From Streptomyces sp. ITFR-21 (lineage in GTDB: Bacteria; Actinomycetota; Actinomycetes; Streptomycetales; Streptomycetaceae): a stretch of 64,000 bases of DNA. A program made the translations under genes and the position numbers. The stretch covers positions 248,001 through 312,000 of the forward strand of contig NZ_CP134605.1 in NCBI RefSeq assembly GCF_031844685.1, given 5' to 3'. The notes below the pieces were generated by a model, which saw only the letters and a program-made list of their open reading frames with translations, was not told the DNA's origin and did not search any database. Shown here piece after piece: positions 1 through 64,000 of the stretch (positions are counted from its first letter, which is position 1; the number at the start of each line of letters is the position of its first letter).

Positions 1-48
1 GGTCCGGGCCGGTGAACGTCACCGTCGCACTCTTGCCCACGTCCATGC
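1..48 (-). other. Possible coding fragment running off the left edge
   Basis: Read on the minus strand, the first 48 bases give an open stretch GMDVGKSATVTFTGPD that looks protein-like (alternating beta-strand residues, as in CBM-like or adaptor-type beta domains). No clear start or upstream continuation in the same frame is visible. It may be the end of a gene or remnant lying mostly outside the window. The family is not identified and the call is weak. Confidence 0.2.
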
Positions 49-213
49 CCCGCGCGGGGCGACACCGTCTGGGCCCGCCGTCAGGTCCCTGACGGCCCGG
101 AGCCCCGGCGCACATCCCCGGCGCCCCGGCGCCTGCTCGCACATCCCCTCCGACCGCTTCGCCCTGAAGGCAGGCGTCGACCGGCAGAACCAGGACATCG
201 AGGACACCCGGCC

Positions 214-232
214 CCGGCCCCGCCGGGGCCGG
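214..232. terminator. GC-rich hairpin
   Basis: CCGGCCCC and GGGGCCGG form an 8-bp perfect stem with a 3-nt loop. No U-run follows, as is usual for Streptomyces terminators. It could end transcription entering from the left edge, but its role is inferred only from shape. Confidence 0.3.
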
Positions 233-524
233 TTCGCGTTCGTGAGGAGTTCGCCGTTCAGCGGCTCAGCGCTCGCGGCCACCGGCGAAAGCACCCGGAC
301 CTGCGGTTTCATCGCGCCCATCCGACGGCAGCGTCCGACCCACCTGGTTTCCTCCCGCGGGAACTCCCCCTGCGCGCCCTCCGGTGAGAGGCCGTACCTC
401 TGACGCGGTTCGCGGGCGATACGCGGAACGCGGTCATCACGTATCACCGGCGGTCCACCGTCAAGCGGTCCCGGGTCGGTCATGTGTCCGCCTTCTGATC
501 AGACAATTCCCAATGCATCAGGGT

Positions 525-540
525 ATGTTCGCGTAACCAT
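525..540. promoter_or_regulatory. LacI-type operator, site A
   Basis: The minus strand reads ATGGTTACGCGAACAT, which differs at three positions from the ideal palindrome ATGTTTGCGCAAACAT shared by five sites in this window. It lies about 120 bp before the DUF2264 start and so is placed to control that gene. It is presumably bound by one or both of the LacI-family proteins encoded nearby. Confidence 0.65.
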
Positions 541-658
541 TCCCGTCTCGACAGTGTAAGTACGGGACGCGTGGAGCCGCGGTCAAGAGGTCGCGCGCGA
601 CAAGGACGAAGTGGCCGGTGCCGGCCGCTCCCGCACGGCAGCTCGTAAGGAGACTCCG

Positions 659-2740
659 ATGTGTTCTGCTCTGCCGCCCGAGGACCGGGGCCGCTCCCCG
701 TACACCGGGTGGACCCGAACACACTGGACCGCGCTCGCCGACCGGATGCTGACCGCGGTCGACCCCTACCGATCACCGGGGTACGCCTTCGTCGATCTGC
801 CGGCGCCGACGAGCGGCAACCGTCGACCCGACGGTCCGGGCGGCCTGGAGGGCCTGGCCCGCACGTTCATCTTCGCGGGCTTCCGTGTCGCGGGTGAGCG
901 TGGCGCCGACCCGTCCGGGTTGCTGGAGCGCTATGCGCGAGGACTCGCCACCGGCACCGACCCGCACGCCGCCGAGCGATGGCCGCGACCCCGCGGATCC
1001 GCGGAGCCCGGCAGCCGGGTCCGGGTGGCGGCGGCTGCCGCGACGATCGCGTTCGCCCTCCAACTCACCCGGCCCTGGCTCTGGGACCGGCTGGACGACC
1101 AGGTCAGGGAACGGACCGCGGACTGGCTCACCGCCGCGGTCGCGGCGCCGTACCCGCAGGCCGGCCGCGAATGGCTGCTGATGGTCACGGAGTCCTTCCT
1201 GCACCAGGCCACCGGGCACCCACCGGCGCAGAGGGTCAGGGAGAACCTGGCCGCACACGGATCGCCGCCGCGGTCCGGCGGCCGGTTCGGCAAGGGTCGG
1301 GATCGTGCATACGAGCACGGGACGGAGTGGGCGCCCCACCTGCACCCGCTACTATGGGCGCATTTGTTCGACACCACGGGAGCACTGTGCCCGCCCGCCC
1401 TCCGCAGGCGGTGGCAGCGGAATCTGTCGGCGCGCCTGGACGACGCCGTGCGGCTGATCAGCACGGACGGGACGCCCCTGCTGCAAGGACAGGGCCTGAC
1501 CGACCCGTTGGCCGCCGCGGCACCGCTGTGGATCGGGGCGCTGACCGGCACCGGAGGGCTCGCCCCCGGCCTGGTGCGACGCGCGGCCAGCGGCATGCTG
1601 CGGCATGTCACGACGTTGGGCACCCTCGGACCGGGCGGGCCCAACGGAGCGCTGCCGCGCGGCCGAAGCCGCGGGTGGACCGACCTGCGGCACCCGGAGC
1701 CGGGCTCGCCGTACCGGGCGGCCACCGGGATGCTCGGCCTGCTGCTGCCCGCGGACCACCCGGTGTGGACCGAGCCGGAGCAGCCGCTGCCGATCGAGGA
1801 GGGCGACACCGCCCGCGTGATCGCCGCGCCCGGCTGGCTCGTCTCCGCCCGGCGGGCCGACGGGATCACGCTCGTGCTCAACCACGGCACCGACCAACCG
1901 GGCCCTGGCGACATCCACGCAGACGACCCCCGGTACTCGCGGCTCGGCTATTCCACCGCCACCGCGCCCCGGCCGGCCGGCCCGATGTGGCAGGGGCCGA
2001 TCGACAACAGCGTCGCCGTCCTGGACCATGCCGGGCAGGCCACCCATCGCGGCGGCTTCAGAACGCTCTTTGCCCAAGAACTGCCGGGGGCCACGCTGGT
2101 GGCGGCCTCCCGCGGCCTCGTGCACTGGATACACCGGACGTACCAGGTGTACGACGCCGGCGGCATCGCGTTCAGTGGCGGTTTCCGCCCCGGCCCGGAC
2201 GGTGCCGCGGGCGACCGCATGAGGGGGCGCCGCCTCACCGTGACCCCCGGTCCGCAGGTGACGGTGGCCTCAGCGGTCCGGGCCGGCGTCGAAGTGCGAC
2301 TGGTGCGGCTGGACCTGCCGCCCGGGTCCGCCGCCGACCCGGCTGCGGCCTGGCGTGCGGTCCGGCTCGGCGGATGGCCGGTCGGCGCGACGACGCCGCC
2401 GCTGGTCCGCGACCGCCTGGCGCCCGGCCCGACCGCCGAGGCGGCCACTGCCCGACTGCGGTCGCGCGTGCACAGTCTGCGCGGCTTCGACCAGGGCGGC
2501 GTGGCCACCGGGGACGGTACTAACTCGCGCACCCGCTGGACGGCTACGCCCTGGCTCGCCGCGACGGGACCGGCTCCGATCGGTGAGGTCCTGGCCGCGG
2601 TGGTCACCTTGGACCGGAGTGTCGGGCCCCGGTCCGATCCCACGCTCTCGGTGCAAGCCGCGCCCGGTGGCGCGCACCGGGTCACCGTGGTGTGGCCGGA
2701 CGGCGGGATGACGGTACTCACCGTTCCCGGCCCGGACTGA
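659..2740 (+). CDS. DUF2264 domain-containing protein
   Basis: A 693-residue protein of the DUF2264 family. The N-terminal part has the characteristic run around TRTHWTALADRMLTAV and a Gly-rich LEGLARTF segment, and a beta-rich C-terminal half follows. Biochemical function is not established; family members often sit beside glycoside hydrolases and sugar transporters, and the alpha/alpha-barrel core suggests carbohydrate binding or processing. No signal peptide is visible, so it is probably cytoplasmic. The start at ATG 659 is preferred over upstream GTG 611 because AAGGAG lies at 647-652, six bases before it. A LacI-type operator lies upstream, linking it to the transporter and hydrolase genes that follow. 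The next gene, lacI-like, is convergent 37 bp away. Confidence 0.85.
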   Translation: MCSALPPEDRGRSPYTGWTRTHWTALADRMLTAVDPYRSPGYAFVDLPAPTSGNRRPDGPGGLEGLARTFIFAGFRVAGERGADPSGLLERYARGLATGTDPHAAERWPRPRGSAEPGSRVRVAAAAATIAFALQLTRPWLWDRLDDQVRERTADWLTAAVAAPYPQAGREWLLMVTESFLHQATGHPPAQRVRENLAAHGSPPRSGGRFGKGRDRAYEHGTEWAPHLHPLLWAHLFDTTGALCPPALRRRWQRNLSARLDDAVRLISTDGTPLLQGQGLTDPLAAAAPLWIGALTGTGGLAPGLVRRAASGMLRHVTTLGTLGPGGPNGALPRGRSRGWTDLRHPEPGSPYRAATGMLGLLLPADHPVWTEPEQPLPIEEGDTARVIAAPGWLVSARRADGITLVLNHGTDQPGPGDIHADDPRYSRLGYSTATAPRPAGPMWQGPIDNSVAVLDHAGQATHRGGFRTLFAQELPGATLVAASRGLVHWIHRTYQVYDAGGIAFSGGFRPGPDGAAGDRMRGRRLTVTPGPQVTVASAVRAGVEVRLVRLDLPPGSAADPAAAWRAVRLGGWPVGATTPPLVRDRLAPGPTAEAATARLRSRVHSLRGFDQGGVATGDGTNSRTRWTATPWLAATGPAPIGEVLAAVVTLDRSVGPRSDPTLSVQAAPGGAHRVTVVWPDGGMTVLTVPGPD

Positions 2741-2777
2741 ACGTCCCGGTGCGATGCCGCCGGCCCCGGCCCACCCG

Positions 2778-3857
2778 TCAGCGGGCGGCGGCCGGCGCCG
2801 TGCTGGCCCGCACCGTCAGCCGGGTGGGCACCAGAACGGTGCCCGGCTGCGACGTCTGCTCGGCGATCTGGCGCAGCACGCCCTCGACACAGCGGCGGCC
2901 GACCTCGGCGAAGTCCTGGTGCACGGTCGTCAGCGGCGGGACGAAGGAGGCGGCTTCGGGGATGTCGTCGAAGCCGACGACGCTGACGTCCTGGGGCACC
3001 CGTCGGCCGTGTTCGTGCAGCGCGCGCAGCAGTCCGAGCGCCATCTGGTCGTTGGCCGCGAAGACCGCGGTGCAGTCGGGTTCGCCGGCCAGCCGAAGCC
3101 CCGCCCGGTAGCCGGACTCGGCCGTCCAGTCACCGCGGACCGGCGGCGGCGCGGTGCGCCCGGCCGCCTCCAGCGCGTCCCGCCAGGCATGCTCGCGACG
3201 CTGCGCGGCGAAGGAACCCTCAGGTCCCGCCAGGTGCCACACGGTGCCGTGGCCGAGGTCGAGCAGGTGGCGTACGGCCAGGTGGGCACCACCGATCTGG
3301 TCGGTGTCGACGACGCTGTAGCGGTCACCCGCGTTGGAGTCGACGACCACGACCTGCACATGTGGTGGGAGCGAGATCGTCGCGGCGTCCAGCAGATGCA
3401 CCTCCATGATCACGATGATCCCGTCGACGGCGAGTTCGCCCAGCCGGGTGAAGGCGCCACGCACTCCGGTCTGGGTCGGAACCGCGACCGGCTGGAGGGT
3501 GATCGCGTAGCCCTCCTGCGCCGCAGAGGACGCGATCGCCTCCAGAGTGCGCACGTTGCCGGTGGTGGACAGGCTGAACAGGATGACGCCGAGCGTACGG
3601 AACTCACCGCGCTTGAGCGCGCGGGCCGCGCTGTTCGGGCGGTAGCCGAGCTGCTTCATCGCGGCCAGCACCCGCTCACGGGTGTCGGTCACCACGCCCG
3701 GGTGCCCGTTCGCGACGCGGGAGACGGTCTGCGACGACACGCCCGCGAGCCGGGCGACATCGGCCATCGAGGCGCCCCGCCGCCTGCGCCCGGCCGCGGC
3801 GTGCTCAGTGCGCACCGGTGCGGGGACGACCCGGCTGTCCTCGGCTGTTTCCTCCAC
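2778..3857 (-). CDS. LacI-family transcriptional regulator 1
   Basis: A 359-residue LacI/GalR-type repressor. The helix-turn-helix and hinge occupy about residues 31-85 (MADVARLAGVSSQTVSRVAN, then a YRPNSAARALKRG hinge region). The rest is a periplasmic-binding-protein-like effector domain with the family signature FAANDQMALGLLRAL and the VVGFDDIPEA strand. The start is taken as GTG 3857, giving a 30-residue basic leader like that of its paralogue at 9509-10594; an upstream GTG would add 22 residues. It is transcribed divergently from the sugar ABC operon, with two operator-like palindromes in between, so it probably represses that operon and possibly itself. Effector sugar unknown; fucose- or galactose-containing oligosaccharides are an inference from the neighbours. 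Confidence 0.93.
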   Translation of the reverse strand: MEETAEDSRVVPAPVRTEHAAAGRRRRGASMADVARLAGVSSQTVSRVANGHPGVVTDTRERVLAAMKQLGYRPNSAARALKRGEFRTLGVILFSLSTTGNVRTLEAIASSAAQEGYAITLQPVAVPTQTGVRGAFTRLGELAVDGIIVIMEVHLLDAATISLPPHVQVVVVDSNAGDRYSVVDTDQIGGAHLAVRHLLDLGHGTVWHLAGPEGSFAAQRREHAWRDALEAAGRTAPPPVRGDWTAESGYRAGLRLAGEPDCTAVFAANDQMALGLLRALHEHGRRVPQDVSVVGFDDIPEAASFVPPLTTVHQDFAEVGRRCVEGVLRQIAEQTSQPGTVLVPTRLTVRASTAPAAAR

Positions 3858-3912
3858 TCCGTGCCCCTCTCGCTTCCGCGTCCGACAGCCGGGGGGAACC
3901 TCGGCGTAACCC

Positions 3913-3941
3913 TTGACGCTCACCGACCTGCAATGTAAGCA
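3913..3941 (+). promoter_or_regulatory. Putative promoter of the sugar ABC operon
   Basis: TTGACG (3913-3918) and TAAGCA (3936-3941) are separated by 17 bp, close to the vegetative sigma consensus. The LacI-type operator at 3954-3969 would cover the transcription start, a standard repression geometry. Only the match and position support this call. Confidence 0.45.
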
Positions 3942-3953
3942 TCACGTTAATCA

Positions 3954-3969
3954 ATGTTTGCGCAAACGT
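3954..3969. promoter_or_regulatory. LacI-type operator, site B
   Basis: ATGTTTGCGCAAACGT contains a perfect 12-bp palindrome GTTTGCGCAAAC with the central CG typical of LacI-family operators. It is the best match in the window, one base from the ideal 16-mer. It sits between the divergent lacI-like gene and the ABC transporter operon, just downstream of the putative -10. Confidence 0.8.
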
Positions 3970-3998
3970 CCACGGTGTCCGGACTTCTCGAACCCGCT

Positions 3999-4014
3999 AT
4001 GGTTACGCAATCAT
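3999..4014. promoter_or_regulatory. LacI-type operator, site C
   Basis: ATGGTTACGCAATCAT matches the same 16-bp palindrome with three changes. Its centre is 45 bp from site B, roughly four helical turns, so the two sites could be bound cooperatively on the same DNA face upstream of the first permease gene. Confidence 0.65.
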
Positions 4015-4069
4015 CCGTCCCGCAGCCCGACCGCAGCGGGGTCAGAACAACAAGGTCAGGGGATGGGTC

Positions 4070-4993
4070 ATGGCTGTCGTTTCGCCCCCGTCAGCGGCGG
4101 GCCGCGCCGCGCCGCCACTCAGGCGCGGCGGCGGGCGGCGATGGATCGGCTGGGGCTTCGTGGCTCCCTTCCTGGTCGTCTTCGCCCTCGTCTTCCTGGC
4201 CCCGATCGCATATTCGCTCTACTTGAGCCTGTTCCGGGACCAGTTGATCGGCGGCAACCACTTCGTCGGCGCCGACAACTACCGGCAGGCGTTCCAGGAC
4301 CACGAGTTCTGGTCCGGCGTCGGCCGGGTCGGCCTGTTCCTGGTGGTGCAGGTCCCGATCATGCTGGGCATCGCGCTGCTGGTCGCCCTGGCGCTGGACA
4401 GCGGCCGGCTCTACGGCCGGGACTTCTTCCGGATCTCAATCTTCCTGCCCTACGCCGTACCCGCCGTCGTGGCCACCTTGATGTGGGGCTTCATGTACGG
4501 CAGGCAGTTCGGCCTGGTGGCGAACATCGACGACCACTTCAACGTCAGCCTGCCCGACCCGCTCTCCCCCGGCCTGGTGCTCGCCAGCATCGGCAACATC
4601 GTCACCTGGGAGTTCGTCGGCTACAACATGCTGATCTTCTACGCGGCGCTGCGGGTGATCCCGCAGTCGCTCTACGAGGCCGCGGAGATCGACGGCGCCG
4701 GCCAGTGGCGGATCATCGCGGCCGTCAAGCTCCCGGCGATCCGCGGCGCGCTGGTCATCGCCACCGTCTTCTCCGTCATCGGCAGCTTCCAGCTGTTCAA
4801 CGAGCCCAGCATCCTCAAGTCCCTGGCGCCCAACGCCATCACCACCTACTTCACCCCGAACCTCTACACGTACTCGCTGTCCTTTTCCGGGCAGCAGCAC
4901 AACTACGCCGCGACGGTCGCGATCGTCATGGGGGTCGTCACGATGATCGTCGCCTACGTCGTGCAGCTGCGCGGCATGAGAAAGGAGGCGTGA
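4070..4993 (+). CDS. Carbohydrate ABC transporter permease, MalF type
   Basis: A 307-residue inner-membrane permease of the carbohydrate ABC importers. A basic N-terminus is followed by six predicted membrane segments (first around residues 28-50). The cytoplasmic loop that docks on the ATPase is seen as EAAEIDGAGQWRIIAAVKLP, the EAA motif with its conserved Gly. Start ATG 4070 has AGGGGA at 4058-4063. The second permease starts four bases after its stop. No ATP-binding subunit is encoded here; Streptomyces sugar importers commonly share one ATPase (MsiK) encoded elsewhere. With the second permease and the lipoprotein it should import an oligosaccharide. Regulation by the upstream LacI sites is inferred. 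Confidence 0.93.
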   Translation: MAVVSPPSAAGRAAPPLRRGGGRRWIGWGFVAPFLVVFALVFLAPIAYSLYLSLFRDQLIGGNHFVGADNYRQAFQDHEFWSGVGRVGLFLVVQVPIMLGIALLVALALDSGRLYGRDFFRISIFLPYAVPAVVATLMWGFMYGRQFGLVANIDDHFNVSLPDPLSPGLVLASIGNIVTWEFVGYNMLIFYAALRVIPQSLYEAAEIDGAGQWRIIAAVKLPAIRGALVIATVFSVIGSFQLFNEPSILKSLAPNAITTYFTPNLYTYSLSFSGQQHNYAATVAIVMGVVTMIVAYVVQLRGMRKEA

Positions 4994-4997
4994 ACCC

Positions 4998-5951
4998 GTG
5001 GCCGCCAACGTCACCGACGTCACCGACAGCGCCCGCACCCTGCCTTCCCGGCGCCGGACTCACCCCGTGCCCCGGGCCCGGCGCCTCACGCGCCGCCACA
5101 CCCCCGGCCGGCCGCGCCGCAGTGTCCTGCTCACGGTACTGACCAGCCTCGTGGTGATCTACACCCTGGTCCCACTGGCCTGGCTGTTCGTCAACGCGTG
5201 CAAGACCCAGCCGAGGCTGCTGGACTCCTTCGGCCTGTGGTTCAGCGGCCACTTCGCGCTGTGGGACAACGTCCGGCAGACCTTCACCTACGACGACCAC
5301 ATCTTCGTCCGCTGGCTGCTGAACACCCTGCTGTACGTGGTGGCCGGCGCGGGCGGGGCGACGTTCCTGGCGGTGCTGGGCGGCTACGGGCTGGCGAAGT
5401 TCGACTTCGCCGGCAAGCGGGCGGTGTTCGCGGTGGTGATCGGCGCGGTGGCGGTCCCCGGCGCGGCCCTGGCGGTGCCCACCTTCCTGATGTTCAGCAA
5501 GATGGGCCTGACCGACACCCCCTGGGCGGTGATCATCCCCTCCCTGATCTCGCCGTTCGGTCTGTACCTGATGTGGGTGTTCGCCACCGAGGCGATCCCC
5601 AACGAGCTGCTGGAGGCGGCCCGGGTGGACGGCTCGGGCGAGCTGCGCACCTTCCTCCGGATCAGCCTGCCGCTGCTGGCACCCGGCATCGTCACCGTGC
5701 TGCTCTTCACCGTGGTCGCGACCTGGAACAACTACTTCCTGCCGCTGATCATGATCAAGGACCCCAACTGGTACCCGCTGACCATCGGCCTCAACTCCTG
5801 GAACGCGCAAGCCCGCACCGTCGGCGGCGAGCCGGTCTTCAACCTCGTCATCACCGGGTCGCTGCTGACCATCGTGCCGCTGATCGCGGCCTTCCTTCTC
5901 CTCCAGCGCTACTGGCAGTCCGGACTGGCGGCCGGCAGCGTCAAGGAGTGA
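4998..5951 (+). CDS. Carbohydrate ABC transporter permease, MalG type
   Basis: A 317-residue permease partner of the preceding gene. About 40 basic, Pro/Arg-rich residues precede the first of six predicted membrane segments. The EAA loop reads EAARVDGSGELRTFLRISLP, the MalG-type form. Start GTG 4998 lies just after AAGGAGG at 4982-4988, which overlaps the end of the upstream gene, so the two permeases are translationally coupled. The solute-binding lipoprotein gene begins 121 bp downstream in the same direction. Confidence 0.93.
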   Translation: MAANVTDVTDSARTLPSRRRTHPVPRARRLTRRHTPGRPRRSVLLTVLTSLVVIYTLVPLAWLFVNACKTQPRLLDSFGLWFSGHFALWDNVRQTFTYDDHIFVRWLLNTLLYVVAGAGGATFLAVLGGYGLAKFDFAGKRAVFAVVIGAVAVPGAALAVPTFLMFSKMGLTDTPWAVIIPSLISPFGLYLMWVFATEAIPNELLEAARVDGSGELRTFLRISLPLLAPGIVTVLLFTVVATWNNYFLPLIMIKDPNWYPLTIGLNSWNAQARTVGGEPVFNLVITGSLLTIVPLIAAFLLLQRYWQSGLAAGSVKE

Positions 5952-6072
5952 TCACCGGCGCCGCCCGGCGCCGGCCCCCCCACGTCCCCCCTGCTGGTCC
6001 TTCCCCTGGCACACCCGAGCGGTGCGGCGGGGCCGGCTCCGCAGAACACCACGTACAACGGAGTGAAACGAG

Positions 6073-7422
6073 ATGACGAACAAAGTGGTTCGCCGGTGGG
6101 CACAGGGTGTCGCGGTGCTCGCCGCCGCCGCCCTGGGGCTGACGGCATGCGGCTCGTCCGGGAGTGCCGACTCCGGCTCGGACGGCAAGACGTCCGGTGC
6201 GAACGCGGTCCGGTCGGCGCTGGCCAAGGGCGGCTCGATCACGGTGTGGGCGTGGGAGCCGACCCTCAAGCAGGTGGTCGCCGATTTCCAGACCGAGTAT
6301 CCCAAGGTGCACGTCAAGCTGGTCAACGCCGGCACCGGCAACGACCAGTACACCGCGCTGCAGAACGCCGTCCAGGCCGGCAAGGGCGTCCCCGACGTCG
6401 CCCAGGTCGAGTACTACGCGCTCAGCCAGTTCGCCCTCGGCAAGTCCGTCGCCGACCTCAGTCCCTACGGCGCCAAGGACCTGGCCAAGACCTACTCCCC
6501 CGGCCCGTGGAACTCCGTGAACATCGACGGCGGCGTCTACGGCCTGCCGATGGACTCCGGCCCCATGGCGCTCTTCTACAACAAGAAGGTCTTCGACAAG
6601 TACAAGCTGCCCGTCCCCACCACCTGGGACCAGTACCTCGATGACGCCCGCAAGCTCCACCAGGCCGACCCCAAGGCGTACATCACCAGCGACACCGGCG
6701 ACGCCGGGATGACCACCAGTCTGATCTGGCAGGCCGGCGGCAAGCCGTACCAGGTCGACGGCACCAAGGTCTCCGTCGACTTCGGCAGCGACCCGGGCAC
6801 CGCGACCTACACCAAGGTGTGGCAGCAACTGGTCTCCCAGCACCTGCTGTCCCCGGTCCCGGGCTGGAGCGACCAGTGGTACAAGGGGCTCGCCGACGGC
6901 ACCATCGCCACCCTGACCACCGGCGCGTGGATGCCCGCCAACTTCACCTCCGGCGTCGCCTCCGCCTCCGGTGACTGGCGGGCCGCACCGCTGCCGCAGT
7001 GGCAGGCCGGCGCACAGGCCAGCGCGGAGAACGGCGGCAGCTCACTGGCGGTCATGCAGGCGAGCAGGGACAAGGAACTCGCCTACGCCTTCCTGCAGTA
7101 CGCCGACCAGGGCGCCGGTGTGCAGACCCGGATCAAGGGCGGCGCCTTCCCGGCGACCACCGCGGACCTGGACTCCCCCGCGTTCCTCGACACCGCGTTC
7201 CCGTACTTCGGCGGCCAGCAGGCCAACAGGATCTTCTCGCAGTCCGCGAAGGACGTCGTGCCCGGCTGGTCCTACCTGCCGTATCAGGTCTATGCCAACT
7301 CGATCTTCAACGACACCGTCGGCAAGGCGTATGTCTCCGGCACCTCGCTGGCCGATGGGCTCAAGGCGTGGCAGGACCAGTCGGTCGCGTACGGCAAGCA
7401 GCAGGGCTTCAGCGTCGGCTGA
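6073..7422 (+). CDS. Extracellular sugar-binding lipoprotein of the ABC importer
   Basis: A 449-residue family-1 solute-binding protein. Residues 1-25 form a lipoprotein signal ending in lipobox LTAC with the acylated cysteine at position 26, followed by a Ser/Gly-rich linker. The mature part has the family pattern ITVWAWEPTLKQVVADFQ at its start and the YNKKVFDKYKLPVPTTWDQY segment in the ligand-binding lobes. It would capture the oligosaccharide outside the membrane and deliver it to the two permeases encoded upstream. Gene order permease-permease-binding protein is slightly unusual, since the binding protein often comes first. A 148-bp gap with a short GC-rich hairpin (around 7475-7488) separates it from the fucosidase gene; part of the message may end there. 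Confidence 0.93.
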   Translation: MTNKVVRRWAQGVAVLAAAALGLTACGSSGSADSGSDGKTSGANAVRSALAKGGSITVWAWEPTLKQVVADFQTEYPKVHVKLVNAGTGNDQYTALQNAVQAGKGVPDVAQVEYYALSQFALGKSVADLSPYGAKDLAKTYSPGPWNSVNIDGGVYGLPMDSGPMALFYNKKVFDKYKLPVPTTWDQYLDDARKLHQADPKAYITSDTGDAGMTTSLIWQAGGKPYQVDGTKVSVDFGSDPGTATYTKVWQQLVSQHLLSPVPGWSDQWYKGLADGTIATLTTGAWMPANFTSGVASASGDWRAAPLPQWQAGAQASAENGGSSLAVMQASRDKELAYAFLQYADQGAGVQTRIKGGAFPATTADLDSPAFLDTAFPYFGGQQANRIFSQSAKDVVPGWSYLPYQVYANSIFNDTVGKAYVSGTSLADGLKAWQDQSVAYGKQQGFSVG

Positions 7423-7570
7423 CGACTCCGCTGACCGCTCGCGTCCGGCCGGGACGCACCCGCTGCGCCCGAGCGGCGCACCCGGTGCGTCCCCCGCCCG
7501 ACCCCTCCGAGCGGGCGGATGCCGCGGCCAGCCCGGCCCGCACCGTCTCCGACATCTGCGAGGAACCGAC

Positions 7571-9094
7571 ATGACCGTGGGGCAGCCCTCCCCCAGCAGA
7601 CGCACCCTTCTGGCCTCCACGGCGGCCGCGGCCGCCATCACCGTGATCGGCGGACCGGCGCGGGCGAGCACGTCCGCCCGCCCCGTACTGCCACCTCCCC
7701 CGCACCGCGGCAACGCGACGGACATGGGCCTGACCCAGCAGAACGCCGCCTCGATGCAGTGGTACCTCAAGGCCCGGTTCGGCATGTTCCTGCACTGGGG
7801 CGGGTATTCCGGACCGGCGCAGGGCGAGTGGTACATGTACAACGCCGGCATCAGGCCGGACCCGTACCGCGCCCTGGTCACCCCGCCGGGCCCGAGCGCC
7901 TTCAGCCCGGACGCCTACCGCCCGGTCGACTGGGCCGTGCTCGCCGTCGAGGCGGGCATGCGCTACGCCGTACTGACCACCCGCCACCACGAGGGCCTGG
8001 CCCTCTTCCCCTCTGCGCATCCCGATGCGTGGTCCACCGCCCAGCTCCCGGGGGCACGTGGATACGTCCCCGGGTGGGGGCACGACTACGTCACCGACTT
8101 CGTCCGCGCCACCAGGGAACTGGGCCTGCGCACCGGTCTGTACTACTCCCCGATCAACTGGCGCTTCCCCGGCTACTACGACTGGACGGGCACGAACTGC
8201 CTGGGCAACCCGTTCGGCTACACCACCTCGCCGGCCAACAGGGACAACGCCCGGCATCTCAAGGAGCTGGTGTACGAGCAGGTACGCACCCTCACCACCG
8301 GCTACGGCGACCTCGACCTCCTGTGGTGGGACGGCGGCTGGATGGGCCAGCAGGGCACCGACGCCGACGGCGCCTTCTTCTGGGAGCCGGGCCACTACCG
8401 CGACCCGGCCAACGCCTGGCCGGTGGACCCCCGGTACGGGCAGCGCGAACCGTACAGCGGTCGGCCGCTCGGCCTGATGGGGATGGTGCGGCAGAACCAG
8501 CCGCAGATCCTCGCCACACCCCGTTCCGGCTGGATCGGCGACTACGCGGTGGAGGAAGGCGGTGCGCTGCCGACCGGACCGGTGCGTGCCCAGCCCACCG
8601 AGAAAACGTTCAGCATCGGCGGCACCTGGGGCTACAGCCGGGGCGCGGGCGTCATGGACTACGACTCCGTCATCTCCGTACTGGTCAACAGCTGGGTACG
8701 CGACATGAACGTGCTGCTGAACGTCGGACCCGACGGGCACGGCACCATCGTCGCGCCGATGGCGGACATCCTGCGCCGGGTCGGAGCCTTCCTGCGGCAG
8801 CACGGCGAAGCCGTCTACGGCACCCGCGGCGGGCCGTGGAACCCGGTGGACGGACAGGTCGGCTACACCTACTGCGGCGACACGGTCTACGCACACCTGC
8901 TGCCCGGCCTGCCGGGCACCGCGTTCACGCTGCCGTACGCGGACGGCGCACACGCAGCCGAAGTCCGCCAACTGGCCACCGGCAGGCGGCTGGACTTCAC
9001 CGTCGGCACCGACGGGCGGGTCACCGTCACCGGCATCGACCGCGCCGCGGTTCCGCTGGACACGGTACTCGCCGTGCGCTTCACCGGCGGCTGA
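7571..9094 (+). CDS. Secreted alpha-L-fucosidase, glycoside hydrolase family 29
   Basis: A 507-residue GH29 enzyme that releases terminal alpha-L-fucose. A twin-arginine signal is visible at the N-terminus (SRRTLL followed by an Ala-rich hydrophobic stretch and an ARAS cleavage region), so export by Tat is likely. The catalytic domain opens with QWYLKARFGMFLHWGGYS and includes AVLTTRHHEGLALF. The nucleophile aspartate is in LLWWDGGW, at about residue 254. The conserved acid/base is not obvious by eye in this family. Start ATG 7571 follows GAGGAA with normal spacing. As the last gene of the transporter unit, it probably trims fucosylated oligosaccharides outside the cell before import. Confidence 0.92.
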   Translation: MTVGQPSPSRRTLLASTAAAAAITVIGGPARASTSARPVLPPPPHRGNATDMGLTQQNAASMQWYLKARFGMFLHWGGYSGPAQGEWYMYNAGIRPDPYRALVTPPGPSAFSPDAYRPVDWAVLAVEAGMRYAVLTTRHHEGLALFPSAHPDAWSTAQLPGARGYVPGWGHDYVTDFVRATRELGLRTGLYYSPINWRFPGYYDWTGTNCLGNPFGYTTSPANRDNARHLKELVYEQVRTLTTGYGDLDLLWWDGGWMGQQGTDADGAFFWEPGHYRDPANAWPVDPRYGQREPYSGRPLGLMGMVRQNQPQILATPRSGWIGDYAVEEGGALPTGPVRAQPTEKTFSIGGTWGYSRGAGVMDYDSVISVLVNSWVRDMNVLLNVGPDGHGTIVAPMADILRRVGAFLRQHGEAVYGTRGGPWNPVDGQVGYTYCGDTVYAHLLPGLPGTAFTLPYADGAHAAEVRQLATGRRLDFTVGTDGRVTVTGIDRAAVPLDTVLAVRFTGG

Positions 9095-9109
9095 GCCGTG
9101 CCGCTGCAG

Positions 9110-9364
9110 GACCCGGCAGCAGGATGTCCGGTGCCTGCCGGCGGCCGCCCCGGTGACGGTGTGACAGCCGTCGCCGGTCGGGGTGAGAGTCCACGGCTGG
9201 TCGGCGGCCCCGGTGACGGTCTGCCCGACGATCGCCGTGCCGTCGGCAGTGCCGGCCCCGCCGGTGTCCGAGGCCAGGCCGCTGTCGCCGTTGACGACCT
9301 CGTAGGTTCCCGACAGGTTGGTCGCCGTGCCCGGCGTGATCTGGAGGCGGCCGCACTGGGCCCC
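9110..9364 (-). pseudogene. Remnant of a ricin-type beta-trefoil lectin domain
   Basis: The minus strand between the fucosidase and the second lacI-like gene reads GTYEVVNGDSGLASDTGGAG and continues to DQPWTLTPTGDG, the repeat pattern of RICIN/CBM13 domains (residue-ladder YxxxNxxSGLxxD followed by QxW-like DQPW). A TAG stop at 9367-9365 directly precedes it and no start codon or catalytic domain is attached. About 85 residues survive. It is probably the debris of a carbohydrate-active enzyme formerly encoded on this strand. The identification rests on motif reading only. Confidence 0.55.
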
Positions 9365-9390
9365 CTAGCACCCGCCGGCGCCGTGAAACC

Positions 9391-9406
9391 ATGCTTGCGC
9401 ACCCAT
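9391..9406. promoter_or_regulatory. LacI-type operator, site E (weak)
   Basis: ATGCTTGCGCACCCAT keeps the TTGCGCA core of the shared palindrome but has three changes. It lies about 100 bp before the second lacI-like gene, consistent with autoregulation or cross-regulation by its paralogue. Confidence 0.5.
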
Positions 9407-9508
9407 ACTCTCCTGCGCTACCCGGCCGGACACCGCGCAACGCCTACAATCAGGCGATCGGCCGCCGGAGGCGCGGCCGGTCCGTGGGCAGCGAGGTGTG
9501 CGACCGCA

Positions 9509-10594
9509 GTGGAGAAGAACACGGAGACCGGCCCGGCCGACGGAGAGCCGCGCCCCCGCGCCGAGGGTCCTCGGCCGCAGCGCAAGCGGGGCGCGTCGAT
9601 GGCGGATGTGGCACAGCTGGCCGGCGTGTCCTCGCAGACGGTCTCCCGCGTCTCCAACGGCTTTCCGGGGGTCGTGGAGTCGACCCGACAGCAGGTGCGG
9701 GCGGCGATGAAGGAGTTGGGCTACCGGCCCAACAGCGCGGCCCGCGCGCTGAAGCGAGGTGAGTTCCGCACCCTGGGCGTGATCTTGTTCAACATGTCCA
9801 CCACAGGGAACATGCGCACCCTGGAAGCCGTCTCCCTGTCCGCCGCACAGGAGGGGTACGCCACCACGCTGATGCCGGTGACCGTGCCGTCACAGGACGA
9901 GGTGCGCGGCGCGTTCACCCGGCTCGGTGAGCTCGCCGTCGACGGCGTCGTCCTGCTGATGGAGGTGCATCTGCTCGACGCCGCGATGGTTTCACTGCCG
10001 CCGAACGCACAGGTCGTCGTGGTCGACTCCAACGCCGGGGACCGCTACTGCGTGGTCGACACCGATCAGGCCGGCGGCGCCAGGGCCGCGGTGCGGCACC
10101 TGCTCGGCCTCGGGCACAGGACGGTCTGGCACGTGGCGGGCCCGGAGGGTTCCTACTCGGCCGAGCGGCGGGTGGAGACCTGGCGCGAGACGCTGACCGA
10201 GGCCGGGTGCGGGATCCCGGAGCCGCTGCGCGGCGACTGGTCGGCGGAGTCCGGCTACCGCGCCGGCCGCCGGATCGCCGAGGACCCGGACTGCACGGCG
10301 GTCTTCGCCGCGAACGACCAGATGGCCCTGGGGGTACTGCGCGCGCTGCACGAACACGGACGCCGGGTACCCGAGGACATCAGCGTGGTCGGCTTCGACG
10401 ACCTCCCGGAGTCCTCGTCCTTCATGCCGCCGCTGACCACGGTGCACCAGGACTTCTCCGAGGTCGGGCGGCGCTGCGTGGAGAGCGTACTGCGCCAGAT
10501 CCGCAACGACACGGCGGAGAAGGGCACCACCCTCGTGCCGACCCGCCTGGTCGTCCGGAGCAGCACCGCACCGCCCATCGGACACCGCCCGTAG
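9509..10594 (+). CDS. LacI-family transcriptional regulator 2
   Basis: A 361-residue LacI/GalR-type regulator, clearly paralogous to the protein at 2778-3857: both share the RGASMADVA-LAGVSSQTVS recognition region, GYRPNSAARALKRGEFRTLG hinge and PPLTTVHQDF tail. The HTH starts at about residue 31. Effector-domain differences (for example VPSQDEVRGAF against VPTQTGVRGAF) are modest, suggesting a recent duplication with slightly altered inducer choice. GTG 9509 is chosen to match the paralogue; no strong ribosome-binding site is seen. It is followed by the beta-galactosidase gene in the same direction, after a hairpin and a new promoter region. Because the recognition helices are almost identical, both regulators probably bind the same five operators. 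Confidence 0.92.
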   Translation: MEKNTETGPADGEPRPRAEGPRPQRKRGASMADVAQLAGVSSQTVSRVSNGFPGVVESTRQQVRAAMKELGYRPNSAARALKRGEFRTLGVILFNMSTTGNMRTLEAVSLSAAQEGYATTLMPVTVPSQDEVRGAFTRLGELAVDGVVLLMEVHLLDAAMVSLPPNAQVVVVDSNAGDRYCVVDTDQAGGARAAVRHLLGLGHRTVWHVAGPEGSYSAERRVETWRETLTEAGCGIPEPLRGDWSAESGYRAGRRIAEDPDCTAVFAANDQMALGVLRALHEHGRRVPEDISVVGFDDLPESSSFMPPLTTVHQDFSEVGRRCVESVLRQIRNDTAEKGTTLVPTRLVVRSSTAPPIGHRP

Positions 10595-10615
10595 CCGCCG
10601 GCCCCCCGCCGGCGG
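10595..10615 (+). terminator. Hairpin after lacI-like gene 2
   Basis: CCGCCGG (10595-10601) pairs with CCGGCGG (10609-10615) around a C-rich loop, immediately after the stop codon. It probably separates the regulator message from the beta-galactosidase unit. Confidence 0.4.
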
Positions 10616-10643
10616 TGTCCGTTCGCCCCCGCACCCCTGCGTC

Positions 10644-10681
10644 TTGACACATCAGAAGCGCCTAGTCAGACTCACTATACT
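10644..10681 (+). promoter_or_regulatory. Putative promoter of the beta-galactosidase gene
   Basis: A good -10, TATACT, is at 10676-10681. The consensus -35 TTGACA at 10644-10649 is too far away (26-bp gap) to pair with it normally, so either the promoter uses a poor -35 nearer to 10655 or the two boxes belong to different promoters. The operator at 10684-10699 would overlap the start site set by TATACT. Confidence 0.4.
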
Positions 10682-10683
10682 TG

Positions 10684-10699
10684 ATGGTTGCGTAAACAT
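10684..10699. promoter_or_regulatory. LacI-type operator, site D
   Basis: ATGGTTGCGTAAACAT differs from the ideal palindrome at two positions. It starts two bases after the TATACT box and 41 bp before the GH35 start codon, the position expected for direct repression. Confidence 0.75.
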
Positions 10700-10739
10700 A
10701 GATCTTGAGTTCCCGCCTGACGTAGAGGACCACCACCCC

Positions 10740-12500
10740 ATGCCCACTTTGCGTGTCGAACGAGACGGCTTCCGTCTCGACGGAGAGGCGTTCCGCATCA
10801 TCTCCGGCGGCCTGCACTACTTCCGAGTGCATCCCGACCAGTGGCGGGACCGGCTGCGCAAGGCCCGGCTGCTGGGGCTGAACGCGGTGGACACCTACAT
10901 ACCGTGGAACCTCCACCAGCCGCGTCCGGACCACTGGCGGTGGGACGGCGGCCTCGACCTCACCGCCTTCCTCGACCTTGCCCGGGAGGAGGGCCTGCAC
11001 GTGCTCCTGCGCCCGGGGCCGTACATCTGCGCCGAGTGGGAGGGCGGCGGCCTGCCGTCCTGGCTGCTGGCCGATCCCGACATCAGGCTGCGCAGCACCG
11101 ACCCGCGCTACCTGGCCGCTGTGGACGACTACTTCGACGAACTCCTGCCCCGGGTGCTGCCGTATCTGGGCCCGCGGGGCGGGCCGGTGCTGGCCGTCCA
11201 GGTGGAGAACGAGTTCGGGGCCTTCAGCGACGGTTCCGAGGACGACACCGCCTACCTCACCCATCTGGTCACCGGGCTGCGCGAACGCGGTGTGGACGTA
11301 CCGCTGTTCACCTGCGACCAGCCCTCCGACCTGACCCGCGGCAGCGTGCCCGGTGTGCTGAGCACCGCGAACTTCGGCTCCGGCGCGGCCACGCACCTGC
11401 CCGCGTTGCGGGCGCACCAGCCCGAGGGGCCGCTGATGTGCGCCGAGTTCTGGAACGGCTGGTTCGACCGCTGGGGCGGTGTGCACGTCGTACGCCCGGC
11501 GGCCGACGCCGCCGCCGAACTGGACACCATGCTGGCGGCGGGTGCGAGCGTCAACCTGTACATGTTCCACGGCGGCACCAACTTCGGCTTCACCAACGGC
11601 GCCAACGACAAGCACACCTACCGGCCCACGGTCACCTCCTACGACTACGACGCCCCGCTGGACGAAGCCGGCGACCCCACCGCGAAGTTCACCGCCTTCC
11701 GGGAGGTCATCGCCCGCTACGCGCCCGTCTCGGACGCGCCGCTGCCCGAACCGTCGAAGAAGCTGAACCTGCTGGGCGTCGAACTGACCGAGCAGGCGGC
11801 GCTGTTCGCCGATCTCGACCTGCTGGGCGCGGCCGAGTCCGCCGACCGGCCGCTGACCATGGAGGAGCTGGGCCAGGACTTCGGCTTCGTGCTCTACGAG
11901 ACCCGGCTCGACACACCCGGCCGCACCCTGCTGCACGCTCCGGGCGTACGCGACCGCGCCCAGGTCTTCCTCGACGGCCAGCCGGTCGGCGTGCTGGAGC
12001 GTGAGAGCCATGAGCACACCCTCGCCTTCACCGTACCGGCGGGCGGCGCGGCCCTCACCCTGCTGGTGGAGAACCAGGGCCGGGTCAACTACGGCCGTGG
12101 CATCCACGACCGCAAGGGTCTGATCGGACCGGTCACCGTCAACGGCGCTCCCGCCACCGGCGGTTGGCGCAGCCGCCCGCTGCCGCTCGACGACCTCGGC
12201 GGCCTGCGCTTCGGCCCGGCCGCACCCGGCGTCGGACCGGCCTTCCACCGTGGCGCCTTTGAGGTGGCCGGACCCGCCGACACGTACCTGGACCTGTCAG
12301 GATGGACGAAGGGCTGCGCCTGGATCAACGGCTTCGCGCTGGGCCGCTACTGGTCCCGCGGCCCGCAACAGCGGCTGTACGTGCCCGGACCGGTGCTGCG
12401 CGCGGGTGCCAACGACGTCGTCCTGCTCGAACTGCACGCGGCCGCCCGGACCTCGGTGGACCTGCGGGACGCACCGGACCTCGGCCCCGCTGAGGAGTGA
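10740..12500 (+). CDS. Beta-galactosidase, glycoside hydrolase family 35
   Basis: A 586-residue GH35 enzyme. The TIM-barrel start reads ISGGLHYFRVHPDQWRDRLR, followed by GLNAVDTYIPWNLHQP and the RPGPYICAEWEGGGLPSWLL signature. The acid/base glutamate is at about residue 158 in VQVENEFGAF and the nucleophile at about 236 in CAEFWNGWFDRWGG. C-terminal beta-jelly-roll domains end with a SGWTKGCAWINGFALGRYW galactose-binding fold motif. There is no signal peptide, so it acts in the cytoplasm on imported oligosaccharides. ATG 10740 is used; frames upstream of it contain the operator and promoter. Together with the fucosidase, it suggests a substrate bearing both fucose and beta-galactose, for example xyloglucan side chains or host-type glycans (inference). 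Confidence 0.93.
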   Translation: MPTLRVERDGFRLDGEAFRIISGGLHYFRVHPDQWRDRLRKARLLGLNAVDTYIPWNLHQPRPDHWRWDGGLDLTAFLDLAREEGLHVLLRPGPYICAEWEGGGLPSWLLADPDIRLRSTDPRYLAAVDDYFDELLPRVLPYLGPRGGPVLAVQVENEFGAFSDGSEDDTAYLTHLVTGLRERGVDVPLFTCDQPSDLTRGSVPGVLSTANFGSGAATHLPALRAHQPEGPLMCAEFWNGWFDRWGGVHVVRPAADAAAELDTMLAAGASVNLYMFHGGTNFGFTNGANDKHTYRPTVTSYDYDAPLDEAGDPTAKFTAFREVIARYAPVSDAPLPEPSKKLNLLGVELTEQAALFADLDLLGAAESADRPLTMEELGQDFGFVLYETRLDTPGRTLLHAPGVRDRAQVFLDGQPVGVLERESHEHTLAFTVPAGGAALTLLVENQGRVNYGRGIHDRKGLIGPVTVNGAPATGGWRSRPLPLDDLGGLRFGPAAPGVGPAFHRGAFEVAGPADTYLDLSGWTKGCAWINGFALGRYWSRGPQQRLYVPGPVLRAGANDVVLLELHAAARTSVDLRDAPDLGPAEE

Positions 12501-12507
12501 ACCAGGG

Positions 12508-12678
12508 CGTGTCTGACGGGTATCGGTATCTGCCCGGCAGGGCGGGGACTGCGGCGTCCGGTGCGCGCGCTCGCAAGGCGGAGGGACGTCCTCGGCACAG
12601 GCCCCGCCCGGACCAACCCGGCGACACGGCGAGCACGCGCACCGGACGCCCCGGACCAGGCAGGATTCGTCGGACACG
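12508..12678. repeat. Large nested inverted-repeat element
   Basis: An element of about 170 bp with two nested pairs of arms. The outer arms are CGTGTCTGACG (12508-12518) and its near complement at 12668-12678, 10 of 11 matching. The inner arms are 22 bp, at 12553-12574 and 12629-12650, with one mismatch. It starts eight bases after the beta-galactosidase stop codon. The layout resembles the non-coding palindromic elements scattered through Streptomyces genomes; it may act as a terminator, a MITE-like element or both. It differs in sequence from the repeat family at 18.3, 29.3 and 34.6 kb. Confidence 0.65.
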
Positions 12679-13183
12679 GCCCAGAAGCGACGGCGCCCGC
12701 CTGTCGCCGGCAGGCGGCACCCTGGCTTCGGCACCCATCGCCCGGCAGGGGGAAACTCCGTCTGCGAAGCAGGACAGGTGCGCAACCGTCCTGCTGGAGA
12801 CCCTCCCCCTTGATCCGCCCGGCGTCCGCGGCACCCCGATTCCGAGGACGGCGCGATGAGCCGGCGACGACCAGCCGGGGAGCACTACCTCGACCCCTGC
12901 CCCCGGGAGTTCGAAGGCCGCGGGTCCCCGCGCAGCGCACCGCGCGGGCGGCACACCGGGAACGACCGGCCGAAGGCGGCGCGCGGTTCGGCCCGCGCTG
13001 CCATGTCCCGCTCCAGGCGGCGGCCCTCACGGACTCGCTGGAACCGGGCGAACACTCCTGCACCGCGGGACATGCCTACGTCGCCGGTGAGTTGACCACG
13101 GGCGACGAGGGCCCGCCCGTCCGCCGCGGGGGCCGGCGGCGGGACCGCCGGCTGAGGGCCGCTTCCCGCCGGGCGCCCGGCGG
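12679..13183. other. Intergenic, no supported gene
   Basis: Open frames exist on both strands but are Arg/Pro-rich and lack recognisable motifs. A short plus-strand stretch near 13020-13115 (LEPGEHSCTAGHAYVAGELT) reads somewhat like protein, so this may be further debris. Nothing here can be named. Confidence 0.4.
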
Positions 13184-13825
13184 TCAGCCCGCGGGCTGGG
13201 TCGTGGTGGCGATCGCCGCGGTGTGACGGGCGGAGTCACGGAAGGTGGAGACCCCGAGACCGGCCAGGAAGCCCTCCAGCGCGAAGATCCCCGCACCGGG
13301 GCTGACCGGGTTGCCGATAAGCGTCGGCATCTCGGTGCGGGTGGCGTTGAAGGTGCGGTCGAAGGTGTGCTGTGCGGCCGTCTCCGCCGCCGCGGGCACC
13401 AGCCGGGGACCGGGCAGTTCGGTGACCCAGCCGCCCACCACGGTCACTGCGGGGTTGAGCATGTTGATCAGGTTGGCGATGCCCACTCCGCGGTACCGGG
13501 CGGTCTGCCGCAGCACCGCACCCGCGGTCTCGTCGCCGCGGGCCAGTCCCCCGGCGAGCGCGGCGACGGTGGCCGCCTGGTCCTCGGCCCGCAGCGGCCG
13601 GCTGTCCGGCACGTACTCCCGCAGCTGCTGCACGATGCCGCGCGCGCCCACGTACGCTTCCAGGCAGCCGCGGTTCCCGCACCGGCACGGTCGCCCGTCG
13701 ATGACGACCGCCGCGTGGCCCCGTTCGCCGGCCGCGATGCCGGTGCCCCGGACCAGAGCGCCGCTGACCGCGAGCCCGGCGCCGGCTCCGGCACCGATGG
13801 TGAGCACCGCGAGGTCGAGTTCTCG
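13184..13825 (-). pseudogene. ROK-family protein, C-terminal part only
   Basis: About 213 residues of a ROK (repressor/ORF/sugar kinase) protein. The retained part begins at LDLAVLTIGAGAGAGL, contains the metal-binding CRCGNRGCLEAYVG motif and ends with the family C-terminus (INMLNPAVTVVGGW, then PGAGIFALEGFLAGLG). The N-terminal half, with the ATP-binding DxGxT motif or the regulator HTH, is missing. Directly upstream the sequence changes at about 13823 to a GH43-like fragment in another frame. The long minus-strand frame around it is an artefact of high GC. The gene is therefore a truncated remnant, probably once a sugar kinase or repressor of this locus. Confidence 0.75.
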
Positions 13826-13950
13826 TAGTGCGCGATGAGCACGTACTTCCGGGTGCTCGCGTTGTAGATGACCTTGATCCGCTCCAGGTGGTTGCCCGAC
13901 GCGGTCGACAGGTCGGCGGCGGGCTTGCCGTCCAGGACAGGCTCCGGTGG
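13823..13950 (-). pseudogene. Fragment of a GH43-like glycoside hydrolase
   Basis: The minus strand reads EPVLDGKPAADLSTASGNHL and then ERIKVIYNASTRKYVLIAHY. The (R)xKVIYNxxTxKYVxxxHxxN pattern is typical of family 43-like five-bladed beta-propeller enzymes. Only about 42 residues remain, joined in a different frame to the truncated ROK gene. The junction near 13823 looks like a deletion or recombination point. Confidence 0.5.
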
Positions 13951-14127
13951 AGCCGGCTCGGATCGACATCGCCACGCGGCGGGCCCTCGGTATCCGCGCG
14001 GCGGCCCGCCGTCCCCGCGGAGCCGGCCGGCCGGCGTCCGGGCGGTCGCACCGACGCGGCCCGGCGGCTGGACCACAATGGACGGGTGATCGCGATTTCC
14101 CCGCCACTGGCCGAGGAGGAACTGACA

Positions 14128-14184
14128 TTGATCGAGCAGTACGGCATCCACAAAACCGGTTTCTGTGCGCAGTGCCGTGGCTGA
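14128..14184 (+). CDS. Possible short leader peptide
   Basis: TTG 14128, preceded by GAGGAG at 14113-14118, opens an 18-codon frame [18 protein letters not shown] ending at TGA 14182-14184. A longer version could start at GTG 14086. Its end overlaps the start of the flavin monooxygenase gene, so it could couple or attenuate its translation; the two cysteines near the end would fit a sulfur-responsive leader. No known family is recognised and it may be chance. Confidence 0.25.
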
Positions 14185-15355
14185 CGCCGCGCCCCGGGGC
14201 GCGCACGGGGTGGGGGCGGGGGTCGAGGACGGCCGGCCGTTCCGGCTCGCGTTCCTGCTGCACCTCGACAACGGCCAGGCGCCCGCTGCGGCGTACCGCG
14301 AGGCCGTCGACCTGTTCGTCGCGGCGGAGGAGCTGGGCTACGACTCCGGCTGGGTGATCCAGCGGCACTTCCGGCAGGGGAACGAGCACGTCTCGGCGCC
14401 GCTGGTGCTGCTCGCCGCCGTCGCCGAGCGCACCCGCCGCATCCGGCTGGGCACCGGCGTTCTGGTGCTGCCCCTGGAGGATCCGCTCAAGGTGGCCGAG
14501 GACGCCGCGCTGCTGGACGAGCTGAGCGGCGGGCGGCTCGAACTGGGCGTCGGCTCGGGACCCTTCCCCGGTGCGTGGGAGGCGTTCGGCAAGGATCCCG
14601 GCGCCCGGCACCGGCTCTTCGACGCCGCTGTCGACCGGCTGCACGACGTACTCGCCGGGGCCCCGGTCAACTCGCTCGGCGAGGTTCTCCACCCGCCCGC
14701 GCCCGGACTGCGGCAACGGGTGTGGCAGGCCACCACCAGCGACCCGGCGCTCGCCGTGGGGGCGGCCGTGCGCGCCGCGCGGGCCGGCGACGGCCTGCAG
14801 CTGTCCCGGTCGACCGGGTGGGCCCCGCAGCACAGCCGGGAGCGGCAGGCCGAGTTGGTCGCGGCGTACCGCGACGCGTGGTCCTCGGCGCAGGGCTTGC
14901 CGCGGATACAGGTGTCGCGGGCGGTCTACCCGGCCCCGGACCGCGCCGCCGCCGTCCGGGCCGTCGCCCCGGGGGTCCGCCGCTGGCAGTCGTGGTTCCC
15001 GGGCCGGGAGGACGGCGCGCGGCTGAGTGTCGAGGAGTACCTGGACCACGACCGGGCCCTGCTCGGCCCCGCGGAGCTGATCGCGGAACGGCTGGCCGCC
15101 GACCCGGCGCTGGCCGCCGGTACGGACCTGCTGGTCAGCTTCGTGCCCGGGGTACCGGAGTTCGCCGAGCACCTCAGGCTGCTGCGGTCCGCCGCCGAGG
15201 ACGTCGCGCCGCTGCTCGGCTGGCGGCCGGCGGCGGAACGGACGACGGCGCCGGGGCGGCAGGCCCCGCCCGGCGCGGGCACCCCGGCCGCGGGCGGCCC
15301 CCGTTCGGACCCGCCGGGCGCCCCCGGCGCGGCCGGAAAGGAGCGCACCCCGTGA
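14177..15355 (+). CDS. LLM-class flavin-dependent monooxygenase
   Basis: A 392-residue luciferase-like (bacterial luciferase/alkanesulfonate monooxygenase superfamily) protein. The fold is shown by [10 protein letters not shown] at the first strand, the [15 protein letters not shown] segment, [20 protein letters not shown] and [20 protein letters not shown]. It would use reduced FMN from a separate reductase. The last 40 residues are a Pro/Gly/Ala-rich tail of no known role. GTG 14177 is used, with GTG 14165 four codons earlier as an alternative; both overlap the possible leader peptide. A second LLM gene follows 217 bp downstream, so the two may form a sulfonate- or organosulfur-use pair, although no transporter or reductase gene is adjacent. 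Confidence 0.88.
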
Positions 15356-15572
15356 CCCAGCCGCCCCCGGTCCCGTGCCCGACGGCGGCACGGCGTCCGG
15401 GTACCGCGGGGCGGACCGGCCACTGCGGTCCGCCCGCGTACCCCGGCGCCGAACGGCGTGGGCGGCCGCCGGCGCGACCGCGCCGCCGTCCCCGCAGCCC
15501 GCGCCGCCCCGCCGGCGGAACGCACCCCACCGGTCAGGGCCGTCCTGCCCGGCACCCCATCGGAGCCCTGAC

Positions 15573-16646
15573 ATGAGCCGACAGTTCCTCTGGTACATCC
15601 CCAACACGATCGAGCCCGGCCACCGCGGCGACGACACCAGGACCGGGTGGGGGACGCTCGACTTCTCCGCCGAACTGGCCCGCGCCGCCGAGGACCACGG
15701 CTGGGACGGCGCCCTCATCGGCACCGGGTGGGGCCGGCCCGACACCTTCACCGTGGCCACCGCGCTGGCGGCGCGCACCACCACCTTCCAGCCGCTGGTG
15801 GCGGTCAGGCCGGGCTACTGGCAGCCCGCGCAGTTCGCCGGCGCCGCCGCCACCTTGGACCAGCTCAGCCGGGGACGCCTGCTGGTCAACATCGTCAGCG
15901 GCCTGGACAACGCCGCCGCGTACGGCGACGGGGAGAGCGATCCGGCCCGCCGCTACGACCGCACCCGGGAGTTCCTCCAGCTCGTCCGCCGGCTGTGGAC
16001 CGAGGAGAACGTCACGTACAAGGGCGAGTTCTTCGCCGTGGCGGACTCGACGGTGGGCCCGCGGCCGTACGGCGCCGAGAACGGCCGCACCCCGCGGCTC
16101 TACTTCGGCGGGGCCTCCGCGGCGGCCGAGCGGGTCTCGGCCGCCGAGGCCGATGTCCAGCTGTTCTGGGGCGAGCCGCTGGACGGCGTGGCCGAGCGGG
16201 TCGACCGGCTCAAGGCGCTCGCCGCGTCCGTCGGCCGCACCCACGCGCCGCTGGAGTTCGGTCTGCGGATCACAACCCTGGTCCGGGACACCACCGAGGA
16301 GGCGTGGCGCGACGCCGAGGAGAAGGTGGCCCGGATGGGGGGCCGCAGCGAGTCGACGATGGACAGCGGCCGGCGGCGGGCCGTCGGCCAGCAGCGGCTC
16401 TACGATCTCGCGCGGCGCGGCGAGGTACTGGACACCTGCCTTTACACCGCCCCCGGGCGGTTCGGCGGCGGCGGGGCGGCGACCACCTGGCTGGTCGGCT
16501 CTCCCGACGACGTGGCCGCGGCCCTGCGCAAGTACGGTGAGCTCGGCATCACCCACTTCATCCTGTCCGACACCCCGTACAAGCCGGAGGTGGCGCGGAT
16601 CGGGGACCAGCTGCTGAGCCGCCTGCGGGAGCCGGACCCGGCCTGA
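15573..16646 (+). CDS. Alkanesulfonate monooxygenase-like LLM flavoprotein (SsuD type)
   Basis: A 357-residue protein close to SsuD, the FMNH2-dependent enzyme that splits alkanesulfonates into aldehyde and sulfite. Matching features are the start FLWYIPNTIEPGHRG, the WDGALIGTGWGRPDTF segment, AVRPGYWQPAQFAGAAATLD and GRLLVNIVSGLDNAA. The conserved region TPRLYFGGASAAAERV and the mobile-loop Arg-rich part (MDSGRRRAVGQQRLYDL) are present. ATG 15573 has GGAG about eight bases upstream. The exact substrate cannot be told from sequence; related enzymes act on taurine-like sulfonates, sulfoquinovose or other organosulfur compounds. Confidence 0.88.
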   Translation: MSRQFLWYIPNTIEPGHRGDDTRTGWGTLDFSAELARAAEDHGWDGALIGTGWGRPDTFTVATALAARTTTFQPLVAVRPGYWQPAQFAGAAATLDQLSRGRLLVNIVSGLDNAAAYGDGESDPARRYDRTREFLQLVRRLWTEENVTYKGEFFAVADSTVGPRPYGAENGRTPRLYFGGASAAAERVSAAEADVQLFWGEPLDGVAERVDRLKALAASVGRTHAPLEFGLRITTLVRDTTEEAWRDAEEKVARMGGRSESTMDSGRRRAVGQQRLYDLARRGEVLDTCLYTAPGRFGGGGAATTWLVGSPDDVAAALRKYGELGITHFILSDTPYKPEVARIGDQLLSRLREPDPA

Positions 16647-16847
16647 CCGCCGCTCCCCCGGCGCGACGGCACCCGGACCCCGCCGTCCCTGCCGGCGCGG
16701 GCGCCTGTCGCCGCGGGGTGCGCCGGCGGGCTCTCCCGCGGGCGGCCCCGGGGCCGGGGCCGCCGCGTGGCGGGTTCTGCGGCGGACCGCGCGGGGCGCC
16801 CGGCGCGGGGTCCGTTTCCTTCGGCCGGCGGACCCGTTGGTCGCTTC

Positions 16848-16955
16848 ATGACGGTTCTGACCGAGCGGCTGGTGCCGGACGACCTGTGGCGGATGTTCCG
16901 CCGGGTGGTGCCGGCGACGGAGGTGCGGCGTCCGCGGGGCGGCGGACGCCGCCGC
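16848..16955 (+). pseudogene. Truncated IS5-family transposase (N-terminus)
   Basis: ATG 16848 starts MTVLTERLVPDDLWRMFRRV followed by VPATEVRRPRGGGRRR, the DUF4096-type N-terminus of Streptomyces IS5-group transposases (normally LVPDxLWexxxPLxPxxxxRPQGGGRRR). The homology stops at about 16955, where the sequence becomes the complement of the caspase gene. No DDE catalytic part remains. It marks an old insertion or deletion junction. Confidence 0.65.
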
Positions 16956-16960
16956 GCCGG

Positions 16961-17353
16961 CTACCTCGGCAGTTCGCGGCGGAACCACGCGTACGGTACG
17001 GCGGTGGAGTAGGCCCGGCCCTTGTCGCTGTCGGGCACCGCCGGATACAGATCGCCCCTGTCGTCGAGGAGTCCGTGTCCCGGGTAGAAGACGACGAGCG
17101 TGTCCGCGGCCTCCTGCGCCGCTTCGTGCACGGCGTCGAAGAAGACCGCGGGCGAGGAGGGTTCGAGCACCGTCCGGCAGTGCGATGCGGGCAGGCCCCA
17201 TCCGTCCGGCGACGTCGGCACGTCCTTGAGGTCGGCCACGCTGGTCGCCACCGACGGCAGCGGATGGAGCGTCCGGTACCGGCTGGGGCCGATCAGGACC
17301 GCACGGGAGTCCTTCAGGTCCGGCAGACCCGGCAGCTCCGGCAGGTCCGTCAC
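16961..17353 (-). pseudogene. Truncated caspase-like protein (EACC1-associated type)
   Basis: About 130 residues of a caspase-fold (C14) domain as found in actinobacterial conflict systems. Seen are SRAVLIGPSRYRTLHPLPSV, the helix-strand SVADLKDVPTSPDGWGLPAS and the catalytic histidine motif LVVFYPGHGLL. The domain stops at FRRELPR, just before the expected strand carrying the catalytic cysteine, so it should be inactive. GTG 17353 is a likely start. The break coincides with the transposase fragment, which suggests that insertion-sequence activity removed the 3' end. It lies beside the BREX operon, as expected for a defence island. Confidence 0.7.
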
Positions 17354-18327
17354 CACGCGGGCCCGTCCCGCTCTTCCCACCCCTCTTCCGGCGGCTCGGC
17401 CGGCCCGTCGTCCGGCGCGGCGGCCGGCGCGGGCAGCAGCCCGGCGGCAGCGGGCCGCGCACCGTGATCCTGGTGCCGTCCGGGTACTCGGACGTCACCG
17501 CCGGTCCGTGGCCCGGCCGGGTGCTGGGCCACTGCGCGAGCGCCGGGCCCTACGAGGCGACGCTGAAGCCGGAGTGGATCGCCGGCGTGATCCCCGTCGA
17601 ACGCCTCGCCCGTTCCGTCCCGCGGGTGGGGTGTGCCCGCCTCCATGGTCGCCCGCGCGCCCCGCCGGGCCGAGGGATCCAGCAGCAGCCATGCGTTGGG
17701 TGACCGCAGTCCCCCGCCTGCCGGCGAGTCCTCGACGGAGATTCTTACCCGCCTCAATGTCAGCCTGTCGTTTACCTGCCCGCTACCTGTCCGCCCTGTC
17801 GCAGGATGGCGGTCCTATGACGCCGCGTGGTCCGCTTCCAGCCGCGACGTGTTTCTTCTGGGGCCCGCCGACCGGCCGTCGACGGCGCCGGTGGCCGTGG
17901 GTTTCCGCGCGGCTCAGGGGGCCGCCCGGCCGATCGGCCCCGCGCTTGGCGCCCACAAGAAACGCCCCGCCGACCTGCGGGTGGGCGACGCGCCGCCGAC
18001 GCCCTGCCACCGGTCGGCAGCGGCGGCTCTGCCGGGTCGGGACGATCCGCCGCGCCGTGGCGTCGGCGCCGGGGCGCCGGAGATCCGGCCGGCCCGGCGG
18101 GAATTGCCGTCCGTGATGTGGCCGGGACACCGGCGTTGCGCCGCCGGTATTCCCACCCCGCCGTTCCGCCGCCGTTCCGCCGCCGGTTCGCGCTTTTCCG
18201 GTCGCGTACTCCCGGCGGTCTTTTCCGTTCAACAACGAGCGGACTCCGCTCCGTTCCGATCGGATACCGCGCGCGCCGCAGGGGACGCGGGAGGCTTTCG
18301 CGTGTGGCCCGGCGGGACACGCCGACG
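17354..18327. other. Poorly resolved region upstream of the BREX operon
   Basis: No family is recognised. The most protein-like frame is plus-strand 17464-17703 (GTG start, 79 codons), reading HCASAGPYEATLKPEWIAGV before it loses character; it could be a remnant of a larger gene. The rest is very GC-rich with several short Arg/Pro-rich frames. A region near 18110-18280 has lower coding character and no obvious promoters. Confidence 0.4.
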
Positions 18328-18502
18328 GGGGCCTGTCGTGCGGATCCGCGCGTGGATCCGCACGGGTCGGGGAGCGGGGTCCGGTGCGTCGCGGCTGCGC
18401 GGCTGAGGAGGGGGGCGGCGCGGTGCGTCGCCGACCGGCGGGAACGTGGCAGGCGTGCGGACCGGGGCCCGCGACGCCGCGGAGATCCACCCGACGGGCC
18501 CC
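18328..18502 (+). repeat. Inverted-repeat element, copy 1 (left of BREX)
   Basis: A 175-bp element whose ends are imperfect inverted repeats: GGGGCCTGTCGTGCGGATCC at the left and, read in complement, GGGGCCCGTCGGGTGGATCT at the right. Internal blocks such as GGCGGGAACGTGGCAGG and CGCGACGCCGCGGAGATCC recur in the copies at 29259-29421 and 34636-34851, all in the same orientation. It has no coding capacity. It lies 225 bp before the first BREX gene. Confidence 0.7.
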
Positions 18503-18690
18503 AGCCGCGGATGTGCCGACACCGGGACGGGGTTTGGCCGTCGGCGCCGGGCCGCCCCGCCAGCGGCAGCCGCACCTCGCCGCGCCGCACCGCGCCCGCA
18601 CCTCGCCCGCACCTCGCCCAGCCGGGAGCAGGCGGGTCCGCCCGGCCGCCGGTGCCGCCCCGGCTGCCGATGGCGGGGCGGGGCGGCCGG

Positions 18691-18696
18691 TAGGGT
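18691..18696 (+). promoter_or_regulatory. Putative -10 box of the BREX operon
   Basis: TAGGGT at 18691-18696 fits the Streptomyces -10 consensus and would place the start site about 25 bp before the brxA GTG. No good -35 is seen; the nearest candidate is CTGCCG at 18664-18669, with too long a spacer. Three copies of CGCACCTCGCC at 18571-18581, 18598-18608 and 18609-18619 lie upstream and could be regulator sites. Confidence 0.4.
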
Positions 18697-18727
18697 GGTG
18701 GCGGCAAAGGGATGGGCAGAGAACGAG

Positions 18728-19558
18728 GTGACCAGAGCGTTGGCGCGGTCCGACATCGTGGCTGGGGACCGGGCGGGCGGGGCCAACACCAGTCACACGA
18801 TTGCTCTTGAGCTGCTCGGCCGGCTGCTGGCCACCGTTCCGGGCGGCGCGAGCGCCGGGGACTACCACCGCGCGGCCGTGGACGACAACGTCCTGGGGAG
18901 GTCGACGCTGGAGGGGCGGCGGCGGGCGTTCCGGTACCTGCGGGAGCTGTACCTGCTGGACCCGTCGCGGCTGCTCTTCCGCGCGCTGCGCGACCTGTGG
19001 GACGAGGACCCGGCGGCCCGCCCGCTGCTGGCCGGGCTCGCCGCGCTCGCCCGCGACAGCGTGTTCCGGGCCAGCGCGGCGGCGGTGGTCCCGGCGCCGC
19101 CCGGCACCGTGGTGTCCTCCGCGGACCTGGCGCGGGCCGTCGCGGCCGCCTTCCCCGGCTCCTACAGCGGGGCGAGCGTGGCCAAAATCGGCCGCAACAC
19201 CGGCTCCTCCTGGACCCAGACGGGGCATCTGCGGGGCCGTACCGGCAAGACGCGGGTACGGGTGGAGGCCCGTCCGGCCGCCGCCGCCTTCGCGCTCCTG
19301 CTGGGGCATGTGCAGGGCGCCCGCGGCCAGGGGCTGTTCACCACCCGGTGGGCCGGCTTCCTCGACCGTGACGCCCACGAGCTGACGGCGCTGGTCGAGC
19401 GGGCGGGTCTCGACGGCTACCTGGAGAACCGGTCGGCCGGGGGCGTCGTCGAGATCGGCTTCCGGCACCTGCTCAGGCCGTTCGACCGTGAGGACGCCGA
19501 GGACGCCGAGGACCCCAAGGACGCCGAGAGCGCCGAGAGCGCCGGAGGGGCCGCATGA
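18728..19558 (+). CDS. brxA: BREX protein BrxA (DUF1819 family)
   Basis: A 276-residue protein matching BrxA/DUF1819 in layout and position. Seen are an N-terminal helical block with NTSHTIALELLGRLLATVPG, then LEGRRRAFRYLRELYLLDPS and a DNA-binding-like C-terminal half with GASVAKIGRNTGSSWTQTGH. BrxA is a small DNA-binding component needed in several BREX types. The C-terminal 25 residues are an acidic low-complexity tail made of EDA/ESA repeats. GTG 18728 is chosen because it lies just downstream of the promoter; upstream in-frame GTGs are possible. Its stop overlaps the brxB start by four bases (ATGA). Family assignment rests on the gene context as much as on sequence. Confidence 0.75.
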   Translation: MTRALARSDIVAGDRAGGANTSHTIALELLGRLLATVPGGASAGDYHRAAVDDNVLGRSTLEGRRRAFRYLRELYLLDPSRLLFRALRDLWDEDPAARPLLAGLAALARDSVFRASAAAVVPAPPGTVVSSADLARAVAAAFPGSYSGASVAKIGRNTGSSWTQTGHLRGRTGKTRVRVEARPAAAAFALLLGHVQGARGQGLFTTRWAGFLDRDAHELTALVERAGLDGYLENRSAGGVVEIGFRHLLRPFDREDAEDAEDPKDAESAESAGGAA

Positions 19559-20112
19559 CCGACATGGACGCCCTCGCGCGGGCGTACGCGCGCTTCGTCG
19601 CCCTGCCGTGGGCGGGCGACCTCGCGTACCCGCAGCGGGTCTGGACGGTCGTCTACCCGCCGCGCGACGAGCGGCGGCTGCGGGCCCGGCTGGCCGAGTT
19701 CGAGATCGCGACCACCAAGTCCGGGCACGGCTGGCGGCAGGTGGACGTCACCGACGCGTTCGCCGGCTGGCTCGGCCGCCACCCGTACCGTGACGCGTAC
19801 TTCGAGGAGCCCGAGCTGCTCTCCGGCGCCGCGCTGGAGGACTTCGACCGCTATGTCCAGGAGGCGGTCGTCGCCGCGCTCGAGGACCCCGCCGCCGACG
19901 AGAACACCGCGGTGGCGCTGGTCGGCGTGGGGTCGCTCTTCCCCTTCTCGAAGGTGAGCCGGGTGCTCGACGGGGTGGGCGGATCGGTTCGGGGGCGGCT
20001 GGTGGTCTTCTTCCCCGGTGAGCGCGACGGCTCCAACTACCGCCTGCTCGAAGCCCGGGACGGCTGGAACTACCTCGCCACACCCATCACCGACGCGAAG
20101 GACGCGCTGTGA
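19555..20112 (+). CDS. brxB: BREX protein BrxB (DUF1788 family)
   Basis: A 185-residue DUF1788 protein. The diagnostic C-terminal half reads ALVGVGSLFPFSKVSRVLDG followed by LVVFFPGE and then YRLLEARDGWNYLATPI, the signature of BrxB. Biochemical role is not settled; it is required for BREX defence and is thought to act with BrxC and PglZ. Start ATG 19555 lies inside the brxA stop and its own stop overlaps the brxC start, so translation is coupled along the operon. Confidence 0.88.
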   Translation: MTDMDALARAYARFVALPWAGDLAYPQRVWTVVYPPRDERRLRARLAEFEIATTKSGHGWRQVDVTDAFAGWLGRHPYRDAYFEEPELLSGAALEDFDRYVQEAVVAALEDPAADENTAVALVGVGSLFPFSKVSRVLDGVGGSVRGRLVVFFPGERDGSNYRLLEARDGWNYLATPITDAKDAL

Positions 20113-23100
20113 CGTTGAACCGGGAGCTGTTCGTAGAGGACCCGACCGACAAGGACATCCCGAACCTCGGTGTGTCGAAGGTCGGCCGGCCCGCCGACGC
20201 CAAGGAGTGGGAGGTCCTGCGCTACGAGCTGTCCAGCTTCGTGTGCGAGGGCGAGTACGAGAACGGCCTCGACCTCGTCCTGGGGACCTACCTGCGCCAC
20301 CTGGGGCAGGCGCAGCAGCCGGCGGTGTGGGTGAGCGGGTTCTACGGGAGCGGGAAGTCGCACCTGGCGCGCGTACTGGAGTTCCTGTGGCAGGACGTGC
20401 GGCTGCCGGACGGCGCGTCCACCCGGGAACTGGTGGACTTCACGCCCCGGATCGGGGAGTCGCTGCGCGAGCTGTCCACGGCGGCGGAGCGGGCCGGCGG
20501 GCTCTGGTCGGTGTCCGGGATGCTGGGATCGGGCGCCGGGGAGAGCGTCCGGCTGGCCTTCCTGTCGGTCCTGCTGCGCGGCGCCGGCCTGCCGGAGAAG
20601 CTCGCGCCGGCCCGGTGCGCGATCTGGCTGCACAAGGAGGGCATCCACGCCGCGGTACGGGAGTACGTCGAGCGGCACGGCGGCGACTTCCGGCAGGAGC
20701 TCCACAACCTCTACGTCGCGCGGCTGCTGCCGCTGGCGGTCCTCGACGCGCTGCCCGGATTCGCCGACAGCGCCGCGGAGGTGCGCAAGCAGCTGCGGGA
20801 GCAGTTCCCGGAGCGCGCGGACATCAGCGACGACGAGATGCTCACCGTCCTCGGCGACGTCCTCGGCCTGATGTCGACCCGTCCGGGCCGGATCCCGTGC
20901 ACGCTGGTCGTCCTCGACGAGATGCAGCAGTTCATCTCCGAGGATCCCGAGCGGGCCCTGGGTGTGCAGAACCTGGTCGAGCTGTGCTCGGCGAAGTTCC
21001 AGAGCCGGCTGCTGATCGTGGCCACCGGCCAGTCCGCCCTCCAGGCCACGGCCACCCTGCAGAAGCTCACCGACCGGTTCAGCGTCCAGATCCAGCTGTC
21101 CAACACCGATGTGGACAGCGTCATCCGCAAGGTCGCGCTGCGCAAGCGCGCGGACCGGATCGGTGAGCTGGAGAGCACCCTGGGCCGGGTGTCGGGGGAG
21201 ATCGACCGGCAGCTGAGCGGATCGCGGATCGCGGCGGCCCCCGGTGACGGCCCGGACCTGGTGCCGGACTACCCGCTGCTGCCCTCGCGCCGCCGGTTCT
21301 GGGAACAGGTGCTGCGCGCGGTGGACAAGGGCGGCAAGGCGGGCCAGCTCCGCACCCAGCTGCGGGCGGTGCACGAGGCCAACCGCCATGTCGCGCGGTC
21401 GGCCGTCGGCACCGTCGTGCCCGCCGACTTCATATACGGACAGCAGTCGTCCGGGATGCTGCAGAGCCGGGTCCTCCTGCGGGAGGTCGAGGAACTCATC
21501 CAGAACGAGAGGAAGCAGGGGCCGGACGGCGAGCTGCGCTCCCGTGTCCTCGCGCTGGTCTTCCTGATCGCCCAGCTCTCCCGCGAGGGCTTCACCGACA
21601 CCGGGGTCCGGGCGACCGCCGAACACATCGCGGACCTGCTCGTCGACGATCTCACCGGCGCCGGCGACCGGCTGCGCCGCGACGTACCGCGGCTGCTGGA
21701 GGAGCTGCGGGCCGAGTCCAAGCTCCAGCGGGTCGACGACGAGTACCGGCTCCAGACCCGGGCCGGCCAGGAGTGGACCAGGGACTTCCAGGCGCGCCTG
21801 TACGCCTTCCTCAGCGACGCGGGCCGCGTGGCCGCGGCCCGCGACAAGGAGTTGCGGGACGCCGTGGGGCGGCTGGTCCAGCGCGGCACGACGCAGGGCG
21901 TGAGCAGGACGCAGCGGACGGTGTCCGCGCATTTCGGCGACACCGCGCCCGCCGTCGGGGCCGACGTACCGGTCTGGGTGCGTGACGGCTGGGACGTCAC
22001 CGGCAAGCAGTTCACCGACGAGGCGACCGGGGCTGGCCAGGACTCCCCGCTGGTCTTCGTGCACCTGCCCAAGCACGAGCCCGACGCGCTGCGCCAGGCG
22101 CTCGGCGAGCTGCGCTCCGCGCAGGAGACCCTCGACGCCAGGGCGCGTCCCACGACGGACGAGGGGCTCGCCGCCCAGCGGGCCATGCAGTCCACCCGCG
22201 ACAGCGCGCGCGAGCGGGTGGACGCGCTGGTCGGCGAGGTCGTACGAGGCGGGTTCGTCGTGCAGGCGGGCGGCAACCGGGTGGCGGGAAGCGACCTGAG
22301 GAACGCGCTGGCCGCCGCCACCGAGCGGGCCCTGGACCGGATGTACCCCAAATTCGGCGACGGCGACCACACCGGCTGGGGCACGGTGGTCAGCCGGGCG
22401 CAGCAGGGCAACACCGACGCGCTGGCCGCGGTCGGCTACAGCGGCGACGCGGCCGGGCACCCGGTGTGCAAGGCGGTACGGGACGCGGTGCCGGGGACCG
22501 GCGCCACCGGCCTCGAACTGCGCCGGCGCTTCGAGTCCTCGCCGTACGGGTGGCCGCGCGACGCCGTGCACGGCGCGCTGCTGGTGCTGCTGCTGGCCGG
22601 GGAGATCACCGCCGAGGACAGCGGTACCCCGGTGACCGCCCGCGACATCACCCCGACGAGGATCGGGAAGCTCTCCTTCCGTCGCGAGGGCGCGTCGCTC
22701 GCGCTTCCGCAGCGGCTCGGTGTGCGGCAGGTCCTCACCCGCGCAGAGGTCCCGTTCCGGAACAACGAGGAGGCGGCCGGCTGCGCCGCGCTCCTGGACC
22801 GGCTCGGCGAGCTCGCGCAGGCGGCGGGCGGATCGGCCCCGCTGCCGCCGGTGCCGTCCGCCGACTCCGTCCGCGAGCTGCGGACCCGCCGGGGCAACGA
22901 CCTGGTCGTCGGGGTCTTCGAGCGGCGGGAGGCGCTGCTCGCCGAGATCGAGGAGTGGACCAGGCGGGCGAGCCTGCGGCAGCCGCGGCTGGACGCCTTC
23001 CGGCAGGCGCGGAGTTTGGCGGCCCACGCGCGGGACCTGCCGGCGGCGGCTTCGGTGGTCGGCCGGCTGGAGGCGGTGTCGGCGGGGCGGCTGCTCCTGG

Positions 23101-23561
23101 ACCGGGTGGACCCGGTCGGGCCCGTCGTGCAGGAGCTGACCGCTCTTCTGCGCGCGGAGGTCGGGTCCCGGGCCGAACGCCACGACACGGCCCTGCGCGA
23201 GGCGCTCGACGAGCTCGGCGCCGACGAGACGTGGCGCGCGGCCGGCGCCGACCAGCAGCAGGCCGTCCTGGCCGGGACCGGCCTGGTGCCGGTCGCCGCC
23301 GCCGACCTGAGCGGGCCCGCGGCGGTGCTCGCCGCTCTGGACCGCGAGTCGCTGTCGTCCTGGGAGAACCGCATCGTCTCGGTGCGGGTCCGCCTGCAGC
23401 AGGCACGGGAGAAGGCGGCACGGCTCGCCGAGCCCACGGCCTTCCGGATCGACCCGCCGCCCGCGACGCTGCGCTCCACCGAGGACGTGGACCGGTACGT
23501 CGAGCGGCTGCGGGCCGTGCTCACCGCCGCGCTGGACGAGCACGGCTCGCTCATTCTCTGA
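20109..23561 (+). CDS. brxC: BREX P-loop ATPase BrxC
   Basis: A 1150-residue AAA-like ATPase of the BrxC/PglY group. Walker A is GFYGSGKSH at residues 77-85 and Walker B is LVVLDEMQQF near residue 265. The N-terminus (MTLNRELFVEDPTDKDIPNL) is typical of BrxC, where the DPxxxxIP segment is conserved. The large C-terminal part is helical and includes a DUF6079-like region. BrxC is the motor-like core subunit and works with PglX and PglZ to recognise and block incoming phage DNA. The size is normal for BrxC (about 1150-1250). A 4-bp overlap joins it to brxB, and pglX starts nine bases after its stop. It could be called PglY in type 2 nomenclature, but brxA and brxB make the BrxC name fit better. 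Confidence 0.92.
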   Translation: MTLNRELFVEDPTDKDIPNLGVSKVGRPADAKEWEVLRYELSSFVCEGEYENGLDLVLGTYLRHLGQAQQPAVWVSGFYGSGKSHLARVLEFLWQDVRLPDGASTRELVDFTPRIGESLRELSTAAERAGGLWSVSGMLGSGAGESVRLAFLSVLLRGAGLPEKLAPARCAIWLHKEGIHAAVREYVERHGGDFRQELHNLYVARLLPLAVLDALPGFADSAAEVRKQLREQFPERADISDDEMLTVLGDVLGLMSTRPGRIPCTLVVLDEMQQFISEDPERALGVQNLVELCSAKFQSRLLIVATGQSALQATATLQKLTDRFSVQIQLSNTDVDSVIRKVALRKRADRIGELESTLGRVSGEIDRQLSGSRIAAAPGDGPDLVPDYPLLPSRRRFWEQVLRAVDKGGKAGQLRTQLRAVHEANRHVARSAVGTVVPADFIYGQQSSGMLQSRVLLREVEELIQNERKQGPDGELRSRVLALVFLIAQLSREGFTDTGVRATAEHIADLLVDDLTGAGDRLRRDVPRLLEELRAESKLQRVDDEYRLQTRAGQEWTRDFQARLYAFLSDAGRVAAARDKELRDAVGRLVQRGTTQGVSRTQRTVSAHFGDTAPAVGADVPVWVRDGWDVTGKQFTDEATGAGQDSPLVFVHLPKHEPDALRQALGELRSAQETLDARARPTTDEGLAAQRAMQSTRDSARERVDALVGEVVRGGFVVQAGGNRVAGSDLRNALAAATERALDRMYPKFGDGDHTGWGTVVSRAQQGNTDALAAVGYSGDAAGHPVCKAVRDAVPGTGATGLELRRRFESSPYGWPRDAVHGALLVLLLAGEITAEDSGTPVTARDITPTRIGKLSFRREGASLALPQRLGVRQVLTRAEVPFRNNEEAAGCAALLDRLGELAQAAGGSAPLPPVPSADSVRELRTRRGNDLVVGVFERREALLAEIEEWTRRASLRQPRLDAFRQARSLAAHARDLPAAASVVGRLEAVSAGRLLLDRVDPVGPVVQELTALLRAEVGSRAERHDTALREALDELGADETWRAAGADQQQAVLAGTGLVPVAAADLSGPAAVLAALDRESLSSWENRIVSVRVRLQQAREKAARLAEPTAFRIDPPPATLRSTEDVDRYVERLRAVLTAALDEHGSLIL

Positions 23562-23570
23562 GGGGAACCC

Positions 23571-26500
23571 ATGGCAGTCCTGACACCGGTGATGCGCACC
23601 GACCTGGAACGGGTGGTGCAGCGCGGCCGCGCTGCGGCGGAGGCGTCCGCGGCCTCGGCCGTCACCCGGCTGGGCGTGGGAACCGACCGGGTGCCGGCCT
23701 ATCTCTCGCCGCGGGAGCGGGCGCTGCGGCGGGCCCTGCGTGCCAGGGCCCGGCAGCTGGGCGACCGGCTGGAGCACGCGGACGGCCCCGGCGAGGACGC
23801 GTACCGGATGCTGGTGCGGGAGGTGGCCTACGAGCAGTGGCACCGCCTGCTGTTCGCGCGCTTCCTGGAGGCGAACGGCCTGCTGCGGCACCCCGACTAC
23901 GGCATCCCGCTGACGCTGGCGGAGTGCGAGGAGCTGGCGGCCGAGCTGGACGAGCCCGACGGCTGGTCGGTGGCGGCGCGGTTCGCCGCCGAGGTGCTGC
24001 CGGGGATATTCAAACCGGGCGACCCGTGCGTCCAGGTGCCGATCGCGCGGGAGGACCTGCTCGCGCTGGAGCGGGCGGTCGCGGACGTGCCGGCCGGGAC
24101 GCTGACCGCGCAGGACGCGCTGGGCTGGGTCTACCAGTTCTGGCAGTCGCGGTCGAAGGCCGAGGTGAACGACTCCGGCCGGAAGGTCGGCGGGGCCGAC
24201 CTGCCGCCGGTGACGCAGCTGTTCACCGAGCACTACATGGTCCGGTTCCTGCTGGAGAACTCGCTCGGCGCGTGGTGGGCCGAGCGGCACCCGGCGTCCC
24301 GGCTCGTCGAGGAGTACGACTACCTGCGGCGCGACGCCGACGGCGGGCCCGCCGTGCGCCGGTTCGAGGACTGGCCGCGGCGGGTCGCCGAGGTCACCGT
24401 CATGGACCCGTGCTGCGGTTCGGGGCACTTCCTGGTCGCGGCGTTCGGCATGCTGTGGCGGATGCGCGCCGAGGAGGAGGGGCTGGCGCCGGCGGCGGCC
24501 CAGGACGCGGTGCTGCGGGAGAACCTCTTCGGGCTGGAACTGGACGCGCGCTGTACGCAGATCGCCATGTTCGCGCTGGCCCTGGAGGCATGGAAGGAGG
24601 GCGGCTACCGCCCGCTGCCGGTGCCGAACGTCGCCTGTTCCGGCATCCCGGCCAAGGCGCCGCTGGCCGAATGGATCAAGCTCGCCGACGGGGACGGCCG
24701 GATCGAGGCCGCGCTGGGCCGGCTGCACGCCCTGTTCGCGGACGCCGACACCCTCGGGTCGCTGATCGACCCGGTCGCGGGCGGGCACACCGGGCAGCTG
24801 GACGAGGTCGACTGGCACCGGCTGGCCCCGCTGCTGGACCGGGCGCTGCACGCCGAGGCCGGGGTGTCGGGCGACCCGGCGAGCGAGGTGTTCGGTGACG
24901 CCGCCGCCGGGATCGGCCGGGCCGCCGACCTGCTGTCGCGCCGCTACGACCTGGTGGCGACCAACGTGCCCTACCTGGGGTCCGGGCTGCAGAGCGAGCT
25001 GCTCACCCGCTACCTGGGCGAGTACCTCCCGGACGCCTCGGCCGACCTCGCCACGGCCATGGTCCGGCGGTGGCAGCGCTCACTGCGCGGGTCCGGCATC
25101 GTCGCCGTGGTGACGCCGCAGAACTGGCTGTTCCTCAACTCCTACCGCGCGTTCCGCGCGGCCCAGCTGCGCGGTCACCAGTTCCACCTGCTGGGGCGGC
25201 TCGGCCCGGGGGCCTTCTCGGCCGTCAGGGGCGAGGTGGTCAAGGCGCTGCTGGCCGTCCTGCAGCGCGGTGGCGAACCGCTGGGGCGGCGGATGCGGAT
25301 GATCGACGCGTCCGGGCCGTCCCAGCCCCTCGACAAGGCTGAAGCGCTGCGGACCCTCCCCGCCTGGGACGTGCTCCAGTCCGAGCAGTACGCCAACGAG
25401 GCGTCGGTGATCGCCTTCGGCGAGGGCGGCGCCGGTGACCCGCTGGCGCTGCGGGCCCGCAGCTTCCAGGGCCTCAAGACCGGGGACAACGCCAGGTTCG
25501 TCCGCAAGCACTGGGAGATCCCGTCCATCGGCTCCGGCTGGACCCGGATCCAGTCCGCCCCGCGCCGCACCGCGCTGTACGACGGCTGCGACTGCGTGCT
25601 GAAGTGGGACTCCGGTACCGGGAAGCTGGCCAGGTCCCCGCAGGCCCGCGTCCAGGGCCAGGGCGCCTGGGGGCGCAAGGGGGTGCTCATCTCGGAGATG
25701 AGCGCGACGCCGTGCACCGTGTTCACCGGCGAGGTGTTCGACAGCAGCGCCGCGGCGGTGATCCCGCGCGACGAGACCCTGCTGCCGGCGCTGTGGCACT
25801 ACATGGCGGACGACTCCTACCGGACCGAGCTGCGGCGGATCGACCCCAAGCTGAGCGTCGCGACCGCGAGCTTCACCCGGGTGCCCTTCGACGTCGAGCA
25901 CTGGCGGCAGGTCGCGGCGCGGTCGGGGCCGCTGCCCGAACCGGCGTCGGACGATCCCACGCAGTGGCTGTTCTCCGGGGCGCCCGCCGAGGCGACCGCG
26001 GTGCTCCAGGTGGCGGTGGCCCGGCTGCTGGGATTCCGCTGGCCGGGCCAGCGGCCGGACCCGCTGGACGAGCTGACGGACGCCCACGGAATCGTCTGCC
26101 TGCCCCCGGTGGCCGGCGCGCCGGCCGCAGCCGACCGGGTCCGGGAGCTCCTCGCCGCGGCTTACGGCGACCAGTGGTCGGCGCCCGTCGTGGACAAGCT
26201 GCTGGCCCAGGCGGGCAGGCCGTCGGGGGACCTGGCGGGCTGGCTGCGGGACGCCTTCTTCAAGGACCACTGCAAGGTCTTCCACAACCGCCCGTTCATC
26301 TGGCACGTCTGGGACGGCCTCAAGGACGGGTTCTCCGCGCTGGTGAACTACCACCGGCTGGACCGGGCCACGCTGGAGCGGCTGACGTACACCGTCCTGG
26401 GGTGGTGGATCGACCGGCAGCGGGCCGACGCGGACGCGGACCTGGCCGGCGCCGGGTCGCGGCTGGCCGCGGCGCAGGAGTTGCAGCGCGCTCTGGTCGG

Positions 26501-26768
26501 GATCCTTGAGGGCGAGCCGCCGCTGGACATCCACGTGCGCTGGAAGCCGCTGTCCGGCCAGCCGATGGGGTGGGAGCCGGACCTGGACGACGGTGTACGG
26601 CTGAACATCCGGCCGTTCGTCGCGGCGGGCGTGCTGCGGTCGAAATTCACCATTCACTGGAAGAAGGACCGCGGCACCGAACCGGACGGCTCCGCGCGCG
26701 ACAACGACCTGCACCACACCCTCGCGCAGAAGCGTGCCGCGCGGGAGACCGGAGGCCGGACCCCGTGA
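23571..26768 (+). CDS. pglX: BREX adenine-specific DNA methyltransferase PglX
   Basis: A 1065-residue Eco57I-like N6-adenine methyltransferase. The SAM-binding motif is VMDPCCGSGHFLVAAFGML at about residue 277. The catalytic motif IV is NVPY at about residue 463 (LVATNVPYLGSG), in place of the common NPPY; the same variant occurs in some relatives, so activity is not excluded. A target-recognition region follows (residues about 600-850). PglX marks the host's own DNA at a short asymmetric site and is needed for defence. It starts with ATG 23571 after GAGGGGA, and its stop overlaps the pglZ GTG (GTGA). No frameshift or truncation is seen. Confidence 0.93.
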   Translation: MAVLTPVMRTDLERVVQRGRAAAEASAASAVTRLGVGTDRVPAYLSPRERALRRALRARARQLGDRLEHADGPGEDAYRMLVREVAYEQWHRLLFARFLEANGLLRHPDYGIPLTLAECEELAAELDEPDGWSVAARFAAEVLPGIFKPGDPCVQVPIAREDLLALERAVADVPAGTLTAQDALGWVYQFWQSRSKAEVNDSGRKVGGADLPPVTQLFTEHYMVRFLLENSLGAWWAERHPASRLVEEYDYLRRDADGGPAVRRFEDWPRRVAEVTVMDPCCGSGHFLVAAFGMLWRMRAEEEGLAPAAAQDAVLRENLFGLELDARCTQIAMFALALEAWKEGGYRPLPVPNVACSGIPAKAPLAEWIKLADGDGRIEAALGRLHALFADADTLGSLIDPVAGGHTGQLDEVDWHRLAPLLDRALHAEAGVSGDPASEVFGDAAAGIGRAADLLSRRYDLVATNVPYLGSGLQSELLTRYLGEYLPDASADLATAMVRRWQRSLRGSGIVAVVTPQNWLFLNSYRAFRAAQLRGHQFHLLGRLGPGAFSAVRGEVVKALLAVLQRGGEPLGRRMRMIDASGPSQPLDKAEALRTLPAWDVLQSEQYANEASVIAFGEGGAGDPLALRARSFQGLKTGDNARFVRKHWEIPSIGSGWTRIQSAPRRTALYDGCDCVLKWDSGTGKLARSPQARVQGQGAWGRKGVLISEMSATPCTVFTGEVFDSSAAAVIPRDETLLPALWHYMADDSYRTELRRIDPKLSVATASFTRVPFDVEHWRQVAARSGPLPEPASDDPTQWLFSGAPAEATAVLQVAVARLLGFRWPGQRPDPLDELTDAHGIVCLPPVAGAPAAADRVRELLAAAYGDQWSAPVVDKLLAQAGRPSGDLAGWLRDAFFKDHCKVFHNRPFIWHVWDGLKDGFSALVNYHRLDRATLERLTYTVLGWWIDRQRADADADLAGAGSRLAAAQELQRALVGILEGEPPLDIHVRWKPLSGQPMGWEPDLDDGVRLNIRPFVAAGVLRSKFTIHWKKDRGTEPDGSARDNDLHHTLAQKRAARETGGRTP

Positions 26769-29065
26769 CGGCACCGACCGTTCTCGACGCGCTCGCGGAC
26801 TGCGTCCGCGCCGCCGCCGGACGCTACAACCGCGACGACAAAGCGGCGCCGGCCGCGGTGCTGTGGGCGGACCCCGGCGGCGCGTGGCGCCCGCTGATCC
26901 CCGCTCTGGGCGCGCGGCTGCCGCTGGCGACGCTCGGCGCGTACGACCCCGGTACGCGCACCGGTCCGGCGATCTGGCTGCGGTGCCTGCTGGGCGGGGC
27001 TTTCGACGGGCCGCCGCCGGCCGGCCCCTGGGTGGTCTACCTGCCCGGGGTGGAGCAGTCGCAGCTGCGGGCCGTCGAGTCGGCGCCGGGGCACCTGCGC
27101 CCCATCGCCGAGCTGCAGTTCCGAGCGGCCTGGTGGCAGCAGCCGAACGGGGGCGCGTGGACCCCGGCGTCGTTCCTGAGGAGCCAGGACGGACTCGGCC
27201 TCAAGCTGGCCCGGGACACCGCGACGCACGACGCGCTCGGGCACGCGCTGACCGTCCTCGCGGGCGCCTCGGTGGACGACCTGCGCCGCAGGAGCCGGAT
27301 CGACGCGGACGACCTGGCGGCCCTGCTGAACCCCGACGAGGTCAAGACCCTCCTCGACTGGCTCGACGACCCGCGCGGCACCCGGGACCGGCTCGGCGGG
27401 AACGCCTGGACGGCCTTTGTGACGCAGTGCCGGCGCACCTTCCGCGTCAGCCCGGACGGCGACGGGCCGCTCGCTGTCGCGCGGCGGCTCGGCCTGCGCG
27501 AGGGAGCGCAGTGGCAGCGGACCTGGCAGCGGTTCGCCGAGGCGCCGCACGCGTACCCGCGAATCCCCGAACTGCTGCGGCAGGCCCGCCCGGACCAGCT
27601 GTTCGTCAGCAGCCGGGACTCCTGGCCGCAGGACGACGAGAGCGCCGAGGAGGAGCTGGCCGCGTCGCTGGGGGCGCTGGCGGGGGCGACCGGTGAGGAG
27701 GCGCGGACGGCCCTGGCCCGGCTCGACGAGGAGCACGGCCGGCGGCGGGCATCGGTGTGGAGCGGTCTCGGGCTCAGCCCCCTCGCGTCCGCCGTCGGCC
27801 ACCTGAACCGGCTGGCCGGGCTGACCGGCCGGCTGCCGGCGGGCGGGTCCGTCGCGGACTTCGCGGCCTGGTACGCGGAGCACGGCTGGCAGGCCGACGA
27901 GGCGGCCGTGTCGGCGCTGGCCGCCGTGCCGGCGCCCGCCGCGCGGGACGCGGTCGGCGCGGCGCTGCGCTCGGTGTACCTGCCGTGGCTGGACGAGACG
28001 GCCCGCCGCTTCCAGGCCGCGGCGGTCGGCGGCGGCTACCCCGGGGAGATCGGCCTGCGGACCGCGCCGGGCGAGTGCGTGGTCTTCGTCGACGGTCTCC
28101 GCTACGACGTCGGCACCATGCTGCGGGACCGGCTGCGGCTCCGCGGTCTCGGCGCGGAGATCCGGCCCAGGCTGGCCCCGTTTCCCACGGTCACCGGAAC
28201 CGGCAAGCCGGCCGTGGCCCCCGTCGAGCTGCCCCGCGCGGGCGGCCCGGAGATGACGGCGCTGGGGCCGCAGGGCAGGCGGCTGGCCGGGGACGCGCTG
28301 CGGGCGGCGCTGCGGGCCGGCGGCGTCCAGCCGCTCGGGCCGGAGCAGACCGGCGGCGATCCGTCCGGCCGGGGCTGGACCGAGGCGGCCGACCTGGACC
28401 GGACGGGCCACGGGCTGGGCCTGAAACTGGTCGACCGGATCGGGCAGGAGGTCGAGGACATCGCGGCCAGGGTCCAGGAGCTGCTGCACGCCGGGTGGAC
28501 ACGGGTGTCCGTGGTCACCGACCACGGCTGGCTGCTCGTGCCGGGCGGACTGCCCAAGGTCGACCTGCCGGAGCACCTCACCGCGGTCCGCAAGCCCCGG
28601 GCCGCCCGCCTGGCCGCCTCCGCCCACGGCGTCGGCCAGCCGACCGTGCCGTGGAGCTGGGACGCCTCCGTCGCGATGGCCTCACCGCACGGGGTCGCCG
28701 CCTTCGAGGCGGGCCGGATCTACGACCACGGCGGGCTGAGCCCGCAGGAGTGCGTCGTACCGGTGCTCGTCGTCACCCCCGGCGGCGCCGCCGCTTCCCG
28801 CGGCCGGATCGGGCAGGTCGCGTGGAGCGGGACGCGCTGCCGGGTGGACGTGGCGGACGTCGGGACCGGCAGCCGGGTGGAGGTCAGGCGGCGCCCCGCC
28901 GATCCGGCGTCCCGCCTGGCCGGCCCGCAGTCCGTGGCGGGAGCGGAAGGCGAGGTCGAGCTCCTGGTGGCGGACGGGGTGTACGGGGGAAGCGAGGCGT
29001 ATGTCGTTCTGCTCTCCGCCGACGGGGAGATCCTGGCGCAGGCCGCGACCCGGGTGGGCGGGTGA
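26765..29065 (+). CDS. pglZ: BREX phosphatase-domain protein PglZ
   Basis: A 766-residue PglZ protein. The alkaline-phosphatase-superfamily core appears as VVFVDGLRYDVGTMLRDRLR near residue 439 and VSVVTDHGWLLVPGGLPK near residue 585, carrying the metal-binding Asp and Asp-His pairs. A Gly-Gly-Leu-Ser segment (YDHGGLSPQECVVPVLVV) closes the domain, as in PglZ. N-terminal residues 1-400 are helical. PglZ proteins are phosphodiesterases essential for BREX; the partner is usually BrxB. GTG 26765 overlaps the pglX stop. Nothing that looks like brxL, brxHI, brxHII or brxD follows: the next 190 bp are non-coding, then comes a repeat element and an unrelated gene on the other strand. Confidence 0.92.
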   Translation: MTAPTVLDALADCVRAAAGRYNRDDKAAPAAVLWADPGGAWRPLIPALGARLPLATLGAYDPGTRTGPAIWLRCLLGGAFDGPPPAGPWVVYLPGVEQSQLRAVESAPGHLRPIAELQFRAAWWQQPNGGAWTPASFLRSQDGLGLKLARDTATHDALGHALTVLAGASVDDLRRRSRIDADDLAALLNPDEVKTLLDWLDDPRGTRDRLGGNAWTAFVTQCRRTFRVSPDGDGPLAVARRLGLREGAQWQRTWQRFAEAPHAYPRIPELLRQARPDQLFVSSRDSWPQDDESAEEELAASLGALAGATGEEARTALARLDEEHGRRRASVWSGLGLSPLASAVGHLNRLAGLTGRLPAGGSVADFAAWYAEHGWQADEAAVSALAAVPAPAARDAVGAALRSVYLPWLDETARRFQAAAVGGGYPGEIGLRTAPGECVVFVDGLRYDVGTMLRDRLRLRGLGAEIRPRLAPFPTVTGTGKPAVAPVELPRAGGPEMTALGPQGRRLAGDALRAALRAGGVQPLGPEQTGGDPSGRGWTEAADLDRTGHGLGLKLVDRIGQEVEDIAARVQELLHAGWTRVSVVTDHGWLLVPGGLPKVDLPEHLTAVRKPRAARLAASAHGVGQPTVPWSWDASVAMASPHGVAAFEAGRIYDHGGLSPQECVVPVLVVTPGGAAASRGRIGQVAWSGTRCRVDVADVGTGSRVEVRRRPADPASRLAGPQSVAGAEGEVELLVADGVYGGSEAYVVLLSADGEILAQAATRVGG

Positions 29066-29258
29066 GCCGGGAGTGAGCCGGACGGACGGGCCCGGCCGAC
29101 GGCGGACGCGGACGGGCGAAGCCGGCGGTCGGGGTCCGCTCGCCGGAGGAGCTCGTCGCGGCGGAGACCAGCCGGACCGGGCGTCCGCCGTGTCCCCGGC
29201 GGTGCGCCCGACCCGTCGGCCGGGGGCCCACCCGGGCGCCGACCGCCACGGCACGGCC

Positions 29259-29421
29259 AGGACCTGTCGTTCGGATCTGCGCGGGTGGCGGGGCGGGTCC
29301 GGTGCGCGGCGGCGGCAGGGCCGAGGTGGCGGGCGACGTGGTGCGGTGTCGGCCGGCGGGAACGCGGCAGGCCGTGCGGGCCGGGGTCCGCGACGCCGCG
29401 GAGATCCGGGCGACAGGCCCT
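29259..29421 (+). repeat. Inverted-repeat element, copy 2 (right of BREX)
   Basis: A 163-bp copy with the cleanest ends: AGGACCTGTCGTTCGGATCT on the left and, in complement, AGGGCCTGTCGCCCGGATCT on the right. Internal blocks match copy 1 in the same orientation. Its right end is flush with, and supplies, the TAG stop codon of the convergent PPOX gene. The 193 bp between pglZ and this element show no gene. Confidence 0.72.
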
Positions 29422-29899
29422 AGGAGGGGCCGGTCAGGCGGATGCCGGAGACCAGGTCGGGGTGGAGGCGGACGAGGACGTCGGTCCGCTGGTCCGCCCA
29501 GGGGCGCACCAGCTCGCGGTAGCGGGCGGTGTCCCGCGGGTCGGTGATCAGGCGGCAGTAGCCGGTGACCACCACGCTCCACCCGAGGTGGGTGTCGGCG
29601 TCGATCACGTCGGCCTCGTAGGCGACGACGATGCCCTGCGCGCCGACCCGCTCGACCTGCTCGGTCAGGGCGGCGGCCTCGTGGGTGTGGATGATGACGT
29701 CGCCCGCGACGACGACGTGGTTGACGGGGCGGATGGCGGGCAGCGCGTGCCGGGTGAAGACGATCCGGCCCAGCGAGACGCCCGCCAGCAGCCGCAGCGC
29801 CTCCGCGGGGTCCAGATCGACCGTGCGCCGGGGTCCCGGGGCCACGGCGGGACTCCCCCACCGGGTCCGGACGGCGTGCCGCACTCCTTCGTCGCTCAT
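29420..29899 (-). CDS. Pyridoxamine 5'-phosphate oxidase-family (FMN-binding split barrel) protein
   Basis: A 159-residue split-barrel protein. The family pattern is visible as LLAGVSLGRIVFTRHALPAI followed by PVNHVVVAGDVIIHTH and GWSVVVTGYCRLI. Such proteins bind FMN, F420 or haem; the reaction of this one is unknown. ATG 29899 is preferred, with GGAAGAG upstream; the longer frame to the right is Arg/Pro-rich noise. Streptomyces genes of this type often belong to a hypoxia/dormancy (DevR-like) regulon, and a matching palindrome is present at 30024-30039. The stop codon lies within the end of the inverted-repeat element. Confidence 0.85.
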   Translation of the reverse strand: MSDEGVRHAVRTRWGSPAVAPGPRRTVDLDPAEALRLLAGVSLGRIVFTRHALPAIRPVNHVVVAGDVIIHTHEAAALTEQVERVGAQGIVVAYEADVIDADTHLGWSVVVTGYCRLITDPRDTARYRELVRPWADQRTDVLVRLHPDLVSGIRLTGPS

Positions 29900-30385
29900 G
29901 AACGCTCTTCCCTGCCTCGCTGTGCCTCCCCCGCGGCGGAACCACGCGCCGCGCGAGGTCGGGGGCCGGGACCGGGGCGGTCTTGCACCGCCCAGTAGAC
30001 AGCAGAGGCCCCACCACCCGGCAGGGACCGTTCGGCCCCATTCCGGCGGCGGGCGCCACAGCCTCACCGGCCCGCGGCGCCGGCCGCCCCGCGCCGCCGG
30101 GCGTCCCCGGTACGGGCCCGGCGGCGGCGCTCCCCCGCCGGGCGTGCGCGGCACGGCGGCCCGGTCCCGGTGGTGCGCCCTCCCCCGGCGGCCGTAGCCC
30201 CCCGCGGTCGGCGGCGGCCGTGGCCGCCGCCGACCGGCGGAAGGACCGCGGTCTGCTCGGCCAACGCCGGCACCGAGGCCCGGGGCCCGGGTCGCGGGTC
30301 GCGGACGTCGGGATTGCGGGCTGCGGGCCGCGGGGCCGCGGAATTGCCGGCGTCGGAATCGCGGGCCGGGCGCGTACCGGCCGCC
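29900..30385. other. Intergenic region with a regulatory palindrome
   Basis: No gene is supported. It carries the upstream region of the PPOX gene, including the palindrome at 30024-30039, and near 30285-30375 a run of imperfect GCGGG/TCGCGGG repeats downstream of the ANTAR gene. Confidence 0.45.
30024..30039. promoter_or_regulatory. Candidate DevR/OsdR-type box
   Basis: GGGACCGTTCGGCCCC is a near-perfect palindrome (GGGRCCG-NN-CGGYCCC form) resembling sites bound by DevR/OsdR response regulators of dormancy genes. It lies about 125 bp upstream of the PPOX start. Assignment is by pattern memory and should be tested. Confidence 0.35.
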
Positions 30386-30730
30386 TCAGCGGCGGGTCGT
30401 CCCCAGCCGCTCCAGCGCGGCGGCCAGCGCCCGGCGTACCGGCGGGGGTACGGGCCCGCCGACGACACCGGCGAGGATGTCCCGGGCGACATCGCGGAGT
30501 TTGACGTTCGCGTGCTGCGAGACCTCGACCAGGACGCCCCACGCCTCGTCCTTGCCGCACGGCGCGATGGCCATCACGACCCCGCGCGCCATGTCTATCG
30601 TCGGGTACGACTCCAGGGCGCGCCGCAGTCCCGCCGCTTCCTCCCGCAGGTGGTCGAGTTCACCGTGGGCGCCCTCCGCCGCCGAAGGCGACGCCGGCCG
30701 GTGCGGTCCTTGTGCCGTTCGCCTGGTCAC
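30386..30730 (-). CDS. ANTAR domain protein
   Basis: A 114-residue protein with an ANTAR RNA-binding output domain and no obvious sensor domain. The ANTAR helices include [20 protein letters not shown] (the conserved A-x-G-V-x-M core) and [20 protein letters not shown], which ends in the usual R/K-LRD-A segment. ANTAR proteins bind paired hairpins in nascent RNA to prevent termination. GTG 30730 is chosen because GGAGGG lies eight bases upstream. A second ANTAR gene lies just upstream in the same direction, 52 bp away, so the two probably form an operon. Confidence 0.8.
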
Positions 30731-30782
30731 CGTGGTCCCTCCGGCCGGATGCGCCGTGGAAGGGGGCCGGGCGGCGGAGCGC

Positions 30783-31259
30783 TCACCGGCCGCGCGCCGC
30801 GGCGAGTTGCCGCAGCACCTGGCGCAGGACGGGCCGTGGGGGGCCGGCGGGCCCGTGGCCGCCGGCACTCCCGGCACCGCCCACGCCGCCGGCGCCGGCG
30901 CCGAGGACACCGCCGAAGCCGTCGACGAGCAGGGCCGCGGCCTCGTCCAGCGTGCTGCCGCTCTCCGCGGCGACCGCCAGCAGCGCTCGGGCCGCCTCCT
31001 CGGCCGGGCAGCGGCCCACGGCCATCACCACACCGCACGCCATGTCGGCCACCGCCCGCTCGGCGATGGTCTCCCGCAGCGCGGTCACCTCGCGCCGCAG
31101 GGCGTCCTGTTCCGCGGCGCGGTCGCGGAGCGCCACCGGCCCGCCGGCCGCAGCCCCCGCGCCGCCCGTCCCGGACCCGGGCCCAGCACCCGCACCCGCA
31201 CCCGCACCCGCACCCGCACGGTCGCCGTCCAGGACCCGCCGCTCGTCCGTCCGCGCCAC
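30783..31259 (-). CDS. ANTAR domain protein with Gly-Ala repeat linker
   Basis: A 158-residue ANTAR protein. After a short N-terminus comes a Gly-Ala run encoded by a six-base repeat, then a coiled segment and the ANTAR core [20 protein letters not shown]. The C-terminal part is Gly-rich. It has no GAF or PAS sensor, so it must be controlled by partners or expression. The adjacent ANTAR gene at 30386-30730 encodes a shorter relative. ATG 31259 is used. Confidence 0.78.
31186..31219 (+). repeat. Hexanucleotide microsatellite
   Basis: Five perfect tandem copies of GCACCC plus a partial copy lie inside the ANTAR gene and encode its Gly-Ala stretch. Slippage by whole units would change linker length without shifting frame. 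Confidence 0.85.
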
Positions 31260-31687
31260 GCTGCCGGCTCCTCTCCCCTACCCGTCCCGTACGAATCCGC
31301 CATGGTGTGCCCGGAGGCGCGCGTCCGTGCCGCTGTTCCCCCGCCCGTGGCGGCGCGCACAGCGGGACCATGTCCGGCCCCAGTCTCCGGTCGGGGTGCC
31401 GCCCATGCTCCCCGAAGGGGCGTATCGCACACCGGGCAGCCGTCAGGTTCACTCGTACGGTGGACTTCGGGTGCGGTGCGGCCCCAGGCCCGGTGCGGTT
31501 GTGCTGCCCGCCCGTGCGGCGTGGCCGCCGGTACGGCGGCGGTGGGCCAACCGGGCGCTTCTGCTCCGGCGCGCGAACGGCGGGGGGCCGTCCGGGCTTT
31601 CGGCACCACACACTGGGCGCGGTACCCGGAACCGGCCCGTGCGACCTCCAGCGCGGGCCGCGGAATCCGGGGGAGCGGGAGACACGG
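31260..31687. other. Divergent upstream region of ANTAR and ctaD genes
   Basis: The 428 bp between the ANTAR gene (minus) and ctaD (plus) contain no supported gene; long open frames through it are compositional. It must hold both promoters, but no box is convincing enough to name. Confidence 0.45.
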
Positions 31688-33433
31688 ATGACGGCGATCG
31701 AGGAGCGGCCCCGGCCGGCCGCGGTCATGGCGGCGGAGCCGGCCGGCGGGCGCCGGCTGGTGGGCCTGCTGACCACGACCGACCACAAGACCATCGGCCT
31801 CATGTACCTGACCACCGCGTTCGGCTTCTTCCTGCTCGCCGGCGCGCTGGCCCTGGTGATGCGGGCCGAGCTGGCCCGTCCCGGCCTCCAGGTCGTGACG
31901 CAGCAGACCTACAACGAGCTTTTCACCGTTCACGGCACGGTGATGATGCTGCTCTTCGCCACTCCCACCTTCGTGGGGTTCGCGAACGCGATCATGCCGT
32001 TGCAGCTCGGCGCGCCCGATGTGGCCTTCCCCCGGCTGAACGCCTACACGTACTGGCTGTTCCTGCTCGGCGGCCTGATGGTGGTCTCCGGCTTCGCCAC
32101 CGACAGCGGGGCCGCCTCCTTCGGGTGGTTCGCGTACGCGCCGCTGAACGGGCCGGTGTTCAGCCCCGGCGCCGGCGGCGACCTGTGGGCGGCGGGGCTG
32201 GTCGTGTCCGGGCTGAGCACCATCCTCGGGTCGGTCAACTTCATCACGACGATCATCTGCCTGCGCGCTCCCGGGATGACGATGACGCGGCTGCCGATCT
32301 TCACCTGGAACGTGCTGTTCACCTCGATCCTGGCGCTGCTCGCCTTCCCGGTGTTCACCGCGGCGCTGCTGGCGCTGGAGGCGGACCGGAGGTTCGGGGC
32401 GCACGTCTTCGACGCGGCGAACGGCGGGGCGCTGCTGTGGCAGCACCTGTTCTGGTTCTTCGGGCACCCGGAGGTCTACATCGTGGCGCTGCCGTTCTTC
32501 GGCATCGTCTCGGAGATCATCCCGGTCTTCAGCCGCGCGCCGGTCTTCGGCTATCTGGGGCTGGTCGGCGCGACGATGGCCATCACCGGGCTGTCGGCGG
32601 TGGTCTGGGCCCACCACATGTTCGCCACCGGCGGGGTGCTGCTGCCGTTCTTCTCGCTCACGTCCTTCCTGATCGCGGTGCCGACGGGGGTGAAGTTCTT
32701 CAACTGGATCGGCACCATGTGGCGCGGCTCGCTGTCCTTCGAGACACCGATACTGTGGTCGCTGGGCTTCCTGACGACGTTTCTGTTCGGCGGCCTCACC
32801 GGGGTGCTGCTGGCCTCGCCGCCGCTGGACTTCCACGTCACCGACTCCTACTTCGTGGTCGCGCACCTGCACTACGTGCTGTTCGGCACGGTGGTGTTCG
32901 CGACGTTCGCCGGCTTCTACTTCTGGTGGCCGAAGTTCACCGGGCGGATGCTGGACGAGCGGCTGGGCAGGATCCACTTCTGGACGCTGTTCACCGGCTT
33001 CCATCTGACCTTCCTCGTCCAGCACTGGCTGGGCGCGGAGGGCATGCCGCGCCGCTACGCCGACTACCTGGCCGCCGACGGCTTCACCACGCTCAACACG
33101 GTCTCCTCGATCGGCGCGTTCCTGCTCGGCCTGTCGATGCTGCCCTTCCTCTACAACGTCGGGCGGACGGCGCGCGGCGGGACGAGGCCCGGTGTGGACG
33201 ACCCCTGGGGCTTCGGCCGTTCACTGGAGTGGGCCACCTCCTGCCCGCCGCCCCGGCACAACTTCCTGACGGTGCCGCGGATCCGCTCGGAGTCGCCGGC
33301 CTTCGACCTGAACCATCCGCAGTTCGCGGCGCGGGTGCTGCGCGGCCGGCCGCCCGAGAGCGGTTCCGGCCCGCCGACCGGCGGCCTACCGACCACCGGT
33401 GGGCAGGCCGCCGGCGGGCAGGGCGTACGGTGA
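31688..33433 (+). CDS. ctaD: Cytochrome c oxidase subunit I (CtaD paralogue)
   Basis: A 581-residue haem-copper oxidase subunit I with 12 predicted membrane helices. Ligands and channel residues are visible: [11 protein letters not shown] (haem a His), the copper-B motif [14 protein letters not shown] with the His-Pro-Glu-Val-Tyr crosslink site, WAHHMF, and [11 protein letters not shown] for the haem a3/a axial histidines. It reduces oxygen at the end of the aerobic respiratory chain. ATG 31688 has GGGA seven bases upstream. Subunits II and III and the bc1 genes, which accompany the main Streptomyces cta-qcr locus, are absent here, so this is probably a second, accessory copy. The start of ctaF overlaps its stop (GTGA). 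Confidence 0.95.
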
Positions 33434-33828
33434 GGACCTCGGCTGTCATGTTCACCGGTGTCGCGGTGTTCTTCGCGGTCGCCGCGGCGGTCTACGGCTG
33501 GACGTCGGTGGAGCCGGCGGGCACCGCGGCGCTGACCGTCGCCGCGCTGATGGCCGCGCTGATCGCGTTCTTCCTGTGGCAGTCCTACGCGCGGCTGGGC
33601 GCCGGTCCGCAGGACGCGGGCGACGCCGAGGTGGTGGACGCGGCCGGTCCGGTCGACTTCTTCCCGCCCGACACCGCGTACCCGCTGTGGACGGCGGTCG
33701 GCACGGCGGTGCTGGGCCTCGGCGTGGTGTTCGGCCCGTGGCTGTTCCTGATCGGGGTGGGCGTGCTGGTGCCGGCCGTCATCGGCTTCGTCCTCCAGCA
33801 CAACAACCGGCGCGGCGTGTCGGAGTGA
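33430..33828 (+). CDS. ctaF: Cytochrome c oxidase subunit IV-like (CtaF)
   Basis: A 132-residue membrane protein with four predicted helices matching the actinobacterial subunit IV. Seen are the N-terminal [20 protein letters not shown], the segment [20 protein letters not shown] and the C-terminal [11 protein letters not shown]. It packs against subunit I. GTG 33430 overlaps the ctaD stop by four bases; an internal ATG seven codons later could also be used. It ends the two-gene operon. Confidence 0.88.
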
Positions 33829-33898
33829 ACCGGCCCGGCGCGGCGCGGGCGCGGAGCCGCCGCGGACCGTGCGGGCCGCCACCGGCCCCGGGCGCGCC

Positions 33899-34324
33899 TC
33901 ACGCCTCCTCCCGGATGGCGGCGAGTTCGGCGTCGAGCGCCGGGGAGACGCGATGGGCGTCCAGCGACGCCAGGGCCCGTACCTTGTCCACGAAGTACCG
34001 GACGTCCCGGGCGGGGAACCGTACGCGGGCGCCGAACGCCGAGGCCAGGACCACTTCGACCATCGGGACCGGGTCCCGGACCGGCCTGACCCGGACGTCG
34101 CCCTGACCGGCCGGGCCGGTCAGGCCCTGGCCGAGCAGCTCCCAGCCGAAGGTCCAGCCGACCTCGGTGCCGTCGGGGCCGCGCAGCGCCATACGGACCG
34201 CGAGGCAGTCCCCGGGCCGGTACACCAGTTCCGCGCCCACCAGAGCCACCTCCTCACCGGGCAGTTCCAGGCATCCGGTCGTCCGGACCGCCATCGGTTC
34301 GCCGTCGTCAGGTCGCACCGCCAT
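33899..34324 (-). CDS. SsgA-like sporulation and cell-division regulator
   Basis: A 141-residue member of the SsgA-like (SALP) family, found only in morphologically complex actinomycetes. Characteristic segments are ALVGAELVYRPGDCLAVRMA, VGWTFGWELLGQGL and the DVRVRPV strand followed by VRFPARDVRYFVDKV. SALPs guide septum placement and spore-wall synthesis. ATG 34324 follows GGGAGGGAC; longer frames upstream run into non-coding DNA and the repeat element. The 311 bp before it hold no recognisable gene. Which SALP subgroup it belongs to cannot be told by eye. Confidence 0.85.
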   Translation of the reverse strand: MAVRPDDGEPMAVRTTGCLELPGEEVALVGAELVYRPGDCLAVRMALRGPDGTEVGWTFGWELLGQGLTGPAGQGDVRVRPVRDPVPMVEVVLASAFGARVRFPARDVRYFVDKVRALASLDAHRVSPALDAELAAIREEA

Positions 34325-34635
34325 CCCGCCGTCCCTCCCCTGCGCCTGCTCGGAGCGGCGCGCCGGCCGGCGTCCTCCCGGCCGACCCGACCCGGCCGGG
34401 GGGGCGGCTGTTCCTCCGTCACCACCGGACGTGCCTGCGCTCCGAAGCACGGTGACCGTCTTGCCCGGTTGCCGGGCGGCAAACAGGGACGGTCGGCGGG
34501 GGCCGCGGCGGGGGCGGGATCCGGCCGCCCGGCGTCCGGACGGCGGGACGGAGGTGAAGCGGAGGCGAGGCGGAGGGCCTCGTCGCGGCGGGCCGGGCGG
34601 CGACCGGCGGGCCGGCGGCCCGGCCGACCCGTGCC

Positions 34636-34851
34636 GGGGTCCGGCGTTCGGATCTCCGTGGGTGGCGGGGCGGGATCCGGTGCGTGCGGCCGCCCGGCGG
34701 AGTGGGGGAGCGACGCGGTGCGGGTGCCTCCCCACTCCGCCGGGCCGGGGAGGCCGTCGCCGGCCGGCCGGAACGCGGCAGACGGGTGTGCCGGAGCCCG
34801 CGACACCGCACCAATCCGCACGGATCCGCACGGATCCGCACGGCAGACCCT
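34636..34851 (+). repeat. Inverted-repeat element, copy 3
   Basis: A 216-bp relative of the elements flanking the BREX operon, in the same orientation. The left end reads GGGGTCCGGCGTTCGGATCT and the right end, in complement, AGGGTCTGCCGTGCGGATCC. It contains an extra inner inverted repeat, GCCCGGCGGAGTGGGG and its complement, and a threefold ATCCGCACGG tandem near its right end. As in copy 2, the right end is flush with a TAG stop codon, here of the GAF-ANTAR gene. Confidence 0.65.
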
Positions 34852-35596
34852 ACGGGCGGGCTCCCCTGGCCGCGGCCGACAGGATGTGCTCCGGGGTGAG
34901 CGCGCGGCTCAGCAGCGCCTGGGCGGCGGACGTGGGCCGTACGCCGCCCTGCCGGCTGTAGGCGTGCAGCGCGCCCAGGGCGTCGGCGAGCGACAGGCCG
35001 CCGGCGGCGGCCAGCATGCCCTGGGCCGTCTCCACCGACGCCTTGGCCGCGACCACCGACTGGACCCGGGTGAGGATGTCCTGGGGTCGCGCCGGATCGG
35101 ACCGCCACTGCATCATCGCGGTCGCGGTGACCTCGGCGAACGCCCTCGCCACGTCGAGGTCGTCGTCGGTGAGCGGTACGGCGCCGGCGCACAGCAGGTT
35201 GAGCGCGCCCACCACCTGCCCGTGGATCCGCACCGGAATGCCGTACGCGCCGACGAACCCCGCCGCCCGTGCCAGCACCGTGAAACGCGGCCACCGGTCG
35301 GCGGACAGCGCCAGGTCGGGGGCGGCCACCACCTGCCCGTCCCGCCGGCAGTCGACGCACGGGCCCTCGCCGGTCTGCAGCTGGAGCATCTCCAGGAGTT
35401 CGGCGCGCTGGTCGGACACAGCGACGGTGCGCAGCCGGCCGCGGGCGGTGACCATCATGATCCCGGCCGCGGTGGCGCCGGTGAGCCGGACGCAGTGGGC
35501 GACGAGCCGGTCCGCCAGGACGAGCGGGTCGACCTGCTCACCGAAGGTGTCGGCAAGGCTGACGAACGCCTCCGCCACGTGTCGCAGACGGCTCAT
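34850..35596 (-). CDS. GAF and ANTAR domain protein
   Basis: A 248-residue cytoplasmic sensor-regulator. The GAF domain covers about residues 10-160 (LVAHCVRLTGATAAGIMMVT, GEGPCVDCRRDGQVVAAPDL) and the ANTAR domain about 180-240 (VVAAKASVETAQGMLAAAGG, LGALHAYSRQGGVRPTSAAQ). The CVDC pair in the GAF loop is common in this family and could sense redox state. ATG 35596 is preferred because GGTGAG lies six bases before it; an upstream ATG at 35647 overlaps the stop of the neighbouring GAF-ANTAR gene and would couple the two. Its stop codon lies at the edge of repeat copy 3. Confidence 0.83.
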   Translation of the reverse strand: MSRLRHVAEAFVSLADTFGEQVDPLVLADRLVAHCVRLTGATAAGIMMVTARGRLRTVAVSDQRAELLEMLQLQTGEGPCVDCRRDGQVVAAPDLALSADRWPRFTVLARAAGFVGAYGIPVRIHGQVVGALNLLCAGAVPLTDDDLDVARAFAEVTATAMMQWRSDPARPQDILTRVQSVVAAKASVETAQGMLAAAGGLSLADALGALHAYSRQGGVRPTSAAQALLSRALTPEHILSAAARGARP

Positions 35597-35639
35597 GCCG
35601 AACTCACCGTTCCTGTCATCGGCCCCTGCCCGTACGGGC

Positions 35640-36392
35640 CTACTCATCGAAGCTCAGCTTGAGTGCGATCACGTCGCGTGCGACCTCGGTCACCGTTCGG
35701 CCCTGTGCGAAAGCGTACGCGCGGAGCCGGGCCAGCGCGTGGTGCGGATCGACCCCCAGCTGAACCATGAGCATGCCGGTCGCGTAGTGCACCTCTTCGT
35801 GGTCGCTCTCGGCGCCCTCCAGCCAGGAGGCCAGTTCCTCCTCGTCGGATCCGGCCTGCGCGGCGGCGTCGGAGTGGATCCTGATCAGGGCGAACGTGAT
35901 GGCGTCGGCCGCGGGGAAGGCGAACGCCTTGTCCCGGGCGCTGAGCGGCCCCTGCTCGCGCCGGTAGAGGTCCAGCGTGCCGGTGGCCACCGCCGCGCTG
36001 CCCAGCGGCAGGGAGAACACCGCCCGCACCCCCAGCTCCACCGCGCGCTGGGCGAACAGCGGCCAGCGCCGGGCGTCCACGCCCTGGGCGAGGTCGCCGG
36101 CCAGTACCGGGGCGACCAGGCCCAGCGCGCTCTGGCACGGCCCGTCGCCGAGGGTGTACTGCACCTCCGCCAGTTCGGCGGCCACCGGGTCGCTGGACCA
36201 CCACAGGGTCCGCAGCCCGGGGCCGCCGGAGAGCGAGACAGACGCACCGGTGACGTCGAGGAGGTCGACGCACGCCTGGCAGAGCCGGGCGGGGACCGAA
36301 CGCACGTCGGGCGCGGCGATCGCCTCGGCCAGCGCCCGGTTGAACAGGGTGCGGTCGGCGGCGGCTCCGGCGGCATCCGACGGCGACTTCAC
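35640..36392 (-). CDS. GAF and ANTAR domain protein
   Basis: A 250-residue relative of its downstream neighbour. The GAF domain runs from about residue 20 to 165 (LCQACVDLLDVTGASVSLSG, GDGPCQSALGLVAPVLAGDL). The ANTAR domain follows (HEEVHYATGMLMVQLGVDPH, RLRAYAFAQGRTVTEVARDV). GTG 36392 is chosen because AAGGAG lies five bases upstream; ATG 36473 would add 27 weakly conserved residues. It probably forms a two-gene operon with 34850-35596. Two linked GAF-ANTAR genes plus two ANTAR genes within 6 kb is a notable concentration of RNA-level regulators. Confidence 0.83.
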   Translation of the reverse strand: MKSPSDAAGAAADRTLFNRALAEAIAAPDVRSVPARLCQACVDLLDVTGASVSLSGGPGLRTLWWSSDPVAAELAEVQYTLGDGPCQSALGLVAPVLAGDLAQGVDARRWPLFAQRAVELGVRAVFSLPLGSAAVATGTLDLYRREQGPLSARDKAFAFPAADAITFALIRIHSDAAAQAGSDEEELASWLEGAESDHEEVHYATGMLMVQLGVDPHHALARLRAYAFAQGRTVTEVARDVIALKLSFDE

Positions 36393-36737
36393 CCACTCTC
36401 CTTCTCCTTCGGGCCGACCGGACTCCACCGCACTCACCTCCGACGACGACGGTCGACTCACATCATCCGCCATCACCCGCGGGGCGGAGCGCCACCGCGC
36501 GGACACGTCCGTCCCGCCGGAGCGGCGGCCTCGGGGCCGCGCGCGTGCCGTCGTCCGTGTTCCCGGTGTGCGACAGTGGCACCACCACCAGCCCGGTCCG
36601 GCCGCACGGACGGCGGGGCCCCGCAGCCGGGGTTCCCGGTCGTACGGGGCCGGTCCTCGCGCGGCACCTGCCGTGCGCCCGGCGGCGATTCCCTTCGCCG
36701 CCCCGGGCTGCCACCCCGGCGCCTGGGGGCGTTCACG
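36393..36737. other. Divergent intergenic region
   Basis: Lies between the GAF-ANTAR gene (minus) and the STAS gene (plus). No gene is supported. A lower-GC patch near 36440-36475 (GACTCACATCATCCGCCATC) may be part of a promoter, but no box pair is clear. Confidence 0.4.
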
Positions 36738-37160
36738 GTGAAGCCCTTCTGCCTGCACATCAGCCTCCTCGGCACCGCCGCGGTGGTGACGGCCTGCGGG
36801 GACCTCGACGATCGGGCCGCCCCGGCCTTCGGCCTGCTGGTCGAGTGCCTGGCGCACCGGATGGAGGCCGTCATCCTCGACGTCGGGCACGTCACGTCGA
36901 CGGGCGGGGCGGTCGCCGGGCTGCTGCGCCGGCTGCGGGCGTACGGCGCGGGCGCGGACTGCGAGATCGCGATCATCGGCCGGCAGCCGGAACCGCTGGG
37001 CGCCCCGGCCGCCGCCGGCCGGCCGGTGCCCGCCGGCCCGGCGGGCGCGGTGGACGACGCCAACTCGCTGGCGCTCCGCCGGGCGGTGCGGGCGCACGCC
37101 GTCGCCGGGTGGGCCAGAGGCGTGGCGTCCGCCCACAGCCGGCGGCACCCCTGCGGATAG
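36738..37160 (+). CDS. STAS domain protein (anti-sigma-factor antagonist-like)
   Basis: A 140-residue protein with one STAS domain: strand-turn ACGDLDDRAAPAFGLLVECL, then VILDVGHVTSTGGAVAGLLR, where the T-S-T-G-G stretch takes the place of the phosphorylatable serine loop (usually DxSGVxFLDS), and a final CEIAIIG strand. The C-terminal 45 residues are low complexity. Such proteins bind anti-sigma factors or relay kinase signals. GTG 36738 is a likely start. It sits 127 bp from the convergent SigB-type sigma factor gene, so a role in its partner-switching control is plausible but not shown. Confidence 0.68.
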   Translation: MKPFCLHISLLGTAAVVTACGDLDDRAAPAFGLLVECLAHRMEAVILDVGHVTSTGGAVAGLLRRLRAYGAGADCEIAIIGRQPEPLGAPAAAGRPVPAGPAGAVDDANSLALRRAVRAHAVAGWARGVASAHSRRHPCG

Positions 37161-37287
37161 GCGGCGCCGGGCGCCCGCCCGGCGGATAGCCGCCCGCGGT
37201 GTCCGGCGGCCTCTCAGGCCGCGCCCGGGGCCGCGGGACGGCACAGCGCGGCGGGGCGAGGTGCGGCGGCGCGGCGGGGACGGGGGT

Positions 37288-38109
37288 TCAGGCGGCCCGC
37301 GGGTCCTCCGCGGCGGCGGTCCGCAGCTGCGCGCACACCGCGTTGAGCAGCCGCGACACGTGCATCTGGGAGATCCCCAGCTGGTCGGCGATCTCGATCT
37401 GCTTCATGTCCCGGAAGAACCGCAGGAACAGGATCGTCCGCTCCCGCTGCGGAAGGTCCCGCAGTCCCGGCTTGACCGCCTCGCGGTCCACGACCGCGTC
37501 CAGGGCGGGATCGCAGGCGCCGATCGTGTCGCCCAGGACGCCGACGCCGGCGGCCCCGGCGTCCAGCGGCGCGTCCAGCGACAGGGTCAGCAGGCTGTCC
37601 AGCGCGGCCAGGCCCGCCCGCGCCTCCCGCTCGGACAGGCCGGTACGGGCGGCGACGGCCTCGGCGGTCGGCCGGCCGCCCCGGTGCTCGCCGTCGATCT
37701 CCTGGCAGGCGGCGCGGACCTGCATGCGGAGTTCCTGGACGCTGCGGGGTACGTGGACGGTCCACAGGTGGTCACGGAAGTGCCGTTTGATCTCGCCGTC
37801 GATCGTGGGCACCGCGAAGGCGGCGAAGGCGTGGCCGCGGGCCGGGTCGAAACGGTCGACCGCCTTGATCAGTCCCAGCAGGGCCACCTGCTGGAGGTCC
37901 TCCGCGGCTTCCCCGCGGCCCCGGTACCGGCCGGCCAGCCGCCTCGCCATGGGCATCCAGGCGATGATCAACCGGTGCCGGAACGCCTCCCGCTCCGGGT
38001 CCCGGTTCTCCGTGAGCATCCGGCGGAAGAGGTCGTCGGACTCGGCCGGCTCGTCGCGCCGGCGGCCTCGCGCACGGTCGGTGGGCGGGGCCTGGTCTTC
38101 GTGCTGCAT
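37288..38109 (-). CDS. RNA polymerase sigma factor, SigB/SigF/SigG type
   Basis: A 273-residue group 3 sigma factor. Region 2 reads LIIAWMPMARRLAGRYRGRG then EDLQQVALLGLIKAVDRFDP and FAVPTIDGEIKRHFRD. Region 3 is PRSVQELRMQVRAACQEI, and region 4 is DLPQRERTILFLRFFRDMKQ with the HTH QIEIADQLGISQMHVSRLL. These match the stress/sporulation sigma factors that direct GTTT-N14-16-GGGTAT promoters. ATG 38109 has GGAAGAG seven bases upstream. Control is probably by an anti-sigma factor encoded elsewhere and possibly by the STAS protein next door. Confidence 0.92.
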   Translation of the reverse strand: MQHEDQAPPTDRARGRRRDEPAESDDLFRRMLTENRDPEREAFRHRLIIAWMPMARRLAGRYRGRGEAAEDLQQVALLGLIKAVDRFDPARGHAFAAFAVPTIDGEIKRHFRDHLWTVHVPRSVQELRMQVRAACQEIDGEHRGGRPTAEAVAARTGLSEREARAGLAALDSLLTLSLDAPLDAGAAGVGVLGDTIGACDPALDAVVDREAVKPGLRDLPQRERTILFLRFFRDMKQIEIADQLGISQMHVSRLLNAVCAQLRTAAAEDPRAA

Positions 38110-38423
38110 GGGCGGTCTCTTCCGGGAGGGGCCTCGTACGGCACGCCCGGCCCGGTTTTCCCCGGCCGGAGGCGGACCGCAGGGGACGCCGGGCCGATCG
38201 CCGGTGTCCCGCGATGGATGCCTCCGGTCCGAAGCACACAGCAGACCTCTCCCGAACCGCAGTCCGCAAACCGGACGGCCTTGCGTATCCCCCGCACGGG
38301 GGAGCGCGCGGGTGACGCGTCCGACCGGCGCGATCCGTCCGACCGCCGCGGGCCGCCGGTCGGACGCCCCGCCCGCCGGCCCGGTACGTCCCGGTACGGC
38401 CCGCGGAGTCCTCGCCGGCGCGG
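38110..38423. other. Upstream region of the sigma factor gene
   Basis: No gene is supported in these 314 bp. A short hairpin, CCCCCGCACGGGGG, lies near 38284-38300. On the minus strand GGGGATAC within that hairpin resembles, but does not match, the GGGTAY -10 of SigB-type promoters, so autoregulation remains unproven. Confidence 0.4.
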
Positions 38424-39560
38424 TCAGTCGACCGGCCGGTCGCGGCGCCATTCGCGGAGGACCTCGGCGGTGTGCTCACCGGTGTACGGCGCCGGGCGCG
38501 GCACGGTCGGCGGGCGCCGGCCGAAACGGGACGCGGGGCCGGGCTGGAGGTGTCCGCCCACGTCCACGAAGGTGCCCCGGTCGGCCAGTTGGGGGTGCGC
38601 GGGCGCCTCGTCCGCGGTGGAGACGACGACCACGCAGGCGTCCACGTCGGCGAAGACCTTCGCCCAGTGCGCGCTCTCCCGTTCGCCGAACCTCCCGGCG
38701 AGCAGCGCGCGCAGGGCGGGCCAGGCGGACGGGTCGCCGCGGTCGGGCAGCGCGGGGTCGCCGAGCAGGCCCAGTTGCAGCAGGAGGTTGGCGTAGAGCC
38801 TGGGTTCGATCGCGGCCACCGCCACATGGCGGCCGTCGGCGCACCGGTAGAGCGTGTAGTGGGGGGCGTCGGTGACCGTGTGCACGCCGGGTGCGGCCCG
38901 CCACTGGTGGACGAGGGTGGTGACCAGTGCCGCGGCGTCCGCGAGCGCGGTGTCCACCACCTGCCCGAGGCCGGAGCGGCTGCGCTCGTACAGCGCCGCG
39001 AGGATCGCCTGGACGTGTGCCATGCCGCCGCCGGCGAAACTCGACAGGTACGCGGTGGGCGGCGGCAGCGGGTCCCCGGTGGCGGGGTCGGTGTCCAGTG
39101 CGCCGGTGACCGCCAGGACGGCGAGGTCGTGGGCGGCCCTGGCGGCCCACGCCCCGGTCTGCCCCCAGCCGGTGACACGGGCGTAGACCAGTGCGGGGTT
39201 GCGTTCCAGGGCGGTCTGCGGGCCGAGGCCGAGCCGTTCGGCCGTGCCCGGGCGGAAGCCCTCGACCAGTACGTCGGCCCGGTCGATCAGGGACAGCGCG
39301 GCGGCCACTCCCTCGTCGTGCTTGAGGTCGAGGGCGACCGAGCGGCGGCCGCGGGCCAGCGGGTTCCCGACCGGCCGGCTCCGGTCCGCGGCGTCCGCGC
39401 CTCCCTGCGCCGGCACGTCCGCGGGCCCGTCCCCGGCCCCCGCGGCGGCCCGGTCGATCCGTACGACATCGGCTCCGAAATCCGCCAGCAGCGTGCCGGC
39501 GAAAGCCGCCGGTGCGGAACCCGCCAGCTCCACGACCCGGATTCCCGTGAGCGGCCCCAT
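38424..39560 (-). CDS. CaiB/BaiF-family CoA transferase
   Basis: A 378-residue class III CoA transferase or alpha-methylacyl-CoA racemase relative. Hallmarks are the start GIRVVELAGSAPAAFAGTLL with ADFGADVVRID, then RSVALDLKHDEG, ADVLVEGFRPGTAERLGLG, NPALVYARVTGWGQTG and the conserved aspartate region GQVVDTALADAAALV. It either moves CoA between acids or inverts 2-methylacyl-CoA stereochemistry. ATG 39560 follows AAGGAG. It is divergent from ohr and has no obvious partner operon genes; substrate unknown. Confidence 0.9.
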   Translation of the reverse strand: MGPLTGIRVVELAGSAPAAFAGTLLADFGADVVRIDRAAAGAGDGPADVPAQGGADAADRSRPVGNPLARGRRSVALDLKHDEGVAAALSLIDRADVLVEGFRPGTAERLGLGPQTALERNPALVYARVTGWGQTGAWAARAAHDLAVLAVTGALDTDPATGDPLPPPTAYLSSFAGGGMAHVQAILAALYERSRSGLGQVVDTALADAAALVTTLVHQWRAAPGVHTVTDAPHYTLYRCADGRHVAVAAIEPRLYANLLLQLGLLGDPALPDRGDPSAWPALRALLAGRFGERESAHWAKVFADVDACVVVVSTADEAPAHPQLADRGTFVDVGGHLQPGPASRFGRRPPTVPRPAPYTGEHTAEVLREWRRDRPVD

Positions 39561-39737
39561 TCGCCTCGACTCCTTCACTGGAGATTCACCGGAAAGGGAA
39601 ACCGCCTCGTCCGGCACCGCTCCGACATTAGCTTTCCGCGGTCGGGCGGTCTCTTCGGCAGTCCGTAGCGCACGGCGCCGGAAAAACGCCGGAGACTGGG
39701 CCGGGATATCGCGTGCCGAGGGAAAGCGAGGAGAAAG

Positions 39738-40154
39738 ATGGCTGTCGTCTATACCAGTGAGGTCGTGTCCACCGGCGACGGGCGCAACGGCGAGGTCCGC
39801 TCCGCGGACGGCATCCTCGACCTGTCGCTGACCAGCCCCAAGGAGGTCGGCGGCAGCGGTACGGGCACCAACCCCGAGCAGTTGTTCGCGGCCGGGTACG
39901 CCGCCTGCTTCCACAGCGCGCTGCGGCTGTGCGCCCGTGACGCGCGGGTCCCGCTCGGCGACGACACCGTCACCGCCCGGGTGTCGCTGGAAAAGGACGA
40001 CGGCGGGTATTTCCTGTCGGTGGTGATCGCCGTGGACGTTCCCGGGGTCGACCGGGACACGGCGGTCGACCTGGTGGGAAAGGCGCACGGGCGCTGCCCC
40101 TTTTCGAAAGCGGTCAAGGGGAACACCGAGGTCCGGCTGGACGTGGTCTCCTGA
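39738..40154 (+). CDS. ohr: Organic hydroperoxide resistance protein (Ohr)
   Basis: A 138-residue OsmC/Ohr-family thiol peroxidase. The two catalytic cysteines are Cys57 in GYAACFHSAL and Cys120 in HGRCPFSKAV; the resolving pair and the N-terminal Arg-containing loop identify Ohr rather than OsmC. It reduces organic and fatty-acid hydroperoxides in the cytoplasm. ATG 39738 follows GAGGAGA. No ohrR repressor gene is adjacent, and no OhrR-like operator stands out in the 177-bp upstream gap. Confidence 0.92.
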   Translation: MAVVYTSEVVSTGDGRNGEVRSADGILDLSLTSPKEVGGSGTGTNPEQLFAAGYAACFHSALRLCARDARVPLGDDTVTARVSLEKDDGGYFLSVVIAVDVPGVDRDTAVDLVGKAHGRCPFSKAVKGNTEVRLDVVS

Positions 40155-40168
40155 AAGTACCGCAGGAA

Positions 40169-40203
40169 ATCCGGCGGTCCGATCCGGCGGTCCGATCCGG
40201 CGG
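40169..40203. repeat. 13-bp tandem repeat
   Basis: ATCCGGCGGTCCG occurs twice in tandem (40169-40181, 40182-40194), followed by a 9-base partial copy. It lies between the ohr stop and the bidirectional terminator. Confidence 0.85.
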
Positions 40204-40209
40204 AAAGCA

Positions 40210-40245
40210 CGGTGTGCCCCGCGGCCGAGGCCGCGGGGCACACCG
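40210..40245. terminator. Strong bidirectional terminator between ohr and hemL
   Basis: A perfect 17-bp inverted repeat (CGGTGTGCCCCGCGGCC and its complement, separated by two bases) sits between convergent genes. It should end both the ohr message and the long hem-containing operon from the right. Confidence 0.8.
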
Positions 40246-40252
40246 CTGTGCG

Positions 40253-41545
40253 TCAGGCCGGCCGTGCGGCGGCGGCCGCCGCCGCTGCCGCCGGAACGGC
40301 GTCAAGCACCCGCTCCACCGCCCGGTCGTCGTGCGAGGCCGAGACGAACCACGCCTCGAAGGGTGAGGGCGGCAGGTAGACGCCGCGTCGCAGCATCTCG
40401 TGGAAGAAGGGTGCGTAGCGGTAGGACTCCGACGCGCTGACGCCGTCGAAGTCCACCACCGGGCGGTCGCCGAAGAACACCGAGAACATCGTGCCCGAGT
40501 ACTGGACGCGGTGGCCGACCCCCTCCCGGTCCAGACCGGCCGACAGCGCCCGGCCGATCGTCTGCGCCACCTCCTCCAGGCGGGCGTAGACCTCGGGCGT
40601 GCAGTGCCGCAGGGTGGCCAGGCCGGCGGCGGTGGCCACCGGGTTCCCGGAGAGCGTGCCGGCCTGGTACACCGGCCCGGCGGGTGCCAGGTGCGCCATG
40701 ACGTCGGCCCGGCCGCCGAAGGCCGCCGCGGGGAAGCCGCCGCCCATCACCTTGCCGAACGTCAGCAGGTCCGCGGCGACGCCGTCGCGGCCGTACCATC
40801 CGTCGCGGCCGGCCCGGAAGCCGGTCATCACCTCGTCGGAGACCAGCAGCGCCCCGTGACGCGCCGTCACCTCCCGCAGGCCGGCATTGAACCCGGGCAG
40901 CGGCGGGACCGCGCCCATGTTGCCCGGTGCCGCCTCGGTGATCACGCAGGCGATCTCCGGCCCGCTCTCGGCGAAGACCTTCTCGACGGCGGCCAGGTCG
41001 TTGTACGGCAGCACGACGGTATCGCCCGTCTGGGCGCCGGTGACGCCGGGGCTGCCCGGCAGCGCGAAGGTCGCCAGGCCCGAGCCGGCCGAGGCCAGCA
41101 GGGCGTCGACGTGGCCGTGGTAGCAGCCGGCGAACTTGACGACCTTGCTGCGCCCGGTGAAGCCGCGGGCCAGCCGGATCGCCGACATGGTGGCCTCGGT
41201 GCCGGAGCTGACCAGCCGTACCTGCTCCACCGGGGCGACCCGGTCGACGATCTCCTCGGCGAGTTCGACCTCGCCGCGCGACGGCGCCCCGAAGGATGTG
41301 CCGTGCTCCAGTGCCCGGCCGACCGCCTCCAGCACGGCGGGGTGCCGGTGTCCCAGGATCATCGGTCCCCAGGAGCAGATCAGGTCGACGTATTCCCTGC
41401 CGTCGGCGTCGACGAGGTAGGGGCCGTCGGCGTCGACGACGAAGCGGGGGGTGCCGCCGACGGCGCCGAAGGCGCGGACGGGTGAGTTGACGCCGCCGGG
41501 GGTGACCCGCCGGGCGCGCTCGAACCACTCCTGGCTGCCGGTCAT
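40253..41545 (-). CDS. hemL: Glutamate-1-semialdehyde 2,1-aminomutase
   Basis: A 430-residue PLP-dependent class III aminotransferase that turns glutamate-1-semialdehyde into 5-aminolevulinate. The start [20 protein letters not shown], the [15 protein letters not shown] and [20 protein letters not shown] segments and the PLP lysine (Lys265 in [18 protein letters not shown]) are all present and full length. The last gene of the seven-gene operon, it overlaps the acyl-CoA synthetase stop by four bases. An Ala-rich tail ends the protein. Later haem genes (hemC, hemD, hemE) are not here, so this is probably a paralogue serving a special pathway rather than the housekeeping copy, though only a genome search can prove it. 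Confidence 0.95.
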
Positions 41546-43599
41546 CGGACCTCCCGCGGGGCACGCCGGGTCAGGGCCGCGTCCAGCACGACCACGCCGC
41601 GGCCGCGTTCCAGGACGCGTACCGGATTGAGGTCGAGCTCGAAGCCGGCCGGCCAGTTCCGGGTGAGCTCGTCGATCCGGTGCAGCAGGCCGGCCGCCGC
41701 CTCGGTGTCCGCGGCGGCCCGGCCGCGCGCGCCGGCCAGGATCCTCGCACCGCGCAGCCTGGAGAGCATCTCCGCGCCCTCGCCCGGCCGCAGCGGCAGC
41801 AGCCGGTGGCCGACATCGTCCAGGACCTCCGCGAAGACGCCGCCGAGGCCGGCGGTGAGCACCGGTCCGAGGTCGCTGGAGCGCACGCCGACGATCAGCT
41901 CCACGCCGTCGTCGACGAGTTCCTCGACGAGGACGCCGCCGCCGAGGGCGGCGAGCCGGCGGTGGACCTCCGGCGCGGTCTGCGGGGTGACGCCGATCTC
42001 GACGGCGCCGGCCTCGGTTTTGTGCAGCAGGCCGGGGACCACGGCCTTGAACACCGCCCGCCCGCCGACCTCCCGCACCGCGCGGACCGCGTCGTCGGCG
42101 CCGTGCACCAGCCGGCCGCGCGGGACGGTGACGCCGGCGCCGGCCAGGTACTGCTTCAGCTCCGGTTCGGTCGCGCCGAGGCCGGGGCCGGCGTCCGTGC
42201 CGGGCGCGGCCGGCGGGGTGGCGGCGCGGGGCCGGCTGACCTCCCACAGTGCGGCTGCCGCACGCAGCGCCCGCGGCGGGGTGGGGTATTCCGGCAGCCC
42301 CGCGGCCCGCAGGTCGCGGGAGGCGTCCGGGGCGAGGAAGTCCGCCCCGGTCCTGGCCACCAGGACCGGCTTGCCGCCCTTCTCCGCCGCCTTGGCCAGG
42401 CTGGTGACGGCCTTCTCCACGTCGGGTCCCGCCATCACGCAGAAGCAGGCGACGATGATGTCCACGGTGTCGTCGGCGATCAGCACGTCCAGTGAGCGGT
42501 CGAAGAGCGAGGGGTCGCTGAGCACGGTGGCGGTGATGTCGACCGGGTTGTCGATCGCGCCGAAGGCGGGGATGATCTCCGCCAGCGCCTCCTTGCTCGC
42601 CGGCCGCAGGACGCTCAGTTCCAGGTCGTACCTCTCGATGGCGTCGGCGGCCAGGATGCCGGAGCCGCCGGAGGTGGTGACCACCGCGACCCGGTTGCCG
42701 GCCGGGCGCCGGACGGACTCGAAGGCCCGTGCCACGTCGATGAGTTCGTCGATGTCGTCGACCCGTACGATGCCGAGCTGGCGCAGCGCGGCGTCCAGGA
42801 CCCGGTCGTCGGTGGCCAGCGCGCCGGTGTGGGAGGCGGCGGCCCGGCCGCCCGCCTCCGTCCGGCCCGACTTCAGCAGCGCCACCGGCTTGTCGGAGGC
42901 GGCCAGTTCGCGCAGGCCCTCGATGTCGGGGGTGTCCTCCAGGTAGCCGAGCAGCCCGGCCACCGCGGGGACCTTGGCGAGTTCGCGGAGCACCTCAAGG
43001 GCGGTGACGTCTGCGTCGTTTCCGGTGCTGACCACCCAGCCGGGCCGCAGGCCGCGTTCCAGCGCGAGGCTGGCGGCCCCGAAGCCGAGCGCGCCGCTCT
43101 GGCTGACGAAGGCCAGGGTGCCCGGCTCGAAGGGCACGTTCAGCGCGCCGAAGAGCGGGCTGAAGGTGGCCATCACCCGGTTGTCGTAGCCGACCGCGCC
43201 GATGCAGTTCGGGCCGATGACGCGCAGCCCGCCGGCCCGCGCCCTGGTGACGACCTCTTCTTGCAGGCGGGCGCCGGCCTCGCCGGTCTCGGCGAATCCC
43301 GAGGAGGCGATGATGGCCAGCGGTATGCCGGCCGCGACGCAGTCGTCGACCGCGCCCGGTACCCGGTCGGCGGAGACCATGATCAGCGCGAGGTCGACCC
43401 GGCCGGGCACGTCCTTGACGTTGGGGTAGGCGGGCACGCCGAGGATCTCCGGTGAGCGGGGGTTGATCGGCAGGATGCGGCCCTTGTACCCGTAGCGCAG
43501 CAGGTAGTCCATGGGCTTGCGGCCCAGCGCGCCGGGGCGCTCGCTGGCGCCGATGACGGCGATGGACTCGGCTTCCCAGAGTGCCGATATGTCGCTCAC
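41542..43599 (-). CDS. ADP-forming acyl-CoA synthetase (fused alpha and beta subunits)
   Basis: A 685-residue NDP-forming acyl-CoA ligase of the Acs/acetate-CoA ligase superfamily. A CoA-binding Rossmann domain comes first ([37 protein letters not shown]). Two ligase-CoA domains follow, with [31 protein letters not shown], and the phospho-histidine region [20 protein letters not shown]. An ATP-grasp domain forms the last 220 residues ([20 protein letters not shown]). It would activate a carboxylic acid as a CoA thioester. Placed between hemA and hemL, its substrate may be aminolevulinate or a pathway-derived acid, but this is inference. GTG 43599 overlaps the hemA stop. Confidence 0.9.
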
Positions 43600-44927
43600 C
43601 CGATGACCTCGATTTTCTTGGTGTCGCCGTCCGCCGCGAACAGCCTGCTGAGTGCCTCGATGTGCCGGGCGCCGTCGGGGGACGTGGCCAGTTCCTTGAT
43701 AAGCAGGGTCGGCCGGTGCAGCGCCTTGTCGATGATGCGGCGCACGCTGCGGTCGATCTCCTGCTGTGCCGCGCCGTCGATGCCAGCCACCCTGCGGGTC
43801 AGCCGTCCGAGTTCGGCGTCGGCCGCCTCGGTCGCGGCGTTGCGCATGGCGGTGAGGATCGGGGCCGCGCCGGCCAGGCTGACCCTGGTCCTGAAGTCCG
43901 CGACCTCCTTGTCCACCAGGTCGTGGGCGGCGCGCACGCTGGCGACCGACACCTCGTCCTGGCTGCCCTCCTCGGCGATGCGCTTGAGGTCCACGAAGGT
44001 GACGCCGGGCAGCACGGCGGCGTCCGGGGAGATGTTGTGGGGCAGCGCCAGGTCGAGGATGAACAGCTCCCGGCCGCGGCGGCGGCGCATGGCCTCCTCG
44101 ACGTGCTGGGCGGTGACGACGTGGCCGTTGGTGCCGGTGGCGCCGACCACCACGTCGACCTCGGCGAGGAGTTCGGGCACCCGCTCCAGCGGGTAGCCCC
44201 GGCCGCCGGCGGTCTCGGCGAGCCGCTGCGCCTTCTCGGGCGTGCGGTTGGCGAGGTGGACCGTGCCCAGGCCGGAGCGGCGCAGGGCGGCGACGACCAC
44301 GCCGGCCATCGAGCCGGCGCCGATCACCAGGGCGGTACGGCCGGTCAGCGAGCCGATCCGGCGCTCGAAGAAGGCCAGGCCCTCAGTGGCCAGCGAGCGT
44401 CCGGCCTCGTTGAGACCGGTGTCGTTGCGCGCCTGCTTGCCGACCCGCAGCGCGGTCTGCACGGCCTTGGCCAGGACCTTTCCGGTCAGGTCGAGCTTCT
44501 GGGAGCGTTCCAGGCCCTGCTTGACCTGGCCGAGGATCTGGTCCTCGCCGACCACCACCGAATCCAGCCCGGAGACGACGGTGAACAGGTGGCGTACGGC
44601 GTCGTCGGCACGGTGGGTGTAGAAGTGCGGGTCGAGTTCGTCCCGGGCGACGCCGGTGTGCCGGGCGACCAGGTCGTGGAGTTCGCCGTCGGAGGCGCCG
44701 GGGCGGGCCTCGGTGTAGATCTCCAGGCGGTTGCAGGTGGACAGTACGACGGCGGCGTCGATGCCGTCGACGGTGGTGGCGCCGGCGACCAGTTCGTCGA
44801 TCGGGCGGCCGGTCTCGGACAGCCGTTCCAGCAGGTCCAGCGGGGCGGAGGCGTGGCTGATGCCCACCACCATCACCCCGGGGCCGGAGCTTTCGGGGAC
44901 GCCGGGGGCGCCCTTCGCGGAGGTCAC
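43596..44927 (-). CDS. hemA: Glutamyl-tRNA reductase
   Basis: A 443-residue NADPH-dependent enzyme that reduces Glu-tRNA(Glu) to glutamate-1-semialdehyde. The catalytic cysteine is Cys65 in VVLSTCNRLEIY. VVGEDQILGQVKQG and the NADPH-domain GAGSMAGVVVAALRRSGLG are intact, as is the C-terminal dimerisation helix. GTG 44927 is the start, four bases after the hemB stop. The gene overlaps the acyl-CoA synthetase start by four bases. Together with the gltX-like gene at 54787-56427 it makes the C5 route from glutamate available inside this cluster. Confidence 0.95.
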   Translation of the reverse strand: MTSAKGAPGVPESSGPGVMVVGISHASAPLDLLERLSETGRPIDELVAGATTVDGIDAAVVLSTCNRLEIYTEARPGASDGELHDLVARHTGVARDELDPHFYTHRADDAVRHLFTVVSGLDSVVVGEDQILGQVKQGLERSQKLDLTGKVLAKAVQTALRVGKQARNDTGLNEAGRSLATEGLAFFERRIGSLTGRTALVIGAGSMAGVVVAALRRSGLGTVHLANRTPEKAQRLAETAGGRGYPLERVPELLAEVDVVVGATGTNGHVVTAQHVEEAMRRRRGRELFILDLALPHNISPDAAVLPGVTFVDLKRIAEEGSQDEVSVASVRAAHDLVDKEVADFRTRVSLAGAAPILTAMRNAATEAADAELGRLTRRVAGIDGAAQQEIDRSVRRIIDKALHRPTLLIKELATSPDGARHIEALSRLFAADGDTKKIEVIG

Positions 44928-44931
44928 CGGG

Positions 44932-45951
44932 TCACCGGTCCAGCGTCGGGGCGAACTCGCTCGCCCAGTAGGTGATGATCTGGGTGGCGCCGGCCCGGTG
45001 GATGGCGGCGAGGCTCTCCCGGACCACCTCGTCGCGGTCGATCCAGCCCTTGGCTGCGGCGGCCTCGACCATCGAGTACTCGCCGGAGACCTGGTAGGCG
45101 GCGACCGGGACGTGCACGTGGTCGGTGATCAGCCGGACGATGTCGAGGTAGGCGAGGGCCGGCTTGACCATCACCATGTCGGCGCCCTCGGCGACGTCGA
45201 GTTCGACCTCGCGCAGCGACTCGCGGATGTTGCCGGGGACCTGCTGGTAGCCCTTGCGGTCGCCGCGCAGCGAGGACTCCACGGCGTCCCGGAAGGGCCC
45301 GTAGAAGTGGGAGGCGTACTTGGCGGAGTAGCCGAGGATCGCCACCGACTGGTGGCCGGCCTCGTCCAGCGCCCGGCGGATCCGGCGCACCTGGCCGTCC
45401 ATCATGCCGCTGGGCGCGACGACCTCGGCGCCGGCGTCGGCCTGTACGACGGCGGCCTGCGCGTACAGCTCGATGCTGGCGTCGTTGTCGACGTCGCCGG
45501 AGGGGTCCAGGACGCCGGTGTGGCCGTGGTCGGTGTACTCGTCGAGGTTGATGTCGCCGATGACCACCGTCGAGTCGCCGACCTCGGCGACCACGTCGCG
45601 CAGCGCGGTCTGCAGGATGCCGTCGGGGTCGACTGCTCCGGTGCCGCGCGGGTCCTTGTGCTCGGGGATGCCGAAGAGCATCAGCGCGCCGACGCCGTTG
45701 TCGACGGCCTGGGCGGCGGCCTTGCGCAGGGTGTCGCGGGTGTGCTGGAAGACGCCGGGCATGGAGGAGATCTCCCGCGGCTCGGTCAGCCCCTCGCGCA
45801 GGAAGAGCGGCTGGACGAGGTTGGCCGGTGAGACGCGGGTCTCGGCGGTCAGGCGGCGCAGCGCCGGGGTGCGGCGCAGCCGTCGGGGTCGGTAGTAGGG
45901 CGCGCCGGACCCGGCGGGGTCGGGGTCGCGGACGTACGGGGAGAACGACAT
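44932..45951 (-). CDS. hemB: Porphobilinogen synthase (5-aminolevulinate dehydratase)
   Basis: A 339-residue enzyme that condenses two aminolevulinates into the pyrrole porphobilinogen. The active-site lysines are Lys211 in [17 protein letters not shown] and Lys263 in [12 protein letters not shown]. The usual zinc-binding cysteine triad is replaced: [15 protein letters not shown] has Asn135, Asp137 and Thr145 where zinc enzymes have cysteines, so this copy is probably magnesium-dependent or metal-independent. ATG 45951 follows AAGGAG. It is preceded 18 bp upstream by the racemase-like gene and followed by hemA. No hemC follows, so porphobilinogen itself may be the exported precursor of the pathway. 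Confidence 0.94.
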
Positions 45952-45969
45952 GGCAGGAGCTCCTTGGGG

Positions 45970-46770
45970 TCAGAGGCCGGAGCCGAGGAAGACCTTTTCC
46001 AGGTGGGTGGTGACGGCCTGCTCGGGGCGGCTGAACCAGTAGCCGTGACTGCTGCGGGAGAAGAGCCGGAGCTCGCCCAGGTGGACGAGGGTCTCGGCGA
46101 GTTTGACGGCGAGTCCGGCGGGGTCGACGACGGGGAGGCCGTGCAGTTCGTGGATGCCCAGGTGCCAGAGGATCTCGTTGGGGATGCCCTCGGCGGGGAT
46201 GATCACCTCGGCGCCGGACTTGGCGGCGCGCTCGGCGGCGGCGGAGTACATCTCGACGAACTGGTCGAAGTCGCCTTCCAGCGAGCGGTGGACGGAGTCC
46301 CAGCTGCCGGGGATCACCTCGTAGCCGCTCAGCGAGGACTCCAGTCCGTAGCGGCGGATGTTGGCGCGGATGGGCTCCTCCAGCGGCGGCATGAAGCCGA
46401 GGACGGCGAAGCGCTGACCGGTCATCGCGGACAGGAAGAACGCGCTCTCGCCGTAGCCGACGGTGGGGATGGCGGCCAGCGGGCGGGCGTCCCGCAGGCC
46501 GGGGTCCTGGCCGGCGGCGATGACCCACGCGTCGTAGCCCTGGCGTTCGGCGGTCACCGCGGCCTGCGCGAAGTGCTGGCTGAACAGCACCTGGGCCGAG
46601 TGGTGGCCGACCAGTGAGAAGGGGGTGCTGTCAGGGTAGGTCTCGGCCGGCAGGGTCTTGATGTCGACGGTGGTGCCGGGGTCGGCCACGGCGTCCAGGT
46701 GCTCCCGGTACCACTGGTCCAGCAGCGGCAGTCGTCCCTCAACCGTGTGCTTGTGAAACCAGATGCGCAT
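45970..46770 (-). CDS. Asp/Glu racemase superfamily enzyme
   Basis: A 266-residue protein of the aspartate/glutamate/hydantoin racemase superfamily. The two-domain pattern is visible in AWVIAAGQDPGLRDARPLAA with IPTVGYGESAFFLSAMTG, and in AEVIIPAEGIPNEILWHLGI. The usual first catalytic cysteine (xxCN or AC motif) is replaced here by Ala-Gly-Gln and the second by Ala-Glu-Gly, so it may not be a racemase; related folds include maleate isomerase and arylmalonate decarboxylase. ATG 46770 follows GAGAGG and lies 32 bp inside the end of the FAD monooxygenase gene. Substrate unknown. Confidence 0.8.
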   Translation of the reverse strand: MRIWFHKHTVEGRLPLLDQWYREHLDAVADPGTTVDIKTLPAETYPDSTPFSLVGHHSAQVLFSQHFAQAAVTAERQGYDAWVIAAGQDPGLRDARPLAAIPTVGYGESAFFLSAMTGQRFAVLGFMPPLEEPIRANIRRYGLESSLSGYEVIPGSWDSVHRSLEGDFDQFVEMYSAAAERAAKSGAEVIIPAEGIPNEILWHLGIHELHGLPVVDPAGLAVKLAETLVHLGELRLFSRSSHGYWFSRPEQAVTTHLEKVFLGSGL

Positions 46771-47986
46771 CTGCGGTGCCTCTCTCGTCTCGGGTCGTCG
46801 GACGTGGGGCGACATCCAGCAGGGATGCCTTGATCAGGTAGTCCGTGGCGGACGCCGGGTCGGCCGCGGTGCGGCGCACGGCCTCCAGCGCCCCGCGCAG
46901 CGCGGCGGCGCCGTCGAGTCCGGCGGTACGGGCCTCGCTGCGCGGGATCACCGCTGACTCCGCGACGGCCCGGCGCTGCCGGGCGGCTTCCGCCAGCACG
47001 CCCTCGTCGGCGTCTCCCGTGAGCACGGCGGTGAGCGCCCGGCCGATGTGGACGGCGTCGTGCAGCCCGCAGTTCATGTTCATGCCGCCGGCGGTCGAGG
47101 TGAGGTGGGCGGCGTCGCCGGCGAACAGCAGCCGCCCGACGCGGTAGTCCGGCAGCAGGAACGCCGCCAGCCGGTACGTGGTGGCCTCCGCGATCGGCAG
47201 CGCCGCTCCCGCCCGCGGTAGCGCCCGCGCCACCAGCTCCCGTACGGCCCCGGGCGCCAGGACGTCCGCGCGCGGGGTCCCGTGCGGGATCCGGAAGATC
47301 AGCCGCCAGTGGTCGGGCATGCCCAGCACGCTGAAGGAGATCCGCGGGTCCCGTACGTACGTCAGCGGGGACAGGCCGGGCTCCAGCCGGTCGAGCGGGC
47401 TGTCGGTGACCACCCGCAGCGCGTAGTGCGGGTAGTCCCGGGCCCGGGAGGGCAGTCCCGCGGCGTCGCGGACGGCGCTGCGGCTGCCGTCCGCGGCCAC
47501 CACGTGGCCGAAGGTCTCGCGGACCTCCTCGCCGCCGCCGGACCTCGCGGTCAGCTCCACCCCCGTGGCCGTCTGCCGTACGCCGGTGACCGTCCGGCCG
47601 AACCGGACGTCGGCCAGCCCGGTGGCCTCCAGCGCCGCCAGCAGCAGCGGGGTCAGCCGGGACTGCTCGACGTGCAGCCGGTGCGGGTGGGTGGTGTGCC
47701 CGGCGAGCAGCGCGTAGTCCAGTTCGGCGTGCACCTCGCCGTCCAGACCGCGCCACTGGATGCGGGTGACCTCGCGGCCCTGCCGGTGCAGGGCGGCCGA
47801 CACCCCGAGTTCGTCGAGCAGGTCGAGGGTGGCGGGGTGGAAGGTGGAGGCGCGGGAGGCCGTCGACAGGGCAGGGAGCTGCTCCAGGACGGTGACGGGT
47901 ACGCCGCCGCGGGCCAGTACCAGGGCGGCGGTGAGGCCGACCGGTCCGGCGCCGACCACGGCGACCGGCGGCTGCCCGGCGCTCAT
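46739..47986 (-). CDS. FAD-dependent monooxygenase, PHBH/UbiH type
   Basis: A 415-residue class A flavoprotein hydroxylase. The ADP-binding motif is VAVVGAGPVGLTAALVLARG at residues 8-27, then the NADPH/FAD DG motif VVAADGSRSAVRDAAGLPSR and the second FAD motif GRLLFAGDAAHLTSTAGGMN (GDAAH). It hydroxylates aromatic or enamine carbons; a pyrrole or related ring is plausible given hemB in the same operon. Its start overlaps the stop of the upstream gene by four bases (ATGA). No separate reductase is required for this class. Confidence 0.92.
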   Translation of the reverse strand: MSAGQPPVAVVGAGPVGLTAALVLARGGVPVTVLEQLPALSTASRASTFHPATLDLLDELGVSAALHRQGREVTRIQWRGLDGEVHAELDYALLAGHTTHPHRLHVEQSRLTPLLLAALEATGLADVRFGRTVTGVRQTATGVELTARSGGGEEVRETFGHVVAADGSRSAVRDAAGLPSRARDYPHYALRVVTDSPLDRLEPGLSPLTYVRDPRISFSVLGMPDHWRLIFRIPHGTPRADVLAPGAVRELVARALPRAGAALPIAEATTYRLAAFLLPDYRVGRLLFAGDAAHLTSTAGGMNMNCGLHDAVHIGRALTAVLTGDADEGVLAEAARQRRAVAESAVIPRSEARTAGLDGAAALRGALEAVRRTAADPASATDYLIKASLLDVAPRPTTRDERGTADAHLVSQAHG

Positions 47987-48732
47987 GCCGCGGCCGGGTG
48001 TCCGGACAGCCGCCGCAGCAGGGGGTGCGTGTCCGGCCGGTCGAACGGCTCGCCGCCCCCGGCGGTGTGCAGCGCCCACCAGGCGGTCGCCAGGTTGGAG
48101 GTCAGCAGGGTCCGGCCGCTGTCGCGGCCGAGTTCGGCGAGCGCCGCGAGGGTGGACATCCCGGTGCCGGTGAAGAGCAGGGCGGCGTCGTCGGCCACCC
48201 CGGCGTCGCGGACCTGGGCCAGGAGTTCCGCGGTGGTGACGTCGTAGGGCGAGAAGCGGCCTCCGGCACGCACCTTGACCACCCGGTCGACGGCGAGGCC
48301 CGCCTTCTCCCAGTAGTCGCGGGAGAGGTCGGTGAGCCAGGGCTGGTACGGCGACACCAGGACGAGCCGCTCGACGCCGGCCGCGGCCGCCGCGGCGAGG
48401 ATGGCGAGGGTCGCGGAGGCGACCGGTGCGCCGATCCGGTCCGACAGCGCCTCGCAGAGCGCGCGGTCGCCGCCCGGGGAAAGAAGGTAGTGCGAGCCGG
48501 TGCAGGCGATGACCGCGGCGTCCAGCCGCAGCGTGCCGAAGGTGCCGAGCGTCTGCGGGAGGACCGCGTTGTACGTGTCGAGGCGTTCGCGCAGATCCTT
48601 GCCGGGCAGTACCGGTAATCGCGTCGTATGGGTGTTCAGCCGGGGATGGACCAGGCCGCCGATCTCCGGTTCCGCCGCGGCGTTCGCCGGGGGGACCACC
48701 AGGCCGAGCCGCGGTATCGAATCCAGAGTCAT
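47983..48732 (-). CDS. Maleate isomerase / arylmalonate decarboxylase-like protein
   Basis: A 249-residue protein of the Asp/Glu racemase superfamily nearest to maleate cis-trans isomerases. Seen are RLGLVVPPANAAAEPEIGGL, the first catalytic region AAVIACTGSHYLL with a cysteine, and GVERLVLVSPYQPWLTDL. The second catalytic position is ALLFTGTGMSTLAAL, with Thr-Gly in place of the usual cysteine. One intact cysteine is the arylmalonate decarboxylase arrangement, so decarboxylation or isomerisation of a diacid is possible. ATG 48732 follows GGAGGAGA. It is the first gene of the seven-gene operon; a palindrome at 48805-48818 lies in its promoter region. Confidence 0.82.
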   Translation of the reverse strand: MTLDSIPRLGLVVPPANAAAEPEIGGLVHPRLNTHTTRLPVLPGKDLRERLDTYNAVLPQTLGTFGTLRLDAAVIACTGSHYLLSPGGDRALCEALSDRIGAPVASATLAILAAAAAAGVERLVLVSPYQPWLTDLSRDYWEKAGLAVDRVVKVRAGGRFSPYDVTTAELLAQVRDAGVADDAALLFTGTGMSTLAALAELGRDSGRTLLTSNLATAWWALHTAGGGEPFDRPDTHPLLRRLSGHPAAA

Positions 48733-48804
48733 GAGAGGATCTCCTCCATTCGTCCGTTCCGTTCCATTGCCCGCAGCCTAATCCCGGGCCGTTCAGGGGA
48801 GCAC

Positions 48805-48818
48805 TACGGTAATCCGTA
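48805..48818. promoter_or_regulatory. Palindrome upstream of the hem-containing operon
   Basis: TACGGTAATCCGTA is a perfect 5-bp inverted repeat around TAAT, 73 bp before the first gene. It is AT-richer than its surroundings and is a candidate operator, perhaps for the LuxR-type or LysR-type regulator nearby. Confidence 0.4.
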
Positions 48819-48856
48819 CCGGGAGATTCCGGTGAACTGCCGGGTATGGCGGGAAC

Positions 48857-48901
48857 GGCACATCGGCGGCGCACCGGGGACCGGTGCGCCGCCGATGTGC
48901 C
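48857..48901. terminator. Very strong hairpin terminator
   Basis: A perfect 21-bp inverted repeat with a GGA loop lies five bases after the tautomerase stop codon (minus strand). It ends the tautomerase message and insulates the operon that starts at 48732. Confidence 0.85.
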
Positions 48902-48906
48902 GGATA

Positions 48907-49332
48907 TCAGTCCTGCCGGGCGATCAGCTCGTCGATCTTCGCTCGCCTGGTCAGGCCGCCATTGACGCTCCAATAGCCCTCCGGAATCTCGTTGACCACC
49001 ACCCACACGGTCGGCGGCTCCGCTCCGGAAAGGCCGGCCGCCTCCTGGACGGCCCGGGTGATCTCGATGGACAGCGATTCGTTGCGCTCCGGTGTGAGGA
49101 ATTTCTCCAGCGGCGTCACGACGACCAGGAATCCCGGCTGGATGTCGACCGCCCCGGTTGCCGACCAGCCCTTCCTGGATTCCGTCACATAGACCCAGGT
49201 GGCTCCCGCGAAGAAATCGGTGTCCGGGAAGCCCATCCAGTGCATCACGGACCGGGCCACCTCGCGCTGCAGGGTCCCGACGGTCGCGTCGGACAGGGAT
49301 CCCGCCGGAGCCGTTATCTCGACCAACGGCAT
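48907..49332 (-). CDS. Tautomerase-family protein (4-oxalocrotonate tautomerase-like)
   Basis: A 141-residue protein with the catalytic N-terminal proline exposed after Met removal (MPLVEITAPAG). Two beta-alpha-beta units follow (SVMHWMGFPDTDFFAGATWV; PLEKFLTPERNESLSIEITR, QEAAGLSGAEPPTVWVVVNE). It is about twice the length of 4-OT, as in fused or MIF/MSAD-type members. It may catalyse keto-enol shifts or decarboxylation of an intermediate from the neighbouring operon. The palindrome at 49354-49375 lies just upstream, and the regulator gene precedes it by 86 bp on the same strand. Confidence 0.82.
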   Translation of the reverse strand: MPLVEITAPAGSLSDATVGTLQREVARSVMHWMGFPDTDFFAGATWVYVTESRKGWSATGAVDIQPGFLVVVTPLEKFLTPERNESLSIEITRAVQEAAGLSGAEPPTVWVVVNEIPEGYWSVNGGLTRRAKIDELIARQD

Positions 49333-49353
49333 ACTGCACCACCATCTGCTCGG

Positions 49354-49375
49354 GTTCGGACAATGCCGTCCGAAC
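49354..49375. promoter_or_regulatory. Perfect palindrome between regulator and tautomerase genes
   Basis: GTTCGGAC and GTCCGAAC flank a 6-base spacer. The position, 22 bp before the tautomerase start and after the regulator stop, fits an operator for the adjacent LuxR-type protein, although a weak terminator cannot be excluded. Confidence 0.5.
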
Positions 49376-49418
49376 GTAGCCCGGCGCCGGCCGGCCGGCG
49401 CTACGGGACCACGAAGCC

Positions 49419-49979
49419 TCAGCTGGCCAGGGCGGTCGCGAACTGGTCCATGGCGGTCGCCAATTGGGCCCGCCGTCGGATGTCGAGCTTCCGGTACATA
49501 CTGGTGATGTGCAGCTCGATCGCCCGGGTGGACACCGAGAAGACCTCGGCGATCTGCTTGTTGGTCATTCCGTCCAGCATCATGTCGGCGATCCGGCGCT
49601 CATGCGCGGTGAGTTCCTCGTACATACGTCTGGTGCGCCGCCCGGCGGTCCGTGCGCGCAGCGGCTCCACCGCTCCCCGGTCGTCCGCGGCGCGTTCCAG
49701 GCCGGCCAGGATCACATGGCCCATGACGGCGTTCCATTCCCGTACCCGTAGTTCCGAGATCACCTGGCTCTGGGCGTAGGGGTCGGCGTAAAGCACCTTC
49801 AAGAGAGAGCTACGGTCACGCGCGTCACAAAGAAGAAATTCGCCGGTCCCGTCCTCCCACGGACCGCCGCCGAGCAGCATTCCCTTTTCCGCCAGCCGTT
49901 TCCAGTACATGCGGTGCTCCTCGGCGGAACTGATCCTGTCCACCTCGTTCCCGCGGTACACCATCTCCACTGCGTACAC
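49419..49979 (-). CDS. YCII-domain and LuxR-type HTH fusion regulator
   Basis: A 186-residue protein with an unusual build. The N-terminal ~95 residues form a YCII-like dimeric alpha-beta barrel (VYAVEMVYRGNEVDRISSAE, GMLLGGGPWEDGTGEFLLCD, VLYADPYAQSQVISELRV). The C-terminal half is a LuxR/GerE HTH (YEELTAHERRIADMMLDGMT, NKQIAEVFSVSTRAIELHIT). YCII domains resemble muconolactone isomerase and may bind a ring-shaped ligand, so the protein could be a one-component sensor of a pathway metabolite. GTG 49979 follows AAGGAA. It is probably the pathway-specific activator or repressor of the tautomerase and the operon beyond. Confidence 0.82.
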   Translation of the reverse strand: MYAVEMVYRGNEVDRISSAEEHRMYWKRLAEKGMLLGGGPWEDGTGEFLLCDARDRSSLLKVLYADPYAQSQVISELRVREWNAVMGHVILAGLERAADDRGAVEPLRARTAGRRTRRMYEELTAHERRIADMMLDGMTNKQIAEVFSVSTRAIELHITSMYRKLDIRRRAQLATAMDQFATALAS

Positions 49980-50097
49980 GGTGGTTCCTTCCTGGTCGGG
50001 TCGTCGCGCATTCGTCAAGAAACGCCACACCGGTCTGCGGGTGGCGGCGGGTGGCACGGGTCGAGGCCGCCGCGTCCCGGTGCGGACGCGGACAGCC

Positions 50098-50131
50098 CCG
50101 TGTACCCGGACGAGGGCGTCCGGGTACACGG
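50098..50131. terminator. Hairpin terminator after the EamA transporter gene
   Basis: A perfect 14-bp stem (CCGTGTACCCGGAC and its complement) with a 6-base loop lies 13 bp beyond the EamA stop on the minus strand. Confidence 0.8.
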
Positions 50132-50143
50132 AATGCGGCGGCG

Positions 50144-51076
50144 CTACTTCGCCGGCACGACGCCCGGTGTCCGGGACGCCGGCTCCTGTCCTGGCTCCGC
50201 CGCGGGCCGCGGCTTCCTCCGCAGCAGTCCGGTCGCGGCCAGCACGGCCGCGGCTCCCACCCACACGGTCCAGCCGAGCGACTCGTTCAGCGCCACGGCG
50301 CCGAGCAGTACGGCGACGGCCGTCATCAGATAGGTGACGGTGGAGGCCACCGTGGCACCGTCCTTGATGATCAACTCGAAGTTGAGCAGCGCCGCCGCAC
50401 CGGTACACACCACGCCGAGGATGACCACCGAGATCAGCGAGTCGGCCCGCAGGTCGACGTGCTGGAGGCCGAGGAAGGGGAGGACGACCAGCATCAGCAG
50501 CGTCGCCACACTCAGCTGCCCGCCGGCCAGCATGAGCGGCGGCACACCGCGGTTGATCAGGAACTTGCCCATATAGGCGAAACTCGCACCGAAGCTGATC
50601 GAACCGATGACGAAGCAGAGCAGGCTGGAGCCGCTGCCGGTACCGGAGCCGTTCCACGGGGAGGCGATCAGCGCGGTGCCGGCCAGCCCGAGCAGCACCC
50701 CGCCGGCCTTGGCGCCGGTGACGCGCGCCTTCCGCTCGATCAGCATGGTGGCGGCCAGCGTCCAGATGGGCGCGGTGCCGTTGACCACGGCGGCGACGCC
50801 GCTGGCGCCGCCCCGCTCGCCCTCGGCGTACATCGTCCACGGAACGGCGTTGCCGAGCAGCGCGGCCACCGCGATGTGCCCCCAGATAACGCCCCGGCCG
50901 GGCAGCCGCAGGCCCCGGGCGTAGCCGATGGAAAGGACGACCACCGCGCCCAGCGCCAGCCGGATGAGCACCATCTGCACGGGTGAGAAACCGTGTCCGG
51001 AAATCTTGATCCACAGGAACACGGAGCCCCAGATGAGGCTTAGCGCGGCAAGCCGCACATATGTTGCTCGGGACAT
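50144..51076 (-). CDS. EamA/DMT-family exporter
   Basis: A 310-residue membrane protein with ten predicted helices and two EamA repeats, as in RhtA-like amino-acid and metabolite exporters. Seen are SLIWGSVFLWIKISGHGFSP at the first helix, ALLGNAVPWTMYAEGERGG, and SLGWTVWVGAAAVLAATG at the last. ATG 51076 is chosen from spacing of AGGA upstream; 13 extra residues would come from an upstream ATG. It probably exports the pathway product or an intermediate. The promoter region carries the CGTGGA repeats at 51172-51200. Confidence 0.85.
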   Translation of the reverse strand: MSRATYVRLAALSLIWGSVFLWIKISGHGFSPVQMVLIRLALGAVVVLSIGYARGLRLPGRGVIWGHIAVAALLGNAVPWTMYAEGERGGASGVAAVVNGTAPIWTLAATMLIERKARVTGAKAGGVLLGLAGTALIASPWNGSGTGSGSSLLCFVIGSISFGASFAYMGKFLINRGVPPLMLAGGQLSVATLLMLVVLPFLGLQHVDLRADSLISVVILGVVCTGAAALLNFELIIKDGATVASTVTYLMTAVAVLLGAVALNESLGWTVWVGAAAVLAATGLLRRKPRPAAEPGQEPASRTPGVVPAK

Positions 51077-51171
51077 GGGTGTCCTGACCTCCGAAATGGA
51101 TTCAGCCGTCGGCAAAGAATTCAGCTGCCGAAAGCCTCACATCGAGGGGGAAGCCGCGTCCAACAATGTTT

Positions 51172-51200
51172 CGTGGACGGTACCTTCCACGTTTCGTGGA
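51172..51200. promoter_or_regulatory. CGTGGA inverted and direct repeats
   Basis: CGTGGA (51172-51177) pairs with TCCACG (51186-51191), and another CGTGGA lies at 51195-51200, all about 100 bp upstream of the EamA start and just after the LysR stop. The arrangement suggests a dimer-binding regulator site, for example for the LysR protein. Confidence 0.4.
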
Positions 51201-51203
51201 GGA

Positions 51204-52115
51204 TCAGACGACGAGTTCGGCCGCCACCGATCGCAGCGCGTCCAGCATCGCGGCGATCTCCGGGGAGAGCTCGCTGCCCTTGCGCACCGCCGCGAAGACG
51301 TTGCGCCGGGGCGCGTTCCCGGAAAAGCCCCGCACGGTCACCTTCGGCCGCGGCGCCGGCTTGGCCAGCCGCGGCACGAGGGCGACGCCGAGGCCGAGCC
51401 GCACGGCGGCCAGGGTCGCGTCCCAGTCGCCGATCGCGTGGGACGCCTGCGGGGTGAAGCCGGCCGCCGCGCAGGCGGCCACCCCGATGTCGTGACACAT
51501 GCCGGTGGTGGCGAAAATCCAGTTCTCGTCGGCGAGGTCGGCGAGTTCCAGGCGTTCGCTGGAGATCAGGCTGTGCCCTTCCGGCAGGGCCACGTCGAAC
51601 GGGTCCACGCACAGGGCCACCCGGTGGAAACGCTTGTCGTGCCCCGCCGGGTTCTGCTCGGTGTCGGCGGAGATGACGACGTCGGTCTGGCCGCGGTGCA
51701 GCATCGAGAAGCTCTCCGGCGGATCCACCTCCGCCAGCGATGTGCGCAGCATCGGTCTGGTCTCCTTCAGCCGTGCCACGGCCGGCAGGATCAGGGCCGA
51801 GAGGGTGGTGGAGAACCCGGCGACCGTCACCTCGCCGCTCAGGCCGTTCTTGTGCGCGGCCAGCGCGGCGTGCATCTGCTCCACCTGGGAGAAGACGGCG
51901 TCGGCGTGGCGCAGTACGGTGCGGGCCGCGCCGGTCAGCAGGATGCGCCGCCCCGACGGCTCGGTCAGCTGCACCCCCAACTCCCGGGACAGGGCGCTGA
52001 TCTGCTGCGAAACCGCCTGCGGCGTCAGGTGCAGTGCCTCGGCGGCGGCGCTGACCGTGCCCCGCTCGCTGAGTTCCCGTAGCACCCGCAGTTTCCGCAG
52101 GTCCAGATCCTCCAT
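51204..52115 (-). CDS. LysR-family transcriptional regulator
   Basis: A 303-residue LTTR. The winged HTH is at residues 1-65 (MEDLDLRKLRVLRELSERGT, VSAAAEALHLTPQAVSQQIS), then a periplasmic-binding-like effector domain (EVTVAGFSTTLSALILPAVA, VRLGLGVALVPRLA). The first seven residues and the SRELGVQLTEPSGRRILLT wing match the class usually linked with neighbouring metabolic or export genes. ATG 52115 follows GGGGAGG. It precedes the EamA gene on the same strand and follows the LLM-MFS pair, any of which could be its target. Confidence 0.9.
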   Translation of the reverse strand: MEDLDLRKLRVLRELSERGTVSAAAEALHLTPQAVSQQISALSRELGVQLTEPSGRRILLTGAARTVLRHADAVFSQVEQMHAALAAHKNGLSGEVTVAGFSTTLSALILPAVARLKETRPMLRTSLAEVDPPESFSMLHRGQTDVVISADTEQNPAGHDKRFHRVALCVDPFDVALPEGHSLISSERLELADLADENWIFATTGMCHDIGVAACAAAGFTPQASHAIGDWDATLAAVRLGLGVALVPRLAKPAPRPKVTVRGFSGNAPRRNVFAAVRKGSELSPEIAAMLDALRSVAAELVV

Positions 52116-52191
52116 GAAGCAGCCTCCCCGTGGCCGGTTTCCCTGACGTCCGCGTCCTACTGAGCGCACATGACCCCTGACGCTGCGTACA

Positions 52192-53109
52192 TCATCGTAC
52201 GCAACCCGCGTCCAGATCGATAATGTTCTCCGCCAACATCTCCAGGTCCGCTACGTCCCGGTCCGTACGCCCCTTCTCCCGCCGCTCGCCCAGCGAGAGG
52301 GGGTCGAGTACGACGGCGCCGGCGCCCAGTTCCTGCAGCAGCCCGAGGTCGTCGCGGATCTGCTGGAGGGTGCCCTCGCCCAGCAGCCGGCGGGGCCCGA
52401 GGGCGCGCTCGGTGATGCGGAGTTTGATCCGCGGACACAGCGCCGGAACCGGCCGGCCCTCGGCCTCCGCGACCTGGCGCAACGCGGGCATCCCGATGCC
52501 GAGCAGCCAGTCCCCCGACACGGAGGTGGGGTGCCAGGCGTCGCTGTAGCGGACCGCCCGGCGCAGCGCGCCCAGGCTGTGGCCGCCCACCCAGACCGGC
52601 GGACCGGGCCGCTGCACGGGCAGCGGCCCGGTGTGCACCTCGCGGAAGGAGACGTGGGCGCCGTCGAAGGAGGCCACTTCGCTGGCCCAGCACGTCTTGA
52701 TCGCCGCCAGGTACTCGTCGCTGATGGCGCCGCGCTTGCGGTAGGGCACGTTGAGCACCGCGAACTCCCTGGCGGCCCAGCCGGCCGCCGCGCCGAACAC
52801 CAGCCGGCCGTTGCTGAACCGGTCGATGTTGGCGGCCATCCGCGCGGTGTGCACCGGGTGGCGGTACGGCAGGATCGCCACCGTCGTGCCGAGGCCGATC
52901 CGGTCCGTGACACCCGCCAGTAACGCGAGCGTCATGAAAGGGTCATAGAACGGGGCGGGAAACAGCTGGTTCACCTCGGGGGTGAGGGCCACGTGGTCGG
53001 AGACCATCGCGTAGTGGTAACCGGCCTTCTCGATCCGGCCGGTCCACGTGACCAGATTGTCCGGGGTCGCGTCGGGACCGTAGTTCGGCAGGTTGACACC
53101 GAATTTCAC
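52192..53109 (-). CDS. LLM-class flavin/F420-dependent oxidoreductase
   Basis: A 305-residue luciferase-like enzyme. The start VKFGVNLPNYGPDATPDNLV, then YAMVSDHVALTPEV, RIGLGTTVAILPYRHPVHTA and NGRLVFGAAAGWAAREFAVL are typical; GPPVWVGGHSLGALRRAVRY marks the C-terminal part. These features suit F420- or FMN-dependent members. GTG 53109 follows AAGGAG and overlaps the MFS stop, so it is co-translated with the exporter. A tailoring oxidation in the cluster is a reasonable guess. Confidence 0.88.
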   Translation of the reverse strand: MKFGVNLPNYGPDATPDNLVTWTGRIEKAGYHYAMVSDHVALTPEVNQLFPAPFYDPFMTLALLAGVTDRIGLGTTVAILPYRHPVHTARMAANIDRFSNGRLVFGAAAGWAAREFAVLNVPYRKRGAISDEYLAAIKTCWASEVASFDGAHVSFREVHTGPLPVQRPGPPVWVGGHSLGALRRAVRYSDAWHPTSVSGDWLLGIGMPALRQVAEAEGRPVPALCPRIKLRITERALGPRRLLGEGTLQQIRDDLGLLQELGAGAVVLDPLSLGERREKGRTDRDVADLEMLAENIIDLDAGCVR

Positions 53110-54305
53110 AGCGGGCTCCTTTCGAAAGCCGTTGCGGGGGACAGGCGCCCGCGGTGGGACGGCAGGCATGCCGATCCGAGGTGGAGCAGCACCCCGGTCG
53201 CGGCGACCGCGGCGGCCGGCAAAGGCAGCCACCGGGCGTCCAGCCCGGCGGCCAGCGCCGCGCCGCCGAGGGCCGAGCCCGTCGCGCCGCCGAGATAGGT
53301 GGCGGAGCTGTTGAGGGCGAGGGCCGCGCCGCCCGAGGCTCCGAGAGCCTCCAGGGAGAGCAGCCGGTGCTGCTGGGGGACGACGAACGCCCAGCCCGCG
53401 GCCCCCCACACCAGCAGCGGCAGCAGGACCAGCCCGGGGACCGCCCCGGCCCAGGGCAGCACGGCCAGCGCGGCGGCCAGCGCTCCGAGCAGCGCGACCG
53501 AGATCCGGGCGGGGCGGCCGGCGCGGTCGAGCACCGCGCCGGCCAGCAGACTGCCGCACACCCCGCCGATGCCCCAGGCCCACAGGTAGGCGGTGGGGCT
53601 GTGCACCTGGGCGGTCCGCCGGAGCACCGGCCCGAGGTAGGTGTACAGGCCGAGGCTGGCCACCGTCTGGGTCAAGGTCACCGCGACGACGAGCGTGACC
53701 CGGGGCTGGGAGAGCAGCCGCAGCCGCCCGCGCAGGGACGGCAGGGCGGCGGCCCGTACCGGCGGCAGCCGCAGCGCCACCCCGAGCAGGGCGAGCGCGC
53801 CGAGTCCCGACACCGCCCACAGGGCGGCCCGCCAGCCGGAGTGGGCGGCCAGCAGCAGCCCGAGCGGCACTCCCAGCACCGTGCCCCCGCTCATCCCGCC
53901 CAGCACCAGCGCGAGCGCCCGGCCGCGCCGCTCCGGCGGGGCGAGCGCCGCCGCGGCGGTCGCCGCGGTCGGCGCGAACAGCCCCGCACCGGTGCCGGCC
54001 GCCGCGCGGGCCGACAGCAGCGTCCCGTAGGAGCCGGCGAGCGCGCTGGCCGCGTTGGCCGCGGTGAACACGACCAGCGCGGCCAGCAGTACGCGGCGGG
54101 TCCCGAGCCGGCCCAGCGCGACGGACAGCAGCGGCGCGGCCAGCGCGTAGCAGAGGGTGAAGACGGTCACGGCCTGGCCGGCCCGCGCGGCGGAGACGCC
54201 GAGGTCGCCGCCGATTCCCGGCAGCAGCCCGGCCATCACGTAGGCGTCCATGCCCATGGCGAAGGCACCGATTCCGAGCAGCCGGACACCACGCATCGTC
54301 TCCAT
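53106..54305 (-). CDS. MFS transporter (drug/metabolite exporter)
   Basis: A 399-residue major facilitator protein with 12 predicted membrane helices. The motif-A loop ALGRLGTRRVLLAALVVF and the motif-C-like segment GGMSGGTVLGVPLGLLLAAH support the DHA1 drug:H+ antiporter type. ATG 54305 is preferred (AGGGG six bases upstream); an ATG 18 bases earlier is possible. Divergent from the arsR-like gene, with a 64-bp shared promoter region, so it is probably repressed by that ArsR protein. Likely self-resistance or product efflux. Confidence 0.88.
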   Translation of the reverse strand: METMRGVRLLGIGAFAMGMDAYVMAGLLPGIGGDLGVSAARAGQAVTVFTLCYALAAPLLSVALGRLGTRRVLLAALVVFTAANAASALAGSYGTLLSARAAAGTGAGLFAPTAATAAAALAPPERRGRALALVLGGMSGGTVLGVPLGLLLAAHSGWRAALWAVSGLGALALLGVALRLPPVRAAALPSLRGRLRLLSQPRVTLVVAVTLTQTVASLGLYTYLGPVLRRTAQVHSPTAYLWAWGIGGVCGSLLAGAVLDRAGRPARISVALLGALAAALAVLPWAGAVPGLVLLPLLVWGAAGWAFVVPQQHRLLSLEALGASGGAALALNSSATYLGGATGSALGGAALAAGLDARWLPLPAAAVAATGVLLHLGSACLPSHRGRLSPATAFERSPL

Positions 54306-54327
54306 CACGCCCCTGGACCACAATGTT

Positions 54328-54348
54328 CCATAAAACTAGCCCAATGGA
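54328..54348. promoter_or_regulatory. Inverted repeat in the MFS-ArsR divergent promoter
   Basis: TCCAT and ATGGA bracket an AT-rich centre (TCCATAAAACTAGCCCAATG) between the divergent genes. The shape and position suit an ArsR operator. TAGGAT at 54358-54363 could be a -10 for the arsR gene but lies too near its start to be sure. Confidence 0.4.
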
Positions 54349-54369
54349 CGTTAGCAGTAGGATGAGGGT

Positions 54370-54693
54370 GTGCGCACTTATCCGCAGCCGAAGGTGGACG
54401 ACATCGACCTGTCCAGGGTCCTGTTCGCGCTGAGCGACCCGACGCGGCTGGCGATCGTGCTGGAACTGCGCCAAGCCGGGGAGCTCGTCGTCGGTGAGCA
54501 GCTGTCAGGCGCCGTACCGAAGTCCACGCTCAGCCACCACAACAGGATCCTCCGCGAGTCCGGTCTGACCAGCACCCGGCCGGACGGCACCCGCTGTTAC
54601 GTTTCGCTGCGCGAGCGGGACATGGAGCAGCGCTTCCCCGGCATGCTGGAGATGTTGCTTGCGTACTCGACTGTGGCGCACGGCCCGCGCTGA
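54370..54693 (+). CDS. ArsR-family transcriptional regulator
   Basis: A 107-residue winged-HTH repressor. The core reads LFALSDPTRLAIVLELRQAG and VPKSTLSHHNRILRESGLTS, with the wing RPDGTRCYVSLRERDM. No cysteine cluster for metal binding is present, so the inducer is probably an organic molecule or the control is redox-linked. GTG 54370 starts close after GATGAGG. It is divergent from the MFS exporter and probably controls it. Confidence 0.88.
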   Translation: MRTYPQPKVDDIDLSRVLFALSDPTRLAIVLELRQAGELVVGEQLSGAVPKSTLSHHNRILRESGLTSTRPDGTRCYVSLRERDMEQRFPGMLEMLLAYSTVAHGPR

Positions 54694-54786
54694 ACGGGTG
54701 CGGAGTCCCGCAGCTTCTCCAGGTTGCGTATTTCACCCGGGAGGGTGACCGACCTACGGTGTAACCCCACCTGGAGGGAGTGCACC

Positions 54787-56427
54787 GTGCTCGAACCTGC
54801 TGCCGTCGACGCGCTGTTCCGGCCGGATCTGCCCGAAACCGACCACTGGGAACGGCGTTACCCGCCCCGACGGCTCCCGGAGGGCGCCGAGGTGACGCGC
54901 TTCGCCCCGAGCCCGACCGGGCATCTGCACATCGGCGGCCTGTACACCGCCGCGGTCTCCCGGGCGCTGGCCCGGCAGTCCGGCGGCGTCCATCTGCTCC
55001 GCGTCGAGGACACCGACCAGGCCCGCCGGGTCGCCGGCGCCGCCGCCGCGTTCGTACGGCAGCTGACCGCCTTCGGGCTGCCGCCCGACGAGGGCGGGAC
55101 CGACGGCGGCGACTGGGGACCGTACCTCCAGTCCGACCGCGGGGACGTCTATCTGAGCCACATCCGCGCGCTGATGCGGCAGGGCCGGGCGTACCCGTGC
55201 TTCTGCGACCGGGGACGGCTCGCCCGAATCACCGAGGAGCAGCGCGCCTCCCGCTCGCCGCTCGGCTACTACGGCAGGTGGGCGCTGTGCCGCACGCTCA
55301 CCCCGGAACAGGCCGCCGACCGGGTGCGGTCCGGCGAGCCGTACGTGGTCCGCTTCCGCTGCCCGCCGGGGCTGCCCGGCCGGGTGCGGTTCGAGGACCG
55401 CATCCGGGGTTCGGTCACCACCCAGGACAACGGCAACGATGTCGTGCTGCTCAAGTCGTCGCAGGACCAACTGCCGCTGCCCACCTACCATCTGGCACAT
55501 GTCGTCGACGACCACCTGATGCGGGTGACCCTGGTCGTCAGGGGCGAGGAGTGGCTCTCCTCCACCCCGCTCCATCTGCAACTGCACACCGCGCTCGGCT
55601 TCGGACGGCCGGCCTACGCGCATCTCGCGCCGCTGATGAAGGCCGAGGGCGGCAACCGCCGCAAGCTCAGCAAACGCAAGGACCCCGAGGCGTCGGTCGA
55701 CTTCTACCTCACCGCGGGGTACCCGCCCGCCGCGGTCCAGCACTACCTGCGCGGGCTCGCCAACGCCCGGCTGATGGACGCCCCGACACACGAGGCGCTG
55801 GCCGCCCGCCTCCGGACGGCGGACATGAGCCCGGCCGGCCCGCTGCTGGACCTGCCCAAACTCCGCTCGATCAGCCGCGAGTCGATCGCCGGGCTGGCCG
55901 CCGCCGAGGTGTACCGGCAGCTGTGCAACTGGGCCGCCGAGTTCGACGCGGAGCTGCACCAGGTCCTGGTGCGCCGCGCCGAACTCGCCCACAGCGCCAT
56001 CGCCGTCAGCCGCAACGCCGCCGGCCACCCCCGCAAGGACCTGGTCCGCTGGTCGGACTTCCGCGACCGCTACGGCTTCTTCTTCCCCGAGCTCTTCGGA
56101 CCGGTGCCCGCGCCCGACGACGCCCGGTTCGGCGCGCTCTCCCCCGACCTGGTCCGCCGCGTCGCCGCGGACTTCGCCGCCCGGTACACCCACCCCGACA
56201 CCCCGGCCTCCTGGCTCGGCGGGCTGCGGGACCTCGCCGAACGGCACGGCTTCGCACCCGACACCAGGGCCCACCGGCTCGCCCCGTCCCGGTACGCCGG
56301 CCCGACCGGCGAGGTCGTCAACGTCGTGCGGGTCTGCCTGACCGGCTCCGCGCGCAGCCCCGACCTGTTCGAGGTGGTCCGGGTGCTGGGCCGCGACGAG
56401 GTGCTGCGCCGGCTGGCCGTGGGCTGA
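54787..56427 (+). CDS. gltX: Glutamyl-tRNA synthetase paralogue
   Basis: A 546-residue class I synthetase. The HIGH-type motif is PSPTGHLHIGGLYTA at about residues 41-55 and the KMSKS-type motif is RKLSKRKDPE at about residue 293. A zinc-site-like region (PCFCDRGRLARITEEQRASR) lies between them and an anticodon-binding C-terminal part is present, so it is a full GluRS and not the short glutamyl-queuosine type. It has an extra 35-residue N-terminal lead. GTG 54787 follows GGAGGGAG. Its placement with hemA and hemL suggests it loads glutamate on tRNA for aminolevulinate synthesis, or acts as a resistance copy; sequence alone does not decide. Confidence 0.9.
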   Translation: MLEPAAVDALFRPDLPETDHWERRYPPRRLPEGAEVTRFAPSPTGHLHIGGLYTAAVSRALARQSGGVHLLRVEDTDQARRVAGAAAAFVRQLTAFGLPPDEGGTDGGDWGPYLQSDRGDVYLSHIRALMRQGRAYPCFCDRGRLARITEEQRASRSPLGYYGRWALCRTLTPEQAADRVRSGEPYVVRFRCPPGLPGRVRFEDRIRGSVTTQDNGNDVVLLKSSQDQLPLPTYHLAHVVDDHLMRVTLVVRGEEWLSSTPLHLQLHTALGFGRPAYAHLAPLMKAEGGNRRKLSKRKDPEASVDFYLTAGYPPAAVQHYLRGLANARLMDAPTHEALAARLRTADMSPAGPLLDLPKLRSISRESIAGLAAAEVYRQLCNWAAEFDAELHQVLVRRAELAHSAIAVSRNAAGHPRKDLVRWSDFRDRYGFFFPELFGPVPAPDDARFGALSPDLVRRVAADFAARYTHPDTPASWLGGLRDLAERHGFAPDTRAHRLAPSRYAGPTGEVVNVVRVCLTGSARSPDLFEVVRVLGRDEVLRRLAVG

Positions 56428-56517
56428 CGTCCGGCCGGCGGGGCGGGGCGGCGGGTCCGGCCGGGACGCGGCGGCGGGCGGCCGGGACAGCCGGCATGGC
56501 GCGGGCCGCGCGGGCGG

Positions 56518-57789
56518 TCAGGAAGCGACGGGCTCGGTGGTGACCTGGACCAGCTCCGCCGCCTCGGCGGCCCGCTCCGCCGCCTCGGCGGCGTCCGCCC
56601 CCTCGGCGATGACCTCGCCGACCCGGTCCCAGGAGGAGTGGGCCGGGCGTACGGCACCGCCCTGCGCGGGCGTCACCAGGACGGTGTGCACGCCCGGCCG
56701 GGCGGAGGCGTCGGCGACGCCGTCGATCGCGGTCACCGTTCCGGGCGGCGCGGACAGGAAGCGGATCGCCGCACCCCCGGCCGGCTCCCGCGGGGTGTCC
56801 GGCAGCCGGCCGAGCAGGGTCTCCAGATAGGCGCGGACGAAAGGGAAGGCGTAGGCCAGCCGGATCAGCAGCGGGATCTCGTCGCCCGGCATCCGGGCCG
56901 CGCACTCCACCAGGTACGGCTCCGGGTCGGCCGCGGCCACGATCCACTCGCAGTGCAGCACCCCCGCCCCGAAGCCGGCGGCCTCGGCCAGCTGCGCGGT
57001 CCGCCGGATCAGCAGGTCCCGCTGCCCGTCCGGTACGGGGGCGGGCAGGACGTGTCCGGTCTCCACCGGGAAGCGGCCGGGCAAGACGTCCTTGGCGGTG
57101 ACGTTGGCGAAGCAGGGCCGGCCCTTGGCGACCAGCATCTCCACGCTGAACTCGGCGCCGTGCACGGCTTCCTCGATGAGCACCTCGGAGGGGATGCCCC
57201 GGTCGGGCACCACCCGCCCCTCCTCCACCTCGGTGGACAGCGACCAGCCGGTCCTGAGCTGCTCGCGGTCGGTCAGGATCTGCACGCCGAGGCTGGCCTG
57301 CCGGCTGGACGGCTTCAGTACGCAGGCGCCGCCCACCTCGTCCATGAACGCCTGGGCCGCCTCGACGCCGTCCACCCGGGTGTAGCGGGGGTTGCGTATG
57401 CCGGCGCCGGCGGCCAGGTCGCGCAGCCTCGCCTTGTTGCGGAACACCTGCCCGCCGAGCGTCCCGGCGCCGGGCAGGCCCAGCGCGTCCGCGGCGACGG
57501 CGGCGGCCGTGACGCCGTACTCGACGCCGGGCACGACCGCCACCGCGCCGCGGACCAGGTCCTCCCCGAGCAGCAGCTTCAGCTCGCTCGCGCGCTGGTA
57601 CTCCCTGGGCACCACCCGGGAGACCGCGGGGAACTTCTTCGCCAGCTGGTGCAGGTCCCGCTTGCGCACCACGTCGGGCTCCTCCACCACCAGCACGCTG
57701 CCGGGCGGCAGGTCGCCGGCGAGGTTGCTGAGGATGTTGGCGCTGAAGCCGAAGAAGAGGATCTGTTCCCGGCCGATGTCGTCGATCAC
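56518..57789 (-). CDS. ATP-grasp ligase 3
   Basis: A 423-residue ATP-grasp enzyme of the carboxylate-amine ligase type. Central features are GTLGGQVFRNKARLRDLAAG, the ATP-binding ACVLKPSSRQASLGVQILTD and VLIEEAVHGAEFSVEMLVAK; the metal-binding stretch is VLHCEWIVAAADPEPYLVEC. The C-terminal PGTVTAIDGVADASARPGVH domain recurs in ligase 1. It would form an amide or peptide bond from an acyl phosphate. GTG 57789 overlaps the GNAT gene stop. It is the last gene of a four-gene operon and convergent with gltX. Confidence 0.85.
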   Translation of the reverse strand: MIDDIGREQILFFGFSANILSNLAGDLPPGSVLVVEEPDVVRKRDLHQLAKKFPAVSRVVPREYQRASELKLLLGEDLVRGAVAVVPGVEYGVTAAAVAADALGLPGAGTLGGQVFRNKARLRDLAAGAGIRNPRYTRVDGVEAAQAFMDEVGGACVLKPSSRQASLGVQILTDREQLRTGWSLSTEVEEGRVVPDRGIPSEVLIEEAVHGAEFSVEMLVAKGRPCFANVTAKDVLPGRFPVETGHVLPAPVPDGQRDLLIRRTAQLAEAAGFGAGVLHCEWIVAAADPEPYLVECAARMPGDEIPLLIRLAYAFPFVRAYLETLLGRLPDTPREPAGGAAIRFLSAPPGTVTAIDGVADASARPGVHTVLVTPAQGGAVRPAHSSWDRVGEVIAEGADAAEAAERAAEAAELVQVTTEPVAS

Positions 57790-58349
57790 TGCTGTTCTCC
57801 ACGGGGTGTGCGGGGTGCCGGCCCGGGCGGCCCGGGCAGCGCGAGGGTGAAGCGTGTCTTGGCCCGTCCCAGCGCGCCGTGCCGACCGTAGAAGCGGATG
57901 GCGTCCGCGTTCCAGTCGGGGGTCTGCCACTCGGCCCGGGGCGCCCCCAGCCGGGTGCCGTGGGCGGCGACTTCGCGCAGCACCGCGGCGCCCACGCCGC
58001 GGCCGCGGTGTTCCGGGTCGAGGTACAGGCAGTCCAGGTGCAGGTAGTCGCGCACGCTCCAGGCGGCGAACTCCAGGCTGTAGGCGGCGTATCCGGCCAG
58101 CCGCCCGACGGGCGCCGCGGGCGGTACGACGACCAGGGCCCAGACCCGGGGGGAGGCGGCGGACACCGCCTCGATCAGCGCCGCCGCGGCGCCGGGCTCC
58201 GGCGCGCCGAGCCGCTCGTAGTCGGCGTGGTCGGTGTACAGCCGGGTCAGTTCGGCCTGGTCGCCGGGCGCGGCCGGGCGGACGGCGTAGCCCGCCGGGA
58301 GGCCCGCCGCCGGGCCGTCCGTCATCGAGTGCCGCCGGTCGTCCGTCAC
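57786..58349 (-). CDS. GNAT-family N-acetyltransferase
   Basis: A 187-residue acetyltransferase. The acetyl-CoA-binding motif A is LDPEHRGRGVGAAVLREVAA with the RGRGVG loop, and the fold ends with the DWNADAIRFYGRHGA segment seen in amino-group acetylators. GTG 58349 overlaps the stop of ligase 2; an internal ATG at 58325 is an alternative. Its place between two ATP-grasp genes points to N-acetylation of a peptide or amino acid intermediate, or self-protection. Confidence 0.87.
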   Translation of the reverse strand: MTDDRRHSMTDGPAAGLPAGYAVRPAAPGDQAELTRLYTDHADYERLGAPEPGAAAALIEAVSAASPRVWALVVVPPAAPVGRLAGYAAYSLEFAAWSVRDYLHLDCLYLDPEHRGRGVGAAVLREVAAHGTRLGAPRAEWQTPDWNADAIRFYGRHGALGRAKTRFTLALPGPPGPAPRTPRGEQQ

Positions 58350-59623
58350 GGGGTGTCACCGGCGGCCGGCACCACCAGGACGTCCAGGCGTCCGTCCAGT
58401 TCGGCGGCGACGGCCTCGATCCGGTCCAGGTCGGCCGGCTCCCGGTAGGGCCCGTTGACGCTGAGCGAGCCGGCGATGTCATAGCCGGCCGGGGCGCGCC
58501 GCAGCCGGTCGCCCGGACGGGCCACCGGCACGTAGGACTGGAAGTACGGCGACAGGGCCGCCTGGCCGGGGGTGTTGCGCAGCAGCAGGCCGGTCCGGTA
58601 GGCGTACGTGATGCAGGTGGCGCGGCGCGGCGGCAGCCGGCGGACCTCGCCCTCCCACACCTGCGCGGGGTCGCCGGCGGTCAGCGCCTTGGCGAACAGC
58701 CGCACCACGTCGATGCCGTGCACCTCGCGCAGGTTGTGGTAGTTCTGGCCGCCGCTCATCCGGGTGCTGAACTCCACCACCCGGAACCGGCCTTCGCGGT
58801 CCTGCCGCAGTTCGACGTTGAACAGGCAGTGCTCGACCTGGAGTCCTTTGGTGATGCTCTCGGCGATGGCGGTAAGGCCGGGCTCCAGCTCCGGCGTGCG
58901 GAACGGGAGGGTGTAGAAGTCCTCCTCGAAGTACGGGCCGGGCATGTGCATCTTGTTGATGATCCCGGCCAGGTGGAAGCGCCCGAAGAGCACGACCCCG
59001 TCGAGCGTGACCTCCTCGCCGGGCAGGAACTCCTCCAGCAGCGCGAAGGTGCGCTCGCGGCCGGTGAAGTAGTTGCCCTCGCCGGAGCGCGCCATCCGCT
59101 CGATGGCGCCCAGTCGGTCGGCCAGTTCGGCCGGCCCGGCGACGAGTGCCACCCCGCGGCTGAAGGCGGCGTGCGTCGGCTTGACGATGAGCGGGTAGCC
59201 GAGCCGCTCGGCGGCGGCCAGCGCCTCGGCGGTGTCCGCGACGGCCGCGTAGCCGACGGTGGGGATGCCCTGGTCGGCCAGGAACTCCCGCTGCCGCCGC
59301 TTGTCCCGGGCGATCGCGTCGGCCTCCGGGGCGGCCCAGGCGTTGCCGAGCCGCTCGTTGACCACGGAGGTGAGGTGGATGTCGGTCTCGGCGAAGGTGA
59401 GGGCGGTGCCGATGCCCGCCGCCTCGGCCAGGGCGACGGCGTCCGCGGCCACCTCCTCCACCGGCCGCCCGGCGGGGACCAGCGTCACCGCCGCGAACCG
59501 GCCGTCGGTCTCCAGGCCGGGCACCTCGGTGAGCAGGTGCAGTTCGCGGCCCATCATCCGGAGCGTGGCGATGTGGTCGGCGTGCCAGAGCACGCTCTTG
59601 CGCATGATGAGCAGCAGCCGCAT
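58346..59623 (-). CDS. ATP-grasp ligase 2
   Basis: A 425-residue ATP-grasp enzyme. Seen are DKRRQREFLADQGIPTVGYA, the nucleotide-binding GYPLIVKPTHAAFSRGVALV and EEFLPGEEVTLDGVVLFGRF, then FNVELRQDREGRFRVVEFST with the Mg-binding Glu/Asn pattern RMSGGQNYHNL. This arrangement is usual in carnosine-synthase-like and L-amino acid ligases. ATG 59623 directly follows the stop of ligase 1, and its own stop overlaps the acetyltransferase start. It probably joins two amino acids or an acid and an amine. Confidence 0.85.
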   Translation of the reverse strand: MRLLLIMRKSVLWHADHIATLRMMGRELHLLTEVPGLETDGRFAAVTLVPAGRPVEEVAADAVALAEAAGIGTALTFAETDIHLTSVVNERLGNAWAAPEADAIARDKRRQREFLADQGIPTVGYAAVADTAEALAAAERLGYPLIVKPTHAAFSRGVALVAGPAELADRLGAIERMARSGEGNYFTGRERTFALLEEFLPGEEVTLDGVVLFGRFHLAGIINKMHMPGPYFEEDFYTLPFRTPELEPGLTAIAESITKGLQVEHCLFNVELRQDREGRFRVVEFSTRMSGGQNYHNLREVHGIDVVRLFAKALTAGDPAQVWEGEVRRLPPRRATCITYAYRTGLLLRNTPGQAALSPYFQSYVPVARPGDRLRRAPAGYDIAGSLSVNGPYREPADLDRIEAVAAELDGRLDVLVVPAAGDTP

Positions 59624-60862
59624 CTACGCCTCCGGCCCGGTGGCGACGTCGATCGCGCCGAGCAGCCGCTCGCAGGCGGCGATGGCGGCCGAGGTATCGC
59701 CGCCGGTGGCCACCAGCTGGCCTATCCGGTCCCAGTTGCCGCGCAGCGGGTTGACCACGTCCCCGGGGACCAGGTCGAAGTCCAGGGCGACGACGGCCGG
59801 GTCGGCGCGCACGTCCTCCACCCCGTGCACCGCGGTGACGGTGCCGGGCCGGCCGATCAGGAAGCGGGTGGCCGCCGAGCGCAGCGGTTCCGGGCGGTCG
59901 GGCAGCTCGTCCACCAGGCGGAACGGCCAGCCGACGGCGTAGGTGTCCAGGTCGATGCCGTAGGCGGCGTGCACCATCTCGTTGATGCGGTCGCCACCGA
60001 CCCGGTTGTGGGACTCGATGACCACCGGGCCGCGGCCGGTGAGCTTGATCTCGGTGTGGGTGGGGCCGTCGGTCAGGCCCATGGCGGTCAGGAAGTCCGT
60101 CGTCGCGGTCACCACGGCCTGTTCCACCGCCGGTTCGAGCCGGGCCGGCAGGGCGTGGCCCAGCTCCACGAAGCCGGTGTCCAGCACCGCCTTCTCGGTC
60201 ACCGCCACGACCACGTGCCGCCCGGCGAAGCTGAACCCCTCCACGCTGTACTCGGGGCCGTCCAGGAACTCCTCGGCGATGAAGTCGCCGACCGGGAAGA
60301 AGCGGGCCCACTGGTTGGCGCCGGTCCGGCGCAGGTCCTCGATGTGCGCCCACACCGGGTCCAGCTGCTCCTCGCCGGTGACCTTCACCACGCCGAAGCT
60401 CGCGGTCACCGCGACGGGCTTGACGATGAACGGGTAGCCGTGGGCGGCGCCGAAGGCGGCCAGGTCCGCGCGGCCGGTGATCCGGGCGGCGGCCGGGCCG
60501 GGCAGCCCCTGCTCGGCCAGGTGCCGGCGCATCAGCCACTTGTCGGTGAAGCGGTGGCTCACCTCGTAGGAGGTGCCGCCCAGTTCGAGCAGGTCGTTGA
60601 CGCGGCCCACCGGGTCCAGGCCGGGTTCGGTGAGCGAGACGGCCGCGCCGAAGCCCCATGCCTCGTGCGCGGCGGCGGCCAGCGGGCGCAGCACGCGCCA
60701 GTCGGTGTAGTCGCCGAGCAGCGCACCGGCCACCAGTTCCCCGTGCGCCGGGCCGTACTGCTCCTTGAGCTGGATGTGGACGACGTCCAGGCCGAGTCGC
60801 CTGGCCTTCTGGACGATCTTGAGTTTGCCGCCGACGATCAGCAGCGTGCGGTCGGGGTTCAC
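59624..60862 (-). CDS. ATP-grasp ligase 1
   Basis: A 412-residue ATP-grasp enzyme and first gene of the operon. N-terminal pre-ATP-grasp part: LLIVGGKLKIVQKARRLGLD. ATP-grasp: FTDKWLMRRHLAEQGLPGPA, YPFIVKPVAVTASFGVVKVT, FIAEEFLDGPEYSVEGFSFA. Metal site: THTEIKLTGRGPVVIESHNR with VGGDRINEMV. It ends with the same C-terminal domain as ligase 3 (PGTVTAVHGVEDV). GTG 60862 follows GGAG. Three such ligases in one operon suggest stepwise, non-ribosomal, non-NRPS peptide or amide assembly. Confidence 0.87.
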   Translation of the reverse strand: MNPDRTLLIVGGKLKIVQKARRLGLDVVHIQLKEQYGPAHGELVAGALLGDYTDWRVLRPLAAAAHEAWGFGAAVSLTEPGLDPVGRVNDLLELGGTSYEVSHRFTDKWLMRRHLAEQGLPGPAAARITGRADLAAFGAAHGYPFIVKPVAVTASFGVVKVTGEEQLDPVWAHIEDLRRTGANQWARFFPVGDFIAEEFLDGPEYSVEGFSFAGRHVVVAVTEKAVLDTGFVELGHALPARLEPAVEQAVVTATTDFLTAMGLTDGPTHTEIKLTGRGPVVIESHNRVGGDRINEMVHAAYGIDLDTYAVGWPFRLVDELPDRPEPLRSAATRFLIGRPGTVTAVHGVEDVRADPAVVALDFDLVPGDVVNPLRGNWDRIGQLVATGGDTSAAIAACERLLGAIDVATGPEA

Positions 60863-60953
60863 GGGGCTCCATCGGGGTTACCGCGGCGGCGCGGCCGGTA
60901 CGGGTGGGTCGGCGGTGCGGACGATACGGGCGGTGCGGCGGGGGCTGCCGCCA

Positions 60954-60997
60954 CGGGCGGGTGCCGGCCGGGCCGTGGCCGCGGCGGCACCCGCCCG
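60954..60997 (-). terminator. Hairpin terminator after the rhodanese gene
   Basis: CGGGCGGGTGCCG (60954-60966) pairs with CGGCACCCGCCCG (60985-60997), a perfect 13-bp stem with an 18-base loop that can itself pair partly. It separates the rhodanese operon from the ATP-grasp operon. Confidence 0.7.
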
Positions 60998-61003
60998 CGC
61001 GGT

Positions 61004-61441
61004 TCAGACGTCGGTGCCCTCGAAGGGCTGGCCCTCGGCCTGCCAGCCGGGGACGCCGCCGATCATCTCCTTGACGCGGTAGCCGAGCGCGGCCAGCTTG
61101 GCGGCGCCCTTGGTGGCCCCGTTGCAGTGGGTGCCCCAGCAGTAGGTGATGTACAGCGTGGCCTTGTCCAGGCCCAGACCGTCCACGCTCTCCGGGGTGA
61201 TCTCCCAGTGCGGCAGGCTCACCGCGCCGACCACGTGCCGGCTCTCGTACGCCTCGCGGCTGCGCACGTCCAGCACGGTGAAGCCGGTGACGCCCTCTTT
61301 GATGTCGTGCCAGACGTCGGAGGGGTCGCACTCGAAGTGCAGCTTGCCCAGGAAGAAGGCGGCCGCGGCCGACGGGTCGGCGGCGGGCACGTCGAAGAGT
61401 TTGCTCTTGGGCGAGAACAGGGCTTCGAGGTCGGTGGACAT
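61004..61441 (-). CDS. Rhodanese-domain sulfurtransferase
   Basis: A 145-residue single-domain rhodanese. The fold is marked by FTVLDVRSREAYESRHVVGA, SLPHWEI, and the active loop YCWGTHCNGATKGAAKLAAL, with Cys101 as the likely catalytic residue and a second cysteine, Cys106, in the loop. The C-terminal MIGGVPGWQAEGQPF is typical. A 25-residue N-terminal extension precedes the domain. It could carry persulfide sulfur for the pathway. It is the last gene of the MetRS-permease-DinB-rhodanese group. Confidence 0.9.
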   Translation of the reverse strand: MSTDLEALFSPKSKLFDVPAADPSAAAAFFLGKLHFECDPSDVWHDIKEGVTGFTVLDVRSREAYESRHVVGAVSLPHWEITPESVDGLGLDKATLYITYCWGTHCNGATKGAAKLAALGYRVKEMIGGVPGWQAEGQPFEGTDV

Positions 61442-61470
61442 GGTCGGGTTCCTTCCGGAGGGGAGGGCGG

Positions 61471-62004
61471 TCAGCGTGTGGTGAGTGTCTCGACGGCGCG
61501 CTCGATCTGGTTGAGGTGCGCGATGTCGTGCGCGGCGACTTTACGCACCATTTCGTCGAAGGTCTCGGGGCCCTGCTCGCCGTGGACACCGGTGCGGTGC
61601 CACTGGTCGCGCGGGAAGGAAGAGATGAGCACCACGTTGGAGGCGCGCAGCCCCTCCCAGGCGGTGAGCAGCTGCGGGAACGGCAGCCGGGGCAGCGGGG
61701 TCCACCGCTTCTCGTCGTAGCCGGGGTAGACCGGGTTCTCCTCGGTGAGCACCAGCCGCCAGCGGAAGCCGTAGACGATGTCCACGTCGAAGATGTGGGC
61801 GATGATCTCGGCGGCCGACCACTCCCCCGGCTCGGGCGCGGCGGTCACCACGTCCAGCGGCAGCTCGCCGAGCAGCCGGCGGGCCTCGGGGGCGGTGTTG
61901 CTGATCGCCTCCAGCGGGTCCTTGTCGCCGATCAGGTCGAGCAGGGCCTGCTTGTACTTGGCGGGCTCGGCGGTGGCGTCCGGGATCTCGATGGGCTCGA
62001 TCAT
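61471..62004 (-). CDS. DinB-superfamily protein
   Basis: A 177-residue four-helix-bundle protein of the DinB/YfiT fold. Metal-ligand histidines appear in EWSAAEIIAHIFDVDIVYGF and in VRKVAAHDIAHLNQIERAVE. In actinobacteria the fold includes mycothiol-dependent transferases and isomerases, so a thiol-dependent step is possible. ATG 62004. The rhodanese gene starts 29 bp downstream, so the two are co-transcribed. Confidence 0.85.
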   Translation of the reverse strand: MIEPIEIPDATAEPAKYKQALLDLIGDKDPLEAISNTAPEARRLLGELPLDVVTAAPEPGEWSAAEIIAHIFDVDIVYGFRWRLVLTEENPVYPGYDEKRWTPLPRLPFPQLLTAWEGLRASNVVLISSFPRDQWHRTGVHGEQGPETFDEMVRKVAAHDIAHLNQIERAVETLTTR

Positions 62005-62075
62005 GGGGTTCGCGTTCCTTCGCTTGAGGGGTGTCGTACGTGCGGGTCCCGGCGTGCCGCCGGTCGGTGCGGGGG

Positions 62076-63236
62076 TCAGCGGGCGACGGTGACGGCCACC
62101 CCGCAGGTGGCCAGGGCGGCCAGCGCCGGAACCGCCAGCAGCCGTCCCAGCGCCGGTCCGGCCCGGACGGCGGCGGCGGCGCCGAGGAGGTAGGCGGCGC
62201 AGGTGGCGACGGCCGGGCCGGCGAGCAGCCCGGGAACGCCCCAGCCCAGCGGTACGGACGCCGCGAGCACGGCGGTCGTCGCCGCGGCGACGACCGCCGG
62301 CGCCGCCCAGGAGGCGGCGGCCCCGGTGGCACGGTGGGGCGGCCGGGCGGGCCGGGTCCCGGGGCGGTCCGGGCCGGGGTCCCGTTTCTCCGGCGCCGGC
62401 CGCACGCGCCGGGCGAGCTGGGTCAGGAACGTGCCGGCGGCGGCCACGTTCGTCGCGCAGTACACGGCCAGCAGGGCCGCGGCGGCCAGCGCGGCGGCCC
62501 GCCCCGCGGCGGTGGGCGCGTCCGCGGTTCCGGGGGCGGCGGCGCCGCGCAGCCACAGCACCGGCAGCAGGTAGGCCGCCGTCACCGCGGCGGCGGCGAC
62601 CAGCACGGCCGCCGCCGTCCGCCGGCGGCCCGTCAGTTCCGGGGCGACCCGGGCGACCCGCTCCCAGCCGACCCCGGCGAACAGCAGCAGGAAGGCGGCC
62701 GCCCACCAGTGGCGGGCGCCCCCGGAGGGCAGCATTCCGGCCGCGGCCAGGGCCGCCGGGCGGGCGCATAGGCAGAGCGCCACCGCCCAGGTGGCGGCGA
62801 GCCGGACACGGCGCCAGCCCTGGGACGGCGGCAGCCCGCGCGCGGCGGCGCCCGCGGCGAGCGCGGGCAGCAGCAGCGCGTACCACAGCGCGTGGTCCGG
62901 CTCGGCGCCGAGACCGGCCGCCGCCAGCCGGGCCGCGGTCTGCGCGACGGCGGCCTGGCCGACGGTGAATCCCGCCAGGTAGAGGGCGGTGACCGCGTCC
63001 CCGGCCCGGCCGCCCAGCACCCGGCCGACCACGTCGGGCAGCGAGCCGGCGCCGGTGCGGGCCTGGGCGAGCAGGCCGAGCGCGAGGCAGAAGGCCGCGC
63101 CGATGCCGAGTTGCAGCGCCCACGCGGCGGGGGCGCCCCGGCCCGCCAGCCCCGCGGCCACCGGCGGCATGAGGAGCAGTCCGGCGCCGAGTACGCTCTC
63201 GGCGACGGACAGCCCCGCCCTCAGCGGCGTGCTCAC
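62076..63236 (-). CDS. APC-superfamily permease
   Basis: A 386-residue integral membrane protein with about ten predicted helices and the opening AGLSVAESVLGAGLLLMPPV that marks amino acid/polyamine/aromatic permeases. Later segments are very Ala-rich. It could import or export an amino acid-like molecule. GTG 63236 overlaps the MetRS-like stop by four bases. Confidence 0.78.
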   Translation of the reverse strand: MSTPLRAGLSVAESVLGAGLLLMPPVAAGLAGRGAPAAWALQLGIGAAFCLALGLLAQARTGAGSLPDVVGRVLGGRAGDAVTALYLAGFTVGQAAVAQTAARLAAAGLGAEPDHALWYALLLPALAAGAAARGLPPSQGWRRVRLAATWAVALCLCARPAALAAAGMLPSGGARHWWAAAFLLLFAGVGWERVARVAPELTGRRRTAAAVLVAAAAVTAAYLLPVLWLRGAAAPGTADAPTAAGRAAALAAAALLAVYCATNVAAAGTFLTQLARRVRPAPEKRDPGPDRPGTRPARPPHRATGAAASWAAPAVVAAATTAVLAASVPLGWGVPGLLAGPAVATCAAYLLGAAAAVRAGPALGRLLAVPALAALATCGVAVTVAR

Positions 63237-64000
63237 GCGGATACCGCTCCTCGGGGGCGGAAGAGGTCCGCCAGGTCGAGCCGCAGCGGGGCGCCCGCGG
63301 TGAGCGCCCGGTCCGCGCCGGCCGGCGCGGGCGTCGGTATCCGGCGGACGGTGTCGGCGTAGGCGAGGCCGAGGCCCTTCCACACCCGTTCGGCGAAGAA
63401 CGGCATCAGCGGCGCGGCCGTGGCGGCCGTTCGGGCCAGCAGCTCCAGGTGGGTGAGCAGCGCCGCGGGCGTCGGCCCGGCGGAGCCGTCGTCCCAGCCC
63501 GCCGCGTCGGCTGCCAGCAGCCGGACGGCGTCGCGCAGGGCGCCGGCCGCCCGCTGCGGGCTGAAGTCCGCCGGGTCCAGCGCGAGGCCCGCCGCGGCCA
63601 GCAGCCGGGCCGCCCGGCCGGGCGCGTCGTCGCCGGTCAGCGCCGCCTCGGCGGCCGGGACCTGGCCGCCGAAGGCGGCGGCCTCCCGCTGGACGCGGTC
63701 CAGCCAGCTCTGGAGGTCGCCGGCCAGTACCTCGTCGGCGACCGCGGTGAAATCCTTCATGGCGAAGTTGGTCTGCTCACGCTCCGGCCCGGTCAAACAC
63801 AGGTGGAAGCGCAGCACGTCGGCCGGCACGGTCCGCAGGAACTCCCCGCCCCAGATGGCGTGGTCGCGGCTGGTGGAGAACTTGTCGCCCTCCAGCCGGT
63901 AGAACTCGTTGGTGACCACCTGGGTGGGCAGCGTCAGGCCGCCGTGCGCCATCAGCAGCGCGGGCCACAGCACCGCGTGCGAGAAGCCGCAGTCGAAGCC
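63233..64000 (-). CDS. Methionyl-tRNA synthetase-like protein (5' end outside the window)
   Basis: At least 255 residues of a class I synthetase-like protein. The frame runs off the right edge (GFDCGFSHAVLWPALLMAHG). The KMSKS-like loop is KFSTSRDHAIWGGEF, the variant form of the MetRS branch, then DVLRFHLCLTGPEREQTNFA and a helical anticodon-domain-like part ending at LADLFRPRG. The HIGH motif lies beyond the window. It may be a self-resistance copy, or an enzyme that loads an amino acid for the ligase pathway. Its stop overlaps the permease start. Confidence 0.8.
   Translation of the reverse strand, partial: GFDCGFSHAVLWPALLMAHGGLTLPTQVVTNEFYRLEGDKFSTSRDHAIWGGEFLRTVPADVLRFHLCLTGPEREQTNFAMKDFTAVADEVLAGDLQSWLDRVQREAAAFGGQVPAAEAALTGDDAPGRAARLLAAAGLALDPADFSPQRAAGALRDAVRLLAADAAGWDDGSAGPTPAALLTHLELLARTAATAAPLMPFFAERVWKGLGLAYADTVRRIPTPAPAGADRALTAGAPLRLDLADLFRPRGAVSA

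Follow-up and report, generated by a model that had tools for sequence, protein, structure and literature searches.

In type 1 BREX phage-defence systems, laboratory deletion of brxL in E. coli HS, Acinetobacter sp. NEB394 and Salmonella D23580 has produced loci with the same gene content as the operon described here. The gene was reported to be dispensable for methylation in E. coli, where 17 of 18 phage sites were still modified (PMC6326788), in Acinetobacter (PMC9122589) and in Salmonella (PMC11341690). In the latter two hosts, the published accounts give as the requirement for methylation the same five genes as those retained here (PMC9122589, PMC11341690). In E. coli (PMC6326788) and Acinetobacter (PMC9122589), phage defence was described as needing brxL, whereas the Salmonella D23580 system deprived of brxL was reported to defend its host still and to do so better against some phages (PMC11341690). 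The PglZ of E. fergusonii was presented as a nuclease acting through T538 and H741, and its active-site mutants as keeping partial defence (PMC12205998). A survey puts the share of type 1 systems that have BrxL at only 76%, and BREX types 5 and 6 add helicases, type 6 adding BrxE too (PMC12839542). Our literature search found nothing on PglZ type B together with BREX and, at the level of listings, nothing on this case under brxL-lacking BREX in Streptomyces, BREX with MITE, or orphan or incomplete type I BREX.

The window analysed is a stretch of 64,000 nucleotides from Streptomyces sp. ITFR-21 (NZ_CP134605.1, 248,001-312,000, forward strand). It contains a BREX operon, and the features of the region are the following.

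18325..18518, + strand: palindromic MITE-like repeat, upstream copy (nhmmer E 1.2e-44, the copy itself being in the profile)
18728..19558, + strand: brxA, 276 aa, GTG start inferred (PADLOC BrxA 244 bits)
19555..20112, + strand: brxB, 185 aa (PADLOC BrxB 219 bits; Pfam BrxB 34.3 bits, cut-off 26.8)
20109..23561, + strand: brxC, 1150 aa (PADLOC 1227 bits; NCBIfam NF033441 704 bits, cut-off 400)
23571..26768, + strand: pglX, adenine methyltransferase, 1065 aa (best PADLOC PglX model 1248 bits)
26765..29065, + strand: pglZ, type B, 766 aa (NF033450 756 bits, cut-off 400; PADLOC 783 bits)
29066..29253, no strand: region where the brxL of relatives begins; no brxL remnant recognised
29254..29433, + strand: palindromic MITE-like repeat, downstream copy (nhmmer E 4.2e-37, the copy itself being in the profile)
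34629-34823: palindromic MITE-like repeat, third copy in the window (profile search)

At this locus a type 1 BREX phage-defence operon has its five-gene core intact, while brxL is missing. PADLOC identified all five genes, and their junctions, in the order brxA-brxB-brxC-pglX-pglZ, are a 4-bp overlap, a 4-bp overlap, a 9-bp gap and a 4-bp overlap, as had been claimed for this DNA in the original prediction. No extra ORF was recognised inside the operon, seven flanking ORFs of the window gave no PADLOC match at 1e-5, and no Rfam family reached its gathering score in 17500-35000. The type 1 assignment comes from PglZ, which NCBIfam NF033450 names 'BREX-1 PglZ type B' and which nests among type-B proteins in the tree; PglX scores 342 bits against the NCBIfam BREX-1 PglX model, below the cut-off of 500, and brxL, a further mark of type 1, is not in the operon. 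The Pfam PglZ domain in the same PglZ reaches 20.1 bits, below the cut-off of 25.

Among the nearest known systems are loci of the same lineage. Plasmids of Deinococcus sp. NW-56 and QL22 share the five genes, their order and the PglZ subfamily, but unlike the window they have additional genes between pglX and pglZ. The genomes of Agromyces fucosus and Phytoactinopolyspora endophytica have the same genes, order and compact spacing with a type-B PglZ. All these loci carry brxL directly after pglZ, whereas the window does not. As for the three laboratory deletions, the difference lies elsewhere: the present operon, whose own PglZ is of type B, is natural and comes from an actinomycete, and its phenotype is a prediction.

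The absence of brxL beside the operon, also part of the original prediction, was borne out by similarity searches. Three plasmid BrxL proteins used as queries gave a best E value of 0.11 in the window, and 17 further BrxLs from relatives gave nothing at E 0.05. When the 375-base stretch 3' of pglZ was searched alone for a brxL relic, the best match (E 0.011 over 48 residues) was taken as chance. The BrxL profile PF13337 found no match in the own genome and matched two of 14 control genomes. Elsewhere in the genome, the best match of one BrxL protein (E 0.006) was an ordinary Lon protease and not BrxL, and an ORF that surfaced in the genome-wide search for brxL and BrxH (L135) matches no family.

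Relatives were defined as the best 80 of 536 confirmed candidates. Among them brxL lies downstream of pglZ in 78, that is in every one with sufficient downstream sequence, the contigs of the other two stopping 125 and 102 bp past pglZ. The closest piece of BrxL was at most 143 bp away in 76 of these best 80 of 536, the two others with brxL (L107 and L100) having it at 1.3 and 3.1 kb. A partial BrxL match was counted as presence; 14 of the 78 were of this kind, and eight of those (L075 and seven others) are split or sit close to, or right at, the end of a contig. With the own genome counted each time, one of the 35 genus genomes has a locus above the cut-off, as do one of 394 genomes from the family and four of 394 from the class, at most two candidates per genome being scored for the family and class counts. 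The three other class-level genomes above the family cut-off (G514, G731 and G585) all have brxL in the operon; G585 (L006, L050) and L076 seem to represent a single record and were counted once. In the plasmid collection, eight records have a type-B PglZ, none of them from actinomycetes, and brxL is present in seven of the eight loci. The only other type-B locus without brxL among the matches listed is an Aeromonas caviae plasmid locus (L019, from a record that lacks a gene table), which has brxA, brxB, brxC, pglX and a truncated pglZ matching only to residue 665; no BrxL match was found in the 15 kb downstream of this pglZ, and the 424-aa ORF that follows it recurs 7 kb further, as would be expected of an insertion sequence. 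A search of viral contigs gave no relatives.

In a PglZ tree of 88 rows built by a quick method, the window falls inside a 12-row actinomycete clade with an SH-aLRT of 98, and all 11 other rows of this clade have brxL. This near-universal presence in the lineage suggests that the operon has lost brxL rather than representing a natural five-gene type. The locus had been proposed to be a minimal or degenerate BREX: the second term holds, as it is one gene short compared with its lineage, and a minimal type is not supported by relatives that keep brxL. The presence of brxL or a helicase gene in the operon of all close relatives had been named as refuting the proposal; none of the relatives is close, the nearest PglZ among the matches listed having 47% identity. 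A sister group without brxL could have been missed beyond the best 80 of 536 candidates. The loss may be recent, and the intact genes may be no more than a sign of this.

The other five proteins look intact from their alignments. For this comparison, relatives with less than 90% query coverage were left out, the coverage being lowered to 78% for BrxA, which otherwise had one relative, and L013 and L019 lay outside the locus set. No departure was seen at conserved columns in BrxA (28 relatives), at 17 conserved columns in BrxB (35 relatives) or at 56 in PglZ (87 relatives). BrxC shows one and PglX three, numbers comparable to those of other members. BrxC retains the Walker A motif GFYGSGKSH, found in 32 of 42 aligned rows, the remaining 10 having GFFGSGKSH. 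PglX carries the motifs DPCCGSGHF and NVPY, the latter present in 42 of 52 aligned rows. PglZ keeps TVT and HGG motifs that are taken as the equivalents of T538 and H741 of E. fergusonii.

We therefore favour, with good confidence, a joint explanation in which an operon of the type 1 lineage has lost brxL, its five genes are predicted to encode a modification complex and the neighbouring repeats are independent insertions. The operon was probably acquired by horizontal transfer into this high-GC actinomycete, and brxL would have been lost from its usual slot immediately 3' of pglZ. BrxA, BrxB, BrxC, PglX and PglZ would form the predicted BREX modification complex, in which PglX would recognise an asymmetric site and methylate adenine, the other four being needed for that activity. 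Because the retained genes coincide with the published requirement for methylation, continued methylation of the host is predicted. If any restriction of unmodified phage is left, it would fall to PglZ as a metal-dependent nuclease instead of the BrxL DNA translocase. Lineage, gene order, lack of brxL and undamaged conserved sites are observations, whereas a loss, an arrival by transfer, ongoing methylation and any leftover restriction are inferred.

What the five genes would still do can be read in several ways. They may form a methylation complex only, in the manner of an orphan modification system, so that the host is marked and phage is not attacked. This reading, to which we give somewhat less than an even chance, agrees with the five-gene requirement reported for Acinetobacter and Salmonella, while the nuclease motifs still present in PglZ speak against it. 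A stable five-gene BREX that restricts phage without BrxL, with PglZ as nuclease, is possible but doubtful. The conserved sites kept in all five proteins, the defence reported for the Salmonella brxL deletion and the reported nuclease activity of PglZ would fit it. On the contrary, brxL is kept throughout the relatives with sufficient downstream sequence, defence was reported to depend on it in E. coli and Acinetobacter, the partial defence reported for E. fergusonii PglZ mutants may mean that PglZ is not the sole nuclease, and the one other type-B locus seen without brxL has a truncated pglZ. In the same way, we regard only tentatively the broader idea of a natural brxL-less BREX maintained by selection, a five-protein methylation complex in which either PglZ is the sole means of restriction or restriction is abandoned and BREX acts as an epigenetic mark.

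The two inverted-repeat copies bracketing the operon in the same orientation were confirmed by alignment and profile. They lie some 225 bp before and 193 bp after the operon, and 18377-18504 aligns with 29295-29423 at 81% and 86% identity over 78 and 51 bp. The element is of MITE type, being short, with inverted ends (CTAGGG / CCCTAG in many copies) and many dispersed copies. The upstream copy has 40 strong matches across the own genome, itself counted, and the family amounts to about 75 copies, or one per 98 kb, as extrapolated from a sample of 40 stretches of which one was dropped as overlapping the window. It had been suggested that the operon may have travelled as one unit with these repeats at its ends; recombination between them could also have deleted brxL. 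The shared orientation, a spacing nearer than the average density would suggest for one named operon, and the position of the downstream copy where brxL is missing agree with this. Yet the family is dispersed, direct-copy spacings of 20 kb or below are not rare in the genome, and each copy has nearer kin elsewhere. By pairwise score, in a sample picked for likeness to the upstream copy, 29 of 31 copies resemble the upstream copy, and 11 of 31 the downstream copy, more closely than its partner does, the partner ranking 30th and 12th, respectively. BLAST was concordant, with 33 and 10 nearer copies. Since the repeat is also found in congeners where this BREX was not found and has closer kin elsewhere, unit movement is without support and either event is improbable. 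The repeats most likely arose by separate insertions of a MITE-like element that is abundant in the genome, and we do not count them as part of the BREX system.

An empty site was not identifiable across 35 genus genomes because the compared stretches lack synteny. Matches to the upstream luciferase-like gene occur in 19 of the 35, own genome included, and the top genus match of the downstream pyridoxamine-oxidase-like gene is 60%, in G031; across eight stretches surrounding hits of this kind, a comparison of 29 ORFs at E 1e-15 turned up no further genuine window gene.

That brxL is absent from the assembly only is very improbable: a repeat lies just past the junction and repeats may collapse assemblies, but this one is short and the contig measures 6.87 Mb in a genome of four contigs that is 99.75% complete.

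BrxHI or BrxHII is a component of BREX types 5 and 6, and BrxD and BrxE are components of type 6. The window operon, unlike these types, has no helicase, and its PglZ is far under the cut-offs of the NCBIfam type 5 and type 6 models. The BrxHI/BrxHII model PDLC02504 has 10 matches in the genome, none in or near the operon; the two strong ones are large helicases at 2.80 and 2.97 Mb, and weaker helicases were hit as well. A 53-position BrxH model matched neither the own genome nor any control. That the system relies on a BrxL or BrxH encoded at another site of the genome, a partner elsewhere having been envisaged, is hardly credible, as no BrxL was found in the genome and the two large helicases, hit by a model that also matches all 14 controls, score best as HmaA (635 bits, PADLOC) and as DISARM DrmD (1298 bits PADLOC, 1241 NCBIfam).

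Repeats found around a defence operon should thus have their copies counted genome-wide before being taken for the ends of a mobile unit. As for the system itself, the role of BrxL as the BREX effector is disputed, since E. coli and Acinetobacter need it for their defence and Salmonella does not. A natural operon without brxL but with five intact genes offers a ready test of the core acting alone, its lineage being one whose sampled members (best 80 of 536) nearly all retain brxL.

The five genes originally predicted to form a BREX operon are arranged as follows:

18728-19558, brxA
19555-20112, brxB
20109-23561, brxC
23571-26768, pglX
26765-29065, pglZ

These coordinates agree with the predicted junctions, which in gene order are a 4-bp overlap, a 4-bp overlap, a 9-bp gap and a 4-bp overlap, and all five proteins were recognised and named by PADLOC. 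PglZ was assigned to the NCBIfam family 'BREX-1 system phosphatase PglZ type B' (756 bits against a cut-off of 400) and is the single match to this model in the genome, all 9 candidates being scored. BrxC also exceeded its NCBIfam cut-off (704 bits against 400), PglX stayed below the BREX-1 cut-off (342 bits against 500) with a best PADLOC model at 1248 bits, and NCBIfam had no match at E 0.001 for either BrxA or BrxB. At its 3' end (19484-19537), brxA carries 9-bp tandem repeats encoding an acidic tail (DREDAEDAEDPKDAESAES), and the alignments of BrxA to two relatives stop short of it. As claimed, brxL, the usual sixth gene of type 1 BREX, is missing beside the operon: protein searches found no BrxL anywhere in the 64-kb window. 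Taken strictly, the six-gene definition of type 1 excludes the operon for want of brxL; its descent places it in type 1, in the PglZ type B lineage.

Relatives were collected from species-representative genomes with a query alignment built from eight type-B PglZ proteins, and the 80 best among 536 confirmed candidates were taken. A BrxL match was found 3' of pglZ on the same strand in 78 of these best 80; the nearest BrxL piece lies within 143 bp of pglZ in 76 of them, and 1.3 kb and 3.1 kb away in loci L107 and L100. The two loci without BrxL, L056 and L099, are on contigs that end 125 and 102 bp past pglZ. The best BrxL piece is shorter than 600 residues in 14 of the 78, because the contig ends, the match is split or the C-terminus differs. 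In four loci (L066, L076, L104 and L117) the BrxL matches end at about residue 475-500 despite ample remaining contig, which suggests that their C-terminal domain differs and may be the HKD nuclease variant of PMC12839542.

At class level, 4 of 394 genomes were above the family cut-off, our own counted, and brxL is present in the other three, one of which (G585) apparently duplicates L076. Among eight plasmid-collection records with type-B PglZ, brxL directly follows pglZ in seven and is annotated as such in five of these. In an 88-row PglZ tree, built by a quick method and with the window's composition flagged as unusual, the window PglZ falls inside a 12-row actinomycete clade (SH-aLRT 98), and brxL is present in all 11 other rows. 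The most economical explanation is that the lineage of the window lost brxL, and a five-gene BREX is probably not a kind of its own. The original wording, a minimal or degenerate BREX, is thus supported for the degenerate part and not for a minimal type.

The eighth plasmid locus, from Aeromonas caviae (L019, NZ_AP026896.1), runs against this pattern: it has brxA, brxB, brxC and pglX; its pglZ match ends at residue 665 and its 32 kb gave no BrxL match (best E 0.26). A 424-aa ORF follows pglZ, with a second copy 7 kb further on, and by this recurrence looks like an insertion sequence, suggesting insertion-sequence damage to the locus. Type-B loci without brxL therefore exist, in that case with a damaged pglZ. 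A different BREX was observed in a genome of the same family (L193, G084:C1:228500-248000), with a PglZ weakly matching the type-B model (72 bits) and an adjoining BrxL (1134 bits). In type-B loci of Deinococcus plasmids (L012, L016), a DarT-like gene and others lie between pglX and pglZ, possibly a spot for added effectors, whereas the window has a 4-bp overlap there.

At alignment positions shared by 97% or more of the relatives, the window shows no departure in BrxA (28 relatives), BrxB (35) and PglZ (87), one in BrxC (41) and three in PglX (51); the medians in other members are 0, 0, 0, 1 and 2, respectively. The PglX motif NVPY is unusual by comparison with NPPY, the common form; it occurs in 42 of 52 aligned rows and is normal in these PglX proteins. 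These counts do not date the absence of brxL, because the nearest relative by PglZ is only 47% identical (88-row comparison) and hence not close.

Dependence on a partner encoded elsewhere, also proposed originally, was not borne out by the suggested genome search for brxL and brxH. The BrxL family PF13337, positive in 2 of 14 control genomes, had no match in the 7.36-Mb, four-contig genome; a single BrxL protein as query retrieved only an ordinary Lon protease, at E 0.006, and, less strongly at E 0.008, an ORF fitting no family. The BrxHI/BrxHII model was positive in 14 of 14 controls, and its two strong matches here were rejected as BREX partners, their best scores being for HmaA and DISARM DrmD. 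These helicases, at about 2.795 and 2.966 Mb of the main contig (L194 and L195 on G000:C1) and some 170 kb apart, are therefore parts of other defence systems.

The two inverted-repeat copies claimed around the operon (18325-18518 and 29254-29433) are both real, and belong to a family of dispersed elements, some 150-180 bp long, whose inverted ends often read CTAGGG.CTGTCG ... CGACAG.CCCTAG. The genome contains at least 40 long matches (40 of 334 candidates scored), all with E <1e-30 and both flanking copies included. Across 780 kb of sampled genome, a profile search detected 8 copies scoring 50 bits or more, and none in randomised or reversed control sequence; the extrapolated total is about 75 copies, with a Poisson range of 33-149. 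The window itself contains three, the third (34629-34823) lying downstream of a minus-strand GAF-ANTAR gene (34850-35647). The 42 listed copies are separated by 41 gaps, of which seven measure 20 kb or less, two of those in the window. The upstream copy contains a palindrome at 18338-18363, GTGCGGATCC-N6-GGATCCGCAC, where one alignment places about 12 extra bases relative to other copies.

By our own reckoning, density alone makes it unlikely that a copy would lie within about 225 bp of the operon at each end, and the downstream copy sits where brxL is missing, as if the operon had moved as a unit between the repeats or recombination between copies of the element had removed brxL. Such a course of events is nevertheless improbable, as the element is dispersed and the flanking copies have nearer kin elsewhere. 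In pairwise scoring against 31 other copies, a sample picked for likeness to the upstream copy, 29 are nearer to that copy than the downstream one is, and 11 are nearer to the downstream copy than the upstream one is; by BLAST, 33 and 10 copies, respectively, are nearer than the flanking partner. The element also occurs in congeners, with 75-78% matches over most of its length in six of them (G004, G019, G026, G012, G011 and G033) and mostly weaker matches in 34 of 35 genus genomes at E 0.001, while type-B PglZ was found in none of the 34 congeners. Since each flanking copy has closer kin than its partner, independent insertions explain the pair more simply, and the bracketing repeats do not sustain the earlier idea of movement as a unit. 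Their closeness to both operon ends is taken as a coincidence noticed afterwards; the downstream copy may have had a role in the deletion of brxL.

In published deletion studies, host methylation persists without brxL in E. coli, with a marginal effect (PMC6326788), in Acinetobacter (PMC9122589) and in Salmonella (PMC11341690); brxB, brxC, pglX and pglZ are needed for it in all three (PMC6326788, PMC9122589, PMC11341690) and brxA also in the latter two (PMC9122589, PMC11341690). The window's set is exactly this methylation-required set. Because precisely these genes are kept, host methylation by the five-gene operon is predicted by analogy, and the complex would methylate host DNA without BrxL. 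As for phage defence, the same studies describe brxL as needed in two of the three systems and not in the third (PMC6326788, PMC9122589, PMC11341690), and PglZ is described as having nuclease activity, nuclease mutants retaining part of the defence (PMC12205998). The available part of a survey of thousands of taxa, which holds no description of the window's type-B lineage, puts the share of type 1 systems with BrxL at 76% and judges it not indispensable (PMC12839542). At that frequency, type 1 BREX without brxL is already documented as a minority form, of which the window operon is one more case.
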